NCBI RefSeq assembly: GCF_007970185.1
Contig: NZ_CP042431.1
Span: 4,712,001-4,776,000, forward strand
Direction of reading: 5' to 3'
DNA from: Pseudobacter ginsenosidimutans
Lineage (GTDB): Bacteria; Bacteroidota; Bacteroidia; Chitinophagales; Chitinophagaceae
DNA: 64,000 bases
Position 1 is the first letter of the stretch; the number at the start of each line of letters is the position of its first letter. Below, piece by piece: positions 1-64,000 of the stretch. The notes under the pieces were generated by a model. The model saw only the letters and a list, made by a program, of their open reading frames with translations, had not been told where the DNA came from and did no database searches. Position numbers and translations under genes: made by a program.

Positions 1-1196
1 TGCATGGTCAGTTTTTTGGACAGGTTGATATCGATATTGCTGCGGAAATTATAGCGCTTGATATTGGCGTTGGTCTTGAATTTATTGGATGCATCCTGTT
101 TGTAAATTCCATCCTGGAGCGTAAAGCCGATATTGGTATAATATTTAATGATGTCCGTTCCGCCGGTAACGCTTAAGTTATTGATGGTTTGCCAGGCATC
201 TGTTTTAAGTGTGGCATTGGTCCAGTCGGAGTTCGGATAAAGCCAGGGGTCTGAGCCATCGGCAAATTTCTGCAGCTCTTCTTCGCTCCATCGCGGTGTT
301 TGGTTGGAGTTGACGAGCGCTTCATTCATCAATGATGCATACTCTGCGCCATTGATGTATTTCGGAAGGCGCATAGCAGTAAGGCCTGCAAATTCTGAAC
401 GGAAAGTGATCTGCGGTTTTCCGGTGGCGCCTCTTTTTGTATTGATCAATATAACGCCATTGGCACCACGAACTCCATAAACAGCCGTTGCGGAAGCGTC
501 TTTCAGTACAGTAAAGTTCTCGATTTCCTGAGCGTTGATCTGGTTCATATCGCGCTCTACTCCATCGATCAATACCAGCGGGCCGTTGTTGGCAAAAGTA
601 GACAGGCCCCTGATATACACCTGCGCGGCATCGTAACCAGGCTCACCACTAGACTGCCTTGTTATGATGCCCGGAAGCTTGCCGGCAATGGCGTTTGACA
701 GGGAAGGCGTGGATACCCGCTGCACTTCTTTTACGGAAATAGTAGACAAGGATCCTGTTACTGAGACCTTCTTTTGGGTGCCGTACCCGATCACTTTTAC
801 TTCATCGAGACTGTTATCATCAACGCGTAAAAGTTTTACGGCAAAAAAGGTCTTTTTACCTACGGCGATGGTCTGCGTTTTGTAACCTACAAAAGAAAAC
901 TGGAGAGAATCGGTTTCGCTAACATCGCCGATGGAAAAGTTACCTTCAGTGGAAGAGACCACTCCTTTTTCTGTTCCCCTGATCCTTACAGACACTCCCG
1001 GGAAGGGTTGATCTTTTTCATCGGTGATCTTTCCGGTGATGACGGCCGCGGGTGCTGCCTGAAAATCGTTTACCGGCAGTGCATCTTTCGCTTTTTTCAT
1101 ACCGGAATCCGGATCCTCGTTGAGAGGACTGGCGATTCCTGCTTTAATGCCTCCGAGCAAAAGCAGGATAAGTAGAAATCGTTGTAGCATGAGCAT
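1..1196 (-). CDS. SusC/RagA-family TonB-linked outer-membrane protein (5' part; gene continues past the left edge)
   Basis: The reverse strand encodes a signal peptide (MLMLQRFLLILLLLGG), then a carboxypeptidase-regulatory-like beta-sandwich with the segment GKITDEKDQPFPGVSVRIRG, then the SusC signature and plug. Plug motifs include VIGYGTQKKVSVTGS, LIDGVERDMNQI and ATAVYGVRGANGVILI. There is no STN domain, so this receptor is probably not wired to a FecR anti-sigma factor, unlike the two other SusC genes in the window. It would import a substrate across the outer membrane with TonB and a SusD partner lying beyond the left edge. It is divergent from a DeoR-type regulator, which suggests local sugar-responsive control. 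In-frame ATGs lie at 1196 and 1190, and I cannot choose between them. The beta-barrel is outside the window. Confidence 0.93.
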   Translation of the reverse strand, partial: MLMLQRFLLILLLLGGIKAGIASPLNEDPDSGMKKAKDALPVNDFQAAPAAVITGKITDEKDQPFPGVSVRIRGTEKGVVSSTEGNFSIGDVSETDSLQFSFVGYKTQTIAVGKKTFFAVKLLRVDDNSLDEVKVIGYGTQKKVSVTGSLSTISVKEVQRVSTPSLSNAIAGKLPGIITRQSSGEPGYDAAQVYIRGLSTFANNGPLVLIDGVERDMNQINAQEIENFTVLKDASATAVYGVRGANGVILINTKRGATGKPQITFRSEFAGLTAMRLPKYINGAEYASLMNEALVNSNQTPRWSEEELQKFADGSDPWLYPNSDWTNATLKTDAWQTINNLSVTGGTDIIKYYTNIGFTLQDGIYKQDASNKFKTNANIKRYNFRSNIDINLSKKLTM

Positions 1197-1382
1197 CGCA
1201 GTTAGTGGTTGTTTATACTTTAGAAAAACGCATAATTCAGGCATTTTGAGCGAGAGTTTAGTCGTTGGGACTAAAAAGTTGATTCAAATTGCGTTTTTGT
1301 TGCGTTTATTTACACAATAATAACCGCAATTATGATAGGTTCCAAATTTTTCTTAATATTGGCCCGCTCCTAAATTTTTTAT

Positions 1383-2132
1383 ATGAGAAAAGAGGAACGA
1401 CACAAGCTTATCCTGAGGGAAATCAACCTCCATAACAAGGTGCTGTCAACGGATTTAAGTTCATTGCTGAAGATTTCGGATGATACGGTCAGGAGGGATT
1501 TGAAGGAATTGGCAGAATCGGGGAAAGTGTTGAAAGTGCATGGCGGGGCAGCCAGTAAATCATTTGTTGCGCCTTTCAATGCGCAAAACGAAGTTTATGC
1601 GTTAATGGAGAAGAAGAAAATTGCAGAAAAAACGCTAAAACTGATCCGCAACAATATGGTCATTCTCACGGAAGGAGGAACTACCATACTGGAGTTTGCG
1701 AAAATGATCCCGGATACACTGAAGGTTACTTTCTTCACTATCAGTCCTCAGGTAGCGATCACCTTATCCGAACACAGCAATTTAGATGTGATTACCATTG
1801 GGGGTAAACTTAATAAGAATGCCAATCTGCATATTGGAGCCAGTGTTATCAATGAACTGTCTGATCTCAAAGTGGATCTCAGTTTACTGGGAGCTAATGC
1901 TTTTTCTTCAGAAGAAGGATTGACAGATATGGACTGGGAAATCGTACAGGTAAAAAAAGCCATTATCAGGGCTTCTAAAAAAAGCGCAGTGCTGAGTATT
2001 TCAGAAAAATTAAATACTGTTCAAAGGATCAGGATCTGTGATCCCAATCAAATAAGTTATCTTATTACAGAACTGAATCCCGATGACCCTTTGTTGACTT
2101 CGTACAAAAAAAACGATCTGCAGGTTTTGTAG
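1383..2132 (+). CDS. DeoR/GlpR-family transcriptional regulator
   Basis: This 249-residue protein has the family's usual length. Residues about 6-61 form the DeoR winged helix-turn-helix: EERHKLILREI, then LLKISDDTVRRDLKELAESGK, then VHGGA. The rest is a DeoRC sugar-phosphate sensor fold with the ligand-loop segments ILTEGGTTILEFA and TIGGKLN, and an SLLGANAFSSEEGLTDMDWE core. Such proteins usually repress sugar-catabolic genes and release DNA on binding a phosphorylated sugar. It lies head to head with the SusC gene across a 186-nt AT-rich gap (1197-1382), so I infer that it controls that uptake locus. The start follows an A/T-rich leader with no clear ribosome binding site. The specific ligand cannot be told from sequence. 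Confidence 0.92.
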   Translation: MRKEERHKLILREINLHNKVLSTDLSSLLKISDDTVRRDLKELAESGKVLKVHGGAASKSFVAPFNAQNEVYALMEKKKIAEKTLKLIRNNMVILTEGGTTILEFAKMIPDTLKVTFFTISPQVAITLSEHSNLDVITIGGKLNKNANLHIGASVINELSDLKVDLSLLGANAFSSEEGLTDMDWEIVQVKKAIIRASKKSAVLSISEKLNTVQRIRICDPNQISYLITELNPDDPLLTSYKKNDLQVL

Positions 2133-2149
2133 TTGTTCGAATAAAAAAA

Positions 2150-2251
2150 ATGACATTTCAGAACTCCAGGGCGGTGTGTACAAATTGCGAGTGCAGATTA
2201 GAATGTGTGGGAGAGGGCAAAAATGGGAGCATTGCGTGTCAATGCGCATAG
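2150..2251 (+). CDS. Possible cysteine-rich microprotein (33 aa)
   Basis: An ATG directly after an A8 run opens a 33-codon frame ending in TAG. The product has six cysteines, spaced CxxCxCxxxC near residues 10-19 and CxC near the end (ACQCA). The CxxCxC cluster followed by a Gly-containing linker and a C-terminal Cys pair is reminiscent of small bacterial metallothioneins, but it is shorter and I see no certain homology. It sits 18 nt after the DeoR-type gene in the same direction and upstream of an immunity-like gene. Six cysteines in 33 codons is well above chance, but a frame this short can be accidental. Confidence 0.25.
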   Translation: MTFQNSRAVCTNCECRLECVGEGKNGSIACQCA

Positions 2252-2361
2252 CCATGTTAGTGAGAAATAAGCTTACTGATTTGTGGCAAAACAATGGCGG
2301 AGCCCAATATGTCTATTGTAAATAATCCGAATACACCAGTTAACAACATGATTTTTTAGCA

Positions 2362-3054
2362 TTGTTTTATAGAATAAATAATAGTAGTAGTGAGAACATA
2401 ATTGGATTTCATCCTCAAGTCAATCGACTTGGGGAGGGTTACGATTATGCTAACCCAAACGGGTTGACAAAGCTCTTGTTTGAAAAAAGCAGGGAAGGGG
2501 TCAGTGTTCCATCGGGATACTTTCACGAGAAGGCCAAACAAACAGATTTGGTTTCAGTAACTTTTGCTTCATCTCAATTATTGATTAGTCAAAAGCTAAA
2601 GGAAATAATCGTCGCTTCCAATCATTTCGGAATAGAGTTTTTCCAGACTGAATTAATTGGCAAATCTGGTTTGTCGTTTGAATACTGGTTTGTCAATCCG
2701 TATAATAGTCAATTGGAAATGCTTGATTTTTCAAAGTCGGAATTCAAATACTACGATGGCTGGTTAAAGAAAGTTATCAGTGTAGCCTCAATAGAGAATG
2801 AGGTTGCACTTGAAAAAGCGTTTATGGAAAATCGTCGCTCTGCTATCGATAATCCATACCCTAATCATCACCCCCTAAAGATTTGCAAAATTGTATTTAA
2901 AAGCTCCTCACCATTTACTTATGATTTATTCCCTGTTTGGGGTACTATATATCGTGGGATTGCATTTTTTGTATCCCAGCGTTTAAGAGAACAAATTGAA
3001 CAAGCCAACTGCACGGGCATAATGTTTACAGACCCTAATCAGGCTTATCCATAA
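2362..3054 (+). CDS. Immunity-like protein resembling the Imm11/DUF1629 and Imm43 type (orphan)
   Basis: This is a soluble protein of about 230 residues with no signal peptide or membrane segment. Its C-terminal pattern FFVSQRLREQIEQANCTGIMF is like the ending typical of polymorphic-toxin immunity proteins of the Imm11/Imm43 kind (a 'switch/lock' helix followed by TGI-x-F). The only start in frame before the conserved region is TTG at 2362, because the nearby ATG at 2348 hits a stop after three codons. Codon use is AT-richer than in the flanking genes, which suggests acquisition. No toxin gene lies next to it, so it may be an orphan immunity gene. The family assignment rests on pattern memory only. 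A hypothetical protein of unknown role is the fallback. Confidence 0.6.
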   Translation: MFYRINNSSSENIIGFHPQVNRLGEGYDYANPNGLTKLLFEKSREGVSVPSGYFHEKAKQTDLVSVTFASSQLLISQKLKEIIVASNHFGIEFFQTELIGKSGLSFEYWFVNPYNSQLEMLDFSKSEFKYYDGWLKKVISVASIENEVALEKAFMENRRSAIDNPYPNHHPLKICKIVFKSSSPFTYDLFPVWGTIYRGIAFFVSQRLREQIEQANCTGIMFTDPNQAYP

Positions 3055-3411
3055 GCGAACACTGAAGCCATACCTTTTTAGGTCAGCTATTTATTGAACT
3101 CCGGCACGTCAGCATGGCTTTTTTTTGTGAATACCAGACGAGATAAACCGCTGAATGCTGAATGTGGATGAAACTTATCGCATCTTCGATCCATCATCGG
3201 CCACTAACCTTAACTCTTCCAATTGTCAATTTGCCGGTTAATTTGGCACTGTCAGATAGCCCTTTCGATAGGTTGGCGTCTGCAACAAAATGTAACAGTG
3301 CAGGCCCCGCGAAATGCAAAAAACGGGGTGTCATTTTGAGTGTTTATTAAGTGTCAGAAATAGTGCGAAGAAGTGTGAAAAAAGCGGGAGAAACTGACCT
3401 TCGATTAAAAG
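3055..3411. other. Non-coding gap between the immunity-like gene and tRNA-Leu
   Basis: I see no convincing gene here, since open frames lack family features. A weak long-loop stem pairs 3065-3071 with 3114-3120 and runs into seven or more Ts, so it could end the upstream transcript. A second small stem (CCCCG 3305-3309 with CGGGG 3324-3328) has no T tract. Base composition resembles the low-GC patch starting at 2.1 kb, consistent with an inserted accessory island. Confidence 0.4.
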
Positions 3412-3443
3412 AAAAAAGGCTGCAAGTCAAAACTTACAACCTT
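3412..3443 (-). terminator. Rho-independent terminator of tRNA-Leu(GAG)
   Basis: On the reverse strand a 12-bp stem (3432-3443 with 3416-3427, two G-U pairs, loop of four) is followed by a T6 run. It starts 7 nt past the tRNA 3' end. Confidence 0.8.
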
Positions 3444-3449
3444 TCTTTG

Positions 3450-3533
3450 TGCCCAGGACAAGATTCGAACTTGCACGTCCTTTCGAACACCACCACCTCA
3501 AAGTGGCTTGTCTACCAGTTTCAACACCTGGGC
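3450..3533 (-). tRNA. tRNA-Leu (anticodon GAG)
   Basis: The reverse strand folds into a class II tRNA. The acceptor stem GCCCAGG pairs with CCTGGGC, and the D-arm contains CTGGTAGAC. The anticodon loop TTGAGGT gives anticodon GAG. There is a variable arm, and the T-arm is GTTCGAATC. The discriminator A is at 3450, and the CCA is not encoded. It reads CUC/CUU leucine codons. A -7 element (TACATTTG on the reverse strand, 3554-3561) lies about 20 nt upstream. Confidence 0.95.
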
Positions 3534-3553
3534 GCCATTCCCTTTCGGGGTTG

Positions 3554-3561
3554 CAAATGTA
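3554..3561 (-). promoter_or_regulatory. Bacteroidota -7 element for tRNA-Leu(GAG)
   Basis: The reverse strand reads TACATTTG, an exact match to TAnnTTTG, about 20 nt before the tRNA start. No clean -33 TTTG is present at 19-21 nt spacing. Confidence 0.6.
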
Positions 3562-3655
3562 AAACCTTTTTGCAATTCACGAAATTCTTTTTCAAAAAAC
3601 TGGAATATTTTTTTGAAATAAACTGGTCTGTTTTAATCAATTAGGTATGTAATCC

Positions 3656-4822
3656 TTACCTGACCTGTGTTTTGTTCTTCAGCACGATCCTGAAAGTGGT
3701 GCCTTTCCCTGGTTCGGACTGTTTTACGAACAGCTCACCGCGGTGATATTGCTCGATGATCCTTTTGCTGAGGCTCAGTCCAAGTCCCCATCCGCGCTTC
3801 TTGGTAGTGAAGCCGGGCTTGAACACTTTGCTGATATGCTGACTGCTGATGCCTTTTCCTGTGTCAGTCACATCGATAATAATACTGTTGGGATTTTGCT
3901 GGATCTGAATACTGATCTGTCCTTTTCCTTCCATTGCATCCAGTGCATTCTTCAGCAGGTTCTCGATCACCCAGTCGAACAGCGGTGGGGAGATCAGTGC
4001 TGCGATGTTTTCCTGGTTGTTCACATCCAGGCTGAACTGCACTTTTCCTGTGGCCCGCTTGCGGATGTATTCGATCATGGTGCCTACCTGCGTCACCAGG
4101 TTATGTTGTTCCAGTTTGGGCGCGCTTCCGATCTTGCTGAAGCGGTCCGACACCAGTTTGAGCCGGTCGATATCTTTCTCCAGTTCGGCCACGATCTTTT
4201 CATTGGCTTTTTCTTCGCGCAGCATTTCCATCCAGCCCTGTAAAGAGGTGAGGGGAGTGCCTAACTGGTGGGCAGTTTCTTTTGCCATGCCGGCCCATAC
4301 CTGGTTCTGCGAGCTGCGGAAGCTGGTAGTGAGTGCAGTGAGTGTGATGATGATGAACAATCCAACTATCAATAATTGTACTATCGGGTAATAGCGGATC
4401 TGGTTGAGCAGCGAAGTGTGACCATAATAATAATGGTTGATCCTGGTGCTGTCGCGCGGATCTGTCCAGATGATCGGATCATTATCGCTCTGGAATTTTT
4501 CTTTTTTCTTTTGCAGCCAGGTGCTGTCTTCTGCAATGGAGGCAGAATCCAGGTTCACATATTGCGTGATCTGATCTTTCTCATCCGTTTCGATAATGGG
4601 GATGGTAGTGTTTTCTGTGATGATCATACCGGCGAGCTGGTCGCTCAGGCCGGTGGTATCGTTCATAAGGAGTTTACCGGCTTCCACCCATTGTTCCACT
4701 TTTGCTCTTTCTTCACGGGCGATCTTACGGGCAAGGAATTGGGAATAGAAGATAGTGCCGCTGACGATTGCGATGGCAACTATCGCCAGGCCTGTTCTCC
4801 AGTTGAATAGCGGCTGAATCAT
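3656..4822 (-). CDS. Membrane sensor histidine kinase (HisKA/HATPase)
   Basis: I take the start at 4822 (MIQPLFNWRTG, 388 aa). A longer reading would run into the promoter of the divergent gene. The layout is TM1 at about residues 11-30, an extracytoplasmic sensor of about 115 residues, TM2 at about 146-166, then the H-box with phospho-acceptor His185 (AKETAHQLGTPLTSLQGW). The ATPase core follows: N-box NLLKNALDAM, G1 DTGKGIS, and F/G2 GFTTKKRGWGLGLSLSKRI. It should autophosphorylate and pass the phosphate to a response regulator, but none is adjacent, so it is an orphan kinase. The HQLGTPL H-box variant is common in Bacteroidota. The signal is unknown. It is divergently transcribed from the GT2 gene. 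Confidence 0.92.
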   Translation of the reverse strand: MIQPLFNWRTGLAIVAIAIVSGTIFYSQFLARKIAREERAKVEQWVEAGKLLMNDTTGLSDQLAGMIITENTTIPIIETDEKDQITQYVNLDSASIAEDSTWLQKKKEKFQSDNDPIIWTDPRDSTRINHYYYGHTSLLNQIRYYPIVQLLIVGLFIIITLTALTTSFRSSQNQVWAGMAKETAHQLGTPLTSLQGWMEMLREEKANEKIVAELEKDIDRLKLVSDRFSKIGSAPKLEQHNLVTQVGTMIEYIRKRATGKVQFSLDVNNQENIAALISPPLFDWVIENLLKNALDAMEGKGQISIQIQQNPNSIIIDVTDTGKGISSQHISKVFKPGFTTKKRGWGLGLSLSKRIIEQYHRGELFVKQSEPGKGTTFRIVLKNKTQVR

Positions 4823-4871
4823 GCAACTAATATACGTAAAGTTAAATTGGAGGAAGGTGTGCAGAGCGCTG

Positions 4872-4903
4872 TTTGAACGAATCCGCAAAATAACGTTCCT
4901 TTG
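4872..4903 (+). promoter_or_regulatory. Promoter of the GT2 glycosyltransferase gene
   Basis: TTTG (4872-4875) is followed after 20 nt by TTCCTTTG (4896-4903), close to the Bacteroidota consensus TAnnTTTG. It lies 34 nt upstream of the ATG at 4938 and rules out the longer upstream start at 4821. Confidence 0.55.
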
Positions 4904-4937
4904 CATCCGTTATAACAGTTGTCAATTCAGCGCATTC

Positions 4938-5966
4938 ATGAATCAACCTTTAGTATCGATCGTAATCCTCAATTGGAACGGCCGCCGTTACCTGGAGCAG
5001 TTCCTGCCTTCTGTGATGGACACCACTTATGCCAATAAGGAAGTGGTGGTGATCGATAATGCCTCAACGGACGATTCAGTTGAATTCCTGCGTGCGTTCT
5101 ATCCTGCTGTCAGGATCGTGCTGCTCACAAAGAACCATGGTTTTGCAAAAGGGTACAATGAAGGATTGAAACAGGTGAAAGCGGATTATTATGTATTGCT
5201 CAATTCCGATGTGGAAGTGGAAGCGGGATGGCTGGAACCGGTGATCCAATTGATGGAGTCCGATAAAACTATCGGGGCCTGTCAACCGAAACTCCGGCAA
5301 TTCCATCAGCGCGAGTATTTCGAATATGCGGGAGCGGCAGGAGGGTGGCTCGACTATCTCGGTTATCCATTTGCGAGAGGAAGGGTGTTTGACGAATGTG
5401 AGAAAGATGAAGGACAATTCGATGATGCTTCCCCTGTGTTCTGGGCCAGTGGCGCTGCCATGTTTGTACAGGCGGAACTATTTCACAGACTGCATGGTTT
5501 TGATGAGTTCTTCTTTGCGCACCAGGAAGAGATCGATCTCTGCTGGCGCATGCAGCTGGCAGGCTACCAGGTATATGTTTGTCCGCAGTCCATTGTTTAC
5601 CATGTTGGCGGCGGAACGCTGCCCAAAGGGAATGCACGCAAAGTGTTTCTGAATTTCAGGAATAATTTAGTGATGATGGCGAAGAACCTGCCTGCCGGAC
5701 AGGCATTCATAAAGATAGCCTGGCGGTTCTGGCTGGATGCCATCTCTGCATTCAAGAGCCTGATGGCAGGAGAGGTAACTTATTTTGTTGCAGTTGTGAA
5801 AGCGCACTGGGCATTCTTATATTGGTTATGTGCGCATAAGAAAATGGACAGAACAGGGCTGAACAAGCATCGCAACTTACAGGGATATTTGCACAAGAGT
5901 GTTGTGTGGGCTTACTTTGTGCAGGGCAAAAAAACTTTTGTGAAAATTGTTTCGTCAAAATGCTGA
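4938..5966 (+). CDS. GT2-family glycosyltransferase
   Basis: The start is set at 4938 because the protein then opens directly with the GT-A beta strand (MNQPLVSIVILNWNGRRYLE) and a promoter lies just upstream. The 342-aa product shows VVVIDNASTDDS and NHGFAKGYNEG for nucleotide-sugar binding, and LNSDVEVEAGWLEP as the DxD-like metal site. It also has FWASGAAMFVQAELFHRLHGFDEFFFAHQEEIDLCWRMQLAGY, with the ED-type acceptor motif typical of rhamnosyl-like GT2 enzymes. It probably adds a sugar to lipopolysaccharide or an exopolysaccharide at the inner membrane. It stands alone, not in a polysaccharide cluster, so donor and acceptor are unknown. Confidence 0.92.
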   Translation: MNQPLVSIVILNWNGRRYLEQFLPSVMDTTYANKEVVVIDNASTDDSVEFLRAFYPAVRIVLLTKNHGFAKGYNEGLKQVKADYYVLLNSDVEVEAGWLEPVIQLMESDKTIGACQPKLRQFHQREYFEYAGAAGGWLDYLGYPFARGRVFDECEKDEGQFDDASPVFWASGAAMFVQAELFHRLHGFDEFFFAHQEEIDLCWRMQLAGYQVYVCPQSIVYHVGGGTLPKGNARKVFLNFRNNLVMMAKNLPAGQAFIKIAWRFWLDAISAFKSLMAGEVTYFVAVVKAHWAFLYWLCAHKKMDRTGLNKHRNLQGYLHKSVVWAYFVQGKKTFVKIVSSKC

Positions 5967-6010
5967 TTTTTTTGAACTGAATTATTACTTTTGCATCGCA
6001 ATTCACTCAT

Positions 6011-6220
6011 ATGGAACAACATCTGGAAGAAAAAGACTATCGCGACAAAGACTTCAAACGCAATTGGGTAAACTCCTCTTCGTTTCTGTTCTATCTGCAG
6101 GTTTTTTGTGTAATGGCTTTTGTGCTGGGCGGTTGCTACAACCTGTACAAACACAAGTACAAGGGTAAGCCTGAAGTAACTGTGCAACCAAGCACCCTGT
6201 ACACTCCCGAGTACAAATAA
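6011..6220 (+). CDS. Small single-pass membrane protein (69 aa), unknown function
   Basis: The product has a charged N-terminal stretch (residues 1-19), a hydrophobic segment at about 24-44 (SSFLFYLQVFCVMAFVLGG) and a short basic/polar tail. The hydrophobic segment and the tidy start support a real gene. A -7 element (TACTTTTG, 5986-5993) lies 17 nt before the ATG, giving a very short leader. I recognise no family. It sits between the GT2 gene and the tRNA pair, with an AT-rich tail downstream and no clear terminator. Confidence 0.65.
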   Translation: MEQHLEEKDYRDKDFKRNWVNSSSFLFYLQVFCVMAFVLGGCYNLYKHKYKGKPEVTVQPSTLYTPEYK

Positions 6221-6249
6221 AAAAAGGGAGAAAAAAATGGGAGAAAAAT

Positions 6250-6279
6250 TTTGACAGAATAAAAAAATCCCTATCTTTG
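6250..6279 (+). promoter_or_regulatory. Promoter for tRNA-Gly (and possibly tRNA-Leu)
   Basis: TTTG (6250-6253), then 18 nt, then TATCTTTG (6272-6279) match the Bacteroidota housekeeping promoter. The tRNA begins 66 nt downstream. Confidence 0.8.
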
Positions 6280-6344
6280 CACTCCCAATAACGATTGATA
6301 ATCAGTTCTTTATAAAAATATCGCTGCTGTAAAAAGTAGCAAAT

Positions 6345-6417
6345 GCGGAAGTAGCTCAGCTGGTAGAGCATCACCTTGCCAAGGTGAGGGTCGCGGGTTC
6401 GAATCTCGTCTTCCGCT
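6345..6417 (+). tRNA. tRNA-Gly (anticodon GCC)
   Basis: It is a 73-nt cloverleaf. The acceptor GCGGAAG pairs with CTTCCGC, the D-arm is GCTCAGCTGGTAGAGC, the anticodon loop TTGCCAA gives GCC, and the T-arm is GGGTTCGAATC. The discriminator is T, and the CCA is not encoded. Confidence 0.97.
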
Positions 6418-6422
6418 CAGAT

Positions 6423-6461
6423 AAATTCCATTCTACTGAAAATGTTGAATGGAATTTTTTG
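6423..6461 (+). terminator. Hairpin with T tract between the two tRNAs
   Basis: AAATTCCATTC (6423-6433) pairs with GAATGGAATTT, followed by a T run. It lies between tRNA-Gly and tRNA-Leu, so the second tRNA needs either read-through or its own promoter. Confidence 0.6.
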
Positions 6462-6486
6462 TTTAGATTCATTAGTGAATGTAAAC

Positions 6487-6572
6487 ACCCCGGTGGCGGA
6501 ATCGGTAGACGCGAAGGACTTAAAATCCTTTTTCCCGAAAGGGAAGTGCAGGTTCAACTCCTGTCCGGGGTA
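6487..6572 (+). tRNA. tRNA-Leu (anticodon TAA)
   Basis: This is an 86-nt class II tRNA. The acceptor ACCCCGG pairs with CCGGGGT, and the D-arm is GGCGGAATCGGTAGAC. The anticodon stem AAGGA/TCCTT encloses CTTAAAA (anticodon TAA). The variable arm is TTCCCGAAAGGGAA, and the T-arm is GGTTCAACTCC. The discriminator A is at 6572. Confidence 0.97.
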
Positions 6573-6593
6573 CAACAGATCAACAAGTAATAG

Positions 6594-6624
6594 TGGCCGC
6601 CTCCGGGTGGCCATTTTCGTTTTG
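6594..6624 (+). terminator. Rho-independent terminator after the tRNA pair
   Basis: TGGCCGCC pairs with the GG(G/T)GGCCA side through an 8-bp GC-rich stem with one G-U pair, followed by ATTTTCGTTTT. It lies 21 nt after tRNA-Leu(TAA). Confidence 0.7.
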
Positions 6625-6698
6625 TACACGCATTGGACTTTCCCTCAAAATTCATTACATTCAGATTGTCCTCTTCATGCACTGACAAAACGAAACAA

Positions 6699-7985
6699 AT
6701 GAAAATCATCATTTCCCTTCTCCTGGTCATCTTCCTGATCTCCGGTATTCAACCTGTGTCCGGCCAACCAGCAAATAAAAAGTCAGATCCTTTTATCAGC
6801 GCTGTTGTCAAAAAAAGGATCGATTCAATGCTCAGCAATTTTATCGACGAAGGCAAAACCGCTGGCCTTTCTGCGCTGATCTTCGAAAAAGGAAAAGAAG
6901 TTTACTTCAATGCATTCGGTTATGCAGACAAAGAAGCCAATGTACGAATGAACAGGAGCACCATCGTCCGTATTTTCTCCATGACCAAACCTGTAACCGG
7001 CGTAGCGCTGATGACGCTGTACGAGAAAGGCGCTTTTCAACTGGATGATCCCCTGGCAAAATATGCACCCGAATTCTCCAATATGCAGGTGTACAAAGGC
7101 GTAGATGCCAACGGGAAAATAATGCTCGAACCTGCCAGACGCCCGATCACCATCCGTGATATAACCCGCCATACGGCTGGTTTTCCGGGAACGGATATTC
7201 CTGCGCTGGCAACGCTGGTGAAAAATGCAGACGCATTCAATCCGAACAATTCACTGACGCAGATGGCCGCCAAACTGGCCAGTGTGCCATTGCAATTCCA
7301 TCCCGGAGATGAATGGTTGTACGGTCCCTCCGTTGACGTACAGGCATACCTGGTAGAACGTATTTCCGGAAAACCTTTCGATCAATATATTCAGGAAATC
7401 ATTCTCGATCCGCTCGGTATGATACATACACATTATGTGGTGCCGGAAAAAGACAAGAAACAATTTGCCGCCATTTATTTCAGAAGCAATGAAGGCGCAT
7501 TGTCCCGCGTTCCTGATGAACAGGCGAGCACATTCAATCTGAAGAACTGGAAGCTGAAACCGGGAGGCTGGGGGCTTACCTCTACGCTTGACGACTATAC
7601 AAAATTCGCTCAAATGCTGGTGAACAAAGGTGCACTGGGCAAGGTAAGGATCCTGAAACCGGAAACAGTAGCGCTGATGGCCACCAACCAGTTGCCGGAT
7701 ACACTTACCAAAAGAAGCTGGCTTCCGGGAAAAGGGAATGTTGGATTCGGAATCGATTTCGCAGTTCGCGTTGGTCCTCCAGCTTCCAGAGAAGAGACAA
7801 ATGGCGCCACCGGCGAGTTCTATTGGGATGGGGCGGCCAGCACATTGTTCTGGGTGGATCCTGTGAATGAGATCACAGCAGTTCTGTTCACACAACTCTT
7901 CCCATACGACCAGGTCAAACTCCACAAGACTTTCAGGGATGCAGTGTATGGAGTGTATTCGCCTTCAACCGCTAAAAATAAATGA
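6699..7985 (+). CDS. Secreted serine hydrolase, class C beta-lactamase fold
   Basis: Starting at ATG 6699 gives 428 aa opening with a signal peptide (MKIIISLLLVIFLISG). A longer reading from 6633 would bury that signal. The catalytic S94-x-x-K97 (SMTK) lies near the start of the mature domain, followed by a Tyr208 region (EWLYGPSVD) in place of the canonical YxN and HTAGFPG at about 158-164. This is the PF00144 group, which holds esterases, D-aminopeptidases and DD-peptidases as well as true beta-lactamases, so resistance cannot be inferred. It is expected in the periplasm or at the outer membrane. No functional partner is adjacent. Confidence 0.9.
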   Translation: MKIIISLLLVIFLISGIQPVSGQPANKKSDPFISAVVKKRIDSMLSNFIDEGKTAGLSALIFEKGKEVYFNAFGYADKEANVRMNRSTIVRIFSMTKPVTGVALMTLYEKGAFQLDDPLAKYAPEFSNMQVYKGVDANGKIMLEPARRPITIRDITRHTAGFPGTDIPALATLVKNADAFNPNNSLTQMAAKLASVPLQFHPGDEWLYGPSVDVQAYLVERISGKPFDQYIQEIILDPLGMIHTHYVVPEKDKKQFAAIYFRSNEGALSRVPDEQASTFNLKNWKLKPGGWGLTSTLDDYTKFAQMLVNKGALGKVRILKPETVALMATNQLPDTLTKRSWLPGKGNVGFGIDFAVRVGPPASREETNGATGEFYWDGAASTLFWVDPVNEITAVLFTQLFPYDQVKLHKTFRDAVYGVYSPSTAKNK

Positions 7986-8040
7986 TGGCCTGCAAAACTG
8001 AAGGCTGTTGTATCTTGCGGCCTGAAAATGCAGCCGGTCT

Positions 8041-8760
8041 ATGAATGTATTTGATCTGATCATCAACGACAAGGAAACAGTAAAACTGGACGAAGTTTTT
8101 CTGAAAGAGGAAAGCAGGGCTTTTATCCTGCAACTGATCAAAGAACACAAATACATAGAAGAACTGCATAAATATGGTTTGCCCGTAAGTAACAAACTCC
8201 TGTTGCACGGAAGCTCCGGATGCGGAAAAACCACCACTGCCAAAGCCATTGCCAATGCATTGGGCAGGCCGATCCTGATCCTCAACCTGAGTAATGTGAT
8301 CAACTCGCGCATTGGTGAAACTTCCCAGAATATGAAGCAGATCTTCGATAAGGCTGCAAAGGAACGGGCTGTTCTGTTCCTGGATGAATTCGATCTGATC
8401 GGTAAATCAAGGGATAACCAGGAACAGGATGTGGGAGAGATGAGGCGCCTGGTGAACACGATCATTCAACTCATCGATTATTTTCCGGAAAAATCGTTGC
8501 TTATCTGCGCAACCAATCATGCGGATATCATCGATACTGCGCTGCTGCGCCGCTTCCAGTTCCGCATCTCCTACGAAATGCCCAATGCGGCGGAGTTGGA
8601 TAATTACTATGATAGTTTGCTGGCGAAGTTTCCGGAAGACCTGCAACTGATCTCCAGGAAGTACGATGTCAGCTTCGCTGAAGCTAAAGATGATGCTTAT
8701 GCGCAAATAAAAAAGAACCTGATCGCACAGCTGGAGGCACAGGTCCCGGTTGAAAATTGA
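8041..8760 (+). CDS. Stand-alone AAA+ ATPase
   Basis: This 239-aa protein is essentially one AAA+ module. Walker A is GSSGCGKT (57-64), Walker B is VLFLDE (111-116), sensor 1 is CATNH near 157-160, and the arginine-finger region is ALLRRFQF (168-174). It resembles the ATPase core of FtsH/26S-type proteins but has no protease or membrane segment and only a short N-terminal helix pair. Such orphan AAA ATPases are often remodelling factors. The following gene is separated by 126 nt and looks unrelated. Substrate unknown. Confidence 0.88.
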   Translation: MNVFDLIINDKETVKLDEVFLKEESRAFILQLIKEHKYIEELHKYGLPVSNKLLLHGSSGCGKTTTAKAIANALGRPILILNLSNVINSRIGETSQNMKQIFDKAAKERAVLFLDEFDLIGKSRDNQEQDVGEMRRLVNTIIQLIDYFPEKSLLICATNHADIIDTALLRRFQFRISYEMPNAAELDNYYDSLLAKFPEDLQLISRKYDVSFAEAKDDAYAQIKKNLIAQLEAQVPVEN

Positions 8761-8886
8761 TCAGTTTTGCGGTTGCTGCCGCATTCACACCCTTCATTTG
8801 ACAGACCTGCACCCGCTTTACTATTTCATTTCAATGCAAATTTGTGGTGTTGAATCATTCAGTCTATTGACAAAAAACACCCACCA

Positions 8887-9342
8887 ATGATCATAACAAT
8901 TTTCGATCCTGGGATCAGGAAAGAGCTTATCCGTCGCATTCAATCCTTGAATGATAACAGTCAGCGGCAATGGGGAAAGATGACTGTCTGTGAAATGGCG
9001 AAGCACATGAATTCCTGGAATGAATGGGTATTGGGTAAGAAAGAAGGTAATGTGTACAAGCAGGACCTGCTGGGTAAGATCTTTGGAAAGCTGGCGCTCA
9101 GATCACAGACGAAAGACAATACGCCTATGAAGAAGGGAATGCCTGCGGGTCCTCATGTTGTAAAGAAATTCAACGGCAACCTGGAACTACAAAAGAAAAG
9201 CTGGATAGAAGACGTGGAAGCCTACGCAAATTATTCCAACCCGGGGTTTGTACATGATTTCTTTGGAAAGATGACCGATGAACAGATCGGCATCTTCGCT
9301 TACAAACATGCCGATCATCATCTCCGGCAGTTCGGCGAGTAA
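8887..9342 (+). CDS. DUF1569 / DinB-like four-helix protein
   Basis: This 151-aa cytoplasmic protein opens with IFDPGIRKELIRRIQSLNDNSQRQWGKM and carries CEMAKHMNSW and YKHADHHLRQFGE. The His-containing helices are laid out as in the DinB/YfiT-like fold of DUF1569 proteins, where three His residues can hold a metal ion. Enzymatic function is not established for this group. It ends 3 nt before the convergent GH26 gene, with no room for a separate terminator. Confidence 0.82.
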   Translation: MIITIFDPGIRKELIRRIQSLNDNSQRQWGKMTVCEMAKHMNSWNEWVLGKKEGNVYKQDLLGKIFGKLALRSQTKDNTPMKKGMPAGPHVVKKFNGNLELQKKSWIEDVEAYANYSNPGFVHDFFGKMTDEQIGIFAYKHADHHLRQFGE

Positions 9343-9345
9343 AGA

Positions 9346-10404
9346 TTATTTCAATGAAGGCATTTCGTCTAACGTGATCACATAGTCGCTATTGAACATT
9401 TTCTTCCAGAGCTCCAAAAAATTGTGCCTGCTGTTACGCGTGTAATCTCCGTACCAGGGCATGAACCAGCTCCAGGCGGCTTTATCGGTGGTGAGGTTGC
9501 TTACGTCAGGGATGGAGCCCACTTCAGACAGTGTAATCATTTTCTTTCCCCCATACAGGTTGTTCATGTTTGTCCATTCGCTGATTTGCGAGCCGTGGTC
9601 CCCCTGCTTGTAAATATCGCGGCCAACGATATCACAGTAGTTGTCGCCGGGATACCAGTCGTTATCATTGGGCTCGCGGGTCCAGACCCAGATCAGGTTC
9701 CTGAGTTCGTGGTGGTTCACCATCCGGTTGTACATCAGCTGGTATAATTTCTTGCAGCTGGCCGATCCTTTTGCTCCCCACCAGAACCAGCCACCGGCAG
9801 CTTCATGGAGCGGGCGCCAGATCACGGGAACGTTCTGGTCCTGCAGTTTCTTCAGCAGTCCGGATACAAAATCGATATCACTGATCATAGCCTGATAATC
9901 CGCAGATGTGGGATCATCTATCTTCGAAATATCAAAACTTGTTTTATCGGAATAGAATTCTTCGGTTATGCGTGAGGGATCGCGCCAGTGCCAGATCATT
10001 ACCGGTATTCCTTTTCGGTCCCACCAGGCTTTGGCATCTTTGATGGGCGCTTCATTATCGTACCAGTTATAATTCCGGTTGCAATGCATGAAATCCAGCC
10101 CGATGATGGCAGGCTCTTTTCCTGTATTCGTTTTCAGCCAGTTGGTTTCATCAAAACTACTGAGCGTCATCACGCCGGAGATGATCTTTTTCCCATAATT
10201 ATCTTTCAGGAATTTGTACAGGGCTGTAGCTTCCTTAGTGGCATTGGGCGTGATCAGTGTTGTGTTGATATTGAAACGATCATCTGGTTGCGTAATTGGT
10301 GGCGGAGCAGGAGGTTCCTGTTCTTTATTCGGTTTCTTCTTGCAGGAAAACAGTAAAACACAAAACAGGAAAGTGATAAAACTATACGATGGCAGGCGGT
10401 TCAT
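9346..10404 (-). CDS. GH26-family glycoside hydrolase lipoprotein (endo-beta-mannanase-like)
   Basis: From ATG 10404 the product is 352 aa with a lipoprotein signal (SFITFLFCVLLFSC, lipidated Cys21) and a Pro-rich linker (PPAPPP). The GH26 barrel follows: IGLDFMH, then PVMIWHWRDPS. The acid/base Glu201 lies in VIWRPLHEAAGGWFWWG and the nucleophile Glu294 in MITLSEVGSIP. GH26 enzymes hydrolyse beta-1,4-mannan and, in some cases, mixed-linkage glucan. Lipidation would anchor it at the outer membrane. It has no SusCD or other CAZyme neighbours. Two adjacent ATGs (10407, 10404) are possible starts, and a further upstream one at 10425 is less likely. Confidence 0.92.
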   Translation of the reverse strand: MNRLPSYSFITFLFCVLLFSCKKKPNKEQEPPAPPPITQPDDRFNINTTLITPNATKEATALYKFLKDNYGKKIISGVMTLSSFDETNWLKTNTGKEPAIIGLDFMHCNRNYNWYDNEAPIKDAKAWWDRKGIPVMIWHWRDPSRITEEFYSDKTSFDISKIDDPTSADYQAMISDIDFVSGLLKKLQDQNVPVIWRPLHEAAGGWFWWGAKGSASCKKLYQLMYNRMVNHHELRNLIWVWTREPNDNDWYPGDNYCDIVGRDIYKQGDHGSQISEWTNMNNLYGGKKMITLSEVGSIPDVSNLTTDKAAWSWFMPWYGDYTRNSRHNFLELWKKMFNSDYVITLDEMPSLK

Positions 10405-10542
10405 CATTTCAGTTTGGCTAAACAATCGGGTTTAGAATTGAGTACAACTAAGCTAGAAACAACCGGCAGAATTAAATGGTACTATTTTATCATTTGTTTA
10501 TGCTCTTTTTCCTGCCCTGATTCCACTAAATTTGTGTGAACG

Positions 10543-10959
10543 GTGAAACGCCTGAAAAAAATACTATCCACCTGGATACTGGTCCTTACAGCATTCAATG
10601 TCCTCAATCAGAGCATCGATCTCGATTATTCGTTTCGTGCAGATTTCGCTTTTTATTATTCCGGCGAACTGGATGATATCGATACCATCGCGGAATTCTT
10701 CCTTGAAAAAATTTGCGGTAATGAGCAGCTGGTGCCGGATGACAATGACGACAGCGGTTATCCCATCTTTGCCGGACAGGAGAAGCTGGAAGTATTTCCT
10801 TTTCTGCTTCCTGTGAACAGGCGCTATACTGAATATCCCCAGGTTGTCAATTATTCCTGCGCCCTTCACCAGAGCGCAGAGGCTGCGCACCTGCTCAAAG
10901 GTTTTCTGAATATCTTCTCACCTCCTCCGGACATGGTAAATTCCCTGATCCTGGCCTGA
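10543..10959 (+). CDS. Secreted or membrane-anchored hypothetical protein (138 aa)
   Basis: I do not recognise a family. The N-terminus (KRLKKILSTWILVLTAFNVLNQSI) is a signal peptide or anchor. The rest is acidic and then Pro/Tyr-rich, with one CGNEQ and one SCALH cysteine. The only usable start is GTG 10543. A -7 element TAAATTTG (10527-10534) lies just 8 nt upstream, so the mRNA may be nearly leaderless. It is divergent from the GH26 gene, and the next gene begins about 105 nt downstream. Confidence 0.6.
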   Translation: MKRLKKILSTWILVLTAFNVLNQSIDLDYSFRADFAFYYSGELDDIDTIAEFFLEKICGNEQLVPDDNDDSGYPIFAGQEKLEVFPFLLPVNRRYTEYPQVVNYSCALHQSAEAAHLLKGFLNIFSPPPDMVNSLILA

Positions 10960-11064
10960 AACACAGGTTATGATTGAACTGCATACTATTTCATTTGTAT
11001 ACTATTCCTAATACAGGAGTAGTAAGAGCTTAATCCCCGGCCCTCTACCCCAATAAATAATATC

Positions 11065-12342
11065 ATGGAAATTCTGATCATCCTGTTGCTGATTTTGATC
11101 AACGGCATATTCTCGATGAGCGAGATTGCGTTGGTGTCTTCGCGTAAATTCAAGCTGGAAGCGGCTGCCAGGAAAGGCAACAGCAATGCGCGAAAAGCCC
11201 TGGAACTGGCTAATAATCCCAATACATTTTTGTCTACCGTGCAGATCGGCATCACGCTGATCGGTATCCTCACAGGTATATTCAGTGGCGATACCATTAC
11301 TGTTTCGCTTAAACTGGCAGTTGAAAAAATTGACGTACTCCGTCCATATGCCAATACTATTGCAGTGGCAGCGGTTGTGGTGGCTGTCACTTTCCTTAGC
11401 ATTGTATTCGGAGAGCTGTTGCCCAAAAGGATCGGACTGATGTTCCCGGAAAAGATCGCTGCAACGGTTGCCAAACCGATGACCCTGGTATCTGTGATCA
11501 CCAGGCCTTTTATCTGGTTGCTCACCAAAACGAATGATCTTTTCCTGGCCATCTTCGGATTGAAAGGACAAAAAGAAGGCATCGTGAGTGAGGAAGAGAT
11601 CAAGGCGATGGTGCAGGAAAGTGCGGAAGGCGGGGAGATAGATGAGATCGAACAAAGTATCGTGCAACGTGTATTTGCGCTGGGTGATCGCCGTGTGAGC
11701 GAGCTGATGACGCACCGCGGAGATCTTATCTGGTTCAATTTGCATGATGACCTGAAAACTGTAAAAAGAAAAGCAGGCGCAGAAAAACATTCGGTATACA
11801 TCGTGTGCCGCAACAGTAATCTCGATGATCTGGCAGGCATCGTATCGGTGAAAGATATTTTCCCGGATGAGCTGAGCAATGAAACATTCAACCTGTCCGG
11901 TTATCTTAAGGCCCCGCTGATAGTGCATGAATCAACCCCGGCATACAAAGTGCTGGAACAATTCAAGGAGAAGAAACTCCATTATGCCGTAGTGATTGAT
12001 GAATATGGCACTGTGCAGGGCATGGTGGCCATGGATGATGTGCTGGACGCGCTCCTGGGAGATTCCACAGAGTACAACCAGGAAGAATATTCCATCCAGC
12101 AGCGTGATGATCATAGCTGGCTGGCAGACGGACAATATCCCTTTTTCGAGTTCCTGCATTATTTTGATATCGGGGAAGATGATGCGATGGGCAATTACAA
12201 TACATTGAGCGGTCTTTTCCTGGACCAGGTGAACCATATCCCAACGGCAGGAGAGAAGATCAGGTGGCGCGAATTCGCCTTTGAAGTGATGGATATGGAT
12301 GGGCCGCGGATCGATAAATTATTGATCACAAGGAAATCCTAA
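11065..12342 (+). CDS. CNNM/CorC-type 'hemolysin-family' membrane protein (DUF21-CBS-CorC_HlyC)
   Basis: The 425-aa product starts with a DUF21 membrane domain (residues about 1-190) containing four hydrophobic segments and the pattern MEILIILLLILINGIFSMSEIAL. A cytosolic CBS pair follows (about 200-325: RRVSELMTHRGDLIW, VIDEYGTVQGMVAMDDVLDALLG), then the C-terminal CorC_HlyC transporter-associated domain. The family is linked to Mg2+ or Na+ efflux at the inner membrane. Despite the name there is no good evidence of haemolytic activity. It appears monocistronic, and a stable hairpin follows it. Confidence 0.92.
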   Translation: MEILIILLLILINGIFSMSEIALVSSRKFKLEAAARKGNSNARKALELANNPNTFLSTVQIGITLIGILTGIFSGDTITVSLKLAVEKIDVLRPYANTIAVAAVVVAVTFLSIVFGELLPKRIGLMFPEKIAATVAKPMTLVSVITRPFIWLLTKTNDLFLAIFGLKGQKEGIVSEEEIKAMVQESAEGGEIDEIEQSIVQRVFALGDRRVSELMTHRGDLIWFNLHDDLKTVKRKAGAEKHSVYIVCRNSNLDDLAGIVSVKDIFPDELSNETFNLSGYLKAPLIVHESTPAYKVLEQFKEKKLHYAVVIDEYGTVQGMVAMDDVLDALLGDSTEYNQEEYSIQQRDDHSWLADGQYPFFEFLHYFDIGEDDAMGNYNTLSGLFLDQVNHIPTAGEKIRWREFAFEVMDMDGPRIDKLLITRKS

Positions 12343-12350
12343 TTCCTGCC

Positions 12351-12377
12351 CTGGTCCCGGGTATTTTCCCGGGATCA
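12351..12377 (+). terminator. GC-rich hairpin after the CNNM/CorC gene
   Basis: CTGGTCCCGGG pairs with CCCGGGATCAG (11 bp, one G-U) around TATTTT. The following tract is TAAAAAA rather than T-rich, so it may stabilise the mRNA end instead of terminating by itself. Confidence 0.45.
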
Positions 12378-12432
12378 GTAAAAAATACCATAATTCCGTT
12401 AAAAACTACCTCCACAGCCATTGTAGTATTCA

Positions 12433-12440
12433 TAGCTTTG
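12433..12440 (+). promoter_or_regulatory. -7 element of the AraC-family regulator gene
   Basis: TAGCTTTG matches TAnnTTTG 18 nt before ATG 12458. It overlaps the alternative GTG start at 12440, which argues against that longer reading. No -33 TTTG is evident. Confidence 0.5.
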
Positions 12441-12457
12441 TGCAAGAATTCAGGGCA

Positions 12458-13342
12458 ATGGCAAAGCAGATCCTTCCTACATACAGCATTTGCAGCATCG
12501 CTGACACACCGGTGACGAAGAACGATTTCATGACGGACCGTTTCTCCCATTACCTGGAAGCGCATAAGGACCTGCACTTCCCGCATAAGCACTCGTTCTA
12601 TCATCTGGTGTTTTTTACTGAAGGAAGCGGCAGTCATTCCATCGATTTCATCAATTTCCCTGTAGAGCCGGGGCAGATCTATTTCATGACGCCCGGACAG
12701 GTGCACGAATGGGATTTCAGGAAAAATCCTGAAGGGTATATCATCAACTTTTCGGAGAACTATATCAGTACCCTTGTGATGAATGCACGTTACCTGGACC
12801 AGTTCGTTTTCTTTTCCGGAAATGCGGCTGAACAGGTGATCAATATTCCGAAACAGGAGCGACCGCAACTGGTGCAACTCCTGGAAAGCATACTGCGTGA
12901 AGAAGCAGCAGGAGCGGACCTGAAAGATGATATGATCAGAACAGTCATGATCCAGTTGTTCATTCATGTGAACAGGCTGGCAGCGCCCGCGGAAAAAATA
13001 CCTGTAGCCAATTACAATTCTGTATTACTGAAAAACTTTCAGAAGCTGATCGATCTGCATTACCGGGAAAAGAAGCTCACAAGGGATTATGCAGCCATGC
13101 TGTTTGTGACGCCCAATCATCTCAATGCACTGAGCAAACATGTAACGGGCAAGCCGGCAGGGGAACTGATCCGCGACCGCGTGATCCTGGAAGCCAAACG
13201 GTTACTGGTAAACGCAGATATGAGCATTGCGGAAGTGGCTACTGACCTGGAGTTTGAAGACAATTCCTATTTCTCGAAGTTCTTCAAGAAATATACAGGT
13301 CAAACGCCTGAATCATTCAGAAAAAGTATACTCGATAAATAG
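12458..13342 (+). CDS. AraC-family transcriptional regulator
   Basis: The 294-aa product has an N-terminal cupin-like sensor domain (residues about 30-170: FPHKHSFYHLVFFTEGSGSHSIDF, then GQIYFMTPGQVHEW) and a C-terminal double helix-turn-helix. DNA-binding segments are HYREKKLTRDYAAMLFVTPNHL and MSIAEVATDLEFEDNSYFSKFFKKYTGQTPESFR, the classic AraC signature. The ligand is unknown. It ends 5 nt before a DUF983 gene, so the two are probably co-transcribed. The nearby ada gene has its own promoter. Confidence 0.93.
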   Translation: MAKQILPTYSICSIADTPVTKNDFMTDRFSHYLEAHKDLHFPHKHSFYHLVFFTEGSGSHSIDFINFPVEPGQIYFMTPGQVHEWDFRKNPEGYIINFSENYISTLVMNARYLDQFVFFSGNAAEQVINIPKQERPQLVQLLESILREEAAGADLKDDMIRTVMIQLFIHVNRLAAPAEKIPVANYNSVLLKNFQKLIDLHYREKKLTRDYAAMLFVTPNHLNALSKHVTGKPAGELIRDRVILEAKRLLVNADMSIAEVATDLEFEDNSYFSKFFKKYTGQTPESFRKSILDK

Positions 13343-13347
13343 TTTTT

Positions 13348-13827
13348 ATGATCCCACATACTGAAAATATGGACCTTACAGCAGCGGAAAAGAAACCTTC
13401 CATGTTGAACCTGCTGGCATGCAAATGCCCCAGGTGCAGACAAGGTGATATGTTTGCCTCCAAAAATCCCTGGAACCTGAAAACGACCATGAAAATGCAC
13501 AATGAATGTCCGGTGTGCAAACAGCCACTGAATATCGAAGTGGGCTTCTATTATGGTTCCAGTTATGTCAGCTATGCATTTTCCATTGCCATCAGTGCAG
13601 CTACCTTTGTTGCCTGGTGGGTGCTGATCGGTTTTTCTGTATATGATAATCGTTTCTTCTGGTGGCTGGGCCTCAACGCAGCTTTGCTGATATTGTTACA
13701 GCCCTACCTGATGCGCGTGGCGCGTACCGGCTGGCTGGCATTCTTTGTACGCTACGACAAAGATTGGAAAACCAATCCCCCGGCGCCACTGGAAAGGACC
13801 AATAAAGACCAGGAGAACAACTGGTAA
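13348..13827 (+). CDS. DUF983 membrane protein with zinc-ribbon Cys pairs
   Basis: The 159-aa protein carries CPRC and CPVC motifs (residues about 29-32 and 54-57) separated by the family pattern RQGDMFASKNPW, followed by two transmembrane helices (about 72-95 and 105-122). These are the marks of DUF983, a family of unknown function found widely in Bacteroidota and Alphaproteobacteria, in some genomes near cytochrome oxidase genes. Here it follows an AraC regulator with a 5-nt gap. ATGs at 13348 and 13369 are both possible. I chose the first because the spacing is operon-like. Confidence 0.88.
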   Translation: MIPHTENMDLTAAEKKPSMLNLLACKCPRCRQGDMFASKNPWNLKTTMKMHNECPVCKQPLNIEVGFYYGSSYVSYAFSIAISAATFVAWWVLIGFSVYDNRFFWWLGLNAALLILLQPYLMRVARTGWLAFFVRYDKDWKTNPPAPLERTNKDQENNW

Positions 13828-13869
13828 TCATCAGGCCTGGCGGTAAAAAAATACTTGTCAATTTTCCGG

Positions 13870-13900
13870 TTGTTCAGGCTTTTGCACCCATCTACCTTTG
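13870..13900 (+). promoter_or_regulatory. Promoter of ada
   Basis: TTG (13870-13872), 20 nt, then TACCTTTG (13893-13900) is a near-ideal Bacteroidota promoter, 10 nt before the ATG of ada. Confidence 0.7.
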
Positions 13901-13910
13901 AGCAAAAGAA

Positions 13911-14954
13911 ATGAAGATGTTGACGAATGAAAGAATGTACCAGGCCATCATCGATAAGGACCCTTCCTTTGAAGGTCAGTTTATCACGGCAGTAAAAACA
14001 ACCGGCATCTTTTGCCGGCCCACCTGTACGGCGCGTAAACCGAAGCCGGAGAACGTGGAGTTCCTCCCTTCCACTGCGGAAGCCATGCGCAGGGGATACA
14101 GGCCCTGCAAGGTCTGTCATCCGCTGGAGAGCGCTGGTGAAGCGCCAGAGCAGATCAGGGTGCTCATGAAGAAAATACAGGATGATCCCACTACCAAATT
14201 GAAAGACTGGGACCTGGTGCAGCTGGGGCTTGAGCCCAGCCAGGTGCGTCGCTGGTTCCTCAAAAATCATGGGATCACATTTCATGCATACCAGCGGATG
14301 TTCAGATTGAATACCGCCTTCACAAAAATCCGGAATGGCGAAAGCGTAACGGCAGCCGCCTTTGATGCAGGATATGAATCACTCAGTGCTTTCGGAGATT
14401 CTTTCCGGAATGTTTATGGGGTATCTCCATCCAATAGCAGGCAGAAAGGACTTATCAATATCACCAGGCTGGAAACCCCGTTGGGCAGCATGTTTGCCTG
14501 TGCTACCGGAGAAGGAATTTGTTTGCTGGAGTTCACAGACCGCAAAATGCTGGAAACAGAATTGAAATGGTTGAGTAAACATCTCAATGCAAGCATCGTG
14601 CAGGGAGCCAATAAACATTTCGATCAGTTGCAAAGGGAGCTGCAGGAATATTTTGATGGAAAAAGAAAAGACTTCACGGTGCCGCTCTTCATGCCCGGAA
14701 CAGTATTCCAGCAGGAAGTCTGGAAGATGCTGATCACGATTCCCTACGGCACAACAAGGTCTTACAAAATGCAGGCGATGAAACTCCAAAGGCCCGAAGC
14801 CATCAGGGCGGTTGCCAATGCAAATGGGATGAATAGAGTATCGATACTGGTGCCTTGTCACAGGGTGATCGGCGAAGACGGAAAACTCACCGGCTATGGA
14901 GGAGGCCTTCATCGCAAGCAATGGTTGCTGGATCATGAAAAAGCCTGTCGATAA
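13911..14954 (+). CDS. ada: Bifunctional Ada: methylphosphotriester sensor, AraC-type regulator and O6-methylguanine-DNA methyltransferase
   Basis: The domain order matches E. coli Ada. The N-terminal zinc site has Cys35, Cys39, Cys66 and Cys69 (GIFCRPTCTARKP, RPCKVCHP), where the first Cys takes a methyl group from DNA phosphotriesters. Next is an AraC helix-turn-helix (SVTAAAFDAGYESLSAFGDSFRNVYGVSPS). The C-terminal methyltransferase has the acceptor Cys316 in PCHRVIG and the RAVANANGMN segment. Methylation of the N-terminal Cys normally turns the protein into an activator of its own gene. The 347-aa length is normal and all key residues are present. It has its own promoter immediately upstream. 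Confidence 0.97.
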   Translation: MKMLTNERMYQAIIDKDPSFEGQFITAVKTTGIFCRPTCTARKPKPENVEFLPSTAEAMRRGYRPCKVCHPLESAGEAPEQIRVLMKKIQDDPTTKLKDWDLVQLGLEPSQVRRWFLKNHGITFHAYQRMFRLNTAFTKIRNGESVTAAAFDAGYESLSAFGDSFRNVYGVSPSNSRQKGLINITRLETPLGSMFACATGEGICLLEFTDRKMLETELKWLSKHLNASIVQGANKHFDQLQRELQEYFDGKRKDFTVPLFMPGTVFQQEVWKMLITIPYGTTRSYKMQAMKLQRPEAIRAVANANGMNRVSILVPCHRVIGEDGKLTGYGGGLHRKQWLLDHEKACR

Positions 14955-14964
14955 TTTTTTCGTT

Positions 14965-16314
14965 TTACACTTTCAGGAATGTTTTGGTCCACACAGTTTC
15001 TCCTTTTTCCGTGATCCGGATATGGTATAGGCCATTAGCCCCTGCGGGTAAGGGTATCGATTGGATTGAATGGCCGCTTTGAATCTCTACACTGATTTTG
15101 CGAATGATGCGTCCCTGCGGATCGATGATCTGCAGTCCCAGCTGTTTCGGGTCATTCGCTGTAATGTTCAATTGCAATGTTTCTTTTACAGGATTGAGGA
15201 GTAAGGAAAATGAATTCCCTTTTCCTTTACAATCAGTCCGGAGCTGGGCGGAATAACTGATCTCCCCGTTATGTTCCAAACTTTGTATCCGGTAATATTT
15301 TGCCGGCAATTGTTGATCAGTATAACTGTATTCATGTTGGGAGGATGGTTGCGGATGGATATTTCCGGTAACCGTTTCCCATTGGATACCGTTGATACTT
15401 TTTTGGATCCGGAATGACTGTACATCCTGCGGATTTACTGTTTTCCATTTTATAGTTGGTTGGTTGCTGTTGCAACTGATAGAAATGGAAGATAATTTTA
15501 TTGGCAGCGGATTGTTGATGGTTGAAAGTGTAAAAGTATTCAGTGAAGCTATCAGGTCTGCGCTGACCTCATTGGTAGAAATATTCCTTTCCCTGAGTCC
15601 TCTGGCATACCAGCTTTTTCCATTGTTTGGCGATTGGTATAATTCAAGCAGGCTTTCATTCAGGCCATTCAATTCTTCATCAAAATACTGCATGGTGATG
15701 GAGGCATTCAAACCTGTATTGTTTTCCGGTGAGAGCTCATAGCTTCTGTTGATACTGCTGCCGCCACCGTTCCTGAATACCTGGTGGCTGCGTCGGATCA
15801 CCGTTATTCCGGGTTCTGCGGCTGTACTGATGATGAGGCCCAGGTTGCCGGGGTTTAAGTTGGATGGTTGTTCCAGGTTGATTGTTATCTGAACTGTACC
15901 TCCATTATTCCCTATGATGCGGCTGCCGGCCTGTTCATTTTTCAGAATGGCGTTCGGCTGCAAATGCAATGTATGATCATTCAAATCCAGAAATCCTTCC
16001 ACGAAATTCACTTCGCCTGCTATACTGCAGTCCTTCTCCAATATCAGTTTTGAACCAGCCTGTTTGTTGATCTGTAACTGCCCAATGGTCAGCATGCCTG
16101 TTCCGGAAATCCGGCTGTCGGCTGTGCCGGATGCCAAAACCTGAAGGGTTGGTAATTGCAGGTCTGCATTGTTCTCAAGATCCATTCCCTGGCTGAGCAC
16201 CAGTTGTAACTGCTTGCTTGTTCTTAGGGAAGTGCCTGCTGTAATTTTGATCTGCTGCGCCTTTACGGCAACAGCTAAACAAACGGGTATGAAACAGCTT
16301 ATGATTGTTTTCAT
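14965..16314 (-). CDS. Secreted protein with a C-terminal type IX secretion sorting domain
   Basis: The start at 16314 gives a clean signal peptide (MKTIISCFIPVCLAVAVKAQ). The body has beta-rich, Asn/Ile-rich segments with no enzyme motif (RISGTGMLTIGQLQI, GSKLILEKDCSIAGEV). A PISLSSI-type hinge (PLPIKLSSISISC) is followed by a fibronectin-like segment. The last 75 or so residues (LLLNPVKETLQLNI ... GLYHIRITEKGETVWTKTFLKV) are a T9SS type A sorting domain. The protein should be exported by the gliding/type IX apparatus and end up on the surface or released. It starts 5 nt after the stop of the upstream S74-type gene, so the two form an operon. Role unknown; adhesin is a guess. Confidence 0.88.
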   Translation of the reverse strand: MKTIISCFIPVCLAVAVKAQQIKITAGTSLRTSKQLQLVLSQGMDLENNADLQLPTLQVLASGTADSRISGTGMLTIGQLQINKQAGSKLILEKDCSIAGEVNFVEGFLDLNDHTLHLQPNAILKNEQAGSRIIGNNGGTVQITINLEQPSNLNPGNLGLIISTAAEPGITVIRRSHQVFRNGGGSSINRSYELSPENNTGLNASITMQYFDEELNGLNESLLELYQSPNNGKSWYARGLRERNISTNEVSADLIASLNTFTLSTINNPLPIKLSSISISCNSNQPTIKWKTVNPQDVQSFRIQKSINGIQWETVTGNIHPQPSSQHEYSYTDQQLPAKYYRIQSLEHNGEISYSAQLRTDCKGKGNSFSLLLNPVKETLQLNITANDPKQLGLQIIDPQGRIIRKISVEIQSGHSIQSIPLPAGANGLYHIRITEKGETVWTKTFLKV

Positions 16315-16319
16315 GATCT

Positions 16320-17819
16320 TTACTTTGCGCAGCAACTGGTTTCCCTGGAAGTGACGATTGTTTCCAATTGGGCAACGAGCGTTTTGGTGGCATTGTTATT
16401 TTTCAGCAATGCAATCAGCAGGTCAATCTTTTTAGTTTGTTCTTCAGCTGCCGAAAGTCTTTCCTGTAATAAAATATTCGTTTGTTTCAGTTTGCTGATC
16501 TCCTGATTTTGTTGATTGGTGCGTTCTTCCAGTGCATGGATCAGGATCATCATTACACCTTCCAGATCTGCCTGGTTGATGGTTGTATCGTTGCCGATGA
16601 TGCCGTACTGATCTTGTCCATAAGCGGCAAAGAATTCCTGTGCCATGGGGCCATAATGTCTTTGATGTATGCCTTTATAATTCCAGGACCCCATCTTCAT
16701 ACTGCGTAATCTGCCAAGCATTTCTTCGCCACGGGCCGGAATGAATCTTTCTTTTTTTGTGGAATCTGACACAATACTCCAGCTGTTGCTGTTGGGTGCC
16801 AGAATAACGCCGGCACTTAGGTTGCCAGCGCTGTACAGGCGGTAACCGCCACTGAATCTCGTTGTGAACTGATTATCGGCAGAACTTGAAATGGTTGAAA
16901 TTGCGGATGCGTCACCGATCAAAACAGAGCCACGATGGTCCGCCTTCATATCCATTCCCATTACCAGGGAGTAAAGAGCATTTGGTCCCGTGGAGAGATT
17001 CGAGCCAATTCCTATGGAGTAAGTACCATTGATGGTCATCAAACGACCCAGCGCTATGGCCTGATTTCCGTAAACAGTATTGACCCTTCCTACACTGATA
17101 CTGCCTTGTCCATACATTTGGTTTGATGTTCCAATGGATGCTGATCCGGCGCCGGCGCTGGAATTGAGACTGCCCAGCGCAAATGAATTCAGGCCGGCTG
17201 CTGCATTGTTCTGTCCGAATGCAAAGGAGTGCAGACCAATACTGTCCTCGTTCCACAGGTGGCCTTTATCCTCATCCAATGAACCCGCTCTCAATGAAGC
17301 TTTTCCTGGATACCACATGAATCTGGCGCCTGCACCGGATACGGGGATACTGCCTTCACCTGGTTTTCCATTGGAGGAGATGGCGCCGGAAGGATCGAAA
17401 TGAAAACGGTTCACGGGTACTGCGTTTTGGAATTTCGATTTAATGCGTACGGCGCCATTTTCATCGATACTGATCCCTACTGTTGTATCGTTGTTACTGA
17501 GGCGATATCCGCCCAGCCGGAGATTTTCTGTTGCCAGGTGTTTGCCCATTTGATCGGACAATGGTTTCCAGGAGTCCTCAAAAATATAGAGTCCTTTCTG
17601 TCCATCTGTCTGGAAAATGATCAGGCCGTTTGCCGGAGAGCTGATCGCTTTTTTCTGTGCTTCGGTCAGGCGTGGGGGTAAGAATCCCTTATTGTCGCTC
17701 TTTACGTCCAGCATGGCGCTTGTGTGCGGATCGGTATTGTCTGTTGTGATGGCAATGCCCTGTGCGCTGGATTGGAAGTATGCAAGTACGATCAGTGAAA
17801 GCAGCATGATCCTTTTCAT
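16320..17819 (-). CDS. Tail-fibre/YadA-head-like surface protein with S74 intramolecular chaperone domain
   Basis: A signal peptide (MKRIMLLSLIVLAYFQSSAQ) leads into the Bacteroidota pattern TSAMLDVKSDNKGFLPPRLT. Residues about 190-300 are repeated short units like those of YadA heads (SFALGSLNSSAGAGSASIG, SISVGRVNTVYGNQAIALGR). Residues about 350-430 resemble peptidase_S74 (DSTKKERFIPARGEEMLGRLRSMKMGSWNYK, YGPMAQEFFAAYG). The C-terminus is a coiled coil (NQQNQEISKLKQTNILLQERL) that should trimerise it. S74 domains of phage tail spikes cut themselves off after folding; whether this one does is unknown. It is first in an operon with the T9SS-sorted protein. Confidence 0.88.
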   Translation of the reverse strand: MKRIMLLSLIVLAYFQSSAQGIAITTDNTDPHTSAMLDVKSDNKGFLPPRLTEAQKKAISSPANGLIIFQTDGQKGLYIFEDSWKPLSDQMGKHLATENLRLGGYRLSNNDTTVGISIDENGAVRIKSKFQNAVPVNRFHFDPSGAISSNGKPGEGSIPVSGAGARFMWYPGKASLRAGSLDEDKGHLWNEDSIGLHSFAFGQNNAAAGLNSFALGSLNSSAGAGSASIGTSNQMYGQGSISVGRVNTVYGNQAIALGRLMTINGTYSIGIGSNLSTGPNALYSLVMGMDMKADHRGSVLIGDASAISTISSSADNQFTTRFSGGYRLYSAGNLSAGVILAPNSNSWSIVSDSTKKERFIPARGEEMLGRLRSMKMGSWNYKGIHQRHYGPMAQEFFAAYGQDQYGIIGNDTTINQADLEGVMMILIHALEERTNQQNQEISKLKQTNILLQERLSAAEEQTKKIDLLIALLKNNNATKTLVAQLETIVTSRETSCCAK

Positions 17820-17950
17820 GATGATGGTTTAGTTGAAACGGGACAAAAATGCGGGAGCGAAAGTAAGCGGCCCAGTCTTTTGCCTGTCAGCAATTCCGAC
17901 AAATCACCAATAGGAGGGACCAAAATAATATAGGAACGATAAGTTGGAGT

Positions 17951-17977
17951 AAAAAAAAGCCGCAAATATTGCGGCTT
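17951..17977 (-). terminator. Rho-independent terminator of the META-domain gene
   Basis: On the reverse strand a 9-bp stem AAGCCGCAA/TTGCGGCTT with a 3-nt loop is followed by a T8 run. It lies 21 nt after the stop at 17999. Confidence 0.9.
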
Positions 17978-17998
17978 CTCAAATTCATGGTTGTCTTG

Positions 17999-18517
17999 CT
18001 ATTTCATATACACTGCAACAAATCTTGCCAGTGGCGCCATACGTGCCTTGTTGATTACAAGCGTATCTCCGTTGACGTAATAATTGTCTGCCTCTGTCAA
18101 TGCCTTCGTGAACTGGTTTTCTATATCCAGTGCAGGGCAGGCCATTTGAGTGGATACCAGCCTGTCGATCTTGATCCTGTTGGGCGCTTTAAGCTCATAC
18201 TGACCTCCGAATCCGTTACAGCCGCCGTTACCATTTACCTGGTTCTGGTCTGTTTTGAAGATCACATGTGGCTCTTTCATGAATGTACTGTCCACTTTCA
18301 CTGCCTTGCCATTGATCTCAGTCAGCTTCCAGTATTTTTCTTTCAGTCCTGTGCTGTCTGTTGACGCCAGCGGAGCAGAGGAGGGGGCTGGTGCTGTTGT
18401 AGTATTGTCCACTTTTGCAGTATCCGTTCCGGGCTCCGTGGTTTGCGACTGATTATTGCAGCTAAAAGCCGCCACTACACAAAAAGAAATGAATGCAGGT
18501 AAGATGGTCTTCTTCAT
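17999..18517 (-). CDS. META-domain (HslJ-like) lipoprotein
   Basis: The 172-aa product has a lipobox (FCVVAAFSC, Cys20), a long Thr/Pro/Ala-rich linker to about residue 57, then a META domain: KYWKLTEINGKAVKV, then NGNGGCNGFGGQYEL, then TQMACPALDIENQFTKAL. In E. coli the related HslJ is linked to heat shock and novobiocin resistance, but the molecular role of META domains is not known. It is monocistronic, with a recognisable promoter (18539-18568) and terminator (17951-17977). Confidence 0.9.
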   Translation of the reverse strand: MKKTILPAFISFCVVAAFSCNNQSQTTEPGTDTAKVDNTTTAPAPSSAPLASTDSTGLKEKYWKLTEINGKAVKVDSTFMKEPHVIFKTDQNQVNGNGGCNGFGGQYELKAPNRIKIDRLVSTQMACPALDIENQFTKALTEADNYYVNGDTLVINKARMAPLARFVAVYMK

Positions 18518-18538
18518 GTTTTCACTTTTTGGTTATAT

Positions 18539-18568
18539 CAAAAGTATCCAATACCGATCAATAACCAA
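18539..18568 (-). promoter_or_regulatory. Promoter of the META-domain gene
   Basis: The reverse strand reads TTG, 19 nt, then TACTTTTG (18539-18546), matching TAnnTTTG, about 21 nt before the start codon. Confidence 0.6.
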
Positions 18569-18601
18569 TCTGTTTCGTTGCATCCATTATCAACAAGTGT
18601 T

Positions 18602-18636
18602 TAAAAATAGCCGTTCCTTCCGGCACGGAACGGCTA
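18602..18636 (-). terminator. Rho-independent terminator downstream of the glycosyltransferase remnant
   Basis: The stem TAGCCGTTCC/GGAACGGCTA (10 bp, 18608-18636) continues on the reverse strand into a T-rich tract (ATTTTTAA). It ends leftward transcripts about 41 nt after the stop of the glycosyltransferase fragment. Confidence 0.8.
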
Positions 18637-18676
18637 AAGATTCGGAATGACTAACGCAGATAAGCCGGAATACTTC

Positions 18677-19267
18677 TCAATGTTGACTGATTTGCTTCAA
18701 CGGAAAGTGAAGCGCTGTTTCCCTTGCTGCTACTGAAAAACGATAAAATATTCTTGCATCGGAGCATAGCTCACGGATCGCTGTTAATAATTTGTTCTCA
18801 TTGTTTGGATCGATATGGAATCCTTCACGGCCATCGGTTACCATATCGTATTTACCATCCTGGTCCGGAACTATCACGGGACGGCCGCAGGCCATGGCTT
18901 CCAGGATACTCCTGTCCGAAATCGTGGAGTCTTCACCGGGAGCAGAGAGATTGAGCACCAGGTGCGCCTCTTTGTAAAATGGCAGGAGATCATGCTGCGC
19001 GCCAAATACGCTGCAATTGGCTGGCAGCATACCTATATGATTGCGGACCACATCATCATCGATCGGTTCGTTCAAAACCAGTTTGAAACGGATGCCCGGC
19101 ATTTTTGAAGCAATACGGAGAAAATGCCCGTTGGCAATCCGGTTATTGAGAGTAGAGATCATCAAAACGGTACAGGCTGTGCCAAGATGAGGAAGGTCCA
19201 GGTTGAATGCTTTCCGGAACCAGGTGGTTCTGCTGTTCTGATGGGGTTTATGTCCTGGCTTTTTCAT
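18677..19267 (-). pseudogene. Truncated GT4-type glycosyltransferase (C-terminal half only)
   Basis: The 196 codons encode only the C-terminal Rossmann domain of a group 1 glycosyltransferase: VLMISTLNNRIANGHFLRIA, then FGAQHDLLPFYKEAHLVLNLS. The donor-binding stretch is DRSILEAMACGRPVIVPD, followed by GREGFHIDPNN. Normal enzymes are about 350-400 aa with an N-terminal acceptor domain that is missing here. The reading frame stays open for some 28 codons upstream of ATG 19267 (..GWHRYGVIQDVKTKH) without another start before an in-frame stop, which suggests N-terminal loss rather than a natural single-domain protein. A good terminator follows. Activity is unlikely. Confidence 0.65.
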
Positions 19268-19564
19268 ATGCTTTGTTTTGACATCCTGTATAACTCCATA
19301 TCTGTGCCAGCCGGATTTTGGGTCCGAAAAGGTTGATTATCAGTAAAAATGAAAAAGTAGGAAAAAGCTAAGGGTCTAATAATGGGAGAAAATTTCCAAT
19401 TGCAGGAAATTCCATCACAGACCCATTTACCTGTCAACTGCCTTTTGCTTAACAAAACCTGCTAAAAAGTGCTTCCCTCCCTCGCTATCGTCTGAATTGA
19501 TGCCGATACCCTGTGCATGACTGTTAGCATAACAGGACAGCATAATCGAAAATGCCAGGAGAAC
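19268..19564. other. Gap without a recognisable gene
   Basis: About 297 nt with no supported gene. The short leftward open frame (19264-19455) has no family features. It may hold decayed upstream sequence of the truncated glycosyltransferase. Confidence 0.4.
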
Positions 19565-20407
19565 TTATTTCAACACGACCTCCACCCTGCGGTTCTTTGC
19601 TTTCCCATCATCTGTTTTGTTGCTGGCAACTGGAGCGAGTGAAGCTACGCCCTGCGCAGTTACCTGCGCTTTGTTGACGCCGTATTTTGTGGTGAGCTCG
19701 TTCACTACTGCAGCAGCACGGTCTTTGGACAAACTGAGGTTATGTTCCAGCGAACCGGAATTATCTGTATGTCCCACAATGAAAACATTCACTGGGTTGG
19801 CTTTGAGAAAGCTGGCAATATTCGTCAGCGTGGGCGCGGATTCTGCCTTGAGAGTGGCTTTGTCTGTATCGAAATAGATGCCATAGAAGAGAACCTTGCC
19901 TTCTGCATTCAGGTTGTTCTTTATATCATCTGCTGTCATCACTATATTCTGTTCCATCGGGGCTTCCATGATGCTGGACAAGGTGTAATTCCCGATACCA
20001 TCGGTATACACTTTTATCCAGTATGTATTTCCACCCTGCTTGAGTTTGAAGAAAACTTTGTCTTTATAAAAATCATCATAAAATACTTCTTCACCGCCTT
20101 TCTGTTTTACGGCATTTTTGAAGTTGTTCAGGATCTGCAGAGGCGATGGGCCTTTCTGCCATTCGCCCTGCCATTTGAAGGTCATGCTTTCCAGTTTTCC
20201 TTCCTTGCCCGCTACAACATAACCGGAGCTGCTCTTTTTATCGGGTACGTAGATTTCCAGCTGATCGAAATCTTTTTGCGTAACGGAGTATTCATCTACC
20301 AGGAAGTTGGGCATGGTGGAGAATAGGGAATGGCTGGTAACACGGCTTTGCGCAGTTGCGATATTCATAGAAAAGGCCAATAGAAACAGGAGACAGATTT
20401 GTTTCAT
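19565..20407 (-). CDS. OmpA-family peptidoglycan-associated outer-membrane protein
   Basis: The 280-aa product has a signal peptide (MKQICLLFLLAFSMNIATAQ) and a Bacteroidota-specific N-terminal region (DEYSVTQKDFDQLEIYVPD). The C-terminal OmpA domain (about residues 165-280) includes YGIYFDTDKATLKAESAPTL, VFIVGHTDNSGSLEHNLSLS, DRAAAVVNEL and KNRRVEVVLK, with the Asp and Arg that clasp diaminopimelate. It should tether the outer membrane to the cell wall. It is monocistronic, with a -7 motif TAGTTTTG (20433-20440, reverse strand) just upstream. Confidence 0.94.
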   Translation of the reverse strand: MKQICLLFLLAFSMNIATAQSRVTSHSLFSTMPNFLVDEYSVTQKDFDQLEIYVPDKKSSSGYVVAGKEGKLESMTFKWQGEWQKGPSPLQILNNFKNAVKQKGGEEVFYDDFYKDKVFFKLKQGGNTYWIKVYTDGIGNYTLSSIMEAPMEQNIVMTADDIKNNLNAEGKVLFYGIYFDTDKATLKAESAPTLTNIASFLKANPVNVFIVGHTDNSGSLEHNLSLSKDRAAAVVNELTTKYGVNKAQVTAQGVASLAPVASNKTDDGKAKNRRVEVVLK

Positions 20408-20541
20408 GGTAAACTTGTTTAGTAGTTGGTCGCAAAACTAAACAGAAGTAACATGCAGAGAGCGATCAGGCGATAAATTTCATCATCATTACCTTCACTT
20501 TCGTCATTAATCCATTTATTGTTGCAACATTTTCCGGCGGA

Positions 20542-21003
20542 TCAGAAACTGGTGTCTTTCCGGATCTGGTCTCTTACCTGTTGCGCCCAGTTCTTCAGGG
20601 TGGTCCTTTCGGCGTCTGTGAGTTTGGCGTCTTTATGCGTCCAGGTGTAGGAGGGTAATGGCATTTCGTGTTTTTCCACTGTTTCGATCACTTCTTCCAT
20701 TTTGTGATCAGCGCGTTTATAGGAGTATGCGGTGAAGGTGGAAAAATTGAGGTGACGCTTACCATCTTTGATATGGCTGGCCAGCCACCAGGCAACGGGT
20801 TGTATATTGCTGTACCAGGGGTACAAGGTATTATTGGAGTGGCAATCGTTACAGGCTTTGTCCAGAATGGGTTTTACTTCTGCGGGTATAGCATATTTAG
20901 TAGCGATATCAGTGGGAGAGGCAGCAGCTGCGATATTTTTTTCGGGCCTGAAGAATTGAATAATTACCAGTGCCAGCAGCAGTAGCCAGAAGAACTTTTT
21001 CAT
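20542..21003 (-). CDS. Haem-binding domain protein (single CxxCH)
   Basis: The 153-aa protein has an N-terminal membrane anchor (FFWLLLLALVIIQFF) and a c-type haem site C51-x-x-C54-H55 (LDKACNDCHSNNTLYPWYS). Later segments KRHLNFSTF and MEEVIETVEKHEMPLPSYTWTHKDAKLTDAERTTLKNWA are typical of the Bacteroidota haem-binding domain family (PF14376). It faces the periplasm. It lies divergent from the flavin reductase-like gene, so a link in electron transfer is possible but only inferred from position. Confidence 0.92.
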   Translation of the reverse strand: MKKFFWLLLLALVIIQFFRPEKNIAAAASPTDIATKYAIPAEVKPILDKACNDCHSNNTLYPWYSNIQPVAWWLASHIKDGKRHLNFSTFTAYSYKRADHKMEEVIETVEKHEMPLPSYTWTHKDAKLTDAERTTLKNWAQQVRDQIRKDTSF

Positions 21004-21079
21004 ACCAGGGGATTTTGCCCAATATAGAGAATATTGGTGAGCGATGAATCGAAAAAATCATTAGCTTGCTATACGTCTT

Positions 21080-21748
21080 ATGGAGAAGCATATCGTTAAG
21101 ATCCTGTCAATCACAGAAGTTACTCATGATGTAAAAAGCTTTCGTATCGAAAAGCCAGCTGGGTACGGGTTTATGCCAGGTCAGGCCACGGAGGTCTCTG
21201 TGAACAAGCCGGGATGGGAAAAGGAGCGGAGGCCGTTCACCTTCACTTCCCTGAATGAAGAGTCAACGCTGGAGTTCACTATCAAGCGGTATGCGGACCA
21301 TAACGGAGTTACCAACCAGATCCATCAACTGGTTCCCGGCGATGAGCTGATCCTGCGCGATGTGTGGGGAGCCATCGAGTACAAAGGTCCGGGATATTTC
21401 ATTGCAGGTGGGGCGGGAATTACCCCATTTATCGCAATTCTGCGGCAATTGAAAAAAGATGGACGGGCTTCGGGGAATGTGTTGTATTTTTCCAATAAGA
21501 CGGCCTTTGATGTGATCCTTGAAAACGAGTTGTATGAGATCCTGGGAAAAGATGCGCATTTCATTCTCTCCAAGAATGAAACACCAGGTTACGAGCACGG
21601 ATACATCAACAGGGCATTTCTAGACACAAATGTTACTGATCTCCGCAAGCACTTCTACGTTTGCGGTCCTGATAGAATGATTTCAGATGTCAATGGCGCA
21701 CTGGAGCAAATGGGTGTTCAGCCCGATGCTGTAGTGTTTGAAAAATAA
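21080..21748 (+). CDS. FAD-dependent NAD(P)H oxidoreductase (ferredoxin/flavodoxin reductase-like)
   Basis: The 222-aa product has an FAD-binding barrel with RPFTFTS (51-57, the RxYS-type flavin motif) and an NAD(P)-binding domain with GGAGITPFIAIL (from residue 110). The C-terminal CGPDRMI motif is also present. There is no [2Fe-2S] domain, so it resembles stand-alone flavodoxin or ferredoxin reductases. It is cytoplasmic. Being next to a membrane haem protein on the opposite strand hints at a redox pair, without proof. A strong terminator follows. Confidence 0.9.
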   Translation: MEKHIVKILSITEVTHDVKSFRIEKPAGYGFMPGQATEVSVNKPGWEKERRPFTFTSLNEESTLEFTIKRYADHNGVTNQIHQLVPGDELILRDVWGAIEYKGPGYFIAGGAGITPFIAILRQLKKDGRASGNVLYFSNKTAFDVILENELYEILGKDAHFILSKNETPGYEHGYINRAFLDTNVTDLRKHFYVCGPDRMISDVNGALEQMGVQPDAVVFEK

Positions 21749-22167
21749 AAAGCCGCTCTATCTTGAGCGGCTTTTGCCTTTGATTGTTGTTTCTGGTGGC
21801 TATACCCGCCGGCCTCTTCTCTTGTGAGCTTCCGCCGTGGCGGATTCTGGCTCAGGTAATCGATCGATCGCTTATGATCTTCAATAAGCATATCTGCCAT
21901 ATCCCTGCTGAATCCATGACGAACGAGTACTCTTTGTGCTGTTATATCGCTGGCCGTTCCGGTTAGCGGATAACTGGCTATCTGCCATCCGCGGGAACGG
22001 ATCTTGTCTGAGATATCATAGAGGTTGAAACCAAGCGCTTCTTCTGCACTTTGCTTCATCGTCCAGCACGCTCCCGGCCATCCGTGGCGGCCATCGTAAA
22101 GGAGATCGAAATAGCCCATCTTTCCCACTGCGCCGGCAATATATGCGGCATGGTCGTTGGTAAGCAT
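21718..22167 (-). pseudogene. Glutamate decarboxylase remnant (C-terminal domain only)
   Basis: The frame encodes DGRHGWPGACWTMKQS, then FNLYDISDKIRSRGWQIASYPL, then QRVLVRHGFSRDMADMLIEDHKRSIDYL. These are recognisable as the C-terminal small domain of PLP-dependent glutamate decarboxylases. About 300 residues including the PLP lysine are missing, so it cannot be active. Its ATG (22167) overlaps the TGA of the upstream PagL-like gene as TGATG, so the debris could still be translated by coupling. The frame also runs through the terminator and into the end of the convergent reductase gene. It most likely reflects a deletion that fused an old gad gene to this locus. Confidence 0.7.
21747..21775 (+). 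terminator. Rho-independent terminator, probably bidirectional
   Basis: AAAAGCCGCTC pairs with GAGCGGCTTTT (11 bp, loop of about 7). T or A runs on both sides allow it to act in both directions. It overlaps the 3' end of the leftward glutamate decarboxylase remnant. Confidence 0.88.
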
Positions 22168-23369
22168 CAGAAGAAGATTGCGCGTTTGTATCGGTTGCGG
22201 TCCTTGTGAAACTGGTAACCGAGATGCCATTCGAATACATCGGAGGAACCTCCATGTGCTTTCACTGTGATGCCGGCCAGGTAATGTTTCAGGAATCTTG
22301 CACGCAATCCCACACGCAGGTAATGCTTTTTATTCTCATCATTGAACTCATTTCTCTTGAGGTAGAAGCCGATGCCCAGTGGAACGGAGATGCCGCGGCG
22401 GAGGACCCATTCTCCATTGATGGTGATGCCGGAACTGAACTGCTTGCTGAATTTGGATTTGCCTGGTGTGCTGTCGCGATACTGGCCACCAGCTGCATAA
22501 AAAAGATCTGCGCCCAGGCCAGCGCGGAATTTGTAGGAGAACTGGTAGAGGCCCTGTGCGGATAAAGTATTCTTCACGTAGCGTGTGCCACCAATCATGT
22601 ATTGTTTTTCGCCGGCGGAAAGGAGGAGGTTGGCCAGAAAGAATGGTTTGAATTTGGGAATGGTATCATGCCTGGTATCGATATGCACTTTGTTCACACG
22701 ATATGCGATGCTGATGGTGGCAGGCAGCATATTGATGCCATAGTTGGGGAGGGTGAACGCACTGTTGCTGAAATGCCGGAAGCCTGCGCCGCCGATCAAT
22801 AACCAGTTTGGACTGAGTGTATAACTTGCATTGAGAAAGGCTGCCACATAACAGTTGTTACGGGAGCCGATATATTTATTGGATGGATTGGTGGCCTCAT
22901 CGAAAGGATTGAAGCCAAAAGAAATTCCAAACGCTGCATAGTAACCGAAACGCCAGCGGCTCTGCGGATCGTAATTTTTGAAAGGGATATTGAACCAGCC
23001 GTAAAGCCCCATCGGCTTTCCAAAATTCTTATTGTGGAAAGTGGAATAATAGAATCCCACACCCAGTAGCTGGTGTCTGTACAGTTGTGAGTAGGTATCG
23101 GGAGAAGGTATCTGCCAACCTACGCGAAGATTGAAGGCATCGTATACGGAACTGTCCAGCAGGGCTTTTCCCGTGCTGCTGCCATCACTCATAACGTAAG
23201 CGATCTCCGGGCTGAGGATCAGCCAGAGCGCTTTGCGGGCCTTGAAAAGAGAATCCTGGTTTTGTGGTTTGCCGGAAAACACGCCGTTATCTTCCTGGGC
23301 TGTGAGGCCATGGCTAACGCAGATGAGTACACTACAGAAAGAAAAATTTTTCAGTAGCTTTTTGATCAT
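22167..23369 (-). CDS. Outer-membrane lipid A deacylase-like protein (PagL / acyloxyacyl hydrolase family)
   Basis: The 400-aa product has a signal peptide (FCSVLICVSHGLTAQ) and alternating beta-barrel strands. The segment GGAGFRHFSNSAFTLPNYGIN carries the PagL-type catalytic His199 and Ser201, followed by a beta-rich C-terminal half. PagL removes the 3-O acyl chain of lipid A. In Bacteroidota the family is longer, as here, and the substrate is inferred only. The C-terminus ends with an unusual basic stretch (HKDRNRYKRAIFF) at the junction with the decarboxylase remnant. Its natural end may therefore have been altered by the deletion. Confidence 0.8.
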   Translation of the reverse strand: MIKKLLKNFSFCSVLICVSHGLTAQEDNGVFSGKPQNQDSLFKARKALWLILSPEIAYVMSDGSSTGKALLDSSVYDAFNLRVGWQIPSPDTYSQLYRHQLLGVGFYYSTFHNKNFGKPMGLYGWFNIPFKNYDPQSRWRFGYYAAFGISFGFNPFDEATNPSNKYIGSRNNCYVAAFLNASYTLSPNWLLIGGAGFRHFSNSAFTLPNYGINMLPATISIAYRVNKVHIDTRHDTIPKFKPFFLANLLLSAGEKQYMIGGTRYVKNTLSAQGLYQFSYKFRAGLGADLFYAAGGQYRDSTPGKSKFSKQFSSGITINGEWVLRRGISVPLGIGFYLKRNEFNDENKKHYLRVGLRARFLKHYLAGITVKAHGGSSDVFEWHLGYQFHKDRNRYKRAIFF

Positions 23370-23398
23370 ACTTAAATATAATCAAAAAATGTACTGCA

Positions 23399-24226
23399 TC
23401 AATACTTGTACTGGTATTGAATTTTCCCGATCAGCGCTTTTGATTTGGAATAGCATTCGTCTTTAGTTTTCAGTCCTTTTTCATCGTAGGTGTAGAACCA
23501 TTTCTGGTAATCCCCTTCGGAGGTCACCAGCATGGTGGCAATGCGGCCATTGGCATCGTATTCGAAAATGTAATCGGGGATAAGCCGCTGGGCTCTTTCA
23601 TTATAGCGAACGATATCGGTCAGGCGTTTCTGTTCATCGTAATAATAGAAAACAGCAGGTTGTTCCTTGCCGCGGAAATGACTTCTTTCCTCCACCAGAT
23701 TGCCTTCTTCATCAAAAACAAAACTCACCAGCGTGGTGTCTTTACCGTTTTTGATCTTCAGCATTTTTTCTGGTCTTCCATTATTGTTCCAGGTCCAGAT
23801 ATGTTCTTCTTTCAGGATGAATTGTCCATCTGAAGTGGAAGAGCTGATCAGCCTGCTGAGTTTGTTGGAGGGCAGGTAGTAATATTCGATGCTGATCTTG
23901 TTGCCGTCGCTGGTATCGATGGTGGACTTCAGCAAACCCTTAGCATCGTATTCGGCAATATTGCGGTTGGTGCCGCTGAGGCCGGTGGTGGTAGTGGTGG
24001 TGAGGGTGGAACCGTTGCCGGTGATCACCTGTTGACTGGAGAAACCTTCAATGGGCTGGTTGCTGCCGTCGAAGCTGAGGAACTCTACACTGCTTACGCG
24101 GTTCTGAACCAGCAGGTCTCTTCTTTTCATGGTTTCCCTGGTCATCAGCACATCATTGTACCAGAACTGGCTGAAACCAGTGCAAAAACTGAGCAATCCC
24201 AAAACGATCAGAATAAGTGCTTTCAT
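23399..24226 (-). CDS. Secreted protein with RHS-like YD repeats, unknown function
   Basis: The 275-aa product starts with a signal peptide (MKALILIVLGLLSFCTGFSQ). It then carries several degenerate YD-type repeats: AEYDAKGLLKSTIDTSD, then YYYLPSNKLSRLISSS, then FVFDEEGNLVEERSHF, FEYDANGRIATMLV and YTYDEKGLKTKDECY. A low-complexity Thr stretch (TLTTTTTTG) lies near residue 75. Such short repeat proteins are common in Bacteroidota and are not toxins by themselves, since no toxin C-terminus is present. It lies 29 nt upstream of the PagL-like gene on the same strand, so they may be co-transcribed. Confidence 0.75.
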   Translation of the reverse strand: MKALILIVLGLLSFCTGFSQFWYNDVLMTRETMKRRDLLVQNRVSSVEFLSFDGSNQPIEGFSSQQVITGNGSTLTTTTTTGLSGTNRNIAEYDAKGLLKSTIDTSDGNKISIEYYYLPSNKLSRLISSSTSDGQFILKEEHIWTWNNNGRPEKMLKIKNGKDTTLVSFVFDEEGNLVEERSHFRGKEQPAVFYYYDEQKRLTDIVRYNERAQRLIPDYIFEYDANGRIATMLVTSEGDYQKWFYTYDEKGLKTKDECYSKSKALIGKIQYQYKY

Positions 24227-24327
24227 ATACGGTTATTAACGAAGGTGCGCCTTCTTTTTATACAGGCATCGCAAAATTTTCTCCAAAATAGCGCCTTTCC
24301 TTATTTTTAGACAAAAATACACCCCAA

Positions 24328-25425
24328 GTGTCCCACGGTAAAGAACGTCACGAGAAAATCTGCTTAAACTGCAAGTCCGAACTTATTGGGAGATTCTGTC
24401 AAAACTGCGGCCAGGAAAATATCGAACCGCATGAGACAGTCTGGAGCCTGGTAAGTCATTTTTTTGCCGATATCACGCATTTCGACGGCAAATTCTTCAG
24501 CACTGTCCGTTATCTGATAACCCGTCCCGGGTTCCTGTCTAAAGAATATATCGCAGGCAGAAGGGCCAGTTACCTGCATCCGATCAGGATGTACGTTTTC
24601 ACTTCGGCATTGTTCTTCCTTATCTTCTTTTCCACTTTCCAGATCAAACGAGATGACTTCGATGGAAAAGTGACTGCCGTAATGCAGGGCACCAATAATC
24701 TGGACCTTGACAAAGCGGAAACGAAAATGCTGAAGAAAGCAAACACCGCCACAGATTCAGCGGATGTGAAAGCAGCATATGATGCCATCAGAAAAATGCG
24801 TGACCAGGTTTTGCTGAATCCCAAAAAACAGGGACTGAAATTCAAACCGGAAGGAGAGGGTTTCAATTTCGTGGATTCCGTATACCGGTCCAAAAAAGAC
24901 TACGATTCTGTACAGGCCTCACTTCCGGAGTCCGAAAGGGATGGATTTGTGATGAGAAAACTGCAGTACCGCAGAATTGAAGTACAGGAAAAATATCAGG
25001 GAGACAATAAGGCATATACAGTGGACGTGATGAACAAGTTCCTGCATATGTTCCCCTATCTGCTCTTTGTATCATTACCATTGTATGCATTGTTCCTGAA
25101 ATTACTGTACGCACGAAGGAAGCAGTTCCTGTATGTTGATCATGCACTCTTCCTGATCCATTTGTACATTTTTACATTCCTATTCCTGCTGGTACAGATC
25201 GCGTTGTTCAAGCTGTGGGAGGAATATGAATGGATCTGGCTGGGATGGCTGATCTTCCTGCAGTACCTCGCAGGTATTTACTACACGTATAAAGCGATGC
25301 GGAAGTTCTATGAACAGGGGAGAGGCAAGACCTTTGTAAAGTTCATGCTGCTCAATTTTCTATGTGGCATTTCCCTGGTACTTCTATTTGTTGCTTTCCT
25401 GTTCTTGTCATTATTTCGTACCTAA
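24328..25425 (+). CDS. DUF3667 membrane protein
   Basis: The start is GTG 24328. The product (365 aa) opens with a zinc ribbon (CLNCKSELIGRFCQNCGQ), then the DUF3667 core HFFADITHFDGKFFSTVRYLITRPGFLSKEYIAGRRASYLHPIR. A transmembrane helix follows (about 95-112), then a soluble insert of about 120 residues and four more membrane segments (about 225-365). The family is Bacteroidota-specific with unknown function. It ends 9 nt before the mazG gene, so these two and the kinase behind them form one operon. Confidence 0.9.
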   Translation: MSHGKERHEKICLNCKSELIGRFCQNCGQENIEPHETVWSLVSHFFADITHFDGKFFSTVRYLITRPGFLSKEYIAGRRASYLHPIRMYVFTSALFFLIFFSTFQIKRDDFDGKVTAVMQGTNNLDLDKAETKMLKKANTATDSADVKAAYDAIRKMRDQVLLNPKKQGLKFKPEGEGFNFVDSVYRSKKDYDSVQASLPESERDGFVMRKLQYRRIEVQEKYQGDNKAYTVDVMNKFLHMFPYLLFVSLPLYALFLKLLYARRKQFLYVDHALFLIHLYIFTFLFLLVQIALFKLWEEYEWIWLGWLIFLQYLAGIYYTYKAMRKFYEQGRGKTFVKFMLLNFLCGISLVLLFVAFLFLSLFRT

Positions 25426-25434
25426 ATTCATAGC

Positions 25435-26217
25435 ATGGAAAAGGAACCTGTTGCATTAGCATTCATGAGGCTGGTGAATATCATGGACGATCTCAGGGTG
25501 AAATGTCCCTGGGACAGGAAGCAGACCGAACAGACCCTTCGCCAGATGACTATCGAAGAAACCTATGAACTGGCCGATGCTATTACAGACAAAGACTGGA
25601 AAGGCATCAAAGAGGAGATAGGAGACCTGATGCTGCATATGGTGTTCTATGCCAGGATCGGCGCAGAACAGAACCAGTTCACCCTGGAAGAAGCGCTCAA
25701 TGGTATTTGTGAAAAACTGATCAGCCGCCATCCCCATATCTACGGCGATATCACCGTAAAAGACGAGGAAGAAGTAAAACAGAACTGGGAGAAACTGAAG
25801 CTCAAAGAAGGAAAGAAGTCTGTTTTCAGCGGAGTGCCCGTTTCGCTTCCCGCTGTGGTGAAAGCCACCCGGATCCAGGAAAAAGCCAAACAGGTGGGCT
25901 TTGAATGGGATAACAAAGAACAGGTCTGGGAAAAAGTGGAAGAAGAAACGGCAGAGCTGAAAGAGGCCCTGGCGCTGGACGATCAGGGTAAGATGGAGGA
26001 GGAATTCGGCGACCTCCTGTTCAGTCTTATCAATTACGCACGGTTTTTGCGGATAGATGCCGAAAATGCGCTGGAAAGGACCAATAAGAAGTTCATGGCG
26101 CGTTTCACCAAAATGGAAGCCATAGCCATGGAGCAGGGAAAAAGCCTTAATGAAATGTCCCTGGCTGAAATGGATGCCATCTGGGACCTCATTAAAAAAC
26201 AAAATCGCGGCATTTGA
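25435..26217 (+). CDS. mazG: Nucleoside triphosphate pyrophosphohydrolase MazG
   Basis: The 260-aa enzyme has two tandem MazG halves, as in the E. coli protein. The first half has CPWDRKQTEQTLRQMTIEETYELADAI and EEIGDLMLHMVFYARIG, giving the EExxE...ExxD metal-binding pattern. The second half has EKVEEETAELKEAL and EEEFGDLLFSLINYARFL. It hydrolyses dNTPs and NTPs to monophosphates and so cleans the pool. In some bacteria it modulates (p)ppGpp stress signalling. All metal-binding Glu/Asp residues are visible. The stop codon overlaps the start of the histidine kinase gene (TTGA). Confidence 0.95.
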   Translation: MEKEPVALAFMRLVNIMDDLRVKCPWDRKQTEQTLRQMTIEETYELADAITDKDWKGIKEEIGDLMLHMVFYARIGAEQNQFTLEEALNGICEKLISRHPHIYGDITVKDEEEVKQNWEKLKLKEGKKSVFSGVPVSLPAVVKATRIQEKAKQVGFEWDNKEQVWEKVEEETAELKEALALDDQGKMEEEFGDLLFSLINYARFLRIDAENALERTNKKFMARFTKMEAIAMEQGKSLNEMSLAEMDAIWDLIKKQNRGI

Positions 26218-29200
26218 AGCAACTGGTAAGCAACTGGCTATTAAAGAATGTATACCTGCTGGCGGCCATCGCACTCTTTGCCGCGGCTTTCATCCTCAAT
26301 AAATATGTGATCGATAATACGGCGGCCCGCTACTATGCCCGCCAGATCGAAAAGAAAATTCAGGAAAAAGAGAAAGATTTCAATAAGCTCATAGCCGATG
26401 TGCACCTCCTCAGTTCACTCGCGGACCGCGCTTATACAGAAGATACCCTTCAAACGGTGCTGGATACCCGAAAAGGTTATGGTATTTTCATCTTCCGCCG
26501 CGAAGCATTCGTTGAACCACAACTCAAATTCTGGAATACGCAAATAGCTGTTCCGCCCGCCGTTCCCCAGCATAAAGACACAACGCTGGTGGTTCGCCTC
26601 AACAATGGCGTGTATATCCATGTGGTGAAACTGATGAAGCTGGACGATGGTAAGAATTATTCAGTAGAAGCGCTGATCCCTGTATTGTACAAATATTTTG
26701 TAGAAAACGAAAACCTGCGCAAGGAATTTGCCGATGCACCCGATGCTGTTCGCAGAGTGGATATAGCCAATTCCATTACCGAATTCCCGGTGAGTGATCT
26801 CAATGGACAAGTATTGCTCTACCTGCAACGCATCAGCGTACATCAGCTGGAACACAGCAACTGGAGCATCGCATTGGTAGCCATCGGTTTCTTTTTCCTC
26901 TTTCTCTACCTGCACCAGCTGGCCGACCGTGTGCGTGAAATGTATGGGCTCTGGTATGGTGTACTGTTCCTTATCGGCTCCATTGTGTTGCTTCGGTTAG
27001 GCACTTACTATTTCCCGGATGTACTGGACCTCCGGCAGTTCGAGCTCTTTGACCCGGCTATCTACGGATCAAGTTTTGTATTGAGCTCCCTGGGCGACCT
27101 GCTGATCAACTCTTTGCTCTTTACCTGGATCATCGTGTTCATCAACCGCCGGTTCGATACATCGCGCATCCATCCGTATAGCGAGCCCTGGAAGAACTGG
27201 CTACTGCTCTGCGTGATCCTTACAGCACAAGTGATCTTCACCTTTACTTTCGCAGGCATTGTACAGAGCCTGGTTGCCGATGCGCAGATCTCTTTCAACG
27301 TAACCAATTTCTTCAGTCTTACACAATACAGCTTCATCGGGTTTGTGATCCTCGCCACACTGGCCCTGAGCTTTTTCTTTTTATCCCAGATCCTGCTCAC
27401 TATCGCGGGACGACTGGTAGGCGACAGAAACTATATCACTTTTATCATTACCGGTTTTATAGGATTGCTGCTGCTCAGTTTCAACCGTAACAATTCCATC
27501 GTGGAGCTGAATCTGTTTGTGCTGCCCTGGCTGGTGGTATTTGTGTGGCTGATGCAACTGAAGATCTTCGCCGGACTCAACCTCAGGCTGAATATTTCAG
27601 AAGTATTGTTCTGGCTCGCTATCTTTTCATCGTCGATCTCCGCTGTGATCATTTTTGAAAACAGGAAGATCGAATTTGAACAGCGCAAGCGATTTGCAGA
27701 AAAGCTCACGATGCAGGCCGACCCCTCCGGTGAAAGACTGCTGAGCATCGCCATGGCCTATCTCGATAACAATTTCCTGGCCCCGAACTTCCATCGTTTT
27801 GAAGACCGGCAGAGCAATGCAATGTTGAAGGACAGTATCGTGAAAACCAATTTCACAGCCTATCTCAACAAGTACGATACCAAGGTATATACTTTCAATA
27901 AAGAGACTGCGCCGCTATTCAATTCAGACCCCGGCTCCTTCGATACGCTCAATACTATTTTCCGGATCCAGGGTAAGCCTACGTCCATTCCCGATATGGC
28001 TTATTTTGAACGAAGCTTCGACAAGTATTCCTATATCTTCCGCAAGGAAGTGCGCGATGCGAACGACAGCACTATCGGTTATTTCTTCATCCTCTCCGAC
28101 CCAAAAAGATATAAGAGCGATGCATTGATCCCGGAACTGTTCAAGCAATCCAGGGAACTGGTGCCGGAATACAGCACAGTGTATTCTTATGGTATCTATG
28201 ACTCGCTGCGGCTGGTGAATCATTACAACGACTATCCATTCCCGACAGAACTGCAACCCGGTCAGATCTCGCGCGATGAGTTCCGGGTAGTGAGTCGCGG
28301 CGACTATGAAGAGCTCTGGTATCGCGGCCTGCCAGACAAGGTAGTGGTGATTGCGCAGAAGAACAGTTCCTTCATGGAAGCGATCACACTGTTTGCCTAC
28401 CTGTTCAGTACCTTCCTTTTCCTGATGGCTTCCTATCGTCTGGTGAGCCTGCTGATCAAGAGCCGCCTGCAATGGTCAGCTATCAAACAAAGCTGGCAGC
28501 TCAGCATCCGTTCACAGATCCATAGCACCATCATCAGTGTGAGCCTGCTCTCCTTTGTGGTGATCGGTATCGCTACCATCCTGTTCTTTGTGAACAGGTA
28601 TCATCGTAATAACCAGGACAGGCTTTCACGCGCCATCCAGATCATGGGCAATGAAGTAAAGAAGAAGATCGTGGACCATGCCATCTTCAACGACGGTGTA
28701 ATGCTGTACGAGCCCGGCTTCAATGATGAGATGAAAGACCTCATGGGAGAGATCTCCGAGATCCATGGCACCGATGTAAACCTATACGATACACTCGGCG
28801 ATCTTAAAGTGAGCTCGCATGCCGATATATACTACCGGGGAGTATTGAGCGAAAAAATGAACCCACTGGCTTACTTCAGGCTCAATAACCTGCATCAGGT
28901 GCAGGCTGTAACGGATGAGCAGGTAGGCAAGATCAATTACCTGAGTATTTACAGCCCCGTACGTGATGAATCGGGAAATGCCGTGGCTTATCTCAATATC
29001 CCGTCTTACAGCACACAGGGTGAGCTTAAACAGGAGATCTCCAATTTCCTGGTGACCATCATTACACTGAATGCTTTTATCTTCCTCATATCCGGCGCTA
29101 TCGCGGTGTTCATCACCAACCGGATCACATCGAGCTTCACCATCATCACCCAGAAGATGCGTGATATCAACCTGCGCCAGGTGAACCAGGAGATCGAATG

Positions 29201-29864
29201 GAAACGCAACGATGAGATCGGTGTACTGGTGAAGGAATACAACAAGATGGTGCAGAAACTGGAAGAGAGCGCCGATGCACTCGCGAAGAGCGAACGTGAA
29301 GGCGCCTGGAGACAAATGGCAAGACAAGTGGCGCACGAGATCAAAAACCCGCTCACGCCCATGAAGCTGAGCATCCAGTACCTGCAGAAAGCCATCGACA
29401 ATAATTCCCCTGATGTAAAAACCATGACGGGCAATGTGGCCCGCACACTGATTGAACAGATCGATCACCTGAGCAAGATCGCGTCCGACTTCTCGCAGTT
29501 TGCCAATATCGGCAATCCGAGAAATGAAGTGTTCGACCTGCATGAACTTTTATATTCTTTATCTTCTCTCTATACTGCTACAGAAAACCTGGATTTTGCC
29601 TGGGAACCTGTATCGTCCAAAGTGATGGTGTTTGCAGATAAAACGCAACTCAACCGCTTGTTCACGAACCTGATGCAGAATGCGCTGGAAGCCGCTTCCA
29701 GTCATGATCTTCGGATCGTTCGCATGCACGAGGAACTGGAGGACGATCATATCATCGTGAGTATTTCCGATAATGGCGAAGGCATTCCTGAACAAACCAG
29801 GTCAAAATTTTCACACCTAATTTTACTACGAAATCTTCCGGAACTGGCCTGGGGCTTGCCATGA
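26214..29864 (+). CDS. Large NtrY-like membrane histidine kinase, 3' end broken by two frameshifts
   Basis: The TTG start overlaps the mazG stop (TTGA), so translation is probably coupled. The 1216 residues hold an N-terminal TM with an extracytoplasmic region, a membrane block of several helices (about 220-450), a second sensor region, a TM near 960, then HAMP (NRITSSFTIITQKMRDINLRQ). The H-box has His1041 (QMARQVAHEIKNPLTPMKLSIQYL), followed by the N-box NLMQNALEAA and G1 SDNGEGIP. The expected continuation (IFTPNFTTKSSGTGLGLAMSKGIVEQ) lies in another frame. One base is missing near 29803-29811, and a second near 29884-29892. With both restored the protein would end at 29967. As read, it lacks the G2 box and is unlikely to be a working kinase. 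Confidence 0.88.
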   Translation: MKQLVSNWLLKNVYLLAAIALFAAAFILNKYVIDNTAARYYARQIEKKIQEKEKDFNKLIADVHLLSSLADRAYTEDTLQTVLDTRKGYGIFIFRREAFVEPQLKFWNTQIAVPPAVPQHKDTTLVVRLNNGVYIHVVKLMKLDDGKNYSVEALIPVLYKYFVENENLRKEFADAPDAVRRVDIANSITEFPVSDLNGQVLLYLQRISVHQLEHSNWSIALVAIGFFFLFLYLHQLADRVREMYGLWYGVLFLIGSIVLLRLGTYYFPDVLDLRQFELFDPAIYGSSFVLSSLGDLLINSLLFTWIIVFINRRFDTSRIHPYSEPWKNWLLLCVILTAQVIFTFTFAGIVQSLVADAQISFNVTNFFSLTQYSFIGFVILATLALSFFFLSQILLTIAGRLVGDRNYITFIITGFIGLLLLSFNRNNSIVELNLFVLPWLVVFVWLMQLKIFAGLNLRLNISEVLFWLAIFSSSISAVIIFENRKIEFEQRKRFAEKLTMQADPSGERLLSIAMAYLDNNFLAPNFHRFEDRQSNAMLKDSIVKTNFTAYLNKYDTKVYTFNKETAPLFNSDPGSFDTLNTIFRIQGKPTSIPDMAYFERSFDKYSYIFRKEVRDANDSTIGYFFILSDPKRYKSDALIPELFKQSRELVPEYSTVYSYGIYDSLRLVNHYNDYPFPTELQPGQISRDEFRVVSRGDYEELWYRGLPDKVVVIAQKNSSFMEAITLFAYLFSTFLFLMASYRLVSLLIKSRLQWSAIKQSWQLSIRSQIHSTIISVSLLSFVVIGIATILFFVNRYHRNNQDRLSRAIQIMGNEVKKKIVDHAIFNDGVMLYEPGFNDEMKDLMGEISEIHGTDVNLYDTLGDLKVSSHADIYYRGVLSEKMNPLAYFRLNNLHQVQAVTDEQVGKINYLSIYSPVRDESGNAVAYLNIPSYSTQGELKQEISNFLVTIITLNAFIFLISGAIAVFITNRITSSFTIITQKMRDINLRQVNQEIEWKRNDEIGVLVKEYNKMVQKLEESADALAKSEREGAWRQMARQVAHEIKNPLTPMKLSIQYLQKAIDNNSPDVKTMTGNVARTLIEQIDHLSKIASDFSQFANIGNPRNEVFDLHELLYSLSSLYTATENLDFAWEPVSSKVMVFADKTQLNRLFTNLMQNALEAASSHDLRIVRMHEELEDDHIIVSISDNGEGIPEQTRSKFSHLILLRNLPELAWGLP

Positions 29865-29977
29865 GCAAAGGCATCGTTGAACAGGCGAGGGGGAGATCTG
29901 GTTCAGCACTGTTGAAGGCGAAGGAACAGTGTTTTTTGTGAAGCTGCCGGTGTTGAGGACGTCCTGAGGTTGCTATC

Positions 29978-30122
29978 GCAAAGGGATATGCGCAATACTG
30001 GCTGTGAAACAAACCAGCGCAGTTGGATTTTATTTGGGCTTTTGTTGGACGGTGGGCGGTAGTGCAGGAATGGGCTTTGGAGCTTTTGTTTCGAAGGCCA
30101 GTATTGCGTATATCCGCTTTGC
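29978..30122. repeat. Long imperfect inverted repeat (about 36-38 nt arms, 69-nt loop)
   Basis: The left arm 29978-30013 and right arm 30085-30122 are inverse copies of one sequence. A nearly exact 25-nt core (GCAAAG, GATAT, CGCAATACTGGC) has only two mismatches, and a GAAACAAA segment lies towards the loop. There is no T tract, so it is not an ordinary terminator. It sits 11 nt after the restored end of the kinase gene. It could be a REP- or MITE-type palindromic element. Confidence 0.7.
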
Positions 30123-30236
30123 TCAACCGCTGGAGGGCGGCAACTGGGGCGGCAGCTTTGAGGAACTCCGCTTGGCGCCTGCAACAGTGTTCACAGATCT
30201 TGGGAGAGAGGAGAGTGGGGGCGTCATTCCTGTGGA

Positions 30237-30683
30237 ATGGTAACATTACAGACTATGAAGTGTGGGGAATATGCGATACTTACGCTCGATGAAATTGAAA
30301 AGCCTTTGACTTATACGGGAACAAATACTTTTGATAGTAAAGGTTCGTTGACTGGTAATGGAATTTCTGTGCAGGGAAATAGACTGGCTGGTCAGGAAGT
30401 GCTGCAGGTTGTCTTTGATGCCGCATCGAAGGCAATGAAGGATTCACTGCCATTGCAGGAAATTTTGATCCTGGCCATGGAAGCAGGAGCAAAGGCAGGT
30501 GGCGATTAAAGATGCGGAGAACGAAAAGCTTCCAGCGCATTTCTTACAGTATGTAAACCAGATGATGTAGACAAACACTGGTTAAACCTGGTAGTGTATG
30601 GAACAGATGACAGGATCCATGCTGTTGATGAACAGCGCCGGAAGTATGATCAGTGGAAGATCAATAACAAAGCGGGTAATTGA
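30237..30683 (+). pseudogene. DUF1028 (Ntn-hydrolase-like) C-terminal remnant with in-frame stop
   Basis: One frame reads LTYTGTNTFDSKGSLTGNGISVQGNRLAGQEVLQVVFDAASKA, then LPLQEILILAMEAGAKAGGD. It then meets TAA (30507-30509) and continues in the same frame with RCGERKASSAFLTVCKPDDVD, then LNLVVYGTDDRIHAVDEQRRKYDQW to TGA 30681-30683. These are the conserved second half of DUF1028 proteins (VQGN..AG, EAGxxAGGDxR, LNLVVYG, HAVDELRRKYD). The N-terminal half with the nucleophile is gone, and the sequence upstream is the inverted repeat. It is a decayed gene fragment, and the preceding kinase is damaged too. Confidence 0.75.
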
Positions 30684-30706
30684 GCTTATATTTTTTTTCA
30701 GGGATA

Positions 30707-32389
30707 TTATAGGGCAAACTTTGTTTTTCTCGCTGCCAGGTAATTCTCCAGTTCCGTTCTACTGAAGCTGCTCAGGTTCATTTCTTTCGTCAATCCTCCT
30801 TTTTGTGCAGCCAGCACGCCAAACCTGCAATCAGCATAGCCGTCAATAGTATGCGCGTCGGGGTCTACCGAGAGTAATACATTCTGTTGCATGGCCGCAT
30901 TGATGAAACGCCAGTCGATGTCCAGCCTGCGAGGGTGTGCGTTGATCTCCAGCACCACCTGGTGTTCTGCACAGGCTTCGATGATCTGCTGGTGGTTAAC
31001 GGGGTAGCCAGGACGGCTGAGCAATAATCTTCCCGTCATATGTCCGAGGATAGTGGTGTAAGGATTTTTGATGGCGTTAAGGAGGCGCATCATTGCTTTC
31101 TCTTCCGTCATTTTAAGATTGGAGTGCACTGAAGCAATCACCAGGTCAAAAGTGGAAAGGATATTGTCTGCATAATCCAGGGAGCCATCGTTGAGGATAT
31201 CGCATTCGATGCTTTTGAAAATACGGAAGGGTGCGAGTTTGGCATTGAGCTCATCTATCTCCTGGTGCTGCGCGCGGATACGCTCTTCCGTTAGGCCGTT
31301 GGCATAGAAGGCGCTCTTGCTGTGGTCGCTGATCACGAGGTATTCATAGCTGAGCGCGATGCAGGCCCTGGCCATTTCTTCCAGTGTGTTGGAACCATCA
31401 CTCCATTTGCTATGGCTATGGATGATGCCTTTGATATCGGTTGGCTGGATCAACTGGCCATTGCCTGGGGAATGCAGGATTGCTGCGGTTTCCCGCAATG
31501 CCGGCTCGATCCAGGGAAGTTTCACTGATTCAAAGATGGCTTCTTCGGAAGCAAAGGTCTGTGTGGCAGATTCCAGTGCGCCGGGAAGGGATTGCCATGC
31601 CTGACTGAAATCTTCGCTGCTGCTGGTGCTGAAAAGCGTGGCAAAGAAATTGTCAGGCCTTGCCAGGTAGAATTTCAGCGGAATATTTTCGGCTCCTTTT
31701 ACGGTAAGTGTATTTTCTGTTGAGTTTACAGTGGAATAATTATTCGCTTCAAAGAACGGTTGCAGAACAGCGTTAGTGGCAGTGGTTACCCATGCCAGTT
31801 CATCGATGATCTCCAGTTGGCGGCGGAAGGAACCGGTATGCGCAAACTGTTGTTCCTGGAACTGGGCGGAGAGCAGTTGTTGTACATTCATCGCATAGGT
31901 TTCGATCTCCGCATAAAGATGACTGCCCTGGTTACGGAAATAAAATTCTATCGCATCCTGAACGTTCTTCTGTGTTTTCTCACCAAAACCTTTATAAAGG
32001 GTCAGACGGTTTTCGTTACAGGCATAGAGCAGCTCTCCAAGAGATTCGATCCCCATTTCCTTCCACACTGTAGCGATCTTTTTGGGACCGAGGCCCTTAA
32101 TGTTGAGCATCTCGATAACACCCGGAGGTGTTTTGGCGATGATCTCATGCAATACACTCAGCTCTCCTGTCTGCAGGATCTCGATGATCTTCTTTGCAGC
32201 GGAATCTCCGATGCCTTTTATGGAGCTCAGCTTATCTGCGGGTATATCTGACAGTTGTTGTGGCAATTTTTCGATGGTAAAGGCGGCAGTGGAATAGGAT
32301 TTTGCTTTGAAACTGTTCTCTCCATGGATGTCCATCAGTTTTGCAAGCAGGGAGAACTGGTCGGCGATATAGTAATTGTCGATTGTCAT
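30707..32389 (-). CDS. PolX-family protein: PHP phosphoesterase with degenerate polymerase site
   Basis: The start is ATG 32389 (MTIDNYYIADQFSLLAKLM, 560 aa). Longer readings would run across the histone-like gene. Residues about 1-155 are helix-hairpin-helix DNA-binding modules (IKGIGDSAAKKIIEI, IKGLGPKKIATVWKEMG). The Pol beta palm is at about 160-310. The C-terminal PHP domain has metal ligands His324/His326 (GIIHSHSKWSDG), DH355-356 and GHMTGRLLL. The usual catalytic DxD after GSxRR appears as ExA (GSFRRQLEIIDELAW), and the third Asp (VDLR) appears as IPLK, so DNA synthesis is doubtful. The PHP 3'-5' exonuclease ligands remain. It probably acts in base-excision or DNA-end processing. Confidence 0.88.
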   Translation of the reverse strand: MTIDNYYIADQFSLLAKLMDIHGENSFKAKSYSTAAFTIEKLPQQLSDIPADKLSSIKGIGDSAAKKIIEILQTGELSVLHEIIAKTPPGVIEMLNIKGLGPKKIATVWKEMGIESLGELLYACNENRLTLYKGFGEKTQKNVQDAIEFYFRNQGSHLYAEIETYAMNVQQLLSAQFQEQQFAHTGSFRRQLEIIDELAWVTTATNAVLQPFFEANNYSTVNSTENTLTVKGAENIPLKFYLARPDNFFATLFSTSSSEDFSQAWQSLPGALESATQTFASEEAIFESVKLPWIEPALRETAAILHSPGNGQLIQPTDIKGIIHSHSKWSDGSNTLEEMARACIALSYEYLVISDHSKSAFYANGLTEERIRAQHQEIDELNAKLAPFRIFKSIECDILNDGSLDYADNILSTFDLVIASVHSNLKMTEEKAMMRLLNAIKNPYTTILGHMTGRLLLSRPGYPVNHQQIIEACAEHQVVLEINAHPRRLDIDWRFINAAMQQNVLLSVDPDAHTIDGYADCRFGVLAAQKGGLTKEMNLSSFSRTELENYLAARKTKFAL

Positions 32390-32645
32390 GATGCAACAAA
32401 ATAATAAACGGAGATGGTACTCTGCTAAGTAGGAGAGGATAATGATGGAATGACGTGATTGGAATGCGAAGGTAGTGAGATCAATATTACTGCGTAACCG
32501 ATGCTGCGAATGCAGGGAATACAAGTGGGGGAATGGATTGATAAGGGTAGATGGTGAAGATGAGGTGGACCTGATCCGGACCGGAGGCCGGGAAGGAGTG
32601 GGCTGAAAGCCAGAACTAGCGCAGGTTTCAGGAGTATATACAAAG

Positions 32646-32673
32646 AAAAAGTCCCGAAGAAACTCCGGGACTT
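32646..32673 (-). terminator. Rho-independent terminator of the histone-like gene
   Basis: On the reverse strand the stem AGTCCCG/CGGGACT with a 9-nt loop is followed by TTTTTC. It lies 24 nt after the stop at 32697. Confidence 0.85.
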
Positions 32674-32696
32674 GATATGTTCTGCGTTCCAAAGGA

Positions 32697-32867
32697 TTAC
32701 TTAGCAGCCTTCTTTGCAGCTTTCTTAGCGGCTTTTTTAGGAGCAGCTTTCTTAGCGGCTTTCTTTGCAGCTTTCTTAGGTGCAGCTTTCTTTGCAGCTT
32801 TTTTAGGAGCAGCTTTCTTAGCGGCTTTCTTTGGAGCGGCTTTTTTTGCAGCTTTCTTAGTTGCCAT
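32697..32867 (-). CDS. Histone H1-like Lys/Ala/Pro-rich DNA-binding protein (56 aa)
   Basis: On the reverse strand ATG 32867 opens MATKKAAKKAAPKKAAKKAA and continues as KKAA/KKAAP units to AAK-stop. About 45% of residues are Lys and most of the rest Ala, with Pro at every second or third unit. This is the composition of histone H1 C-terminal tails and bacterial HctB/AlgP-like tails. It should bind DNA non-specifically and compact the nucleoid. The DNA is a near-tandem repeat (AAGAAAGCTGC and AAGAAAGCCGCT units), so length can vary by slippage. It has its own terminator and lies downstream of rpmA on the same strand, 116 nt away. Confidence 0.88.
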   Translation of the reverse strand: MATKKAAKKAAPKKAAKKAAPKKAAKKAAPKKAAKKAAKKAAPKKAAKKAAKKAAK

Positions 32868-32983
32868 GTTTTTGTGAATTTAACGGTTAGTAAATAGAAA
32901 CTTTCTAAGGTAAAAGTATAAACTAATTTCAAACCACCAAAAAAAATTTCACAAAAAATGACAAAAAAGCGCTATGGCATGTC

Positions 32984-33241
32984 CTAAGACATCGCTACAA
33001 CGCTCACTACAGTCTTATCTTCCTTCGTCTTTCTGAATTCTACAACACCGTCGCTAAGTGCGAAAAGTGTGAAGTCTTTACCAACACCAACATTTTTTCC
33101 AGGATGGTATTGAGTACCGCGTTGACGAACGATGATGTTACCGGAGATAGCAGGTTGACCACCGAAGATCTTAACGCCAAGGCGTTTGCTTTGTGAGTCA
33201 CGACCATTCTTTACGCTACCTTCCCCTTTTTTATGTGCCAT
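32984..33241 (-). CDS. rpmA: 50S ribosomal protein L27
   Basis: The 85-aa product [20 protein letters not shown], then LGVKIFGGQ and [19 protein letters not shown] is canonical L27. The N-terminus starts directly with AHKKG, so there is no Firmicutes-type cleavable extension. The N-terminal tail reaches the peptidyl-transferase centre. It forms the usual rplU-rpmA operon, about 109 nt behind rplU. Confidence 0.98.
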
Positions 33242-33350
33242 GATAAAAGAGTTTGAGAATTTTTAAATCTGGATTGTCAGGAGCTTCAGGCTCATCACAA
33301 GGCTTGCTCATGTATTGCATGAACAACTCCGTGTGATAATCACCGTTGGC

Positions 33351-33653
33351 TTATGCGATTTCAGTTACTTTGATCTTGGTATACTGAGTGCGATGACCAT
33401 GCTTCTTGCGGAAGCCCTTCCTTCTTTTCATTTTGAAGGCGATCACCTTATCTCCCTGTACTTGCTCCAGGATCTCGGCTTTAACGGTAGCCTTTACATT
33501 ACCGCCCACGGATACATTTCCATCGGAATCTGTCAGCAATACTTCAGCGAAAGACACATTGTCTCCAGAGTTTCCACTTACGCGCGGAACATATAAAGTC
33601 TGGTCCTTCTGAACCTTGAATTGCTGGCCTGCGATTTTAACAACTGCGAACAT
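33351..33653 (-). CDS. rplU: 50S ribosomal protein L21
   Basis: This 100-aa protein has the L21 pattern: MFAVVKIAGQQFKVQKDQTL, then VLLTDSDGNVSVGGN, and a C-terminal FKMKRRKGFRKKHGHRTQYTKIKV that contacts 23S rRNA. It is first in the rplU-rpmA operon. A reverse-strand promoter element TACCTTTG (33676-33683) lies about 22 nt upstream of the ATG. Confidence 0.98.
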   Translation of the reverse strand: MFAVVKIAGQQFKVQKDQTLYVPRVSGNSGDNVSFAEVLLTDSDGNVSVGGNVKATVKAEILEQVQGDKVIAFKMKRRKGFRKKHGHRTQYTKIKVTEIA

Positions 33654-33675
33654 AGGTTTCCAAAAATTAGGAGTG

Positions 33676-33683
33676 CAAAGGTA
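33676..33683 (-). promoter_or_regulatory. -7 element of the rplU-rpmA operon
   Basis: The reverse strand reads TACCTTTG, an exact TAnnTTTG match, followed by GC and a 22-nt leader to rplU. The -33 box is weak. Confidence 0.7.
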
Positions 33684-33927
33684 GGGTTTTGTAACAGATT
33701 GTGAAGGATTTAGAGATAGTTTTTTTCAAATAATCCGGGCCCGATCATCAATAGTAACACAATAAATTGATTATCAGGCCCGTTTCAGTATAGTTTTGTT
33801 TTCGGTCAGGATGGGAATAAAAAGGGACGATCCATTCAGATCGTACTACAAAGATGTTGTTCAACTTCACAAAGTTGCATCATCATCACCCTGATTTTCA
33901 AATCATGTAAACTCGACCCGCAAACCT

Positions 33928-33959
33928 TTGTTTCATTTAATGAATTGACGTAGGTTTGT
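33928..33959 (+). promoter_or_regulatory. Promoter of the GH3-like gene
   Basis: TTTG (33928-33931), exactly 20 nt, then TAGGTTTG (33952-33959) is a perfect match to the Bacteroidota vegetative promoter, 22 nt before ATG 33982. The remaining 33684-33927 gap shows no gene. Confidence 0.85.
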
Positions 33960-33981
33960 TTTTTAACGTTGATTGGGACTT

Positions 33982-35478
33982 ATGCAGATCAAATCTTTAC
34001 TGGCAAAACCATTTGCCCACTACATATATAAAGGTATCAGGAAGGGAATGCACACGGCAGTGGAAGATCAGGAGAATATCTTTAAAGAACTTCTCAAAAC
34101 GGTTAAACTGACCGAATTCGGCAAAGACCATAACCTGCAACAGGTTTCCGTATACGAAGAGTTCATCCAGGCCGTACCCATCCGCGATTACGAACAGTTC
34201 AAGCCTTATATCGAAAAGATCAAGGAAGGCAAACACAATGTGCTCTGGAAAGGCAAGCCCATCTATCTTGCCAAAACTTCCGGCACCACCAGCGGGGTGA
34301 AATATATCCCCATCTCCAAAGAATCGATCTCCAATCATATCAACTCGGCGCGTAATGCCCTGCTCTGCTATATCGCAGAGAGCGGCAACAGCCAGTTCAC
34401 CAACGGGAAAATGATCTTCCTCTCCGGTTCACCCGAGCTGGAAAGACTGGGAGGCATTCCCACCGGCAGGCTTAGCGGCATCGTGAACCATCACGTGCCC
34501 AGCTATCTCCGCCGCAACCAGCTGCCTTCCTACGAAACCAATTGCATCGAGGACTGGGAAACCAAGCTCGATAAAATTGTGGAGGAAACCATCAAACAGG
34601 ATATGACGCTCATCAGTGGCATTCCACCATGGATGCAGATGTATTTCGATCGCCTGATGGAGCGCAGCAATGGGAAAAAGATAAAAGAGATCTTCCCCAA
34701 TTTCTCCGTGATGGTGCATGGTGGCGTGAATTTTGAACCATATCGCCAGAAATTGTTCGAGAGCATCGGGCAGAAGATCGCGGCAGTGGAAACATTCCCC
34801 GCTTCCGAAGGGTTCTTTGCTTTCCAGGACAGCCAGCATGCAGAAGGATTACTGCTCAATACCAATAGCGGCATCTTCTTTGAATTTGTTCCGGCAGGAG
34901 AGATCTTCTCACCCAATCCAACCAGGCTGAGCCTGAAAGATGTAAAAGTGGGAGAGAACTACGCCCTGATCGTGAACAGCAATGCTGGCCTCTGGGGTTA
35001 CAATATCGGAGATACCGTGAAGTTTGTATCAACCAACCCTTATCGGTTGGTGGTAACCGGAAGGACCAAACATTTCATCTCCGCATTTGGTGAGCACGTG
35101 ATCGGTGAAGAAGTGGAATACAGTCTCATCAAGGCAGCGGAAGAAGTAGGTGTGCATATCACCGAGTTCACCGTGGCGCCATTTGTTCAGCAAGGCAAAG
35201 GAAAGAGCTATCACGAGTGGTTCATCGAATTCGAGAATGCGCCGGCTGACCTGAGTGGCTTCGCCAACAGGGTGGACAGCTATCTTCGTCAGAAGAATAT
35301 TTATTACAACGATCTGATCACAGGTAACATACTTTTACCGCTTCATATCCGTTCTGTGAAGAAAAATGGTTTCATCGATTACATGAAATCCATCGGCAAG
35401 CTGGGAGGACAGAACAAAGTGCCCCGTTTAAGCAACGACCGTAGGATCGCCACTGCACTCGAGCAGTTCATTGAATAA
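33982..35478 (+). CDS. GH3-family acyl-adenylating (amido synthetase-like) enzyme
   Basis: The start ATG 33982 sits 22 nt after a perfect promoter and gives 498 aa. Family motifs are KTSGTTSGVKYIPISKES (P-loop-like ATP site), ETFPASEGFFAFQD (ATP/adenylate) and LWGYNIGDTVKFVSTNPYRLVVTGRTKHFISAFGEHV (ATP-binding and hinge). The C-terminal cap includes HEWFIEFENAP. Plant GH3 enzymes join amino acids to jasmonate or auxin. Bacterial members of this length are common in Bacteroidota with unknown substrates, often near isoprenoid or lipid genes. dxr follows 44 nt downstream. Confidence 0.92.
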   Translation: MQIKSLLAKPFAHYIYKGIRKGMHTAVEDQENIFKELLKTVKLTEFGKDHNLQQVSVYEEFIQAVPIRDYEQFKPYIEKIKEGKHNVLWKGKPIYLAKTSGTTSGVKYIPISKESISNHINSARNALLCYIAESGNSQFTNGKMIFLSGSPELERLGGIPTGRLSGIVNHHVPSYLRRNQLPSYETNCIEDWETKLDKIVEETIKQDMTLISGIPPWMQMYFDRLMERSNGKKIKEIFPNFSVMVHGGVNFEPYRQKLFESIGQKIAAVETFPASEGFFAFQDSQHAEGLLLNTNSGIFFEFVPAGEIFSPNPTRLSLKDVKVGENYALIVNSNAGLWGYNIGDTVKFVSTNPYRLVVTGRTKHFISAFGEHVIGEEVEYSLIKAAEEVGVHITEFTVAPFVQQGKGKSYHEWFIEFENAPADLSGFANRVDSYLRQKNIYYNDLITGNILLPLHIRSVKKNGFIDYMKSIGKLGGQNKVPRLSNDRRIATALEQFIE

Positions 35479-35522
35479 GCGATTGAATTTTCATCAGACG
35501 ATTGACCAATTCTATTTAAAAC

Positions 35523-36692
35523 ATGTCAAACAGTTTTCCTCAGAAACGTATTGCTTTATTCGGATCCACAGGTTCTATCGGAACTCAGGCTTTGGAAGTG
35601 ATTGCGGCCAATCCCGACAAATTCACTGCCGAAGTGCTGACTGCCCACAGCAATGATGAACTGCTGGTGAGGCAGGCATTGCAGTTCCATCCTAATATTG
35701 TTGTTATCGGCGACGATAAGAAATATGCCAAAGTGAAAGCAGCGCTGGCCGCTACAGACGTGAAAGTGTTTGCAGGCGAACAGGCTCTGGAAGAAGTGGC
35801 TGCGATGGATTGTTATGATATGATGCTGGCCGCCATCGTTGGTTTTGCCGGCCTTCGTCCAACGCTCAAAGCTTTGGAGATCGGCAAGGCGATTGCACTT
35901 GCCAATAAAGAAACCCTGGTAGTGGCAGGAGATATCGTGATGCAAAAAGCCGTGGAGCACCGCGCGCCTGTGATACCGGTGGACTCAGAGCATTCCGCCA
36001 TCTTTCAATGCCTGGTAGGCGAAACACGCAACCGCATCGAGAAGATCGTGCTCACTGCTTCGGGCGGTCCCTTCCTGGGGAAGAAGCCGAATTACCTCGT
36101 GAACGTGAAGCGCGATCACGCACTGCAGCATCCTAACTGGAATATGGGAGCGAAGATCACTATCGATTCCGCTACCCTCATGAACAAGGGACTGGAAATG
36201 ATCGAAGCCAAATGGCTGTTCAATCTGAAGCCTGAGCAGATAGAAGTGCTGGTGCATCCGCAAAGCATCATCCATAGCATGGTGATGTTTGAAGACGGCA
36301 GCATCAAAGCGCAGATGGGCCTGCCCGATATGAAGCTGCCTATCCAGTATGCGATGGCATTCCCCGGCCGGATCCCGAACGATTTTCCAAGATATGATTT
36401 CCGCAAACCTTCACAGCTGAGCTTCGAAGAGCCGGATGTGAAAACATTCCGCAATCTCACGCTGGCCACCGATGCGCTTTTCAAGGGAGGTAATCTTCCC
36501 TGCGTGCTGAATGCGGCCAATGAAATTGCGGTGTATGCTTTCCTGCGCAACAGGATCGGATTCCTGGACATGACGGACCTGATAGAGAAAACCATGGAGG
36601 CGATCCCATTCATAGAGCATCCCACACTGGAAGAATATTTTGAGAGTGATGCGGAGGCCCGTAATTTCGCCGCTTCGGCAATTAAGCTTTGA
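35523..36692 (+). CDS. dxr: 1-deoxy-D-xylulose 5-phosphate reductoisomerase
   Basis: The 389-aa enzyme catalyses the committed MEP-pathway step from DXP to MEP with NADPH. The N-terminal Rossmann motif is RIALFGSTGSIGTQALEVI. The catalytic and metal-binding segments are LANKETLVVAGD, PVDSEHSAIFQCL, ASGGPFLGK and TLMNKGLEMIEAKWLF. HPQSIIHSMVMFEDGS and the C-terminal LPCVLNAANEIAVYAFL complete the family profile. All expected residues are present and the length is normal. It is followed by rseP with a 170-nt gap, an order (dxr-rseP) conserved in many bacteria. Confidence 0.98.
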   Translation: MSNSFPQKRIALFGSTGSIGTQALEVIAANPDKFTAEVLTAHSNDELLVRQALQFHPNIVVIGDDKKYAKVKAALAATDVKVFAGEQALEEVAAMDCYDMMLAAIVGFAGLRPTLKALEIGKAIALANKETLVVAGDIVMQKAVEHRAPVIPVDSEHSAIFQCLVGETRNRIEKIVLTASGGPFLGKKPNYLVNVKRDHALQHPNWNMGAKITIDSATLMNKGLEMIEAKWLFNLKPEQIEVLVHPQSIIHSMVMFEDGSIKAQMGLPDMKLPIQYAMAFPGRIPNDFPRYDFRKPSQLSFEEPDVKTFRNLTLATDALFKGGNLPCVLNAANEIAVYAFLRNRIGFLDMTDLIEKTMEAIPFIEHPTLEEYFESDAEARNFAASAIKL

Positions 36693-36862
36693 TTTTCAGG
36701 CCATCTGCCGGAACCGGAACTGTTTGAGCTCCGTTAATAAATTGGGAATTTATATCAACGGCGGGCCTGGAACGCTGATATATAATGATTTCAGCATTTT
36801 TAATCGTACATTGAAAACCTGGAATTATTCACTTAAAAATTTACAACAGGATTCTGATTCAT

Positions 36863-38221
36863 ATGATAACATTGTTAGCAATCGATTGGGCAGTAGTAGG
36901 CATTAAGGCGGTACAGTTACTATTGTGTTTGTCCATCCTGGTAGTGCTTCACGAGATGGGCCATTTTCTCCCGGCCAAATGGTTTAAGTGCAGAGTTGAA
37001 AAGTTCTACCTCTTCTTCGATCCTTACTTTTCCATCGTTAAAAAGAAAATTGGTGATACCGTTTACGGGATCGGCTGGTTGCCACTGGGTGGTTATGTGA
37101 AGATCTCCGGTATGATCGATGAGAGCATGGACAAAGAGCAAATGAAACAGGAGCCACAGCCCTGGGAGTTCCGCAGCAAACCAGCCTGGCAGCGACTGAT
37201 CATCATGATCGGCGGTGTAACCGTGAACGTGATCCTCGGCTTCCTGCTCTTCGCGATGATTCTGTTCGTTTGGGGCGAAAGAAAATTGCCCATGGCCAAT
37301 CTGCCGCATGGTGTTGCCACCAATGTGATCAGTGAGAAAGCAGGATTGAAGAGCGGAGACAGGATCCTGAGCATCGATGGCCGACCTGTAGACGATTTCT
37401 TCTCCCTCACCAAAGATGTGATCCTTGATGAAGCACAGGTTTTGCAGGTAGAGCGTGATGGTCAGAAAATGGATATCCCTGTTCCCAAAGGAACTATCAA
37501 TAGCCTGATCAAGCGCAAGGCGCAACTGGTTGAACCCAGGGTATATCCCATTGTGGACACTGTTGTGAGAGCAGTGACCAACTTCACTCAGGACAGCCTC
37601 GTGAAAGGAGACAAGATCATTGCCCTGAACGGTACAGCTGTTACCTATTTCGATGAGTTCCTCAAATCCAAAAAGGAGCTGAAGAACCAGGAGATCAGCA
37701 TGACCGTTCTTCGTGGAGCCGACACCGTTGAAGTGCGTGCTAAAACAGACAGCAACGCTTCCGTTGGTTTCAATACCGATATTTACAAACAGGCAGGCGC
37801 ATTCGATCAGAAATATGGTTTCTTCGCTTCTATCCCTGCGGGTATCCATAAGGGTTGGGAAACGCTAAGCATGAATGTAAAGAATTTCAAACTCCTCTTT
37901 ACTTCCGATGAAGTGAAAGCCAGCGAATCGCTCGGCAGCTTTATCAGTATCGGTAATATGTTTGCCGATCAGTGGGATTGGGAAAGGTTTTGGACCATGA
38001 CTGCTTTGCTGAGTATGGTGCTGGCCTTTATGAATATCCTGCCGATCCCTGCGCTGGATGGTGGTCACGTGATGTTCACACTCTATGAAATGGTTACCGG
38101 CAGAAAGCCTGGCGAGAAATTCCTGGAGTATGCACAGATGGTGGGCATGGTGCTGCTGCTGGCTTTGATGGCTTACGCGTTCGGTCTGGATATCTGGAGA
38201 ACGATCACAGGAAAAGGATAA
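36863..38221 (+). CDS. rseP: RIP metalloprotease RseP (site-2 protease)
   Basis: The 452-aa inner-membrane zinc protease has H30-E31-xx-H34 (VVLHEMGHF) in its first helix and the third zinc ligand Asp in MNILPIPALDGGHVMF. Central PDZ domains include VISEKAGLKSGDRILSIDGRPV, and a second one follows with SLVKGDKIIALNGTAV. It normally cuts anti-sigma factors within the membrane. In Bacteroidota it can release ECF sigma factors from FecR proteins, two of which are encoded downstream in this window. A strong terminator follows. Confidence 0.97.
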   Translation: MITLLAIDWAVVGIKAVQLLLCLSILVVLHEMGHFLPAKWFKCRVEKFYLFFDPYFSIVKKKIGDTVYGIGWLPLGGYVKISGMIDESMDKEQMKQEPQPWEFRSKPAWQRLIIMIGGVTVNVILGFLLFAMILFVWGERKLPMANLPHGVATNVISEKAGLKSGDRILSIDGRPVDDFFSLTKDVILDEAQVLQVERDGQKMDIPVPKGTINSLIKRKAQLVEPRVYPIVDTVVRAVTNFTQDSLVKGDKIIALNGTAVTYFDEFLKSKKELKNQEISMTVLRGADTVEVRAKTDSNASVGFNTDIYKQAGAFDQKYGFFASIPAGIHKGWETLSMNVKNFKLLFTSDEVKASESLGSFISIGNMFADQWDWERFWTMTALLSMVLAFMNILPIPALDGGHVMFTLYEMVTGRKPGEKFLEYAQMVGMVLLLALMAYAFGLDIWRTITGKG

Positions 38222-38246
38222 CATTCCACGATATTAATTTCTGCTA

Positions 38247-38270
38247 AAACCCGCCAATGTGCGGGTTTTT
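38247..38270 (+). terminator. Rho-independent terminator of rseP
   Basis: AAAACCCGC (38247) pairs with GCGGGTTTT over a 6-nt loop and ends in a T5 tract. It separates rseP from the sigma/FecR locus. Confidence 0.9.
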
Positions 38271-38344
38271 ATTTGCGCCGCCTTTTGTGCTGTTATGGAA
38301 TTAACATAGTTTGCAGCCTGCAGCCGTCAACTAACTGTACTCCT

Positions 38345-38932
38345 TTGTCTATTTATCAATCATACGCAGAACAACAATTGCTTCTTCAGATCTCACGAAG
38401 AGATGAACTGGCTTTTGCAGAACTGGTGAAACGCTATCGCGAAAACATCTATACCACTGCATTGCGGCTGGTACACCGCCGCGTGCTGGCAGAAGAAGTG
38501 CTGCAGGATGTATTTCTGAAAGTATGGCTGAATGCAGCAGGTTTACCGGAGCTGGATAATTTCCCAGCCTGGCTGAATCGCGTAGCACGCAACACCATTT
38601 ACACGGCTTTCCGGCAGTCGCTGAAAGAGAATGTAGTGGAATTGAACGAAGAGGTTGAAGAGGCCGCTCATTTCCTGGAGGAAGACAGGATACTCGATAA
38701 AGAATACAGCGCATTATTGCATGAAGCTGTGAACAGCCTGCCTCCCAGGCAGCAACAAACCTGGCGGCTTATTCGCGAGGAAGGAAAGAAAAGAGCGGAA
38801 GTAGCAGCCGAATTGAATATCTCCCCCGAAACCGTAAAATTTCATCTCGAGGCTGCTGTAAAAAATGTACGCGCCTATTGCCTCAGTCGCTTGCCTGCTG
38901 CTATCGCCATGCTTCTGATCGGCATCAAATAA
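38345..38932 (+). CDS. ECF RNA polymerase sigma-70 factor (SusC/FecR-linked type)
   Basis: Region 2 shows DELAFAELVKRYRENIYTTALRLVHRRVLAEEVLQDVFLKVWLNA. Region 4 shows LPPRQQQTWRLIREEGKKRAEVAAELNISPETVKFHLEAAVKNVR. No ATG occurs in frame before region 2. I chose TTG 38345 (SIYQSYAEQQLLLQISRRDE), which matches the usual N-terminus of this family and gives about 195 aa. A longer reading would start inside the rseP terminator. It should direct transcription of the downstream SusC operon when FecR releases it. The start remains uncertain. Confidence 0.88.
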   Translation: MSIYQSYAEQQLLLQISRRDELAFAELVKRYRENIYTTALRLVHRRVLAEEVLQDVFLKVWLNAAGLPELDNFPAWLNRVARNTIYTAFRQSLKENVVELNEEVEEAAHFLEEDRILDKEYSALLHEAVNSLPPRQQQTWRLIREEGKKRAEVAAELNISPETVKFHLEAAVKNVRAYCLSRLPAAIAMLLIGIK

Positions 38933-38995
38933 TTTTTTTCATTTCACCCTCCCCACTGCTGAATTTTTGGAGACAATAGTATTGAAGCTATTGTT

Positions 38996-40219
38996 ATGAC
39001 CACAGATAAACTGATTGAACTATTCGGAAAATGTCAGTCGCAAACGGCAACCGCTGCAGAGAAAGCGGTGTTGCTTTCCATGCTGGAAGATGCCGGTAAT
39101 GAAGAAGCGATCAGGAACCTGATCGACGGGCAACTGGCGGAAGAAAAACCGTTGCAGGATATTTCAGATAGTACATTCAACGCCATGCTGGAAGCTATTT
39201 TCAGGGCAGGCAATAATCTGCCGGCTCCTGTTCGCAAAATATCTTTCCTGCAACGCTGGGGCAGGGTGGCTGCGGCTGTACTTATACTGTTGGCAGGCAT
39301 TACGGCCATTGCCTTATTGATGAACAGGAAAGAGGAGCATCAGCAACCTGCACTGGTACAGTATCCGCTGGATCTGCCTCCCGGAAAAAATGGCGCGGTG
39401 CTAACCCTTTCCGATGGTTCACAACTGGTACTCGATTCATTGAACAATGGATTGATCGGTACACAGAATGGTGCAGCAGTAGTACTCAAAAACGGAGAGC
39501 TTGCTTATCAGCCAGCTGAACAAACCTCCGTAACTGTTACTTTCAATACAATGTCTACCCCCAAAGGAAGACAATTCTCTTTATTGCTTCCCGATGGAAC
39601 CAAAGTTTGGCTGAATGCGGCTAGTAGTCTCCGTTACCCGACAATATTCGCAGACAATGAAAGGAAGGTGGAAATAAGCGGTGAAGCATATTTCGAAGTA
39701 GCGAAAGATGCCAGGAAACCATTTTATGTAAGCATTGGTGGTCGTGCAGCTATCGAAGTGCTTGGTACCAGTTTCAATGTGAATGCTTATGAAAATGAAG
39801 TGGCTGTAAATACTACGCTGATCGATGGATCGATTGCCGTGTCTGCATTGTCAGGTACACTAAAGCCAGGCGGCAACAGGGTTGTATTGCAACCGGCACA
39901 ACTGGCGCGCATCACTACTCAGGCCGGAGCCAATACTCAACCGGAAAAGATACTCGTAGTGGATAATGTAGATACCGGAAAAATTACCGCCTGGAAGGAT
40001 GGCATCTTCAACTTCAATGGTACAAGGCTGGAAGAAGTGATGCGGCAGCTTGAAAGGTGGTACGATATAAAAGTGGTGTATGAAAAAGAAATTCCCAATA
40101 TCCGTTTCGGCGGAAAAATGAGCAGGAACCTTAATCTCGATGAATTACTGAAAATACTGGAAGCCTCTGAAGTCAGATTCAGGATGGAAGAAGGTCGTCG
40201 CCTTGTTGTACTTCCCTGA
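38996..40219 (+). CDS. FecR-family anti-sigma factor
   Basis: The 407-aa protein has an N-terminal cytosolic sigma-binding part (residues 1-85), a single TM at about 89-109 (GRVAAAVLILLAGITAIALLM), and a periplasmic FecR domain. Signature segments are YPLDLPPGKNGAVLTLSDGSQLVLD, STPKGRQFSLLLPDGTKVWLNAASSLRYP, GEAYFEVAKDARKPFYV and VLGTSFNVNAY. The C-terminal DUF4974-like domain is FNGTRLEEVMRQLERWYDIKVVYE. Signalling from the STN domain of the downstream SusC should release the sigma factor. It lies 63 nt after the sigma gene and is separated from susC by 210 nt with a hairpin. Confidence 0.95.
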   Translation: MTTDKLIELFGKCQSQTATAAEKAVLLSMLEDAGNEEAIRNLIDGQLAEEKPLQDISDSTFNAMLEAIFRAGNNLPAPVRKISFLQRWGRVAAAVLILLAGITAIALLMNRKEEHQQPALVQYPLDLPPGKNGAVLTLSDGSQLVLDSLNNGLIGTQNGAAVVLKNGELAYQPAEQTSVTVTFNTMSTPKGRQFSLLLPDGTKVWLNAASSLRYPTIFADNERKVEISGEAYFEVAKDARKPFYVSIGGRAAIEVLGTSFNVNAYENEVAVNTTLIDGSIAVSALSGTLKPGGNRVVLQPAQLARITTQAGANTQPEKILVVDNVDTGKITAWKDGIFNFNGTRLEEVMRQLERWYDIKVVYEKEIPNIRFGGKMSRNLNLDELLKILEASEVRFRMEEGRRLVVLP

Positions 40220-40339
40220 TTTCATTATCCTATACTGTTATTCCATTTCTCCTTTCCTGGTAAACTTGAACAGTTAACTGTCAGTGATGAACCGTATACA
40301 CGGGCTCGTCTGAATGCATGCTGCCCATCAAAAACAAAA

Positions 40340-40365
40340 CCGCCACGGATTAGGCCCCGTAGCGG
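40340..40365 (+). promoter_or_regulatory. Hairpin between fecR and susC (possible attenuator)
   Basis: CCGCCACGG (40340-40348) pairs with CCGTAGCGG (40357-40365) with one mismatch and an 8-nt loop. It lies in the 210-nt fecR-susC gap and has no T tract directly after it. A similar but T-rich hairpin sits at the same place in the second cassette (57079-57110). Confidence 0.5.
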
Positions 40366-40429
40366 CGATGTTTGGGTTGATGCTAAACTCGATTGATAAG
40401 TTTTTTTCTAACCAAACTGCAACAAAAGT

Positions 40430-43400
40430 ATGCAAAAAACTGCTTTTACTTTCCATTGCTGCGTCCTCCTGCAATCGATACCAGGATGGGGGATGAAGGG
40501 AAAGGAAAATTCCGGAAGGCTACTGCTGCTTCCGGTACAAACCAGGAGAATTATGAGACTGCTCGCATTTTATCTTTTAGTGGCTTCCTTTGCTGTTTCT
40601 GCTAAACCGGTAGCGCAAACCATTACGGTATCCGGCAAAAACTTTGCACTGGACCAGCTGTTCAATGTAATCGAAAAACAAACGGGCTTCATGGTGGTGT
40701 ACAATATGGACCTGCTGGAAAACACAAAGCCAGTATCGGTTTCCGTTCGCCAAATGCCACTGAAGGATTTTTTGAAAACGGTATTCAAAGATCAGCCGCT
40801 TGGCTTTCTGGTTTTTGACAATACCAAAACCATTACACTGTCGAGGAAGCAGATAACGGCGCCTGTTCTGAAAGATATTTTGAACCTGTCGCCTTCGATG
40901 GATATTTCTGTGAGGCTGATTGCTGCAGGTACTGGTGAACCGGTAGCAGGTGCTTCCGTTACCATCAAAGGCCGAAGGGCGGGAACCATTTCCAGCAGTG
41001 CCGGGCAATTCTCCTTATCGAATTTGTCCGATACGGCTTCCATCCTCATCACCTCGATAGGATTTAATCCGGTGGAAGTATCGATAAAACGACTGGCCGC
41101 TCTCGAAACAGGCACTTCTTATTTGTTGAAAACCGGTAGTGTGAGAAAAGTGACTGCATCGGAATATGTGATCACGCTCTCGCTCGCAGATAATATACTG
41201 GATGAAGCGGTAACTACTGCTTATTCGAGAACCAGTAGAAAACTGGCCATTGGAACGATTGGTACAATCAAAGCGGAGGACATAGAAAAACAACCAGTAT
41301 TCAATGCCCTTGAGGTACTGGCAGGTAAAGTGCCGGGAGTGAGTGTTACACCCATCTCGGGTAATCGCGCTGCACCTGTACAGGTAATCATAAGAGGGAA
41401 AAACTCTATCAATGAAACTACCAGTACGGATCCGCTGTATGTGGTTGACGGAATTCCCTGGACTACACTGAATATTTCCCCTTATTTCGGAAGGTTTCCT
41501 ACCTCTCTGGGAGCTGTGCAGGGGGGCTTTACAAAAACATATGGAGAGAACCCATTGCTAAGCATCAATCCGAGAGATATTGAAAGAATCGATGTTCTCA
41601 AAGATGCCAATGCCACTGCCATTTATGGTTCACGGGGTGCGAATGGCGTGATTCTCATCACTACCAAAAAAGCCCAGAAAGGACCGGCCAGTTTCAATAT
41701 GTCTGTCAGTAACGGATTGAGTTATGTGCAGAAATACAATACTCTACTCAATACACCGGAATACCTGGCCGTCAGAAGAGAAGCACTCATGAATGACGGA
41801 ATTACCCCGGATATCTATAATGCACCTGATGTTATGAAATGGGACAGTACCAAATATACCGACTGGCAACGCTGGGCAGCCGGCACCGGAAGTACTACCG
41901 ATATCAATGCAAGACTGAGCGGCGGTTCGCTGCAGACTAACTATTTCCTGTCTGCCACCTACAGCACAATAAAAGAACCCATGAACCTCGATGGAAAGAA
42001 CCAGCGGGGCTCATTCAACTCCAGTTTAAATCATACCAGTGCAAACCGCCGGTTCAACATGACCATCGGAAATAACATGGCCATTACACGTGTGAAAGCT
42101 TATGCCATCAACGATCTGCAATCGTTACCCCCGAATGCACCGGATGCGTATGATGAAAAGGGAGAATTCAATTTTGAACCCTACAGGGGACAGTACATGA
42201 GTGAATTTCCATTCGGTGGTCTTAAAAAGCCGAGTGACAGTAAAACCTTTTCATTGGCAAGTCATATCAATGTTAGTTACGAATTGCTGAAGGGATTGAC
42301 CCTTTCAGCAAGAGCAGGCTACAACTATTCCCAGAACGAAAATGGCGATTATACACCCGCGGCTGCCAGCGACCCCCTTTACCCAGGAAACTATTCAATG
42401 GCCTTCTTTGGTAAAACCCTGAACAAAAGCTGGACGGTTGAACCGCAATTACGCTACAATACTTATCTGGGAAGAGGCAACCTGTCTGTACAGCTCATTA
42501 CCAATATGCAATCTGTAACCACCCGTAGTGAAACAGTTACCGCCAGTCTTTTTCCCAGTGATGAAATGATGAAGAGCTATATGTATGCCAGCCTGAAAGA
42601 TTTCCAGGAGAACTATGGTGAGTATAAGAATGTTTTTGCTGTAGCAACAATCAGGTATGATTGGGACAATAAATATAGTATCAACCTCGTGGGGAGAAGG
42701 GATGGATCTTCCCGTTTTGGCCCCGGCAAACAATTCGGGAGCTTCGGATCTGCTGGTTTTGCCTGGGTAGCATCGGAAGAAGGATGGCTTAAAAAACTAA
42801 TGCCCTCCTGGATGAACCTTGTAAAGTTCAGTGCCAGCTACGGCAAAACAGGTTCCGACAATATTGGTGATTATGAATATTTGTCGAGATGGTCGAATCT
42901 TCTGGTACTTGGAGGAGCAAACGGTATGCTTGCCTACAATAACGTCAATGCCTTTCATGTGATCAGACCGCTGAACCAGGATTTCCGATGGGAAACCAAT
43001 TTGAAGTCTGACATCACAGCTTCACTGGGATTTCTCCAGAATAAACTCATGCTGGACATGACCTGGTACAGCGAGTTGTCGAAAGATCAACTGACAAATG
43101 TTGATATGCCGTTTATGACAGGTTTTGGTGCTGCATTGGAAAACAGAGATGCCCAGGTGCGCAACAGTGGTATCGAATTCAACCTGAGCGCAAATCTGAT
43201 AAATTCAAAGGATTGGGGGCTCAGCCTTTCTTTCAATATCGGCAGGAATTGGAACAAGCTGGTTGATTTTCCCAGTCTCGAAAATTCTGTGTACAAAGGA
43301 AGATTAAGAGTAGGTTCCTCCACCTCCACCATGTATTTACTCAGATACACCGGCATTGATCCCATGACGGGGTACTATACTTTTGAAGACAGGAATAAAG

Positions 43401-43951
43401 ACGGGAAAGTGTACAGAGGCAGCAATCAATTCCCACAGGAGGCTATTGATGACCGTTATATTGAAGTGGAGCAGGAAGTGAAATACCAGGGTGGCTTTGG
43501 CATCAACCTCAGATGGAAAAGCCTTATGTTGTCATCTTTCTTCGATTTCGAGAACAAACTGGGGCTGGATCCTTATCTGCTGATTGTTCCCGGAGGGAGA
43601 TTCAATTCCGTGGTACCGGACGCCATCAAAAACAACCATTGGAAAAAACCGGGAGATCAGGCTATCTATCCCAGGTATACCACCATGCCTTCCTTGCTGG
43701 GCCCCATCGAAAATTCCGATGCAGCCTGGGTGAACCGGTCGTTTGTACGAATGAATACGCTTTCCGTATCCTGGGAGTTGCCTGCCACCTGGCTCAACCG
43801 TATTAAAATGAAAGGAGCTTCACTGGCGGTTCAAACAGGAAACCTTTTCATCTTCTCGCCCTATAAGGATATCAACCCCGATATGCAAAAACTGAGTTCG
43901 GCCATCCCGCGTTCCAGAACTATTACCACCAGGTTGTCATTCAATTTCTAA
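40430..43951 (+). CDS. SusC/RagA TonB-linked outer-membrane transporter with STN signalling domain
   Basis: From ATG 40430 the product is 1173 aa. A second possible start, ATG 40553, follows AGGAG and opens MRLLAFYLLVASFAVSAKP. The longer form resembles the extended N-termini seen in Chitinophaga SusC proteins. Domains are STN (DQLFNVIEKQTGFMVVYNMDLL), a carboxypeptidase-like domain (GEPVAGASVTIKG), the plug (YVVDGIPWTTLNI, ATAIYGSRGANGVILITTKK) and a large barrel ending in STITTRLSFNF-type aromatic residues (ends SFNF). The STN domain marks it as a sensor as well as a transporter, reporting to the upstream FecR. SusD follows after 9 nt. Substrate not identifiable; neighbours are not sugar enzymes. 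Confidence 0.96.
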   Translation: MQKTAFTFHCCVLLQSIPGWGMKGKENSGRLLLLPVQTRRIMRLLAFYLLVASFAVSAKPVAQTITVSGKNFALDQLFNVIEKQTGFMVVYNMDLLENTKPVSVSVRQMPLKDFLKTVFKDQPLGFLVFDNTKTITLSRKQITAPVLKDILNLSPSMDISVRLIAAGTGEPVAGASVTIKGRRAGTISSSAGQFSLSNLSDTASILITSIGFNPVEVSIKRLAALETGTSYLLKTGSVRKVTASEYVITLSLADNILDEAVTTAYSRTSRKLAIGTIGTIKAEDIEKQPVFNALEVLAGKVPGVSVTPISGNRAAPVQVIIRGKNSINETTSTDPLYVVDGIPWTTLNISPYFGRFPTSLGAVQGGFTKTYGENPLLSINPRDIERIDVLKDANATAIYGSRGANGVILITTKKAQKGPASFNMSVSNGLSYVQKYNTLLNTPEYLAVRREALMNDGITPDIYNAPDVMKWDSTKYTDWQRWAAGTGSTTDINARLSGGSLQTNYFLSATYSTIKEPMNLDGKNQRGSFNSSLNHTSANRRFNMTIGNNMAITRVKAYAINDLQSLPPNAPDAYDEKGEFNFEPYRGQYMSEFPFGGLKKPSDSKTFSLASHINVSYELLKGLTLSARAGYNYSQNENGDYTPAAASDPLYPGNYSMAFFGKTLNKSWTVEPQLRYNTYLGRGNLSVQLITNMQSVTTRSETVTASLFPSDEMMKSYMYASLKDFQENYGEYKNVFAVATIRYDWDNKYSINLVGRRDGSSRFGPGKQFGSFGSAGFAWVASEEGWLKKLMPSWMNLVKFSASYGKTGSDNIGDYEYLSRWSNLLVLGGANGMLAYNNVNAFHVIRPLNQDFRWETNLKSDITASLGFLQNKLMLDMTWYSELSKDQLTNVDMPFMTGFGAALENRDAQVRNSGIEFNLSANLINSKDWGLSLSFNIGRNWNKLVDFPSLENSVYKGRLRVGSSTSTMYLLRYTGIDPMTGYYTFEDRNKDGKVYRGSNQFPQEAIDDRYIEVEQEVKYQGGFGINLRWKSLMLSSFFDFENKLGLDPYLLIVPGGRFNSVVPDAIKNNHWKKPGDQAIYPRYTTMPSLLGPIENSDAAWVNRSFVRMNTLSVSWELPATWLNRIKMKGASLAVQTGNLFIFSPYKDINPDMQKLSSAIPRSRTITTRLSFNF

Positions 43952-43960
43952 ATAAGAAGT

Positions 43961-45409
43961 ATGAGCATGAAACTTTTTTCAAAATCGATATATACCGTGG
44001 CTCTCTGCCTTTTTTTAACTGCGTGCAAAAAGCTGTTGGATATTGCACCTCCGATCAATTCCGTTACCACAGAGGAACTATTTGCCGATAACAAACAGGC
44101 GGAGTGGGCAATGGCGGGTATCTATTCCAAGATGATCAATGGTACTGATTATGTATTCATCGAAGAGGGAGCAAATGTCAATTTTGCGGCTGGTCTTTCC
44201 ACTATTCAGGGAGCCCTGTCAGCTGACGAAATGGTACCGGGAGTAAGCCGTGCCGGTACGCCGGAAACGAATGCGATGCAGAATAAACTCACCATTGCTT
44301 CAGGAGCCAGAACAGACGCTATCTGGATCAGTGCATATAGGATCATCTTCGATGCCAATGCACTGATCGAAGGCATCGAAGCATCAACCGCAATAGCGCT
44401 TACCGATAGCGTCAGAAAACAGTTGACAGGAGAAGCCCTTGCCATCCGTGCATTCACTTATTTCTACCTGGTAAACTTTTTTGGAGATGTGCCGTTGCTG
44501 ATCAATTCCGATTACCGGAAGAATGCAGTCCAGCCCCGGTCGGCTGTGGCAAAAGTGTATGAGCAGATCAAAACCGATCTTGTCAGAGCAAAGTCATTGC
44601 TGAACGATGATTACAAGCTGCACAATACGGAAAGAGTGCGGATCACTAAATGGTTCGCTGAAGCACTGCTGAGCAGGGTATACCTCTACACGGGAGAGTA
44701 CCAGCCAGCGATCATTAGTGCCACAGCTGTGATCGATCAGGCTTCCCTGTTCTCAATAGAACCTGATTTGAATAATGTGTTCACACCCGCAAGCAAAGAG
44801 TGTATCTTTCAATTGAAACCATCACAGGAACAAAAGGCTTTTGTACTAAACAACTCACATCCGGAGGCCTATTTGCTGCATCTCGTAACAGGCCTGATGC
44901 CAAACTATATCATCAGCCAGCCATTGCTCGATGCCTTCGAAATAAATGATCAGCGAAAAATAAAATGGACGGAAACGCTGAACCAGCAGCTCATTGCTGC
45001 CAAATACAAGCGTTCCGGACAACCGGAATACTATACCGTGATGCGCCTGGCAGAAATGTACCTTATCAGGGCAGAAGCCAGACTGCTGCTATCTCCTGCA
45101 AACAAGGCAGACGCCATCGACGACCTGAATGTATTGAGAAAAAGAGCCGATGTGGATGAGCTGGATGATCTGCTTACAATACCACAGGTCACCCAAGCCA
45201 TTGCCCATGAACGTCGGGTGGAATTATTTGCAGAATGGAGCCATCGCTGGTTCGACCTAAAAAGAACAGGTAAAGCCCACGATGTATTATCTGCCATTCC
45301 CTACAAGCAACCCTGGTGGGGCGACTATCAGTTTCTCTATCCCATTCCGGCCGGAGAAATAAGACTGAATGCGAACCTGTCGCAGAATCCTGAATACAAT
45401 TCAAGGTAA
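43961..45409 (+). CDS. RagB/SusD-family substrate-binding lipoprotein
   Basis: The 482-aa product has a lipoprotein signal (YTVALCLFLTACKKLLDI). It has the SusD helices and TPR-like core: LTGEALAIRAFTYFYLVNFFGDVPLLI, YEQIKTDLVRAKSLL, ARLLLSPANKADAIDDLNVLRKRA and ERRVELFAEWSHRWFDLKRTG. C-terminal residues YPIPAGEIRLNANLSQNPEY are typical. It acts as the lid of the SusC barrel on the outside of the cell. M1 and M3 are alternative starts 6 nt apart. Confidence 0.95.
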   Translation: MSMKLFSKSIYTVALCLFLTACKKLLDIAPPINSVTTEELFADNKQAEWAMAGIYSKMINGTDYVFIEEGANVNFAAGLSTIQGALSADEMVPGVSRAGTPETNAMQNKLTIASGARTDAIWISAYRIIFDANALIEGIEASTAIALTDSVRKQLTGEALAIRAFTYFYLVNFFGDVPLLINSDYRKNAVQPRSAVAKVYEQIKTDLVRAKSLLNDDYKLHNTERVRITKWFAEALLSRVYLYTGEYQPAIISATAVIDQASLFSIEPDLNNVFTPASKECIFQLKPSQEQKAFVLNNSHPEAYLLHLVTGLMPNYIISQPLLDAFEINDQRKIKWTETLNQQLIAAKYKRSGQPEYYTVMRLAEMYLIRAEARLLLSPANKADAIDDLNVLRKRADVDELDDLLTIPQVTQAIAHERRVELFAEWSHRWFDLKRTGKAHDVLSAIPYKQPWWGDYQFLYPIPAGEIRLNANLSQNPEYNSR

Positions 45410-45453
45410 CCGGCTGTACTGCAGTTATCTGATTATTCATGCTAAAAAAGTAA

Positions 45454-46263
45454 ATGATGCTTTCTACATATTTCAATGCTGACCGGATCAGCAGCTTCCG
45501 GAGCCGGATACTTATTGCCCTTCCTGTAATGCTGTCAATAATGGTGGGCAGTTGTAAAAAAACAACCCTCAATACTGGCAATCCTGCCACCCTGCAGGTT
45601 TTCAACGCCCTTGATGAGGAGGTGGCATTGCGTGCGAATCTATCCGGCAATCATCCCATCCAGTACAGCACTGCGCAATTGATGTACAACAAATTTTATT
45701 TGCCGAACAATAATGTCTTCTATATTCAATCTTTTCCACAGCCATTCAGTGTCTATTCCGAAACTGATACACTGCCTAAAGACAATCCGGTACTGGATAT
45801 CGATCTCGATCTGGAAAAAGGGAAAGTATACTCTCTCTTTTTGCATGGAAACAAAACGAATGCAGCCTACACGCTGATCAGCGACCAGCTTCCCACACCT
45901 GTTGCAGGAGACAGCGTCACGTTTATACGCTTCGCCAACTTCAGCACCGGCCAGGTGATGAGCGCCAACCTGAAGGGAGAACCCTATGGATCGCTCATTC
46001 AAAACCTGGCATTTAAATCTGTTTCAGCATTTATTCCGGTGAAAGCCGACATGTCTGTTACAGACCATGAAATTGAGATCAGAGACCAGACAAGCGGCAC
46101 CCTCATTGCCACATACATCACTTATGGACTGAACCGGAATAGTCCATACTGGTCTTCACCCAGTATGTGGTTGTACAAAATCAATACACTGGTGCTTACC
46201 GGAAAACCGGGAGGGAGTGGAAGCGACATGCAAATGATCTACCAGATGCCGCATTGGTGGTAA
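45454..46263 (+). CDS. Outer-membrane lipoprotein (DUF4397-like), part of the SusCD operon
   Basis: The 269-aa product has a lipobox (LPVMLSIMVGSC). The mature part is beta-rich with two similar segments. The first is LQVFNALDEEVALRANLSG, and the second is VTFIRFANFSTGQVMSANLKGEPYGSLIQ. This resembles the DUF4397 pattern of 'RVVNASP..VDVYVDG' repeats. It lies 44 nt after susD and 38 nt before the ABC ATPase gene with no promoter or terminator on either side. It is therefore probably an accessory surface protein linking the uptake and ABC parts of the operon. The family assignment is tentative. Confidence 0.7.
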   Translation: MMLSTYFNADRISSFRSRILIALPVMLSIMVGSCKKTTLNTGNPATLQVFNALDEEVALRANLSGNHPIQYSTAQLMYNKFYLPNNNVFYIQSFPQPFSVYSETDTLPKDNPVLDIDLDLEKGKVYSLFLHGNKTNAAYTLISDQLPTPVAGDSVTFIRFANFSTGQVMSANLKGEPYGSLIQNLAFKSVSAFIPVKADMSVTDHEIEIRDQTSGTLIATYITYGLNRNSPYWSSPSMWLYKINTLVLTGKPGGSGSDMQMIYQMPHWW

Positions 46264-46301
46264 CAAGCAGCAACATCGGATAAAAATTATATCAACACTA
46301 T

Positions 46302-47219
46302 ATGAGTACGGTATTAAAAGTGGAGAATCTCTCCCACAGATATTCCAGTGCCTGGGCTATCCGTGATATCAGTTTCGAAATCAGCAAACCGGGTGTGATA
46401 GGATTGCTCGGCTCCAATGGAGCCGGCAAATCCACCACCATGAATATCATTTGTGGTGTATTGAATCAAACGGAAGGGGAAGTGTATATCAACGGGATCA
46501 ATAAAAGGGAGCAACCCAGACTGGCGAAAAAGCAGATCGGTTTCCTGCCACAGACAGCTCCCTTGTACAGCGACTTTACAGTTCAGGAATACCTTACCTA
46601 TACTGCTGATCTCAGATTCATCGAATCATCAATGGTAAAAAAATCAGTGAGTGAAGCAATGGAAAGAACAGGCATCAGTCATTTCAGTTCGAGACTGATC
46701 AAAAACCTGTCGGGAGGGTATAAGCAGCGCGTGGGCATTGCACAGGCCATCATTCATAAGCCTCGCATGGTGGTACTGGATGAACCCACCAATGGGCTTG
46801 ATCCGAACCAGATCATCGAAGCGCGGAAACTGATCAAAGAAATTGCGCAGGAACACACGGTGTTGCTGAGCTCTCATGTGCTGTCTGAGATCAACCTGCT
46901 TTGCAGGGATATCATCATGATCGAAGGAGGCAGGATAGTGTTTTCGGATTCGATGGAATCTTTCAATAACTATATACAGCCTGCTTCGGTGCTGGCAAAG
47001 ATGAACCGGCCACCTGCGGAAACTGAATTGCTGAAGATTGCCGGTGTTACTAAAGTGCAGTTCCTCTCAGAGCAGCATTGCAGGATCTGGTTCAGTGGCA
47101 ATACGGCTATTACCCAAAACATTATTACTGCCAGTGTGCAGCATCACTGGGAACTACAGGAAATCAATCTGGAGAGATCCATACTCGATGATGTGTTCAA
47201 ACAATTATCCCAATCCTAA
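46302..47219 (+). CDS. ABC transporter ATPase (GldA/CcmA-like)
   Basis: The 305-aa protein has Walker A GSNGAGKSTT (residues 37-46), a Q-loop in GFLPQTAPLYSDFTVQEYL, the signature LSGGYKQRVGIAQAI, Walker B VVLDEPTNGLDP and an H-loop in LLSSHVLSEI. The C-terminal extension of about 85 residues is like the GldA/NatA group that drives ABC-2 permeases. It is the only ABC ATPase in the operon, yet two permease genes are present. I infer that an ATPase dimer powers a heterodimer of the two GldF-GldG fusions. GldA proper belongs to the Flavobacterium gliding set, but that set is not shown here. Confidence 0.92.
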   Translation: MSTVLKVENLSHRYSSAWAIRDISFEISKPGVIGLLGSNGAGKSTTMNIICGVLNQTEGEVYINGINKREQPRLAKKQIGFLPQTAPLYSDFTVQEYLTYTADLRFIESSMVKKSVSEAMERTGISHFSSRLIKNLSGGYKQRVGIAQAIIHKPRMVVLDEPTNGLDPNQIIEARKLIKEIAQEHTVLLSSHVLSEINLLCRDIIMIEGGRIVFSDSMESFNNYIQPASVLAKMNRPPAETELLKIAGVTKVQFLSEQHCRIWFSGNTAITQNIITASVQHHWELQEINLERSILDDVFKQLSQS

Positions 47220-47234
47220 TGCTTTTTGTAGTGT

Positions 47235-49547
47235 ATGAAAATCATATTTAAAATAGCGAGGGCAGAGCTCAGGTATTTGTTCTTTTCACCCATTGCATGG
47301 TTTGTGATCATCATTTTCTATGCAACAGGATTGGGCATTTATTTTTACGCACTGGAGCAAACGAGCAATTACCAGGAAGTGTTGAAAGACCTGCAACCTG
47401 ATTGGGCTGGTTTTAGCTCTGGCATCGGCAAATTATTGCTGGATGGTGTGATCGGTAAGCTATCAAACTATATGTACCTGTTCATCCCATTACTCACCAT
47501 GGGAGTGATCAACCGGGAAGTGAGCAACGGAACCATTAGTTTGCTGTATTCGTCCCCGGTGCGTACCAGGGAAATTGTATTGGGCAAATTGCTGGGGCTG
47601 ATGCTATTCAATCTGATGCTGATATTCGTGTTGGTACTGGTGCTGCTGGCGGTTTGTATACATGTTCAATTGGCTGAATACTACTGGTACCTGTCGATTT
47701 TGCTGGGCATGTTCCTGCTCATTAATACCTTTACTGCAATAGGATTATTTATTTCCTGCCTCACCAATTATCAGATCGTGGCGGCTGTGATCACCTTCAC
47801 GGTGTTCTTCATACTGTCTTATATTTCTTCGTTCTGGCAACAATACGACCTTATCAGGGATATTACCTTTTATCTCTCTTTGTCGGGCAAAGCCAGCGCC
47901 ATGATTGACGGGCAGATCAGCAGCCGCGATATTATCTATTTTATTTCGATCATCGTTCTGTTCACTGGCTTCGCCATCATCAGGCTGAAAAGTCTGACTG
48001 AATCCAGGCCATGGACAGTAGCTGCATCAAGGTACACTGTGCTTACCCTGCTGGTGATTGTGGTAGGATACTGTAGTTCAAGACCCGGTTATATTGCTTA
48101 TGCCGATGTAACTAAAAATAAACTCAATACCATTCATCCGGCAACACAGGAAGTGCTGCAGCAACTCGATGGCGCTCCGCTGACTGTAACCCTCTTCACC
48201 AATCTGCTGGATGATAATGCAGCGATGGGGTTACCCCAGGCAAGAAACAGTTATCTCTGGGGATTGTGGGAACCTTTTACCAGGTTTTATCCCAATATTC
48301 AATTTAGGTACGAATACTATTACGATATCAGGGATGGAGACAGTGCGTATTACAAAAAATACCCGGGCAAGAACCTGGATGATATCATGGTGATCGAAGC
48401 CGGAATACTGGGCATCCGTCCTTCTTTGTTTAAAAAAGGGGAAGAGATGCGAAAGACACAGGATCTGTCAGCCGAGGGTATGAAACTGGTGATGCAACTT
48501 GAATACAAGGGGAAGAAAGAATTCTTACGAACCTATGGTTCCAGCTGGCCCGCACAGGAAAATATCTCAGCCACTATCAGCCGGCTGACACGTAAAAAGG
48601 AGCCTCGTATCAGTTTTCTCACCGGACACTATGAAAGGAATCCCTTCAGCTATGCACCCAGAAATTTCGGAGCTGGCACCACTTACAAAAGGAACAGTCG
48701 CTCACTGCTGAACAATGGCGTGGATACCGATACCATTTCACTGTCAAATGCCGACATACCTACAGGGATAGACGCACTTATCATTGCCGATCCCAGGTCT
48801 GCTTATTCAAAGGATGAGCAGCAGAAGGTCATCAACTGGCTGAACAGGGGCGGGAATGCGATCATTTTCACAGAGCCAGGTAAACAGGAAATACTTCAAC
48901 CCATATTGAACAGCATCGGTGTACAGGCAGACAACGGAATCATTGTTCGTCCTAACGACCATGAAGTACCCCATTTGTTTGTCAATGGACTCACCAATGC
49001 CGGCAATCATCTTGCTAAGGAACCTGCGATGGAACTGTTTCAAAAATATGGATTGGGAGGAATAGTGGTGGCCTATGAAGGTGCGCTGAATCTCAGTGTC
49101 ATCGACAGCAGTGCTTTCAAAGCCGAGCCGGTCATTTTTCATACAGGTGATGATAAAACATGGATTGAAACTGGGGAACTGGTGGTTGATTCTGCCGCGC
49201 CCGTTTTTTCTCCTGCAGCCGGTGATGTGCAAAAAGAGGCTTATATCATTGCTTTGAAACTAACCCGGAAAATCGGTAACAAAGAGCAGCGCATCATTGT
49301 GGCTGGGGATGCTGATTTCATGACCATTGACCGTTTCAATATTTCAAGATTCATTGAACTCGGATTGTACAGTTGGGTGCTGAATAACGAGTACCCGATC
49401 TATGCAAACTATCCACTGCCGCAGGACAGGTACCTGGAAGTAAAGCAGGCAACAGTAAAAAAAATGAACTGGCTGATCGTATACGGAGGCACAGGCATAC
49501 TGTTGCTCACAGGCATCATCATACTGGTGCGCAGGAAAAGAAAATAA
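47235..49547 (+). CDS. Fused GldF-GldG ABC-2 permease / auxiliary protein, copy 1
   Basis: The 770-aa product joins two functions. Residues 1-245 form an ABC-2 permease with six hydrophobic helices (FIPLLTMGVINREVSNGTISLLYSSPVRTREIVLGK is the GldF-type core loop). Residues about 270-735 are a GldG / ABC_transp_aux domain: ATQEVLQQLDGAPLTVTLFTN, EPRISFLTGHYERNPF, and RIIVAGDADFM near the end. A final TM (LIVYGGTGILLLTGIIILV) and a basic tail follow. The auxiliary domain faces the periplasm. It lies 15 nt after the ATPase gene and is clearly paralogous to 52238-54547, with the same layout and many identical motifs. Confidence 0.9.
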   Translation: MKIIFKIARAELRYLFFSPIAWFVIIIFYATGLGIYFYALEQTSNYQEVLKDLQPDWAGFSSGIGKLLLDGVIGKLSNYMYLFIPLLTMGVINREVSNGTISLLYSSPVRTREIVLGKLLGLMLFNLMLIFVLVLVLLAVCIHVQLAEYYWYLSILLGMFLLINTFTAIGLFISCLTNYQIVAAVITFTVFFILSYISSFWQQYDLIRDITFYLSLSGKASAMIDGQISSRDIIYFISIIVLFTGFAIIRLKSLTESRPWTVAASRYTVLTLLVIVVGYCSSRPGYIAYADVTKNKLNTIHPATQEVLQQLDGAPLTVTLFTNLLDDNAAMGLPQARNSYLWGLWEPFTRFYPNIQFRYEYYYDIRDGDSAYYKKYPGKNLDDIMVIEAGILGIRPSLFKKGEEMRKTQDLSAEGMKLVMQLEYKGKKEFLRTYGSSWPAQENISATISRLTRKKEPRISFLTGHYERNPFSYAPRNFGAGTTYKRNSRSLLNNGVDTDTISLSNADIPTGIDALIIADPRSAYSKDEQQKVINWLNRGGNAIIFTEPGKQEILQPILNSIGVQADNGIIVRPNDHEVPHLFVNGLTNAGNHLAKEPAMELFQKYGLGGIVVAYEGALNLSVIDSSAFKAEPVIFHTGDDKTWIETGELVVDSAAPVFSPAAGDVQKEAYIIALKLTRKIGNKEQRIIVAGDADFMTIDRFNISRFIELGLYSWVLNNEYPIYANYPLPQDRYLEVKQATVKKMNWLIVYGGTGILLLTGIIILVRRKRK

Positions 49548-49574
49548 TAATTGTGGAACTAAAGATAATGGAAG

Positions 49575-50276
49575 ATGTATCTCCAGACCGATGAACAAAC
49601 GATCGATGACCTCAGGCTCTTTGCCAAAAGAGAAGAAAGCGGCATCTACGAAATCTATAACAATACATCCACCCGCGGAGGAGAATTGCTGCTGGAAAAG
49701 ATGTTCAGGAATCCTTTGTCTGATTTGCAGGCGATCAGGCAAAGAGCCGGTATCATTTCATCTTTTGCGATACAGAACGCGGTATTTCCGGTAAACCCGG
49801 CCCTGCTCGACAGTGTTGAGAAATACATAACACAGGAAGAGAAAGCGGGTAACCATCAGCAACCTGTAATGGGTGAAAAGGAGGTTGCCAACGGTGTTAC
49901 TGCTTTCATCGAACTGTTCCATCTATTGCATGCGTTTTTGGAAAAGGGGCCGGTAAGGAAAGTGGCGGCGCTGGATCAACAGCGGCAGGAAATGATGGAG
50001 ATACTGCAACATCCTTCCCTGGAGCCGGTTGCCAAAGAAAGACCAAAGAACAGATTGTCATTTGGTGCAGTGACTGCTTTCGATATCCTGATCCGGGTGA
50101 AAGAGAGAGGGAAAGTAATTGCTATGTTGAATTTTATTTATCTCATCGATGTATACATTTCGGTGGCTGCGATTTCCAGGAAGAGAAATTTTATTTTCCC
50201 AGTTGCACATGAGAAAGGGAGCAGCATTTTAAATCTGAGCGGTGTTTATCATCCCGAACTGAAGGAACAGTGGTGA
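49575..50276 (+). CDS. MutS-type ATPase, copy 1, N-terminal part (upstream of a frameshift)
   Basis: The 233 residues correspond to the lever/clamp-like core of the paralogue at 50903-52225. It opens with the same scheme (TDEQTIDDLRLFAKREESGIYEIYNNTSTRGGELLLEKMF), and TRGGE is also in the paralogue. It then runs through YLIDVYISVAAISRKRNFIFPVA. It lacks the N-terminal mismatch-recognition domain of MutS. Translation stops at TGA 50274-50276 just where the paralogue continues into the ATPase domain. The ATPase half lies in another frame from 50270, so one base appears missing near 50265-50270. Confidence 0.75.
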   Translation: MYLQTDEQTIDDLRLFAKREESGIYEIYNNTSTRGGELLLEKMFRNPLSDLQAIRQRAGIISSFAIQNAVFPVNPALLDSVEKYITQEEKAGNHQQPVMGEKEVANGVTAFIELFHLLHAFLEKGPVRKVAALDQQRQEMMEILQHPSLEPVAKERPKNRLSFGAVTAFDILIRVKERGKVIAMLNFIYLIDVYISVAAISRKRNFIFPVAHEKGSSILNLSGVYHPELKEQW

Positions 50277-50866
50277 ATGATCTCCGGATGCATGAAGGCA
50301 AGTCGGTAATATTTCTCACCGGGGCAAATATGGCGGGCAAATCTACCTTTCTCAGGGCTTTCAGTATTGCTGTATACATAGCCCATATGGGTTTTCCGGT
50401 TGCTGCCGGGGCCATGGAGTTTTCCATACTCGATGGTTTCTATACCACCATCAATCTGCCGGATAATTTAGGCATTGGCGCCAGCCATTTTTATGCGGAA
50501 GTGTTACGGGTAAAAAAAGTAGCAACTGAATTAAGTACGGGCAAATCTTTGTTCGTGGTATTTGATGAATTGTTCAGAGGTACGAATGTAAAAGATGCGC
50601 ATGAAGGTACGGTGGCAGTGACACAGGCATTTGCAGACAGGAAGAACAGTTTGTTCCTGATCTCGTCTCATATTGTTGAAGCAGGAGAGGAGTTGAGCCG
50701 GAAAGCAAATATAGGTTTTCACTACCTGCCAACACGCATGAATGGCGTGCAGCCTGAATATACCTACAAGCTGGAATCTGGCATCACCGACGACCGGCAT
50801 GGTATGATCATTATCCGCAATGAAGGTATCCTTGAAACACTCGCCAACGGAAAAAAGAAAGGATGA
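50270..50866 (+). CDS. MutS-type ATPase, copy 1, C-terminal ATPase part (after the frameshift)
   Basis: The 198 residues are a complete MutS domain V. Walker A is FLTGANMAGKSTFLRA, the N2-type loop is FYTTINLPDNLGIGASHFYAEVLRV, Walker B is SLFVVFDELFRGTNVKDAHEGT, and the His switch is FLISSHIVEAG. It could start at GTG 50270, which overlaps the TGA of the N-terminal part, so a separate subunit by reinitiation is conceivable. However, the continuous match to the paralogue on both sides (HPELKE/VVNDLRMHEGK in place of HPCIQNAVGNDIEM) favours a one-base deletion in a single 430-aa gene. Confidence 0.78.
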   Translation: MVNDLRMHEGKSVIFLTGANMAGKSTFLRAFSIAVYIAHMGFPVAAGAMEFSILDGFYTTINLPDNLGIGASHFYAEVLRVKKVATELSTGKSLFVVFDELFRGTNVKDAHEGTVAVTQAFADRKNSLFLISSHIVEAGEELSRKANIGFHYLPTRMNGVQPEYTYKLESGITDDRHGMIIIRNEGILETLANGKKKG

Positions 50867-50902
50867 TTAGTCTCATTCAGTCAAAATCTTCAATTACTAT
50901 TT

Positions 50903-52225
50903 ATGCGTTTTCATATAGACAAGCAGTCGCTGGATGAATTGAATCTCCTGGGAAGGTTCAGGCAGGGCTCTGTGTATTTTCTTTTCAACCAGGTGAAGAC
51001 CCGCGGGGGAGAACAGTTGCTCGACAAGTATTTCAAATCAGTGCTGACCGATGAGCAGGCCATTAATCAACGTACTGCCATCTTCCGTTTTTTCGAACAG
51101 GCAGCCATTCGCTTCCCCTTCGATGCAGCGCAGCTGGTGCAGATGCAGGAGTACATCGATGCAGGTGGCAGCAGTAGTCGCTGGTATGCACTCGCCAATG
51201 TGATGATCAAAAGAACATTGTCATCCCTTACGCGCGACGAACGATACAAATCGATGATTCAGGGGCTGCAGGCAACTATTGTAACGCTGAAAAAATGCCT
51301 CACGACCGTGGAGTTGTTATGTCAGCTGGAAGGACCGTACAAACAACGTGTGACGGAGATCCGTTCCATTTTACAGCAGGAAGAGCTGGCCGCTCTCATC
51401 GACACAGATATTTATGCGGGTATCAAACTGAGCACGGTAGCCGGGTATGACTACCTGTTAAAAACCAAACTCAACAACGAATTACGGCAATTACTTGATT
51501 TCATTGCTGAGCTGGATGTGTATATCACCGTGGCCCAAATTGCAGCAACGAATCATTTCAATTATGCAGTGGCCCTTCCGAAACAAGCCAATGTTTTGCG
51601 GGCTGCCAATCTGAAGCATCCCTGCATTCAAAACGCTGTAGGGAATGATATAGAAATGCCGCCGCAAAGCAATGTGGTTTTTCTTACAGGGGCAAACATG
51701 GCAGGGAAATCTACCTGGATGAAATCGATCGGTATCAGTATGTACCTGGCTCATATCGGATTTCCTGTAGCAGCGGATTCGATGGAATTCTCCTTGCGGG
51801 AAGGAATATTTTCCAGTATTAATGTGGCCGACAATATCGGGTTGGGCTACAGCCATTTTTATGCGGAAGTAGTCCGGGTAAAAACGGCAGCTGATGCCAC
51901 CTGCACTGGCAGTCACTTGTTACTCATGTTCGATGAACTGTTCAAAGGCACCAATGTGAAAGATGCTTATGATGGTACACTAGCCGTAACCCGCGCATTT
52001 GCTGAATATGAGAATTGTCTCTTCATCGTTTCCACCCATATCATCGAAGTGGGGGAAGCCCTCCATGACAAAGAAAATATTCAGTTCCGGTATATGCCTA
52101 CCGTATTGGAAGGGAATATACCCCGCTATACGTACCAGTTGAAGCAGGGCATCACTGAAGACAGGCAGGGGATGATGATCATTAAGAACGAAGGAATCCT
52201 CGAACTAATTTCTACTCAATCCTAA
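50903..52225 (+). CDS. MutS-type ATPase, copy 2 (domains III-V only)
   Basis: This intact 440-aa protein has a MutS core/lever part (TRGGEQLLDKYFKSVLTDEQAINQR at about 30-55, with helical segments to about 230). It also has a full ATPase: Walker A GANMAGKST from residue 263, loop FSSINVADNIGLGYSHFYAE, Walker B LLLMFDELFKGTNVKDAYDG and switch FIVSTHIIEVGEAL. There is no mismatch-recognition domain, endonuclease (Smr) domain or membrane helix. This kind of short MutS homologue is not the mismatch-repair MutS. Lying in an ABC-transporter operon beside a paralogue, it probably forms a heterodimer with copy 1. Function unknown. Confidence 0.9.
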   Translation: MRFHIDKQSLDELNLLGRFRQGSVYFLFNQVKTRGGEQLLDKYFKSVLTDEQAINQRTAIFRFFEQAAIRFPFDAAQLVQMQEYIDAGGSSSRWYALANVMIKRTLSSLTRDERYKSMIQGLQATIVTLKKCLTTVELLCQLEGPYKQRVTEIRSILQQEELAALIDTDIYAGIKLSTVAGYDYLLKTKLNNELRQLLDFIAELDVYITVAQIAATNHFNYAVALPKQANVLRAANLKHPCIQNAVGNDIEMPPQSNVVFLTGANMAGKSTWMKSIGISMYLAHIGFPVAADSMEFSLREGIFSSINVADNIGLGYSHFYAEVVRVKTAADATCTGSHLLLMFDELFKGTNVKDAYDGTLAVTRAFAEYENCLFIVSTHIIEVGEALHDKENIQFRYMPTVLEGNIPRYTYQLKQGITEDRQGMMIIKNEGILELISTQS

Positions 52226-52237
52226 CGAAACAAAACC

Positions 52238-54547
52238 ATGACGATAATTTTGAAAATAGCCCGGGCTGAACTGAGGAGTCTTTTTTATTCGCCCGTTGCA
52301 TGGATAATTATAGTAGTATTCTTTACTGTGTCGGCCGCCTTTTTTGCCGGCCAGCTGATGGATGTCTCCAGGGTGCAGCAGTTGAAGCTGGAGAACGAGC
52401 AAGGGTGGACGGGATTTCAAGGCGCACTTTCGCTTAACCTATTTACCAATACCATCAGGCAGGTACTCCAATATTTCTTTATGTTCATTCCCTTGCTCAC
52501 AATGGGGAGCATCAGCAGGGAGCTGAGTTCGGGTACCATGAAATTGCTCAGTGCCTCACCGGTAAGGATCAGAGAAATCATACTGGGTAAATTTACTGGT
52601 TTGGTGCTTTTCGGTCTGGTATTGTTGTCAGCCATAGCCATGCTTTTATTTACCGGCTACTTCAGTATACAAGATGCTGAGTTTGCCTGGTACCTTTCCG
52701 TATTACTGGGTTTGTTTCTGTTGTCGGCTACCTATATGGCCATCGGACTTTTTCTTTCCAGCATTACCAGTTATCAGATAGTAGCGGCATTGGCCACTTT
52801 TATGACTTTCGTGTTGCTGAATATGGTCGGAAATATTGGTCAGCAGTATGATCTCATCAGGGATATTACCTGGTTTCTTTCCATCACCGGCAGAACAGAA
52901 CAAATGCTGGAGGGATTGATCACCACAAGAGATGTTCTTTATTTCGTATTGATCATTGCGCTGTTCCTGGGTTTATCGATGCTGGCCATGAAACGCAGGC
53001 AGGAATCGAAAAGCTGGTTAAGTTTTCTGCATCTCAACCTGGGATTGATTGTTATAGTGTTAACCCTGGGATATTTTTCATCCAGACCAGCATACACAGG
53101 GTATTGGGATGTGACGAGAAATGAGCTGAACACCATCGATACTGCCACCCGGAATATTCTGAAGGAACTGGATGGATCACCTGTTACCGTTACGCTCTAT
53201 ACCAATCTGCTGGGAGAAGGAACGCAGGCAGGACTACCGGTATCCCGCAATGCATATATGTCTGGTATGTGGGACAGGTATATTCGCTTCTATCCGAATA
53301 TCGATTTCAAATACCAGTACTATTACGATATTAAGAAAGAGGATAGTTCCTTTCTCCAATCCTATCCCGGAAAGAACATTCATCAGATCGCAGCACAAAT
53401 GGCAAGACTGTACAAGGTAGATACGCAGGATTTTAAAAAGCCGGGAGAGATCGATCAGTTGGCAGACTTTTCTGAGGAACCTTATCGATTGATCATGGAG
53501 TTGGAGTATAAGGGGGAGAAATCATTTTTAAGAATTAACGGTGGTAGCTGGCCAGCCGAGCCGAACCTGTCTGCTTCGGTGAGGCGACTGCTGAAAGACA
53601 ATATGCCGAAAGTGCTGTTCACGACAGGGCATTATGAACGAAGCCCCTGGCGAAACGGAGAGCGTGAGTACGGTAAACATACTAACCTGAAGATGGTGGA
53701 GTCGGCAATGATAAATATCGGGATGGAGGCAGATACCATCTCCCTGCGCAGTAATGAAATTCCTGAACAGACAGCTATATTAGCCATCCCCGATCCGAAA
53801 TCAGTTTTGGAGGCAGATGAACAAAAAAAGATCCTTGCGTATCTGGAAAAGGGTGGGAATGCCATTTTCTATGCAGAGCCGGGCAAGCAGCAATTGCTGA
53901 ACCCGCTGCTACAATATCTGGGTGTTCATATCGATAAAGGGATATTGGTAAAGCCAGGACTGCATCGATCGCCTGCCTTGTTTGATGCATACCTGAATAA
54001 AACCGGCAATTATATGGCCCGGGAAGCTTATATGCAGGTCTTTCAGCAAACGGGACAAAATCCTGCCGGCGCATTCTTTACCGGCGTAAATAATATCAGC
54101 TACAGGGATACGAATGGTTTCAAAGTGGAACCGATCATAACCCTGCCAGGAAATGATAATATATGGATAGAAAACGGATTGTTTGTAGCTGATTCGGCTG
54201 CGCCTGTATTTGCATTTGAAGAAGGAGATAACAGGAAAGAGGAATATGTGTTGGGGGTGAGGCTTAGCCGGAAACTGAATCATAAAGAGCAGCGAATTGT
54301 AGTGGTGGCAGATGCTGATTTTATGTCGGCGGCAAACAATAGCGGCCATTCGATCGGGCTTGGGTTGTACAGCTGGCTTGTGTATAACCGATACCCGGTT
54401 TATACAAGTGTAAAACAGGCCAGGGATACCAGGCTTACGATTGGCGCTGGTACAGGGAAAGCCATCTGGTACCTGTATGTGTATATTTTACCAGGGTTGT
54501 TGCTGTTGGCGGGTATTCTTATCATCGTACGGAGAAAACGCAAATAG
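52238..54547 (+). CDS. Fused GldF-GldG ABC-2 permease / auxiliary protein, copy 2
   Basis: The 769-aa paralogue of the 47235 gene has the same fusion. Six permease helices lie in residues 1-245 (FIPLLTMGSISRELSSGTMKLLSASPVRIREIILGK). A periplasmic GldG-like domain follows (ATRNILKELDGSPVTVTLYTN, VLFTTGHYERSPW, RIVVVADADFMSA), then a last TM (YVYILPGLLLLAGILIIV) and a basic tail RRKRK. It starts 12 nt after the second MutS gene and is the last gene of the operon, ending before the ssrA promoter. The N-terminus of each copy (KIARAELRxLFxSPxAW) is conserved, which suggests a duplication with later divergence. Confidence 0.9.
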   Translation: MTIILKIARAELRSLFYSPVAWIIIVVFFTVSAAFFAGQLMDVSRVQQLKLENEQGWTGFQGALSLNLFTNTIRQVLQYFFMFIPLLTMGSISRELSSGTMKLLSASPVRIREIILGKFTGLVLFGLVLLSAIAMLLFTGYFSIQDAEFAWYLSVLLGLFLLSATYMAIGLFLSSITSYQIVAALATFMTFVLLNMVGNIGQQYDLIRDITWFLSITGRTEQMLEGLITTRDVLYFVLIIALFLGLSMLAMKRRQESKSWLSFLHLNLGLIVIVLTLGYFSSRPAYTGYWDVTRNELNTIDTATRNILKELDGSPVTVTLYTNLLGEGTQAGLPVSRNAYMSGMWDRYIRFYPNIDFKYQYYYDIKKEDSSFLQSYPGKNIHQIAAQMARLYKVDTQDFKKPGEIDQLADFSEEPYRLIMELEYKGEKSFLRINGGSWPAEPNLSASVRRLLKDNMPKVLFTTGHYERSPWRNGEREYGKHTNLKMVESAMINIGMEADTISLRSNEIPEQTAILAIPDPKSVLEADEQKKILAYLEKGGNAIFYAEPGKQQLLNPLLQYLGVHIDKGILVKPGLHRSPALFDAYLNKTGNYMAREAYMQVFQQTGQNPAGAFFTGVNNISYRDTNGFKVEPIITLPGNDNIWIENGLFVADSAAPVFAFEEGDNRKEEYVLGVRLSRKLNHKEQRIVVVADADFMSAANNSGHSIGLGLYSWLVYNRYPVYTSVKQARDTRLTIGAGTGKAIWYLYVYILPGLLLLAGILIIVRRKRK

Positions 54548-54564
54548 TTTTTGAAACCTTGCAA

Positions 54565-54596
54565 TTTGGCAGTGGCCTGAAATTGCCTTAAATTTG
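54565..54596 (+). promoter_or_regulatory. Promoter of ssrA
   Basis: TTTG (54565-54568), 20 nt, then TAAATTTG (54589-54596) is a perfect Bacteroidota promoter, 14 nt before the tmRNA 5' end. Confidence 0.85.
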
Positions 54597-54610
54597 CAGG
54601 CTCACTTTAT

Positions 54611-55006
54611 GGGGCTGTACTGGTTTCGACAGCGTAGATCTTTGAAAGTGTAAGCATGTCGTGCGTTGGATAATTAGCACGTAAATCTGAATATTCAAAC
54701 TTTTATATGGCAATACTCAGTATGCCATGGCCGCTTAATCAGTGATTAAGTAGTCATTAGGGCCGCGTCCGCAAGGGGTTCTTCGGAACCGAGCAGGTTG
54801 ACCTGTTACCATGCTCCGCCGCCGACTAATAAACCAAAACAGGTTGCTGCTGCAGGGTGTTGTGACTGCAGCTTAAGATGATCGCAACTAAGGAGCAGAT
54901 TGGTTTGCCGGTTCCCTGCCTGTTCCCGACAATTAATAATCGGATAAGCATGTAGAAAGCTTTTGGAGGATATGTTTGGACGCGGGTTCGAGTCCCGCCA
55001 GCTCCA
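54611..55006 (+). ncRNA. ssrA: Transfer-messenger RNA (tmRNA, ssrA)
   Basis: The 5' end GGGGCTGTACTGGTTTCGAC and the 3' end GGGTTCGAGTCCCGCCAGCTCCA form the tRNA-like half. The acceptor is GGGGCTG with CAGCTCC, the T-arm is CGGGTTCGAGTCCCG, and the discriminator A is at 55006. CCA is not encoded. Between them lie the tag frame and pseudoknot-rich segments (CCGCAAGGGG, GGTTGACC). It rescues stalled ribosomes with SmpB and marks the peptides for degradation. It has its own promoter and a 22-bp terminator stem. Confidence 0.97.
54709..54738 (+). other. tmRNA proteolysis-tag reading frame
   Basis: GGC AAT ACT CAG TAT GCC ATG GCC GCT TAA encodes GNTQYAMAA, ending in the AMAA form of the usual ALAA degron. 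The resume codon is taken as GGC, by analogy with Bacteroidota tags that begin with Gly. Confidence 0.8.
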
Positions 55007-55040
55007 CAAAATGGTTTTGCCATATGGCAAAAAATAGCAG

Positions 55041-55088
55041 AAAAAGCAAAAAAGGCAATTCAATCTGAATTGCCTTTTTTGCTTTTTT
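55041..55088 (+). terminator. Strong terminator after ssrA
   Basis: A perfect 22-bp stem (55041-55062 with 55066-55087) with a 3-nt loop has GCC/GGC in the middle and T6 and T7 runs on the 3' side. A-rich and T-rich flanks let it act in both directions. Confidence 0.95.
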
Positions 55089-55214
55089 TATTTGAAGTGT
55101 TCCCACCATTATGTATCTATCAAATCCGGACTTACAATATTTAAGTACTAACCCTTACTTTTGACTTTATTATTTTATCATTAGCCCTTGTTCCTTTCCA
55201 GGGATGATTTATCG

Positions 55215-55796
55215 ATGGATACCTACACGCTACATACTGACGAACAGTTGGCCGTTCTTCTTGGAGAAGGGAACCGTGGCGCCTTTACCGAGATTTACAA
55301 TCGCTACAAGGGTATTCTCTTCGTACATGCCTTCAGAAGGTTGGAAGACCGGGCACAAGCGGAAGATGTGCTGCATGACCTCTTTGCTGCCCTCTGGGCA
55401 GGGAGGACCGAACTGCATATCCATTCGGGAAACCTTGGGGGATATCTCTATGCAGCCATCCGCAACAGGATACTGAAGAGCTATGCCAGAGATGCAAATG
55501 CCGGCCTTTATATTTCTTCCATCGCAAGTGCCATTGACAGCGGGACTGCAACTACAGACCATCGGGTGCGCGAAAACCAGCTTCGCCAGCACATAGAAAA
55601 AGAGATCGCACTCCTGCCAGAAAAAATGAGGGAAGTGTTCATCCTCAGCAGGACAAACCACCTTAGCCATAAAGAGATCGCCGGACAGCTTGGCCTCAGC
55701 GAAAAGACGGTGAAGAACCATATCAATCATGCCCTGAAGCTCCTGCGCAAAAAACTCGGCGTACTGCGCTTTATCTACTTGTTGATGTTCTATTAA
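55215..55796 (+). CDS. ECF RNA polymerase sigma-70 factor (second SusC/FecR cassette)
   Basis: ATG 55215 gives 193 aa (MDTYTLHTDEQLAVLLGEGNRG). Region 2 is AFTEIYNRYKGILFVHAFRRLEDRAQAEDVLHDLFAALWAGR. Region 4 is LLPEKMREVFILSRTNHLSHKEIAGQLGLSEKTVKNHINHALKLLRKKLG. A hydrophobic C-terminus (LRFIYLLMFY) is normal for this subfamily. It is first in the second sigma-FecR-SusC-SusD cassette and should drive the genes from 57.2 kb on. The upstream TTG at 55188 is a poorer start. Confidence 0.93.
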   Translation: MDTYTLHTDEQLAVLLGEGNRGAFTEIYNRYKGILFVHAFRRLEDRAQAEDVLHDLFAALWAGRTELHIHSGNLGGYLYAAIRNRILKSYARDANAGLYISSIASAIDSGTATTDHRVRENQLRQHIEKEIALLPEKMREVFILSRTNHLSHKEIAGQLGLSEKTVKNHINHALKLLRKKLGVLRFIYLLMFY

Positions 55797-55869
55797 ACTT
55801 TTTTCATTTTCTTTTAGGCCCTGAACCTGCCTTGGCGGTCTTACCTTTTAAACGCTATTGCCAAAGGCT

Positions 55870-56985
55870 ATGGAAAAGGAAAATATAAAACCATTACTCG
55901 AAAGATACCTCCAGGGGAACGCCAGCCCATCGGAGGTTGAACTGCTGGAGACATGGTACCTGGACTTCCAGGGAAAGGACGATAATGAAATCGATCATGC
56001 CATGATCGAAGCATCCACCAACAGGATCTGGCAAAGGCTCCAACAGTCACAGACCAAAACTGCCCGACTCTGGCCGCGCATTGCCGTAGCCGCCTCCCTT
56101 CTGTTAGCCATTCTTACCGCAGTCTATTTCATTTTCCGTTCTGATCATGCAGCGATTCCGGTAGTACAGAAATATGATCTTCCTCCCGGAAAGGATGGAG
56201 CAACACTTACGCTGGCTGATGGTAGAAAAATTCCTATTGGCGAAGTTCGTTCCGGAAATATTGCAGAAGAAAGTGGAGTACGCATTTTCAAGGATAGCGT
56301 TGGACAACTGGTCTATGAAGCAACAAAGCAGGCCGGAGATGGCCAGGCCTTCAACATACTTTCCACCGCTTCCGGACAACAGACCCGGCTGCGTCTTCCC
56401 GATGGTTCCCTTGTCTTTCTCAATGCAGGTTCATCCCTGAGGTATCCGACACATTTTAATGGAAATACCAAACGGGAAGTAAGTCTTTCCGGCGAAGGTT
56501 ATTTTCAGGTGGCAAGTGATCGCAGTCGTCCATTCATCGTCAAATCCCAGGGCCAGCAGGTGGAAGTTCTAGGTACAGCGTTCAATATACTGGCATACGA
56601 TGATCGAAAGATCAGGACCACCCTGCTGGAAGGAACCGTGGCCATAACTACAGGTGAAAAGAAAACAGTGCTCAGGCCGGGACAGCAGGCATTGGTTCAG
56701 GACGGCATTATCTCCGTAAAAGAAGTAGAGGCTGAATATGAGATCGCGTGGAAGGAAGGGTTTTTCCTCTTCAACGGTGACTCGCTCGAAGACATCATGG
56801 ACAGGATCGGCAAATGGTATGATGTGAAGGTCGTGTTTGCGGACCCTGCATTGAAAGGAGAAAAATTCACCGGTACCGTCAGCAGGTTCGAGCATATCTC
56901 CAAAGCACTTGCCATACTCGAAAAAACTAAGGTTGCCTCTTTTTACCTAAGTGATCGAACGGTCACGGTAACGAGAAGGCCTTGA
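55870..56985 (+). CDS. FecR-family anti-sigma factor (second cassette)
   Basis: ATG 55870 gives 371 aa (MEKENIKPLLERYLQGNASP). The cytosolic N-terminus binds the sigma factor, and one TM lies at about 62-82 (WPRIAVAASLLLAILTAVYFIF). The periplasmic FecR domain has KYDLPPGKDGATLTLADGRKI, TRLRLPDGSLVFLNAGSSLRYP, GEGYFQVASDRSRPFIV and VLGTAFNILAY. The DUF4974 domain has FNGDSLEDIMDRIGKWYDVKVVF. It lies 73 nt after the sigma gene. A T-rich hairpin separates it from susC. Confidence 0.95.
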   Translation: MEKENIKPLLERYLQGNASPSEVELLETWYLDFQGKDDNEIDHAMIEASTNRIWQRLQQSQTKTARLWPRIAVAASLLLAILTAVYFIFRSDHAAIPVVQKYDLPPGKDGATLTLADGRKIPIGEVRSGNIAEESGVRIFKDSVGQLVYEATKQAGDGQAFNILSTASGQQTRLRLPDGSLVFLNAGSSLRYPTHFNGNTKREVSLSGEGYFQVASDRSRPFIVKSQGQQVEVLGTAFNILAYDDRKIRTTLLEGTVAITTGEKKTVLRPGQQALVQDGIISVKEVEAEYEIAWKEGFFLFNGDSLEDIMDRIGKWYDVKVVFADPALKGEKFTGTVSRFEHISKALAILEKTKVASFYLSDRTVTVTRRP

Positions 56986-57078
56986 GGATACAAAACAATT
57001 CATCAATTTTTATGACCAGCAAACTAACTGCAATATGAAAGAAAACTTCAAGAGCGGATAAACTCCATCAAACGGATA

Positions 57079-57110
57079 AAAAAAGGCTCCGTTGCGAGCG
57101 AAGCCTTTTG
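57079..57110 (+). terminator. Hairpin with T tract between fecR and susC (second cassette)
   Basis: AAAAGGCT pairs with AGCCTTTT over a 13-nt loop, with A and T runs flanking. It is placed about 95 nt after fecR and before susC, so basal fecR transcription should stop here and susC needs its own sigma-dependent start. Confidence 0.7.
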
Positions 57111-57205
57111 ACTGTTTCCGTAAAAATCGAACAAACAATTATTACAGGAACTGATGGGTGCCAGCCGGTAGAAGGATGGGCACTTCATCATTAACAGCAA
57201 TTCAA

Positions 57206-60200
57206 ATGTATAAAATTTATACGAGAAGCCAGCCCGTGCCCGGCGGGTATGGTAGCTGGCTGCTCATAGTCTGTCACGCCCTTTTTGACCAACTGGGCAG
57301 CAACAAAAGAAAGTGGATCATGAGAGCCCAACTGATTTTCTCCATCATGCTGATTTCCCTGCTACAGGTAAGCGCCGCAGGATTCGGACAACAGTTTACC
57401 CTAAAGAAGAAGGATATTTCCTATACACGACTCTTCTTCGAGATCCGAAAACAGACTGGCTACGACGTGCTGCTGCGCAGTAAAGATTTCGATACCGAAA
57501 AAAGGATCGATGCAGATTTCAATGATGCAGACCTGAAGACCGTAATGAAAACAGTATTGTACGGCACACCACTTGTCTTTGAAATAGCTGACAAAACCAT
57601 AGTGATCAGCAGGCGCCAGGTATCCATCATGGATAAGATCGTCGAAACCAATCAGGCAGTTGATATTTCCGGAAAAGTGCTTGACAGCAACGGCGAACCT
57701 CTTGTTGGTGCAACGGTAAAGATAAAAGGCTCGGATAGATTTACGATCACCGATAGCAACGGGGGATATATGCTGAGACAGGTTCCGGATGATGCAGTTA
57801 TAGTCATCTCTTTCGTTGGATACAGGTCAATGGAAATTGGAGTAAAACCTGGTAAGGTGGTAGTAAAGCTGGAACGGATCAGTAATGAGATGCAGGAGAT
57901 CAAGGTCAGTGCCGGTTACTATTCCGTTACACGAAGGGAAATGACGGGCAGCATTGCACGTGTTGCCGCAAAGGATATAGAGAACCAGCCGGTCAATAAT
58001 GTACTGTCCGCTGTTCAGGGCAGGATGGCAGGGGTAAACATTATTCAGAATTCTGGTATTCCCGGTGGAGGATTTGATGTTCAGATCAGAGGAAGAAATA
58101 GTTTGAGAAGCTACGTCACAACAGGCTACGATGGCAATAAGCCGCTTTATGTTGTTGATGGTGTTCCTTTGCCACAGGTGAATGATTTCATTACGGGGAT
58201 GTCTGGAACCTTACATCCCTACAGTGATACAAACCCTCTTCATTCAATCAATCCTGACGACATTGAATCATTTGAAGTGTTGAAGGATGCTGATGCTACG
58301 GCTATTTATGGGAGTAAGGGCGCCAATGGCGTTATATTGATCACCACAAAAAAAGGAAAGAAAAAGAAAACTGGAGGCTATATCAAAGCTAGTTATGGCT
58401 TGGGTGATATGACCAATTTGCCCAAAATGTTTTCGCTGGAACAATATCTTGAAATGCGAAAACTCGCTTTCGCAAACGATGGAGTTGCTATCCCCGCCAA
58501 TGCATATGATATCAATGGAACCTGGGATCCCAACAAATCTACTGACTGGCAAAAATATTTCGTAGGCAATCATGCAAAATATTCTGATATACAGTTTGGC
58601 CTGTCCGGAGGAACCGGGAATACACAGTTTTCTGTTTCGGGAGCACATAACGAAGAAACAACCATATTTCCCGGGAGTTACCGATACCGCAGGAATAATA
58701 TTGGTATGAACCTCCAGCATGGTAGTGCCGATGGACGATTGAAAATTGGATTCAGCGGATATGCAGCTTTGCAGGATAATGTGCTTCCTCCTACAGACTT
58801 TAATCAGATCTATTCCTCCCTGGCGCCCAATGCACCGGATCTGTATGCGGCCGATGGCTCCATCAATTGGCAGAACAATAATAACCCTATGGGGCCTGCT
58901 ACACAGACCTATTCCGTTGAAACAAAAAGCTTGAATTCAAACCTGACATTAGGCTATGAGATCGGCAGGGGCTTTAGTGTGAATATGAATGCAGGATATA
59001 GTAACTATAACAGCTACGAGCAAAAAATATTTCCTAAGACCACCTACAATCCTGCAAGTAATATCGGCAGCAGTAATTCTACCGTCAGGAAGGGAGAAAA
59101 ACTCAATCAGAATTGGATCATTGAACCACAACTGAACTATACAGGCAAATGGGATGCACACCAATTCTCTGCGCTCCTGGGTACTTCATTTCAGGAGCAG
59201 CAGTCTGATAATATCGTGATACTGGGAAGGAACTTTCCTTCGGACGAAATGCTCGGCAATATTTCAGCTGCGGCAACAATAACCATCCCCAGTGCATACG
59301 AATCGAAGTACAGATACCAGGCCATCTACGCAAGATTGAATTACGGATATCAGCAACGTTACTTCGTAAACCTGACGGGTCGCAGAGACGCTTCCAGCCG
59401 GTTTGGCATCAATAAACGATATGCCAATTTCGGGGCAGTGGGAGCAGCATGGTTGTTTTCTGAAGAGGGCATATTGAAAAATTGCTCATGGTTAAGCTTC
59501 GGTAAATTAAGGGCCAGTTATGGTATAACGGGCAATGACCAAATCGGCGACTATCAATTTTACGATACCTATCAATCTACCGGAGGTTCTTATAATGGGT
59601 ATACCGGTCTGGTTCCGCAACGACTGTTCAACAAAGATTTTGGTTGGGAAGGTACACGGAAATTCGAAGTGGCCGTGGATCTGGCGTTCCTCAACCAAAG
59701 ACTGATACTGGACCTCGGATATTATCACAATATCAGTTCCAATCAACTGGTTGGGATCCCAATGCCGGCAACAGTGGGCTTTGGCAGCATGCTTGCAAAT
59801 TTAGATGCTACAGTACGTAACAGGGGACTGGAATTTTCATTACAGTCTGTAAATATTCGCAAGGGGAAATTTAAATGGACCAGCAACCTGAATTTTACCT
59901 TGCCGGAGAACAAGCTCCTTAAGTTTCCAAACCTTGCCAATTCCACCTACGCCAACAAGTTTGAAGTAGGAAAATCCACTACTTTAGGTAAGCTCTACCA
60001 ATACACCGGCATCGACCAAACCACAGGCTTATACACATTCATGGATATTAATCATGATGGGCGAATCAATGCCACCGACCGTATTGCTGCCAGGGAGATA
60101 AGGGAGTACTGGTATGGAGGGATTCAGAATAGTATCCAATATAAGAACTGGTCCTTTGATATCTTGTTGCAAATGGTTAACCAGAGCCAGTACAATATCT

Positions 60201-60574
60201 ATTCGGTGTACGGCAATATTGGTTATATGGAGAATAAACCTTCAGTTTTTCTTGACTATTGGACACCTGAAAATCCTGATGCCCGGTTTCAAAAGCCCAG
60301 CGCAGGTTATAATGCAGCAGCCGCAACTTCTGGTTCCCTTTTTACTTCCAGCGATGCTACAGTTTCGGATGTATTTACAGTCCGAGTAAAAAATATCTCG
60401 CTAAGCTATCAGTTGCCACCGATTGGACAGCATAAATCAGTTGTCAGATTTTTTGCCAATGGACAAAATCTATTTCTCTTTTCAAATTACAAAGGGAGTA
60501 ATCCGGAGTTTATGATAGCGGGATTTAGTAGTCCACTGAGAGTTATGAGCCTGGGAATGTCATTGACCTTTTAA
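57206..60574 (+). CDS. SusC/RagA TonB-linked outer-membrane transporter with STN domain (second cassette)
   Basis: ATG 57206 (MYKIYTRSQPVPGGYGS) matches extended Chitinophaga-type N-termini and gives 1122 aa. A shorter start is ATG 57320 (MRAQLIFSIMLISLLQVSA), which would begin at the signal peptide. STN domain: YTRLFFEIRKQTGYDVLLRSKDF. Carboxypeptidase-like domain: GKVLDSNGEPLVGATVKIKG. Plug: YVVDGVPLPQVND, then ATAIYGSKGANGVILITTKKG. The barrel ends in MSLGMSLTF. SusD begins 10 nt later. With the peptidase downstream, a peptide or protein substrate is plausible, but this is only inferred. Confidence 0.95.
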   Translation: MYKIYTRSQPVPGGYGSWLLIVCHALFDQLGSNKRKWIMRAQLIFSIMLISLLQVSAAGFGQQFTLKKKDISYTRLFFEIRKQTGYDVLLRSKDFDTEKRIDADFNDADLKTVMKTVLYGTPLVFEIADKTIVISRRQVSIMDKIVETNQAVDISGKVLDSNGEPLVGATVKIKGSDRFTITDSNGGYMLRQVPDDAVIVISFVGYRSMEIGVKPGKVVVKLERISNEMQEIKVSAGYYSVTRREMTGSIARVAAKDIENQPVNNVLSAVQGRMAGVNIIQNSGIPGGGFDVQIRGRNSLRSYVTTGYDGNKPLYVVDGVPLPQVNDFITGMSGTLHPYSDTNPLHSINPDDIESFEVLKDADATAIYGSKGANGVILITTKKGKKKKTGGYIKASYGLGDMTNLPKMFSLEQYLEMRKLAFANDGVAIPANAYDINGTWDPNKSTDWQKYFVGNHAKYSDIQFGLSGGTGNTQFSVSGAHNEETTIFPGSYRYRRNNIGMNLQHGSADGRLKIGFSGYAALQDNVLPPTDFNQIYSSLAPNAPDLYAADGSINWQNNNNPMGPATQTYSVETKSLNSNLTLGYEIGRGFSVNMNAGYSNYNSYEQKIFPKTTYNPASNIGSSNSTVRKGEKLNQNWIIEPQLNYTGKWDAHQFSALLGTSFQEQQSDNIVILGRNFPSDEMLGNISAAATITIPSAYESKYRYQAIYARLNYGYQQRYFVNLTGRRDASSRFGINKRYANFGAVGAAWLFSEEGILKNCSWLSFGKLRASYGITGNDQIGDYQFYDTYQSTGGSYNGYTGLVPQRLFNKDFGWEGTRKFEVAVDLAFLNQRLILDLGYYHNISSNQLVGIPMPATVGFGSMLANLDATVRNRGLEFSLQSVNIRKGKFKWTSNLNFTLPENKLLKFPNLANSTYANKFEVGKSTTLGKLYQYTGIDQTTGLYTFMDINHDGRINATDRIAAREIREYWYGGIQNSIQYKNWSFDILLQMVNQSQYNIYSVYGNIGYMENKPSVFLDYWTPENPDARFQKPSAGYNAAAATSGSLFTSSDATVSDVFTVRVKNISLSYQLPPIGQHKSVVRFFANGQNLFLFSNYKGSNPEFMIAGFSSPLRVMSLGMSLTF

Positions 60575-60584
60575 AATTTACAAG

Positions 60585-61973
60585 ATGAAACTCATGAAAC
60601 ATATTCTTTCAACTTTGGTCATTTTACATCTTGTGTCAATTACTGGCTGTAAGAAGTTTACAGATGTTGGTTTACCGAAAAGCCAGATTACCAGGGATGT
60701 TATTTTTAAAGACGACCAGCTTGCGAAATCTGCTATGGCGGGAGTCTATCGTTCATTGGAAGAGACAGGCTTTCTTTCCGGTTCCCAATCTGGTGCACAG
60801 GTAGTGCTGGGAGCTTATACAGACGAGCTGGAGTCTTATGCCGTGGCAACAAATGATGCTTCTGTTTTTTACCAGTTGACCCATCTTGCTACATCAGGCA
60901 AGATCCTTAGCATGTGGACTACAACCTATACGCAGGTTTACAATATAAATTCCATTATTGAAGGAGTTGACAATTCAAATGGGATGAGCGCTCCTGTTCG
61001 GGATCAGCTGAAGGGAGAAGGTCTTTTTCTGAGAGCTATACTGCACCTCTATCTCGCACAGACCTACAGTGCCGTTCCCTACGTTACATCTACAGCATAT
61101 GATGTCAACCAGAGCATTGGCAAAATTAGCGTAGAAGAAGTCTATACAAAGTGTCGCAAGGATCTGGAGGACGCACAGTTGTTGCTTCCACAGACTTTGG
61201 CGAAAGGGAACAGGATCTATCCTACAAAGATGGCTGCCTATGCTTTGCTGGCAAGGATTGCTTACTATCAGTCTGATTGGAATAAAGCATTGGCATATGC
61301 CAACGAAGTACTTGACCATCCGCAATACCAGATGGAACCCGAGCTGGACAAGGTATTCTTAAAAGAGAGTTCAAGTAGCATTTGGCAATTGTTGCCCTAT
61401 AGCGCCATTTATAATCCTTATCAGGGAAATGTTTTCATCCTGAGAGCTGCTCCACCCACTACAATTGCTTTGCGGGAAGACTTTGTGACGGATTTCGAAA
61501 ATGGAGATAAGAGAGCAACCTCATGGGTGGGCCAGATCAGGAGCGCCCAAAACCAGATCTATTATTATCCATTCAAGTACAAGCAATATTCCACAAGTAC
61601 CAGTTCCCTGGAACATTCTGTCATCCTGAGAGTGGAAGAACTAATCCTGATCAGGGCCGAAGCCTTCCTCAAAAAACAACAATACGATCTGGCAGTTGAT
61701 GACCTGAATGCTATCAGGGGACGTGCGAACCTGTCTTTACTTGAGGAAAATACAGATCCGGAGGATCTGCTCAACATTCTGATAAAAGAGAGAAGATCGG
61801 AATTGTTTACTGAATTTGGTCATCGCTATTATGACCTGCGACACTATCAGCGCCTGGACGCAGTAATGTCCGTTAAAAAAACAGGCTGGAAATCCTACTA
61901 TGCCTACTGGCCACTACCAGAGAAAGAACTACTGCTTAACCCCAACTTAAATCCACAGAATAATGGCTATTAG
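60585..61973 (+). CDS. RagB/SusD-family lipoprotein (second cassette)
   Basis: The 462-aa product has a lipoprotein signal (ILSTLVILHLVSITGC). SusD motifs are AMAGVYRSLEETGFLSG, LKGEGLFLRAILHLYLAQTYSAVPYV, YTKCRKDLEDAQLLLPQ, AFLKKQQYDLAVDDLNAIRGRA and ERRSELFTEFGHRYYDLRHYQ. It ends WPLPEKELLLNPNLNPQNNGY. It partners the SusC just upstream. Its last codons overlap the start of the peptidase gene by 11 nt, which suggests coupled translation. Confidence 0.95.
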   Translation: MKLMKHILSTLVILHLVSITGCKKFTDVGLPKSQITRDVIFKDDQLAKSAMAGVYRSLEETGFLSGSQSGAQVVLGAYTDELESYAVATNDASVFYQLTHLATSGKILSMWTTTYTQVYNINSIIEGVDNSNGMSAPVRDQLKGEGLFLRAILHLYLAQTYSAVPYVTSTAYDVNQSIGKISVEEVYTKCRKDLEDAQLLLPQTLAKGNRIYPTKMAAYALLARIAYYQSDWNKALAYANEVLDHPQYQMEPELDKVFLKESSSSIWQLLPYSAIYNPYQGNVFILRAAPPTTIALREDFVTDFENGDKRATSWVGQIRSAQNQIYYYPFKYKQYSTSTSSLEHSVILRVEELILIRAEAFLKKQQYDLAVDDLNAIRGRANLSLLEENTDPEDLLNILIKERRSELFTEFGHRYYDLRHYQRLDAVMSVKKTGWKSYYAYWPLPEKELLLNPNLNPQNNGY

Positions 61974-63567
61974 AATATATATATTGGCCTTACTGCTCAT
62001 TCCAGGCTTATGCTATTCCCAAAATATTGACAGTCTGCAAGCTATTTATAGCCAATATTATGAAACTGCATTGCTGACTGTTAGTCCTTCGGGTGAATAT
62101 GCCGTATTGAATCATCACAATACGTTTGGGAAAAATAACGATGTGCTGCTTGACGTGAAAACTGGAAAATCACTATCGCTGGATAAACATATTCGTTACC
62201 AGTTTTTAGGAGATGATTGCCTGTTAATGCAGAATATGGAACGCAGCAGATTCATGCATCTAAAGACCCAACAATACCGTGATGTAGCTGGTAGTCATAT
62301 TCCTGCTATCATTACTAAATCAAGTCAAATTCTGCTGCAAAATAAGGTTGCTAAAGAGGCCTTCCTGACTTCAACAGATGGAGAGGAATTGTGGAAAGCG
62401 TCAAACATCAATACCTCCCTGTTTGATGTAAATAACAATCGATTTATCTATGCTTCAGGTGATCAGTTGGTGATCAGAGAACTGAACAGTCATCGGTTAA
62501 AAACCTATACACTCGACAGCAACGTTCAATGGATGTTTTCCAACGATCATAGAATCTACTGTGCCAATATTCAGGCAACACAAATAGAACTGTACACTTT
62601 GGATCTGCAGTCCAATCAGCTGGCAAAACAAATAATTGTGAGTCCTGCGGATTTGGAATTCGCCTCATCTTTAAATAATTTATTTGAGATCAGAGAAGAT
62701 AAACACTTCCTGTTTCCCATGTATTTAAAAAGTAAATTAAATGACAAGAAGAATCCTGAATTAATAATTACCTATTCCAACAGAAGTGGCAAGGACAAGT
62801 TTTTAAACCATCATTTGGGTATTTATGATCTTAAGAACGGGCAATGGGACTATAAACCTGATACAAAGCAAAAACTGCCTGTTTACAAATTTTTGAATGA
62901 AAAAGGTGACTTTGTTGTGTACGATGAAAGTGGGGATGTAGTGGAAGAACAGCAAAATGTTATTCTGGATCTGAATTTGATTTTAGATTATGGTAAAAGT
63001 TCATGCTTACTGCCTAAAAAAAGAATACATGACGGCAATTATCTATGGGATCGGGGTACTGAACAATTCATTTATTTCGATCAAAAAAGATGGAGGTTTC
63101 ATCATATCAAAACAGGGGCAGATCAGGAGCTATTGCCTTTGGGTGCCGGGGGATGGCATGCCTACCAGGCACGTAGAGGAAGTAGTGGCCTTGCAGACGA
63201 ACCAGAGGTTAAGCCAATTCATATCCGCAACAGATCTGCCATTATGTTGTCTAATCAGTTCGATTACTTTATTGTGGATCTCAAAACTCATCAATTAGAG
63301 AGGATCACCAAAGGGGAAGAACAACAGATCAAATATGAACTGCAGTTATCCAGGGAACAGTATCCGAAATCATCCTGGAATATTGGGTTTGCTGAAATTG
63401 ACCTGGAAAAGGAGATTACTTTCAAGCTCTTTAACCTTAAGACCTATAATTCAGGATTTGCCACCTATTTACATAAAAAGAAAAAAAACGATCTCTTTCA
63501 ACTAGGACATTACAGGGAGATCATTAAGTATAACAACGGACATTTTTTACCTCTCATTTTGCGTTAG
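61963..63567 (+). CDS. Secreted S9 (prolyl-oligopeptidase-like) peptidase, N-terminal beta-propeller part (before a frameshift)
   Basis: A signal peptide (MAIRIYILALLLIPGLCYSQ) leads a region of about 510 residues with beta-propeller character (TVSPSGEYAVLNHHNT, VKTGKSLSL, YDLKNGQWDYKPD, LWDRGTEQFIYFDQKRWRFHHI). The frame ends at TAG 63565-63567, but a hydrolase domain continues in the -1 register directly after. Adding one T to the T6 run near 63543-63548 would read GHFFTSHFALEPFRLTKLEKG without a break. I therefore treat both parts as one gene. The product would be a periplasmic or surface peptidase acting on what the neighbouring SusCD imports. Confidence 0.8.
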   Translation: MAIRIYILALLLIPGLCYSQNIDSLQAIYSQYYETALLTVSPSGEYAVLNHHNTFGKNNDVLLDVKTGKSLSLDKHIRYQFLGDDCLLMQNMERSRFMHLKTQQYRDVAGSHIPAIITKSSQILLQNKVAKEAFLTSTDGEELWKASNINTSLFDVNNNRFIYASGDQLVIRELNSHRLKTYTLDSNVQWMFSNDHRIYCANIQATQIELYTLDLQSNQLAKQIIVSPADLEFASSLNNLFEIREDKHFLFPMYLKSKLNDKKNPELIITYSNRSGKDKFLNHHLGIYDLKNGQWDYKPDTKQKLPVYKFLNEKGDFVVYDESGDVVEEQQNVILDLNLILDYGKSSCLLPKKRIHDGNYLWDRGTEQFIYFDQKRWRFHHIKTGADQELLPLGAGGWHAYQARRGSSGLADEPEVKPIHIRNRSAIMLSNQFDYFIVDLKTHQLERITKGEEQQIKYELQLSREQYPKSSWNIGFAEIDLEKEITFKLFNLKTYNSGFATYLHKKKKNDLFQLGHYREIIKYNNGHFLPLILR

Positions 63568-64000
63568 AACCTTTTAGACTGACAAAATTAGAAAAAGGGA
63601 AATACACGATTGTATATGAATCTTTAAAAACAGAAATAAAGGACTTAACAGGTACAAAATATCAAATCTTTCAATATCAAACAAGTTATGGTACGGCCAA
63701 TGCTGCGATCTTGTTTCCTGTTGGTTATGACAGTCAGAAGAAGTATCCGATGATAGTGAATATTTATGAAGTGCAGTCACGTGATCTATTGTATTTCTTG
63801 CCGCCATATTTAACGGTAACATATGGCTTCAATTATTTGCACTATTTGATGAATGGGTACATTGTGTTGCTTCCTGATCTTCAATATGAAATCGGTAATG
63901 TTAAAAATAGTGTGATCAAATCCCTGGAAAGTAGTACTGAGGCCGCCAAATTATTGGCACCTGTTGATGATAATAATATCGGCGTTTTGGGTTTATCATT
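63546..64000 (+). CDS. S9 peptidase, catalytic alpha/beta-hydrolase part (partial, runs off the right edge)
   Basis: In the shifted frame the sequence reads LEPFRLTKLEKGKYTIVYESLK, then AAILFPVGYDSQKKYPMIVNIYE, then MNGYIVLLPDLQYEIGN, then STEAAKLLAPVDDNNIGVLGLS at the window edge. This is the S9 hydrolase fold, and GLS should be the start of the GxSxGG nucleophile elbow. The Asp and His of the triad would lie beyond the window. It has no start of its own, so it is the continuation of the preceding part. Confidence 0.72.

Follow-up and report, generated by a model that had tools for sequence, protein, structure and literature searches.

This work describes a pair of short MutS-family ATPases, MutS A and MutS B, encoded within operons for a GldA-like ABC ATPase and a GldF-GldG fusion in some Bacteroidota, among them Pseudobacter ginsenosidimutans. 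The operon studied here lies in a window of 64,000 nucleotides, which is the whole stretch of DNA analyzed (contig NZ_CP042431.1, positions 4,712,001 to 4,776,000). We put the probability at roughly 60% that the two proteins form an A:B heterodimer that partners, as a cytosolic ATPase, a GldFG-type transporter serving a SusCD system. Co-selection of the MutS pair with ABC-GldFG is well supported, and the evidence suggests that a family of DNA-repair ATPases has been recruited into a transport machine.

Organization of the operon in the window

The upstream module proposed in the first-pass annotation (ECF/FecR, with SusC, SusD, and a lipoprotein directly upstream on the strand of the operon) was recovered by domain searches. 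It comprises, on the forward strand, an ECF sigma factor whose start codon is uncertain (38273..38932; Sigma70_r2 and Sigma70_r4_2), a FecR-type anti-sigma factor (38996..40219; FecR and FecR_C), the TonB-dependent outer-membrane transporter SusC (40430..43951; Plug and CarbopepD_reg_2, with a weak STN match below cut-off), SusD (43961..45409; SusD_RagB and SusD-like_3), and a DUF4397 protein that is probably the lipoprotein (45454..46263) and has counterparts of the same type in other operons. With SusC, SusD, ECF, and FecR domains all present, the module represents a SusCD locus with ECF/FecR. The gaps between SusC and SusD, SusD and the lipoprotein, and the lipoprotein and the ABC ATPase are 9, 44, and 38 nt. 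A zinc-metallohydrolase lipoprotein was considered and rejected, as the one TIGR04549 match was weak (23 bits; cut-off, 75) and the HExxH motif is absent from the retained ORFs between SusD and the ABC ATPase.

The five genes that follow, also on the forward strand, encode a GldA-like ABC ATPase (46302..47219; ABC_tran), GldF-GldG fusion 1, consisting of a permease and a large GldG-type part (47235..49547; ABC2_membrane_2 and ABC_transp_aux; model pLDDT of 89), MutS A (49575..50866), MutS B (50903..52225; 440 aa, core and ATPase domain; MutS_V and weak MutS_III matches; model pLDDT of 86.4), and GldF-GldG fusion 2 (52238..54547; ABC2_membrane_2 and ABC_transp_aux). They are separated by 15, 27, 36, and 12 nt, and neither promoter-like nor terminator-like matches fall within these four gaps, in agreement with the earlier claim that internal signals are lacking. 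Across positions 45300 to 54900, 12 promoter-like matches were counted (18.7 expected) along with 16 terminator-like matches (7.8 expected), one of them at 54568, just 3' of fusion 2.

The gene order given in the first-pass annotation stands for the ABC ATPase, both fusions, and MutS B; MutS A, which had been taken for an intact gene, is not a single ORF. A frame change that went unseen divides it into two overlapping ORFs in different frames, at 49575-50276 (carrying MutS_III) and 50270-50866 (carrying MutS_V). This genome holds 56 such pairs, and a MutS gene is broken in 5 of them, the window pair included. Because the others are intact, a programmed frameshift is not favored, and the change in the window copy probably reflects either decay or sequencing error.

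GldA (267 bits; cut-off, 403) and GldF (75 and 87 bits in the two fusions; cut-off, 289) are the best NCBIfam matches of the ABC ATPase and permease; GldG scores 28 bits in fusion 1 (cut-off, 390) and gives no match in fusion 2. As all three fall below cut-off, the genes do not represent the curated GldAFG gliding transporter. The ABC2 membrane and ABC_transp_aux domains exceed Pfam cut-offs in both fusions and, together with the ABC ATPase, define a GldAFG-like ABC-2 transporter in the superfamily sense. Alternatively, ABC-GldFG could serve detoxification or immunity by exporting antimicrobial peptides or other compounds that enter via SusCD, under regulation by the MutS pair. Leaning in this direction, the NCBIfam models that rank next for the ABC ATPase are DrrA and a lantibiotic-protection ATPase, neither of which reaches its cut-off, and the nearest permease folds include PmtCD, which its PDB title describes as an exporter. 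However, the ABC ATPase matches 188 NCBIfam families of many kinds alike, and SusC/SusD, along with the peptidases and TlpA-like proteins found among the scanned neighbors (which also include thioredoxins), fit nutrient handling better; we consider such an exporter unlikely. A defense system was likewise rejected, as PADLOC matches the ABC ATPase alone, without a hit beyond the generic ATPase domain, and returns nothing for MutS B, either GldFG fusion, or the DUF4397 protein.

Copies of the operon and occurrence in other genomes

Of the 56 short MutS-family gene pairs in this genome, 55 are located behind SusC and immediately 3' of an ABC ATPase and a GldF-GldG fusion; in the 56th, these parts are all present but ordered differently. 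The ABC ATPase and GldFG are constant across operons, and the other neighbors vary. One GldFG call was obtained in 28 of the 55 operons and two or more in 27, some of which stem from a single split gene; the earlier idea that paired permeases indicate two heterodimers thus fails as a rule. The 56-fold multiplication itself had not been noticed in the first-pass annotation.

In a family survey of 98 genomes from 97 genera, the MutS pair and the GldF-GldG fusion occur in the same 11 genomes, and neither occurs in the remaining 87. The same gene block is present at every named-genome locus that has sufficient flank (71/71). Together with the 55 of 56 pairs above, these counts bear out the proposed co-occurrence of short MutS genes with GldFG and rule out a chance neighborhood, the outcome that had been named as a possible refutation. 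ABC-GldFG operons lacking MutS also exist, including three in this genome with no pair nearby and further ones in genomes G006 and G035 with no MutS pair within the stretch examined; the pair is therefore not needed everywhere. In a phylum sample, 8 of 11 genomes with the fusion have no strong MutS match.

The MutS pair co-diverges with the ABC ATPase and permease, and SusC does so only weakly, with distance correlations of 0.92 (A with B), 0.84 and 0.83 (ABC with A and with B), 0.76 (both MutS proteins with GldFG), and 0.19 (SusC with ABC), a pattern that is partly expected because whole operons were copied. Median dN/dS values of 0.077 and 0.084 for the MutS pair and 0.099 for the ABC ATPase, which are rough because most dS values are near saturation, point to purifying selection on both MutS A and MutS B. 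The MutS genes might instead have been copied along with the operon without any tie to the transporter: neighbors copied together stay together, 5 of the 56 pairs are broken, and three operons do without a pair. Against such hitchhiking, which we regard as the least probable explanation of all, the MutS dN/dS is no higher than the ABC ATPase value, Walker A, Walker B, the signature, and the His do not vary across 81 sequences each of A and B, and the pair keeps to the same 11 of 98 genomes.

MutS A and MutS B as a protein family

In the window, the MutS_V match reaches 92.7 bits (Pfam cut-off, 30.2), which, together with the invariant ATPase motifs, places the pair among MutS superfamily ATPases; the MutS equivalog models reach 117 bits, below their cut-off of 480. 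No Pfam match to MutS domain I, II, or IV was obtained at an E value of 0.1 for the window A pieces or for B. The clamp of MutS is a beta domain, and the model of MutS B has no strand of at least 3 residues before residue 223, which leaves no room for one. A separate 910-aa MutS is encoded elsewhere in the same genome. Taken with the unmatched domains, this argues that the pair are not normal mismatch-repair paralogues, a possibility that the first-pass annotation had raised against its own proposal. That the pair acts on nucleic acid, for example on DNA handled by the transporter, would agree with its fold and profile matches, which are MutS and Msh proteins; given the unmatched domains and the lack of space for a clamp, we assign this very little probability.

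Reactivase-type roles exist in the MutS family, and KamC ranks in the top four NCBIfam matches of the pair (99.6 bits; cut-off, 300). The pair could accordingly be a free chaperone or reactivase, like KamC by name, for an enzyme acting on an imported substrate. The operons share no enzyme partner, as their neighbors vary while ABC and GldFG stay, and this role seems decidedly improbable.

In an IQ-TREE analysis of 64 rows under a mixture model, B forms one clade, and A as one clade is not rejected (P = 0.42). A FastTree analysis of 176 rows rooted on a 600-aa protein nested A inside B; we place more trust in the IQ-TREE result, by which A and B appear to be two old sister lineages. In some operons, for instance at locus L055, A and B are joined as a single open reading frame, and both observations fit a MutS A:B heterodimer. 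Among the frames examined, none fuses MutS to ABC or GldFG: the 515-aa ABC frame at locus L161, which overlaps the following gene in a different frame, is apparently an artifact, and matches in the longer GldFG proteins of loci L024 and L172 are limited to permease and GldG-type domains. A lysine-rich tail, present in 22 of 51 A and 1 of 51 B sequences, was dropped as a candidate membrane anchor.

Proposed role and comparison with known systems

The operon would encode an envelope-wide transport system, with dozens of diverged copies in this genome. In the outer part, a ligand (probably a peptide or a fragment of a protein) would be bound and passed on by SusC, SusD, and at least one probable lipoprotein, with ECF/FecR switching the operon genes on. 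In the inner part, the GldA-like ABC ATPase would drive the GldF-GldG fusion, whose large GldG-type part may work on either the ligand or the outer part. MutS A and B, reduced to core and ATPase domain, would form a cytosolic heterodimer dedicated to ABC-GldFG and, instead of clamping DNA for repair, would serve as a switch driven by nucleotide or as a second ATPase engine. We infer the heterodimer, its docking to the transporter, the direction of transport, the peptide cargo, and the switch or motor role. More tentatively, A:B may belong to an ABC-GldFG machine that works with SusCD across the whole envelope, as a subunit in the cytosol acting as a gate or as a second engine powered by ATP; the 56 operons, with exchanged front ends for cargo binding, would then be a repertoire of parallel transport channels built on one engine design.

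A search of titles and abstract starts returned, among the matches listed, no description of a MutS pair with ABC-GldFG. If true, the inclusion of a MutS pair in a membrane transporter would put the fold to a new use and give SusCD biology a previously unrecognized component; more than 100 genes here, which we expect to be annotated automatically as mismatch repair, would be transporter genes. Natural copies with and without MutS make the role of GldFG-type transporters testable.

The established role of MutS-family ATPases is that of DNA clamps; MutS2 and KamC are exceptions. The proteins described here share the core and ATPase fold of MutS/Msh mismatch-repair proteins but have no detectable domain I, II, or IV, measure 440 aa, and sit in transporter operons. 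KamC, the lysine 5,6-aminomutase reactivase ATPase, likewise belongs to the MutS family of ATPases and, judging by its NCBI name, has a role away from DNA; no aminomutase gene was seen here. According to PMC10897456, MutS2 on ribosomes is a MutS-family ATPase that uses ATP on a non-mismatch target. The match to MutS2 is weak (72.3 bits; cut-off, 400), and MutS2 has no known transporter link. GldG, GldA, and GldF likely form an ABC transporter required for gliding, according to PMC5682007. The Flavobacterium GldA-GldF-GldG system supplies the nearest curated models for our ABC ATPase and permease, whereas here GldF and GldG are fused and SusCD and MutS share the operon; elsewhere, the genome separately encodes a 568-aa PF09822 protein whose size is GldG-like. 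The solved folds nearest to the permease part include NosY of NosDFY (E values of 1e-3 to 1e-1), whereas the GldG part resembles IFT52/OST48 and not NosD. Finally, SusC, SusD, probable lipoproteins, ECF, and FecR are common to SusCD loci with ECF/FecR, and the operons described here differ from ordinary SusCD loci in carrying a dedicated ABC-GldFG and a MutS pair.

A ten-gene operon and its copies

Ten plus-strand genes extend from 38273, the start of an ECF sigma factor gene, to 54547, the end of a permease gene, in the order ECF, FecR, SusC, SusD, DUF4397 protein, GldA-like ABC ATPase, GldF-GldG fusion permease (GldFG) 1, MutS-like A, MutS-like B, and GldFG 2. As the first-pass annotation had held for the last five genes, none of the gaps between them in the window sequence contains a promoter-like or terminator-like match. 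Because of this, and because the gaps from SusC through GldFG 2 are short (9, 44, 38, 15, 27, 36, and 12 nt), the operon is likely to be read as a single transcript. That annotation missed a break in the first MutS-like gene: MutS-like A consists of two overlapping ORFs, at 49575 to 50276 (MutS_III match) and 50270 to 50866 (MutS_V match). A second ECF-FecR-SusC module (55188 to 60574) begins immediately 3' of the operon.

MutS_V matches in the source genome, a single contig of 7.80 Mb, number 117 and fall into 61 clusters, namely, 56 pairs and 5 singles, one of the latter being a MutS with a 910-aa frame. A single MutS_V protein at 6619659 (L056) has a 600-aa frame, and similar lengths occur in several congeners. 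Neighborhoods were surveyed for 60 of the 61 clusters, taken with flanks. In 55 of the 56 pairs, the MutS genes lie directly 3' of an ABC ATPase and one or two GldFG genes, behind SusC; SusD was recognized in 54 of these 55 operons. The remaining pair (locus L012) precedes its ECF-FecR-SusC genes, which are followed by SusD, two further genes, ABC, and GldFG, an order read from two stretches with 368 unread bases between them. The same type of order recurs outside the genus, in genome G071, and there A and B are each sister to their L012 counterparts (support of 0.998 and 0.999). A gene for a 2,104-aa protein with a type IX secretion tail adjoins the rearranged pair in L012. MutS frames are broken in 5 of the 56 pairs (window 49575 to 50866, L015, L037, L046, and L051), and other operons have split SusC or GldFG frames; either decay or sequencing errors would account for such breaks. 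Five other genomes of the genus gave 12, 55, 26, 39, and 9 MutS_V matches.

Distribution with and without the MutS pair

Searching named genomes with MutS B yielded 96 relatives, and the best 80 of these include Chitinophaga, Pseudoflavitalea, Pseudobacter, Niabella, Niastella, Flavitalea, Arachidicoccus, Pedobacter, Mucilaginibacter, and Sphingobacterium, among others. The co-occurrence of MutS and GldFG proposed at first pass was borne out: wherever at least 3.5 kb precedes the first MutS gene (71 of the best 80), the pair stands behind ABC and GldFG (71/71), with SusC or SusD also upstream in 66. Across the family (98 genomes of 97 genera; thresholds of at least 321 bits for the MutS pair and an E value of 1e-40 or better for GldFG fusions), both were detected in the same 11 genomes and neither in the other 87, where the best MutS match is far weaker (E value of 1e-68 or worse). 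Three loci fetched from those 87 genomes (L178 to L180) have a single MutS gene and no ABC-GldFG. Fourteen pair loci were fetched from nine other genera; the pair follows GldFG in 13 of them, and the order is reversed in the remaining one, that of G071. In samples of 395 genomes from the phylum and from the class, a strong MutS B match was found in three genomes of each sample, the source genome being among the three in both. One strong-match genome, G789, carries a single MutS gene in another setting rather than a pair; in the reversed locus L189, at about 8.3 to 11.9 kb, this 452-aa MutS-like gene and its two neighbors are found, with semialdehyde dehydrogenase and class-III aminotransferase genes on either side of it, as in arginine synthesis. 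Lone MutS genes of ∼440 aa lie directly beside an amidohydrolase gene in both scanned loci, L019 and L180, and represent another kind of short MutS.

GldFG fusions are present in 11 of 395 phylum genomes, and 8 of these have no strong MutS match. Loci from all eight lack MutS in the fetched stretches, and all contain SusC and SusD, before ABC-GldFG in seven and after it in G470. A gene of 937 to 980 aa comes next in six loci of five MutS-less genomes; the single one scanned encodes an M16 peptidase. MutS-less ABC-GldFG operons also occur in genomes with a pair elsewhere (L192 in G006 and L191 in G035), and the source genome has three without a pair nearby (L161, on the minus strand, L162, and L163). 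The broader pattern is therefore ABC-GldFG with SusCD, with the MutS pair as an addition retained in one lineage. A GldFG tree with 128 tips, rooted at the midpoint, has the 17 tips labeled MutS-less (L012's own operon among them) dispersed through a 44-tip part and none of them in the 84-tip part. Operons that lack MutS provide a natural comparison.

Co-divergence, selection, and accessory genes

We compared 51 operons of the source genome, leaving out L012 and four with split MutS genes. Median pairwise identity was 0.64 for ABC, 0.59 for MutS A, 0.61 for MutS B, 0.40 for GldFG, 0.24 for SusC, and 0.25 for SusD. Distances correlated most strongly between A and B (0.92), followed by ABC with GldFG (0.85), A (0.84), and B (0.83) and GldFG with either MutS (0.76); SusC and SusD correlated at 0.71. 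Correlations of SusC with ABC, A, and B were 0.19, 0.26, and 0.20, which still exceed nearly all of 199 shuffles, and SusD was intermediate (0.42, 0.47, and 0.42, respectively). Because correlations are strong within each group and those of SusC across them are weak, the operon comprises an inner block (ABC, GldFG, A, and B) and an outer block (SusC and SusD) with a looser tie between them. ECF and FecR showed practically no distance correlation with the inner block. Copying of whole operons accounts for part of such correlations, and it is the contrast with SusC that counts. Median dN/dS was 0.077 for A (94 of 122 comparisons usable), 0.084 for B (79 of 119), and 0.099 for ABC (106 of 172); the comparisons are nonindependent and dS is high, so these values are read as an order of magnitude only: selection maintains the MutS genes.

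ORFs between SusD and ABC were kept by script and clustered, with families named from scanned members. In this interval, 23 ORFs form a DUF4397-type cluster and 12 belong to a second probable lipoprotein type, alongside PKD-type (8) and DUF4843-type (7) proteins; eight operons have no kept ORF there, five of which nonetheless give a DUF4397-type match. Nine operons (L010, L018, L045, L047, L049, L050, L061, L062, and L067) carry an extra ECF sigma factor between the lipoprotein and ABC genes, and L037 carries one more; an extra factor inside the operon is perhaps a second switch. Among the scanned products of genes within or next to the block are M16, S41, tricorn-like (one), and trypsin-like (one) peptidases and AhpC/TSA-DUF4369-type thioredoxins, the latter between A and B in L099 and L147. 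In 26 loci, including 23 from named Chitinophaga, B is followed by a member of one protein family, and the member scanned is an S41 peptidase. The remaining scanned neighbors are unrelated (Band 7, FG-GAP, and type IX tail). The peptidases and thioredoxins point to peptides or proteins as the probable cargo.

The proteins and their likely role

For the window's MutS-like proteins, MutS_V matches strongly and MutS_III weakly, and MutS I, II, and IV do not match. In the predicted structure of B (pLDDT of 86.4), strands at least three residues long are absent ahead of residue 223, and a mixed ATPase domain follows; the model's 50 nearest listed solved folds are MutS and Msh proteins throughout, and profile comparison aligns residues 190 to 424 with E. 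coli MutS 538 to 773. Across 81 A and 81 B sequences, no variation occurs in the acidic pair of Walker B, Walker A, the Ser-His of the signature, or the H-loop His. In a 64-row tree, B forms one clade (99.5), as do A and B together (100); monophyly of A is not rejected (P = 0.42). Two operons of the source genome encode A and B in a single open frame (874 and 900 aa), and among the matches listed, frames of 898 to 901 aa with a MutS_V match occur in at least four of five congeners, with two matches in at least three. Such frames are what a fixed A:B partnership would allow.

In the GldFG model (pLDDT of 89), the N-terminal region is helical, a large mixed region comes after it, and the chain ends in a helix. 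Among solved folds, IFT52 and OST subunits (OST-48 by Pfam) come nearest to the model, followed by NosY and PmtCD. Signature and Walker B motifs are intact in all 51 ABC ATPases checked and a strict Walker A in 50, which rules out the MutS pair as a stand-in for a dead ABC.

A:B is likeliest to act as a cytosolic ATPase partner of ABC-GldFG. Within the literature covered (mostly open full texts, bioRxiv outside), we recognized no description of MutS genes tied to GldFG or SusCD. Members of the MutS family couple ATP to large conformational switches. KamC, one such member, acts on an enzyme, going by its NCBI name, and MutS2 is described in PMC10897456 as splitting ribosomes by means of its ATPase.
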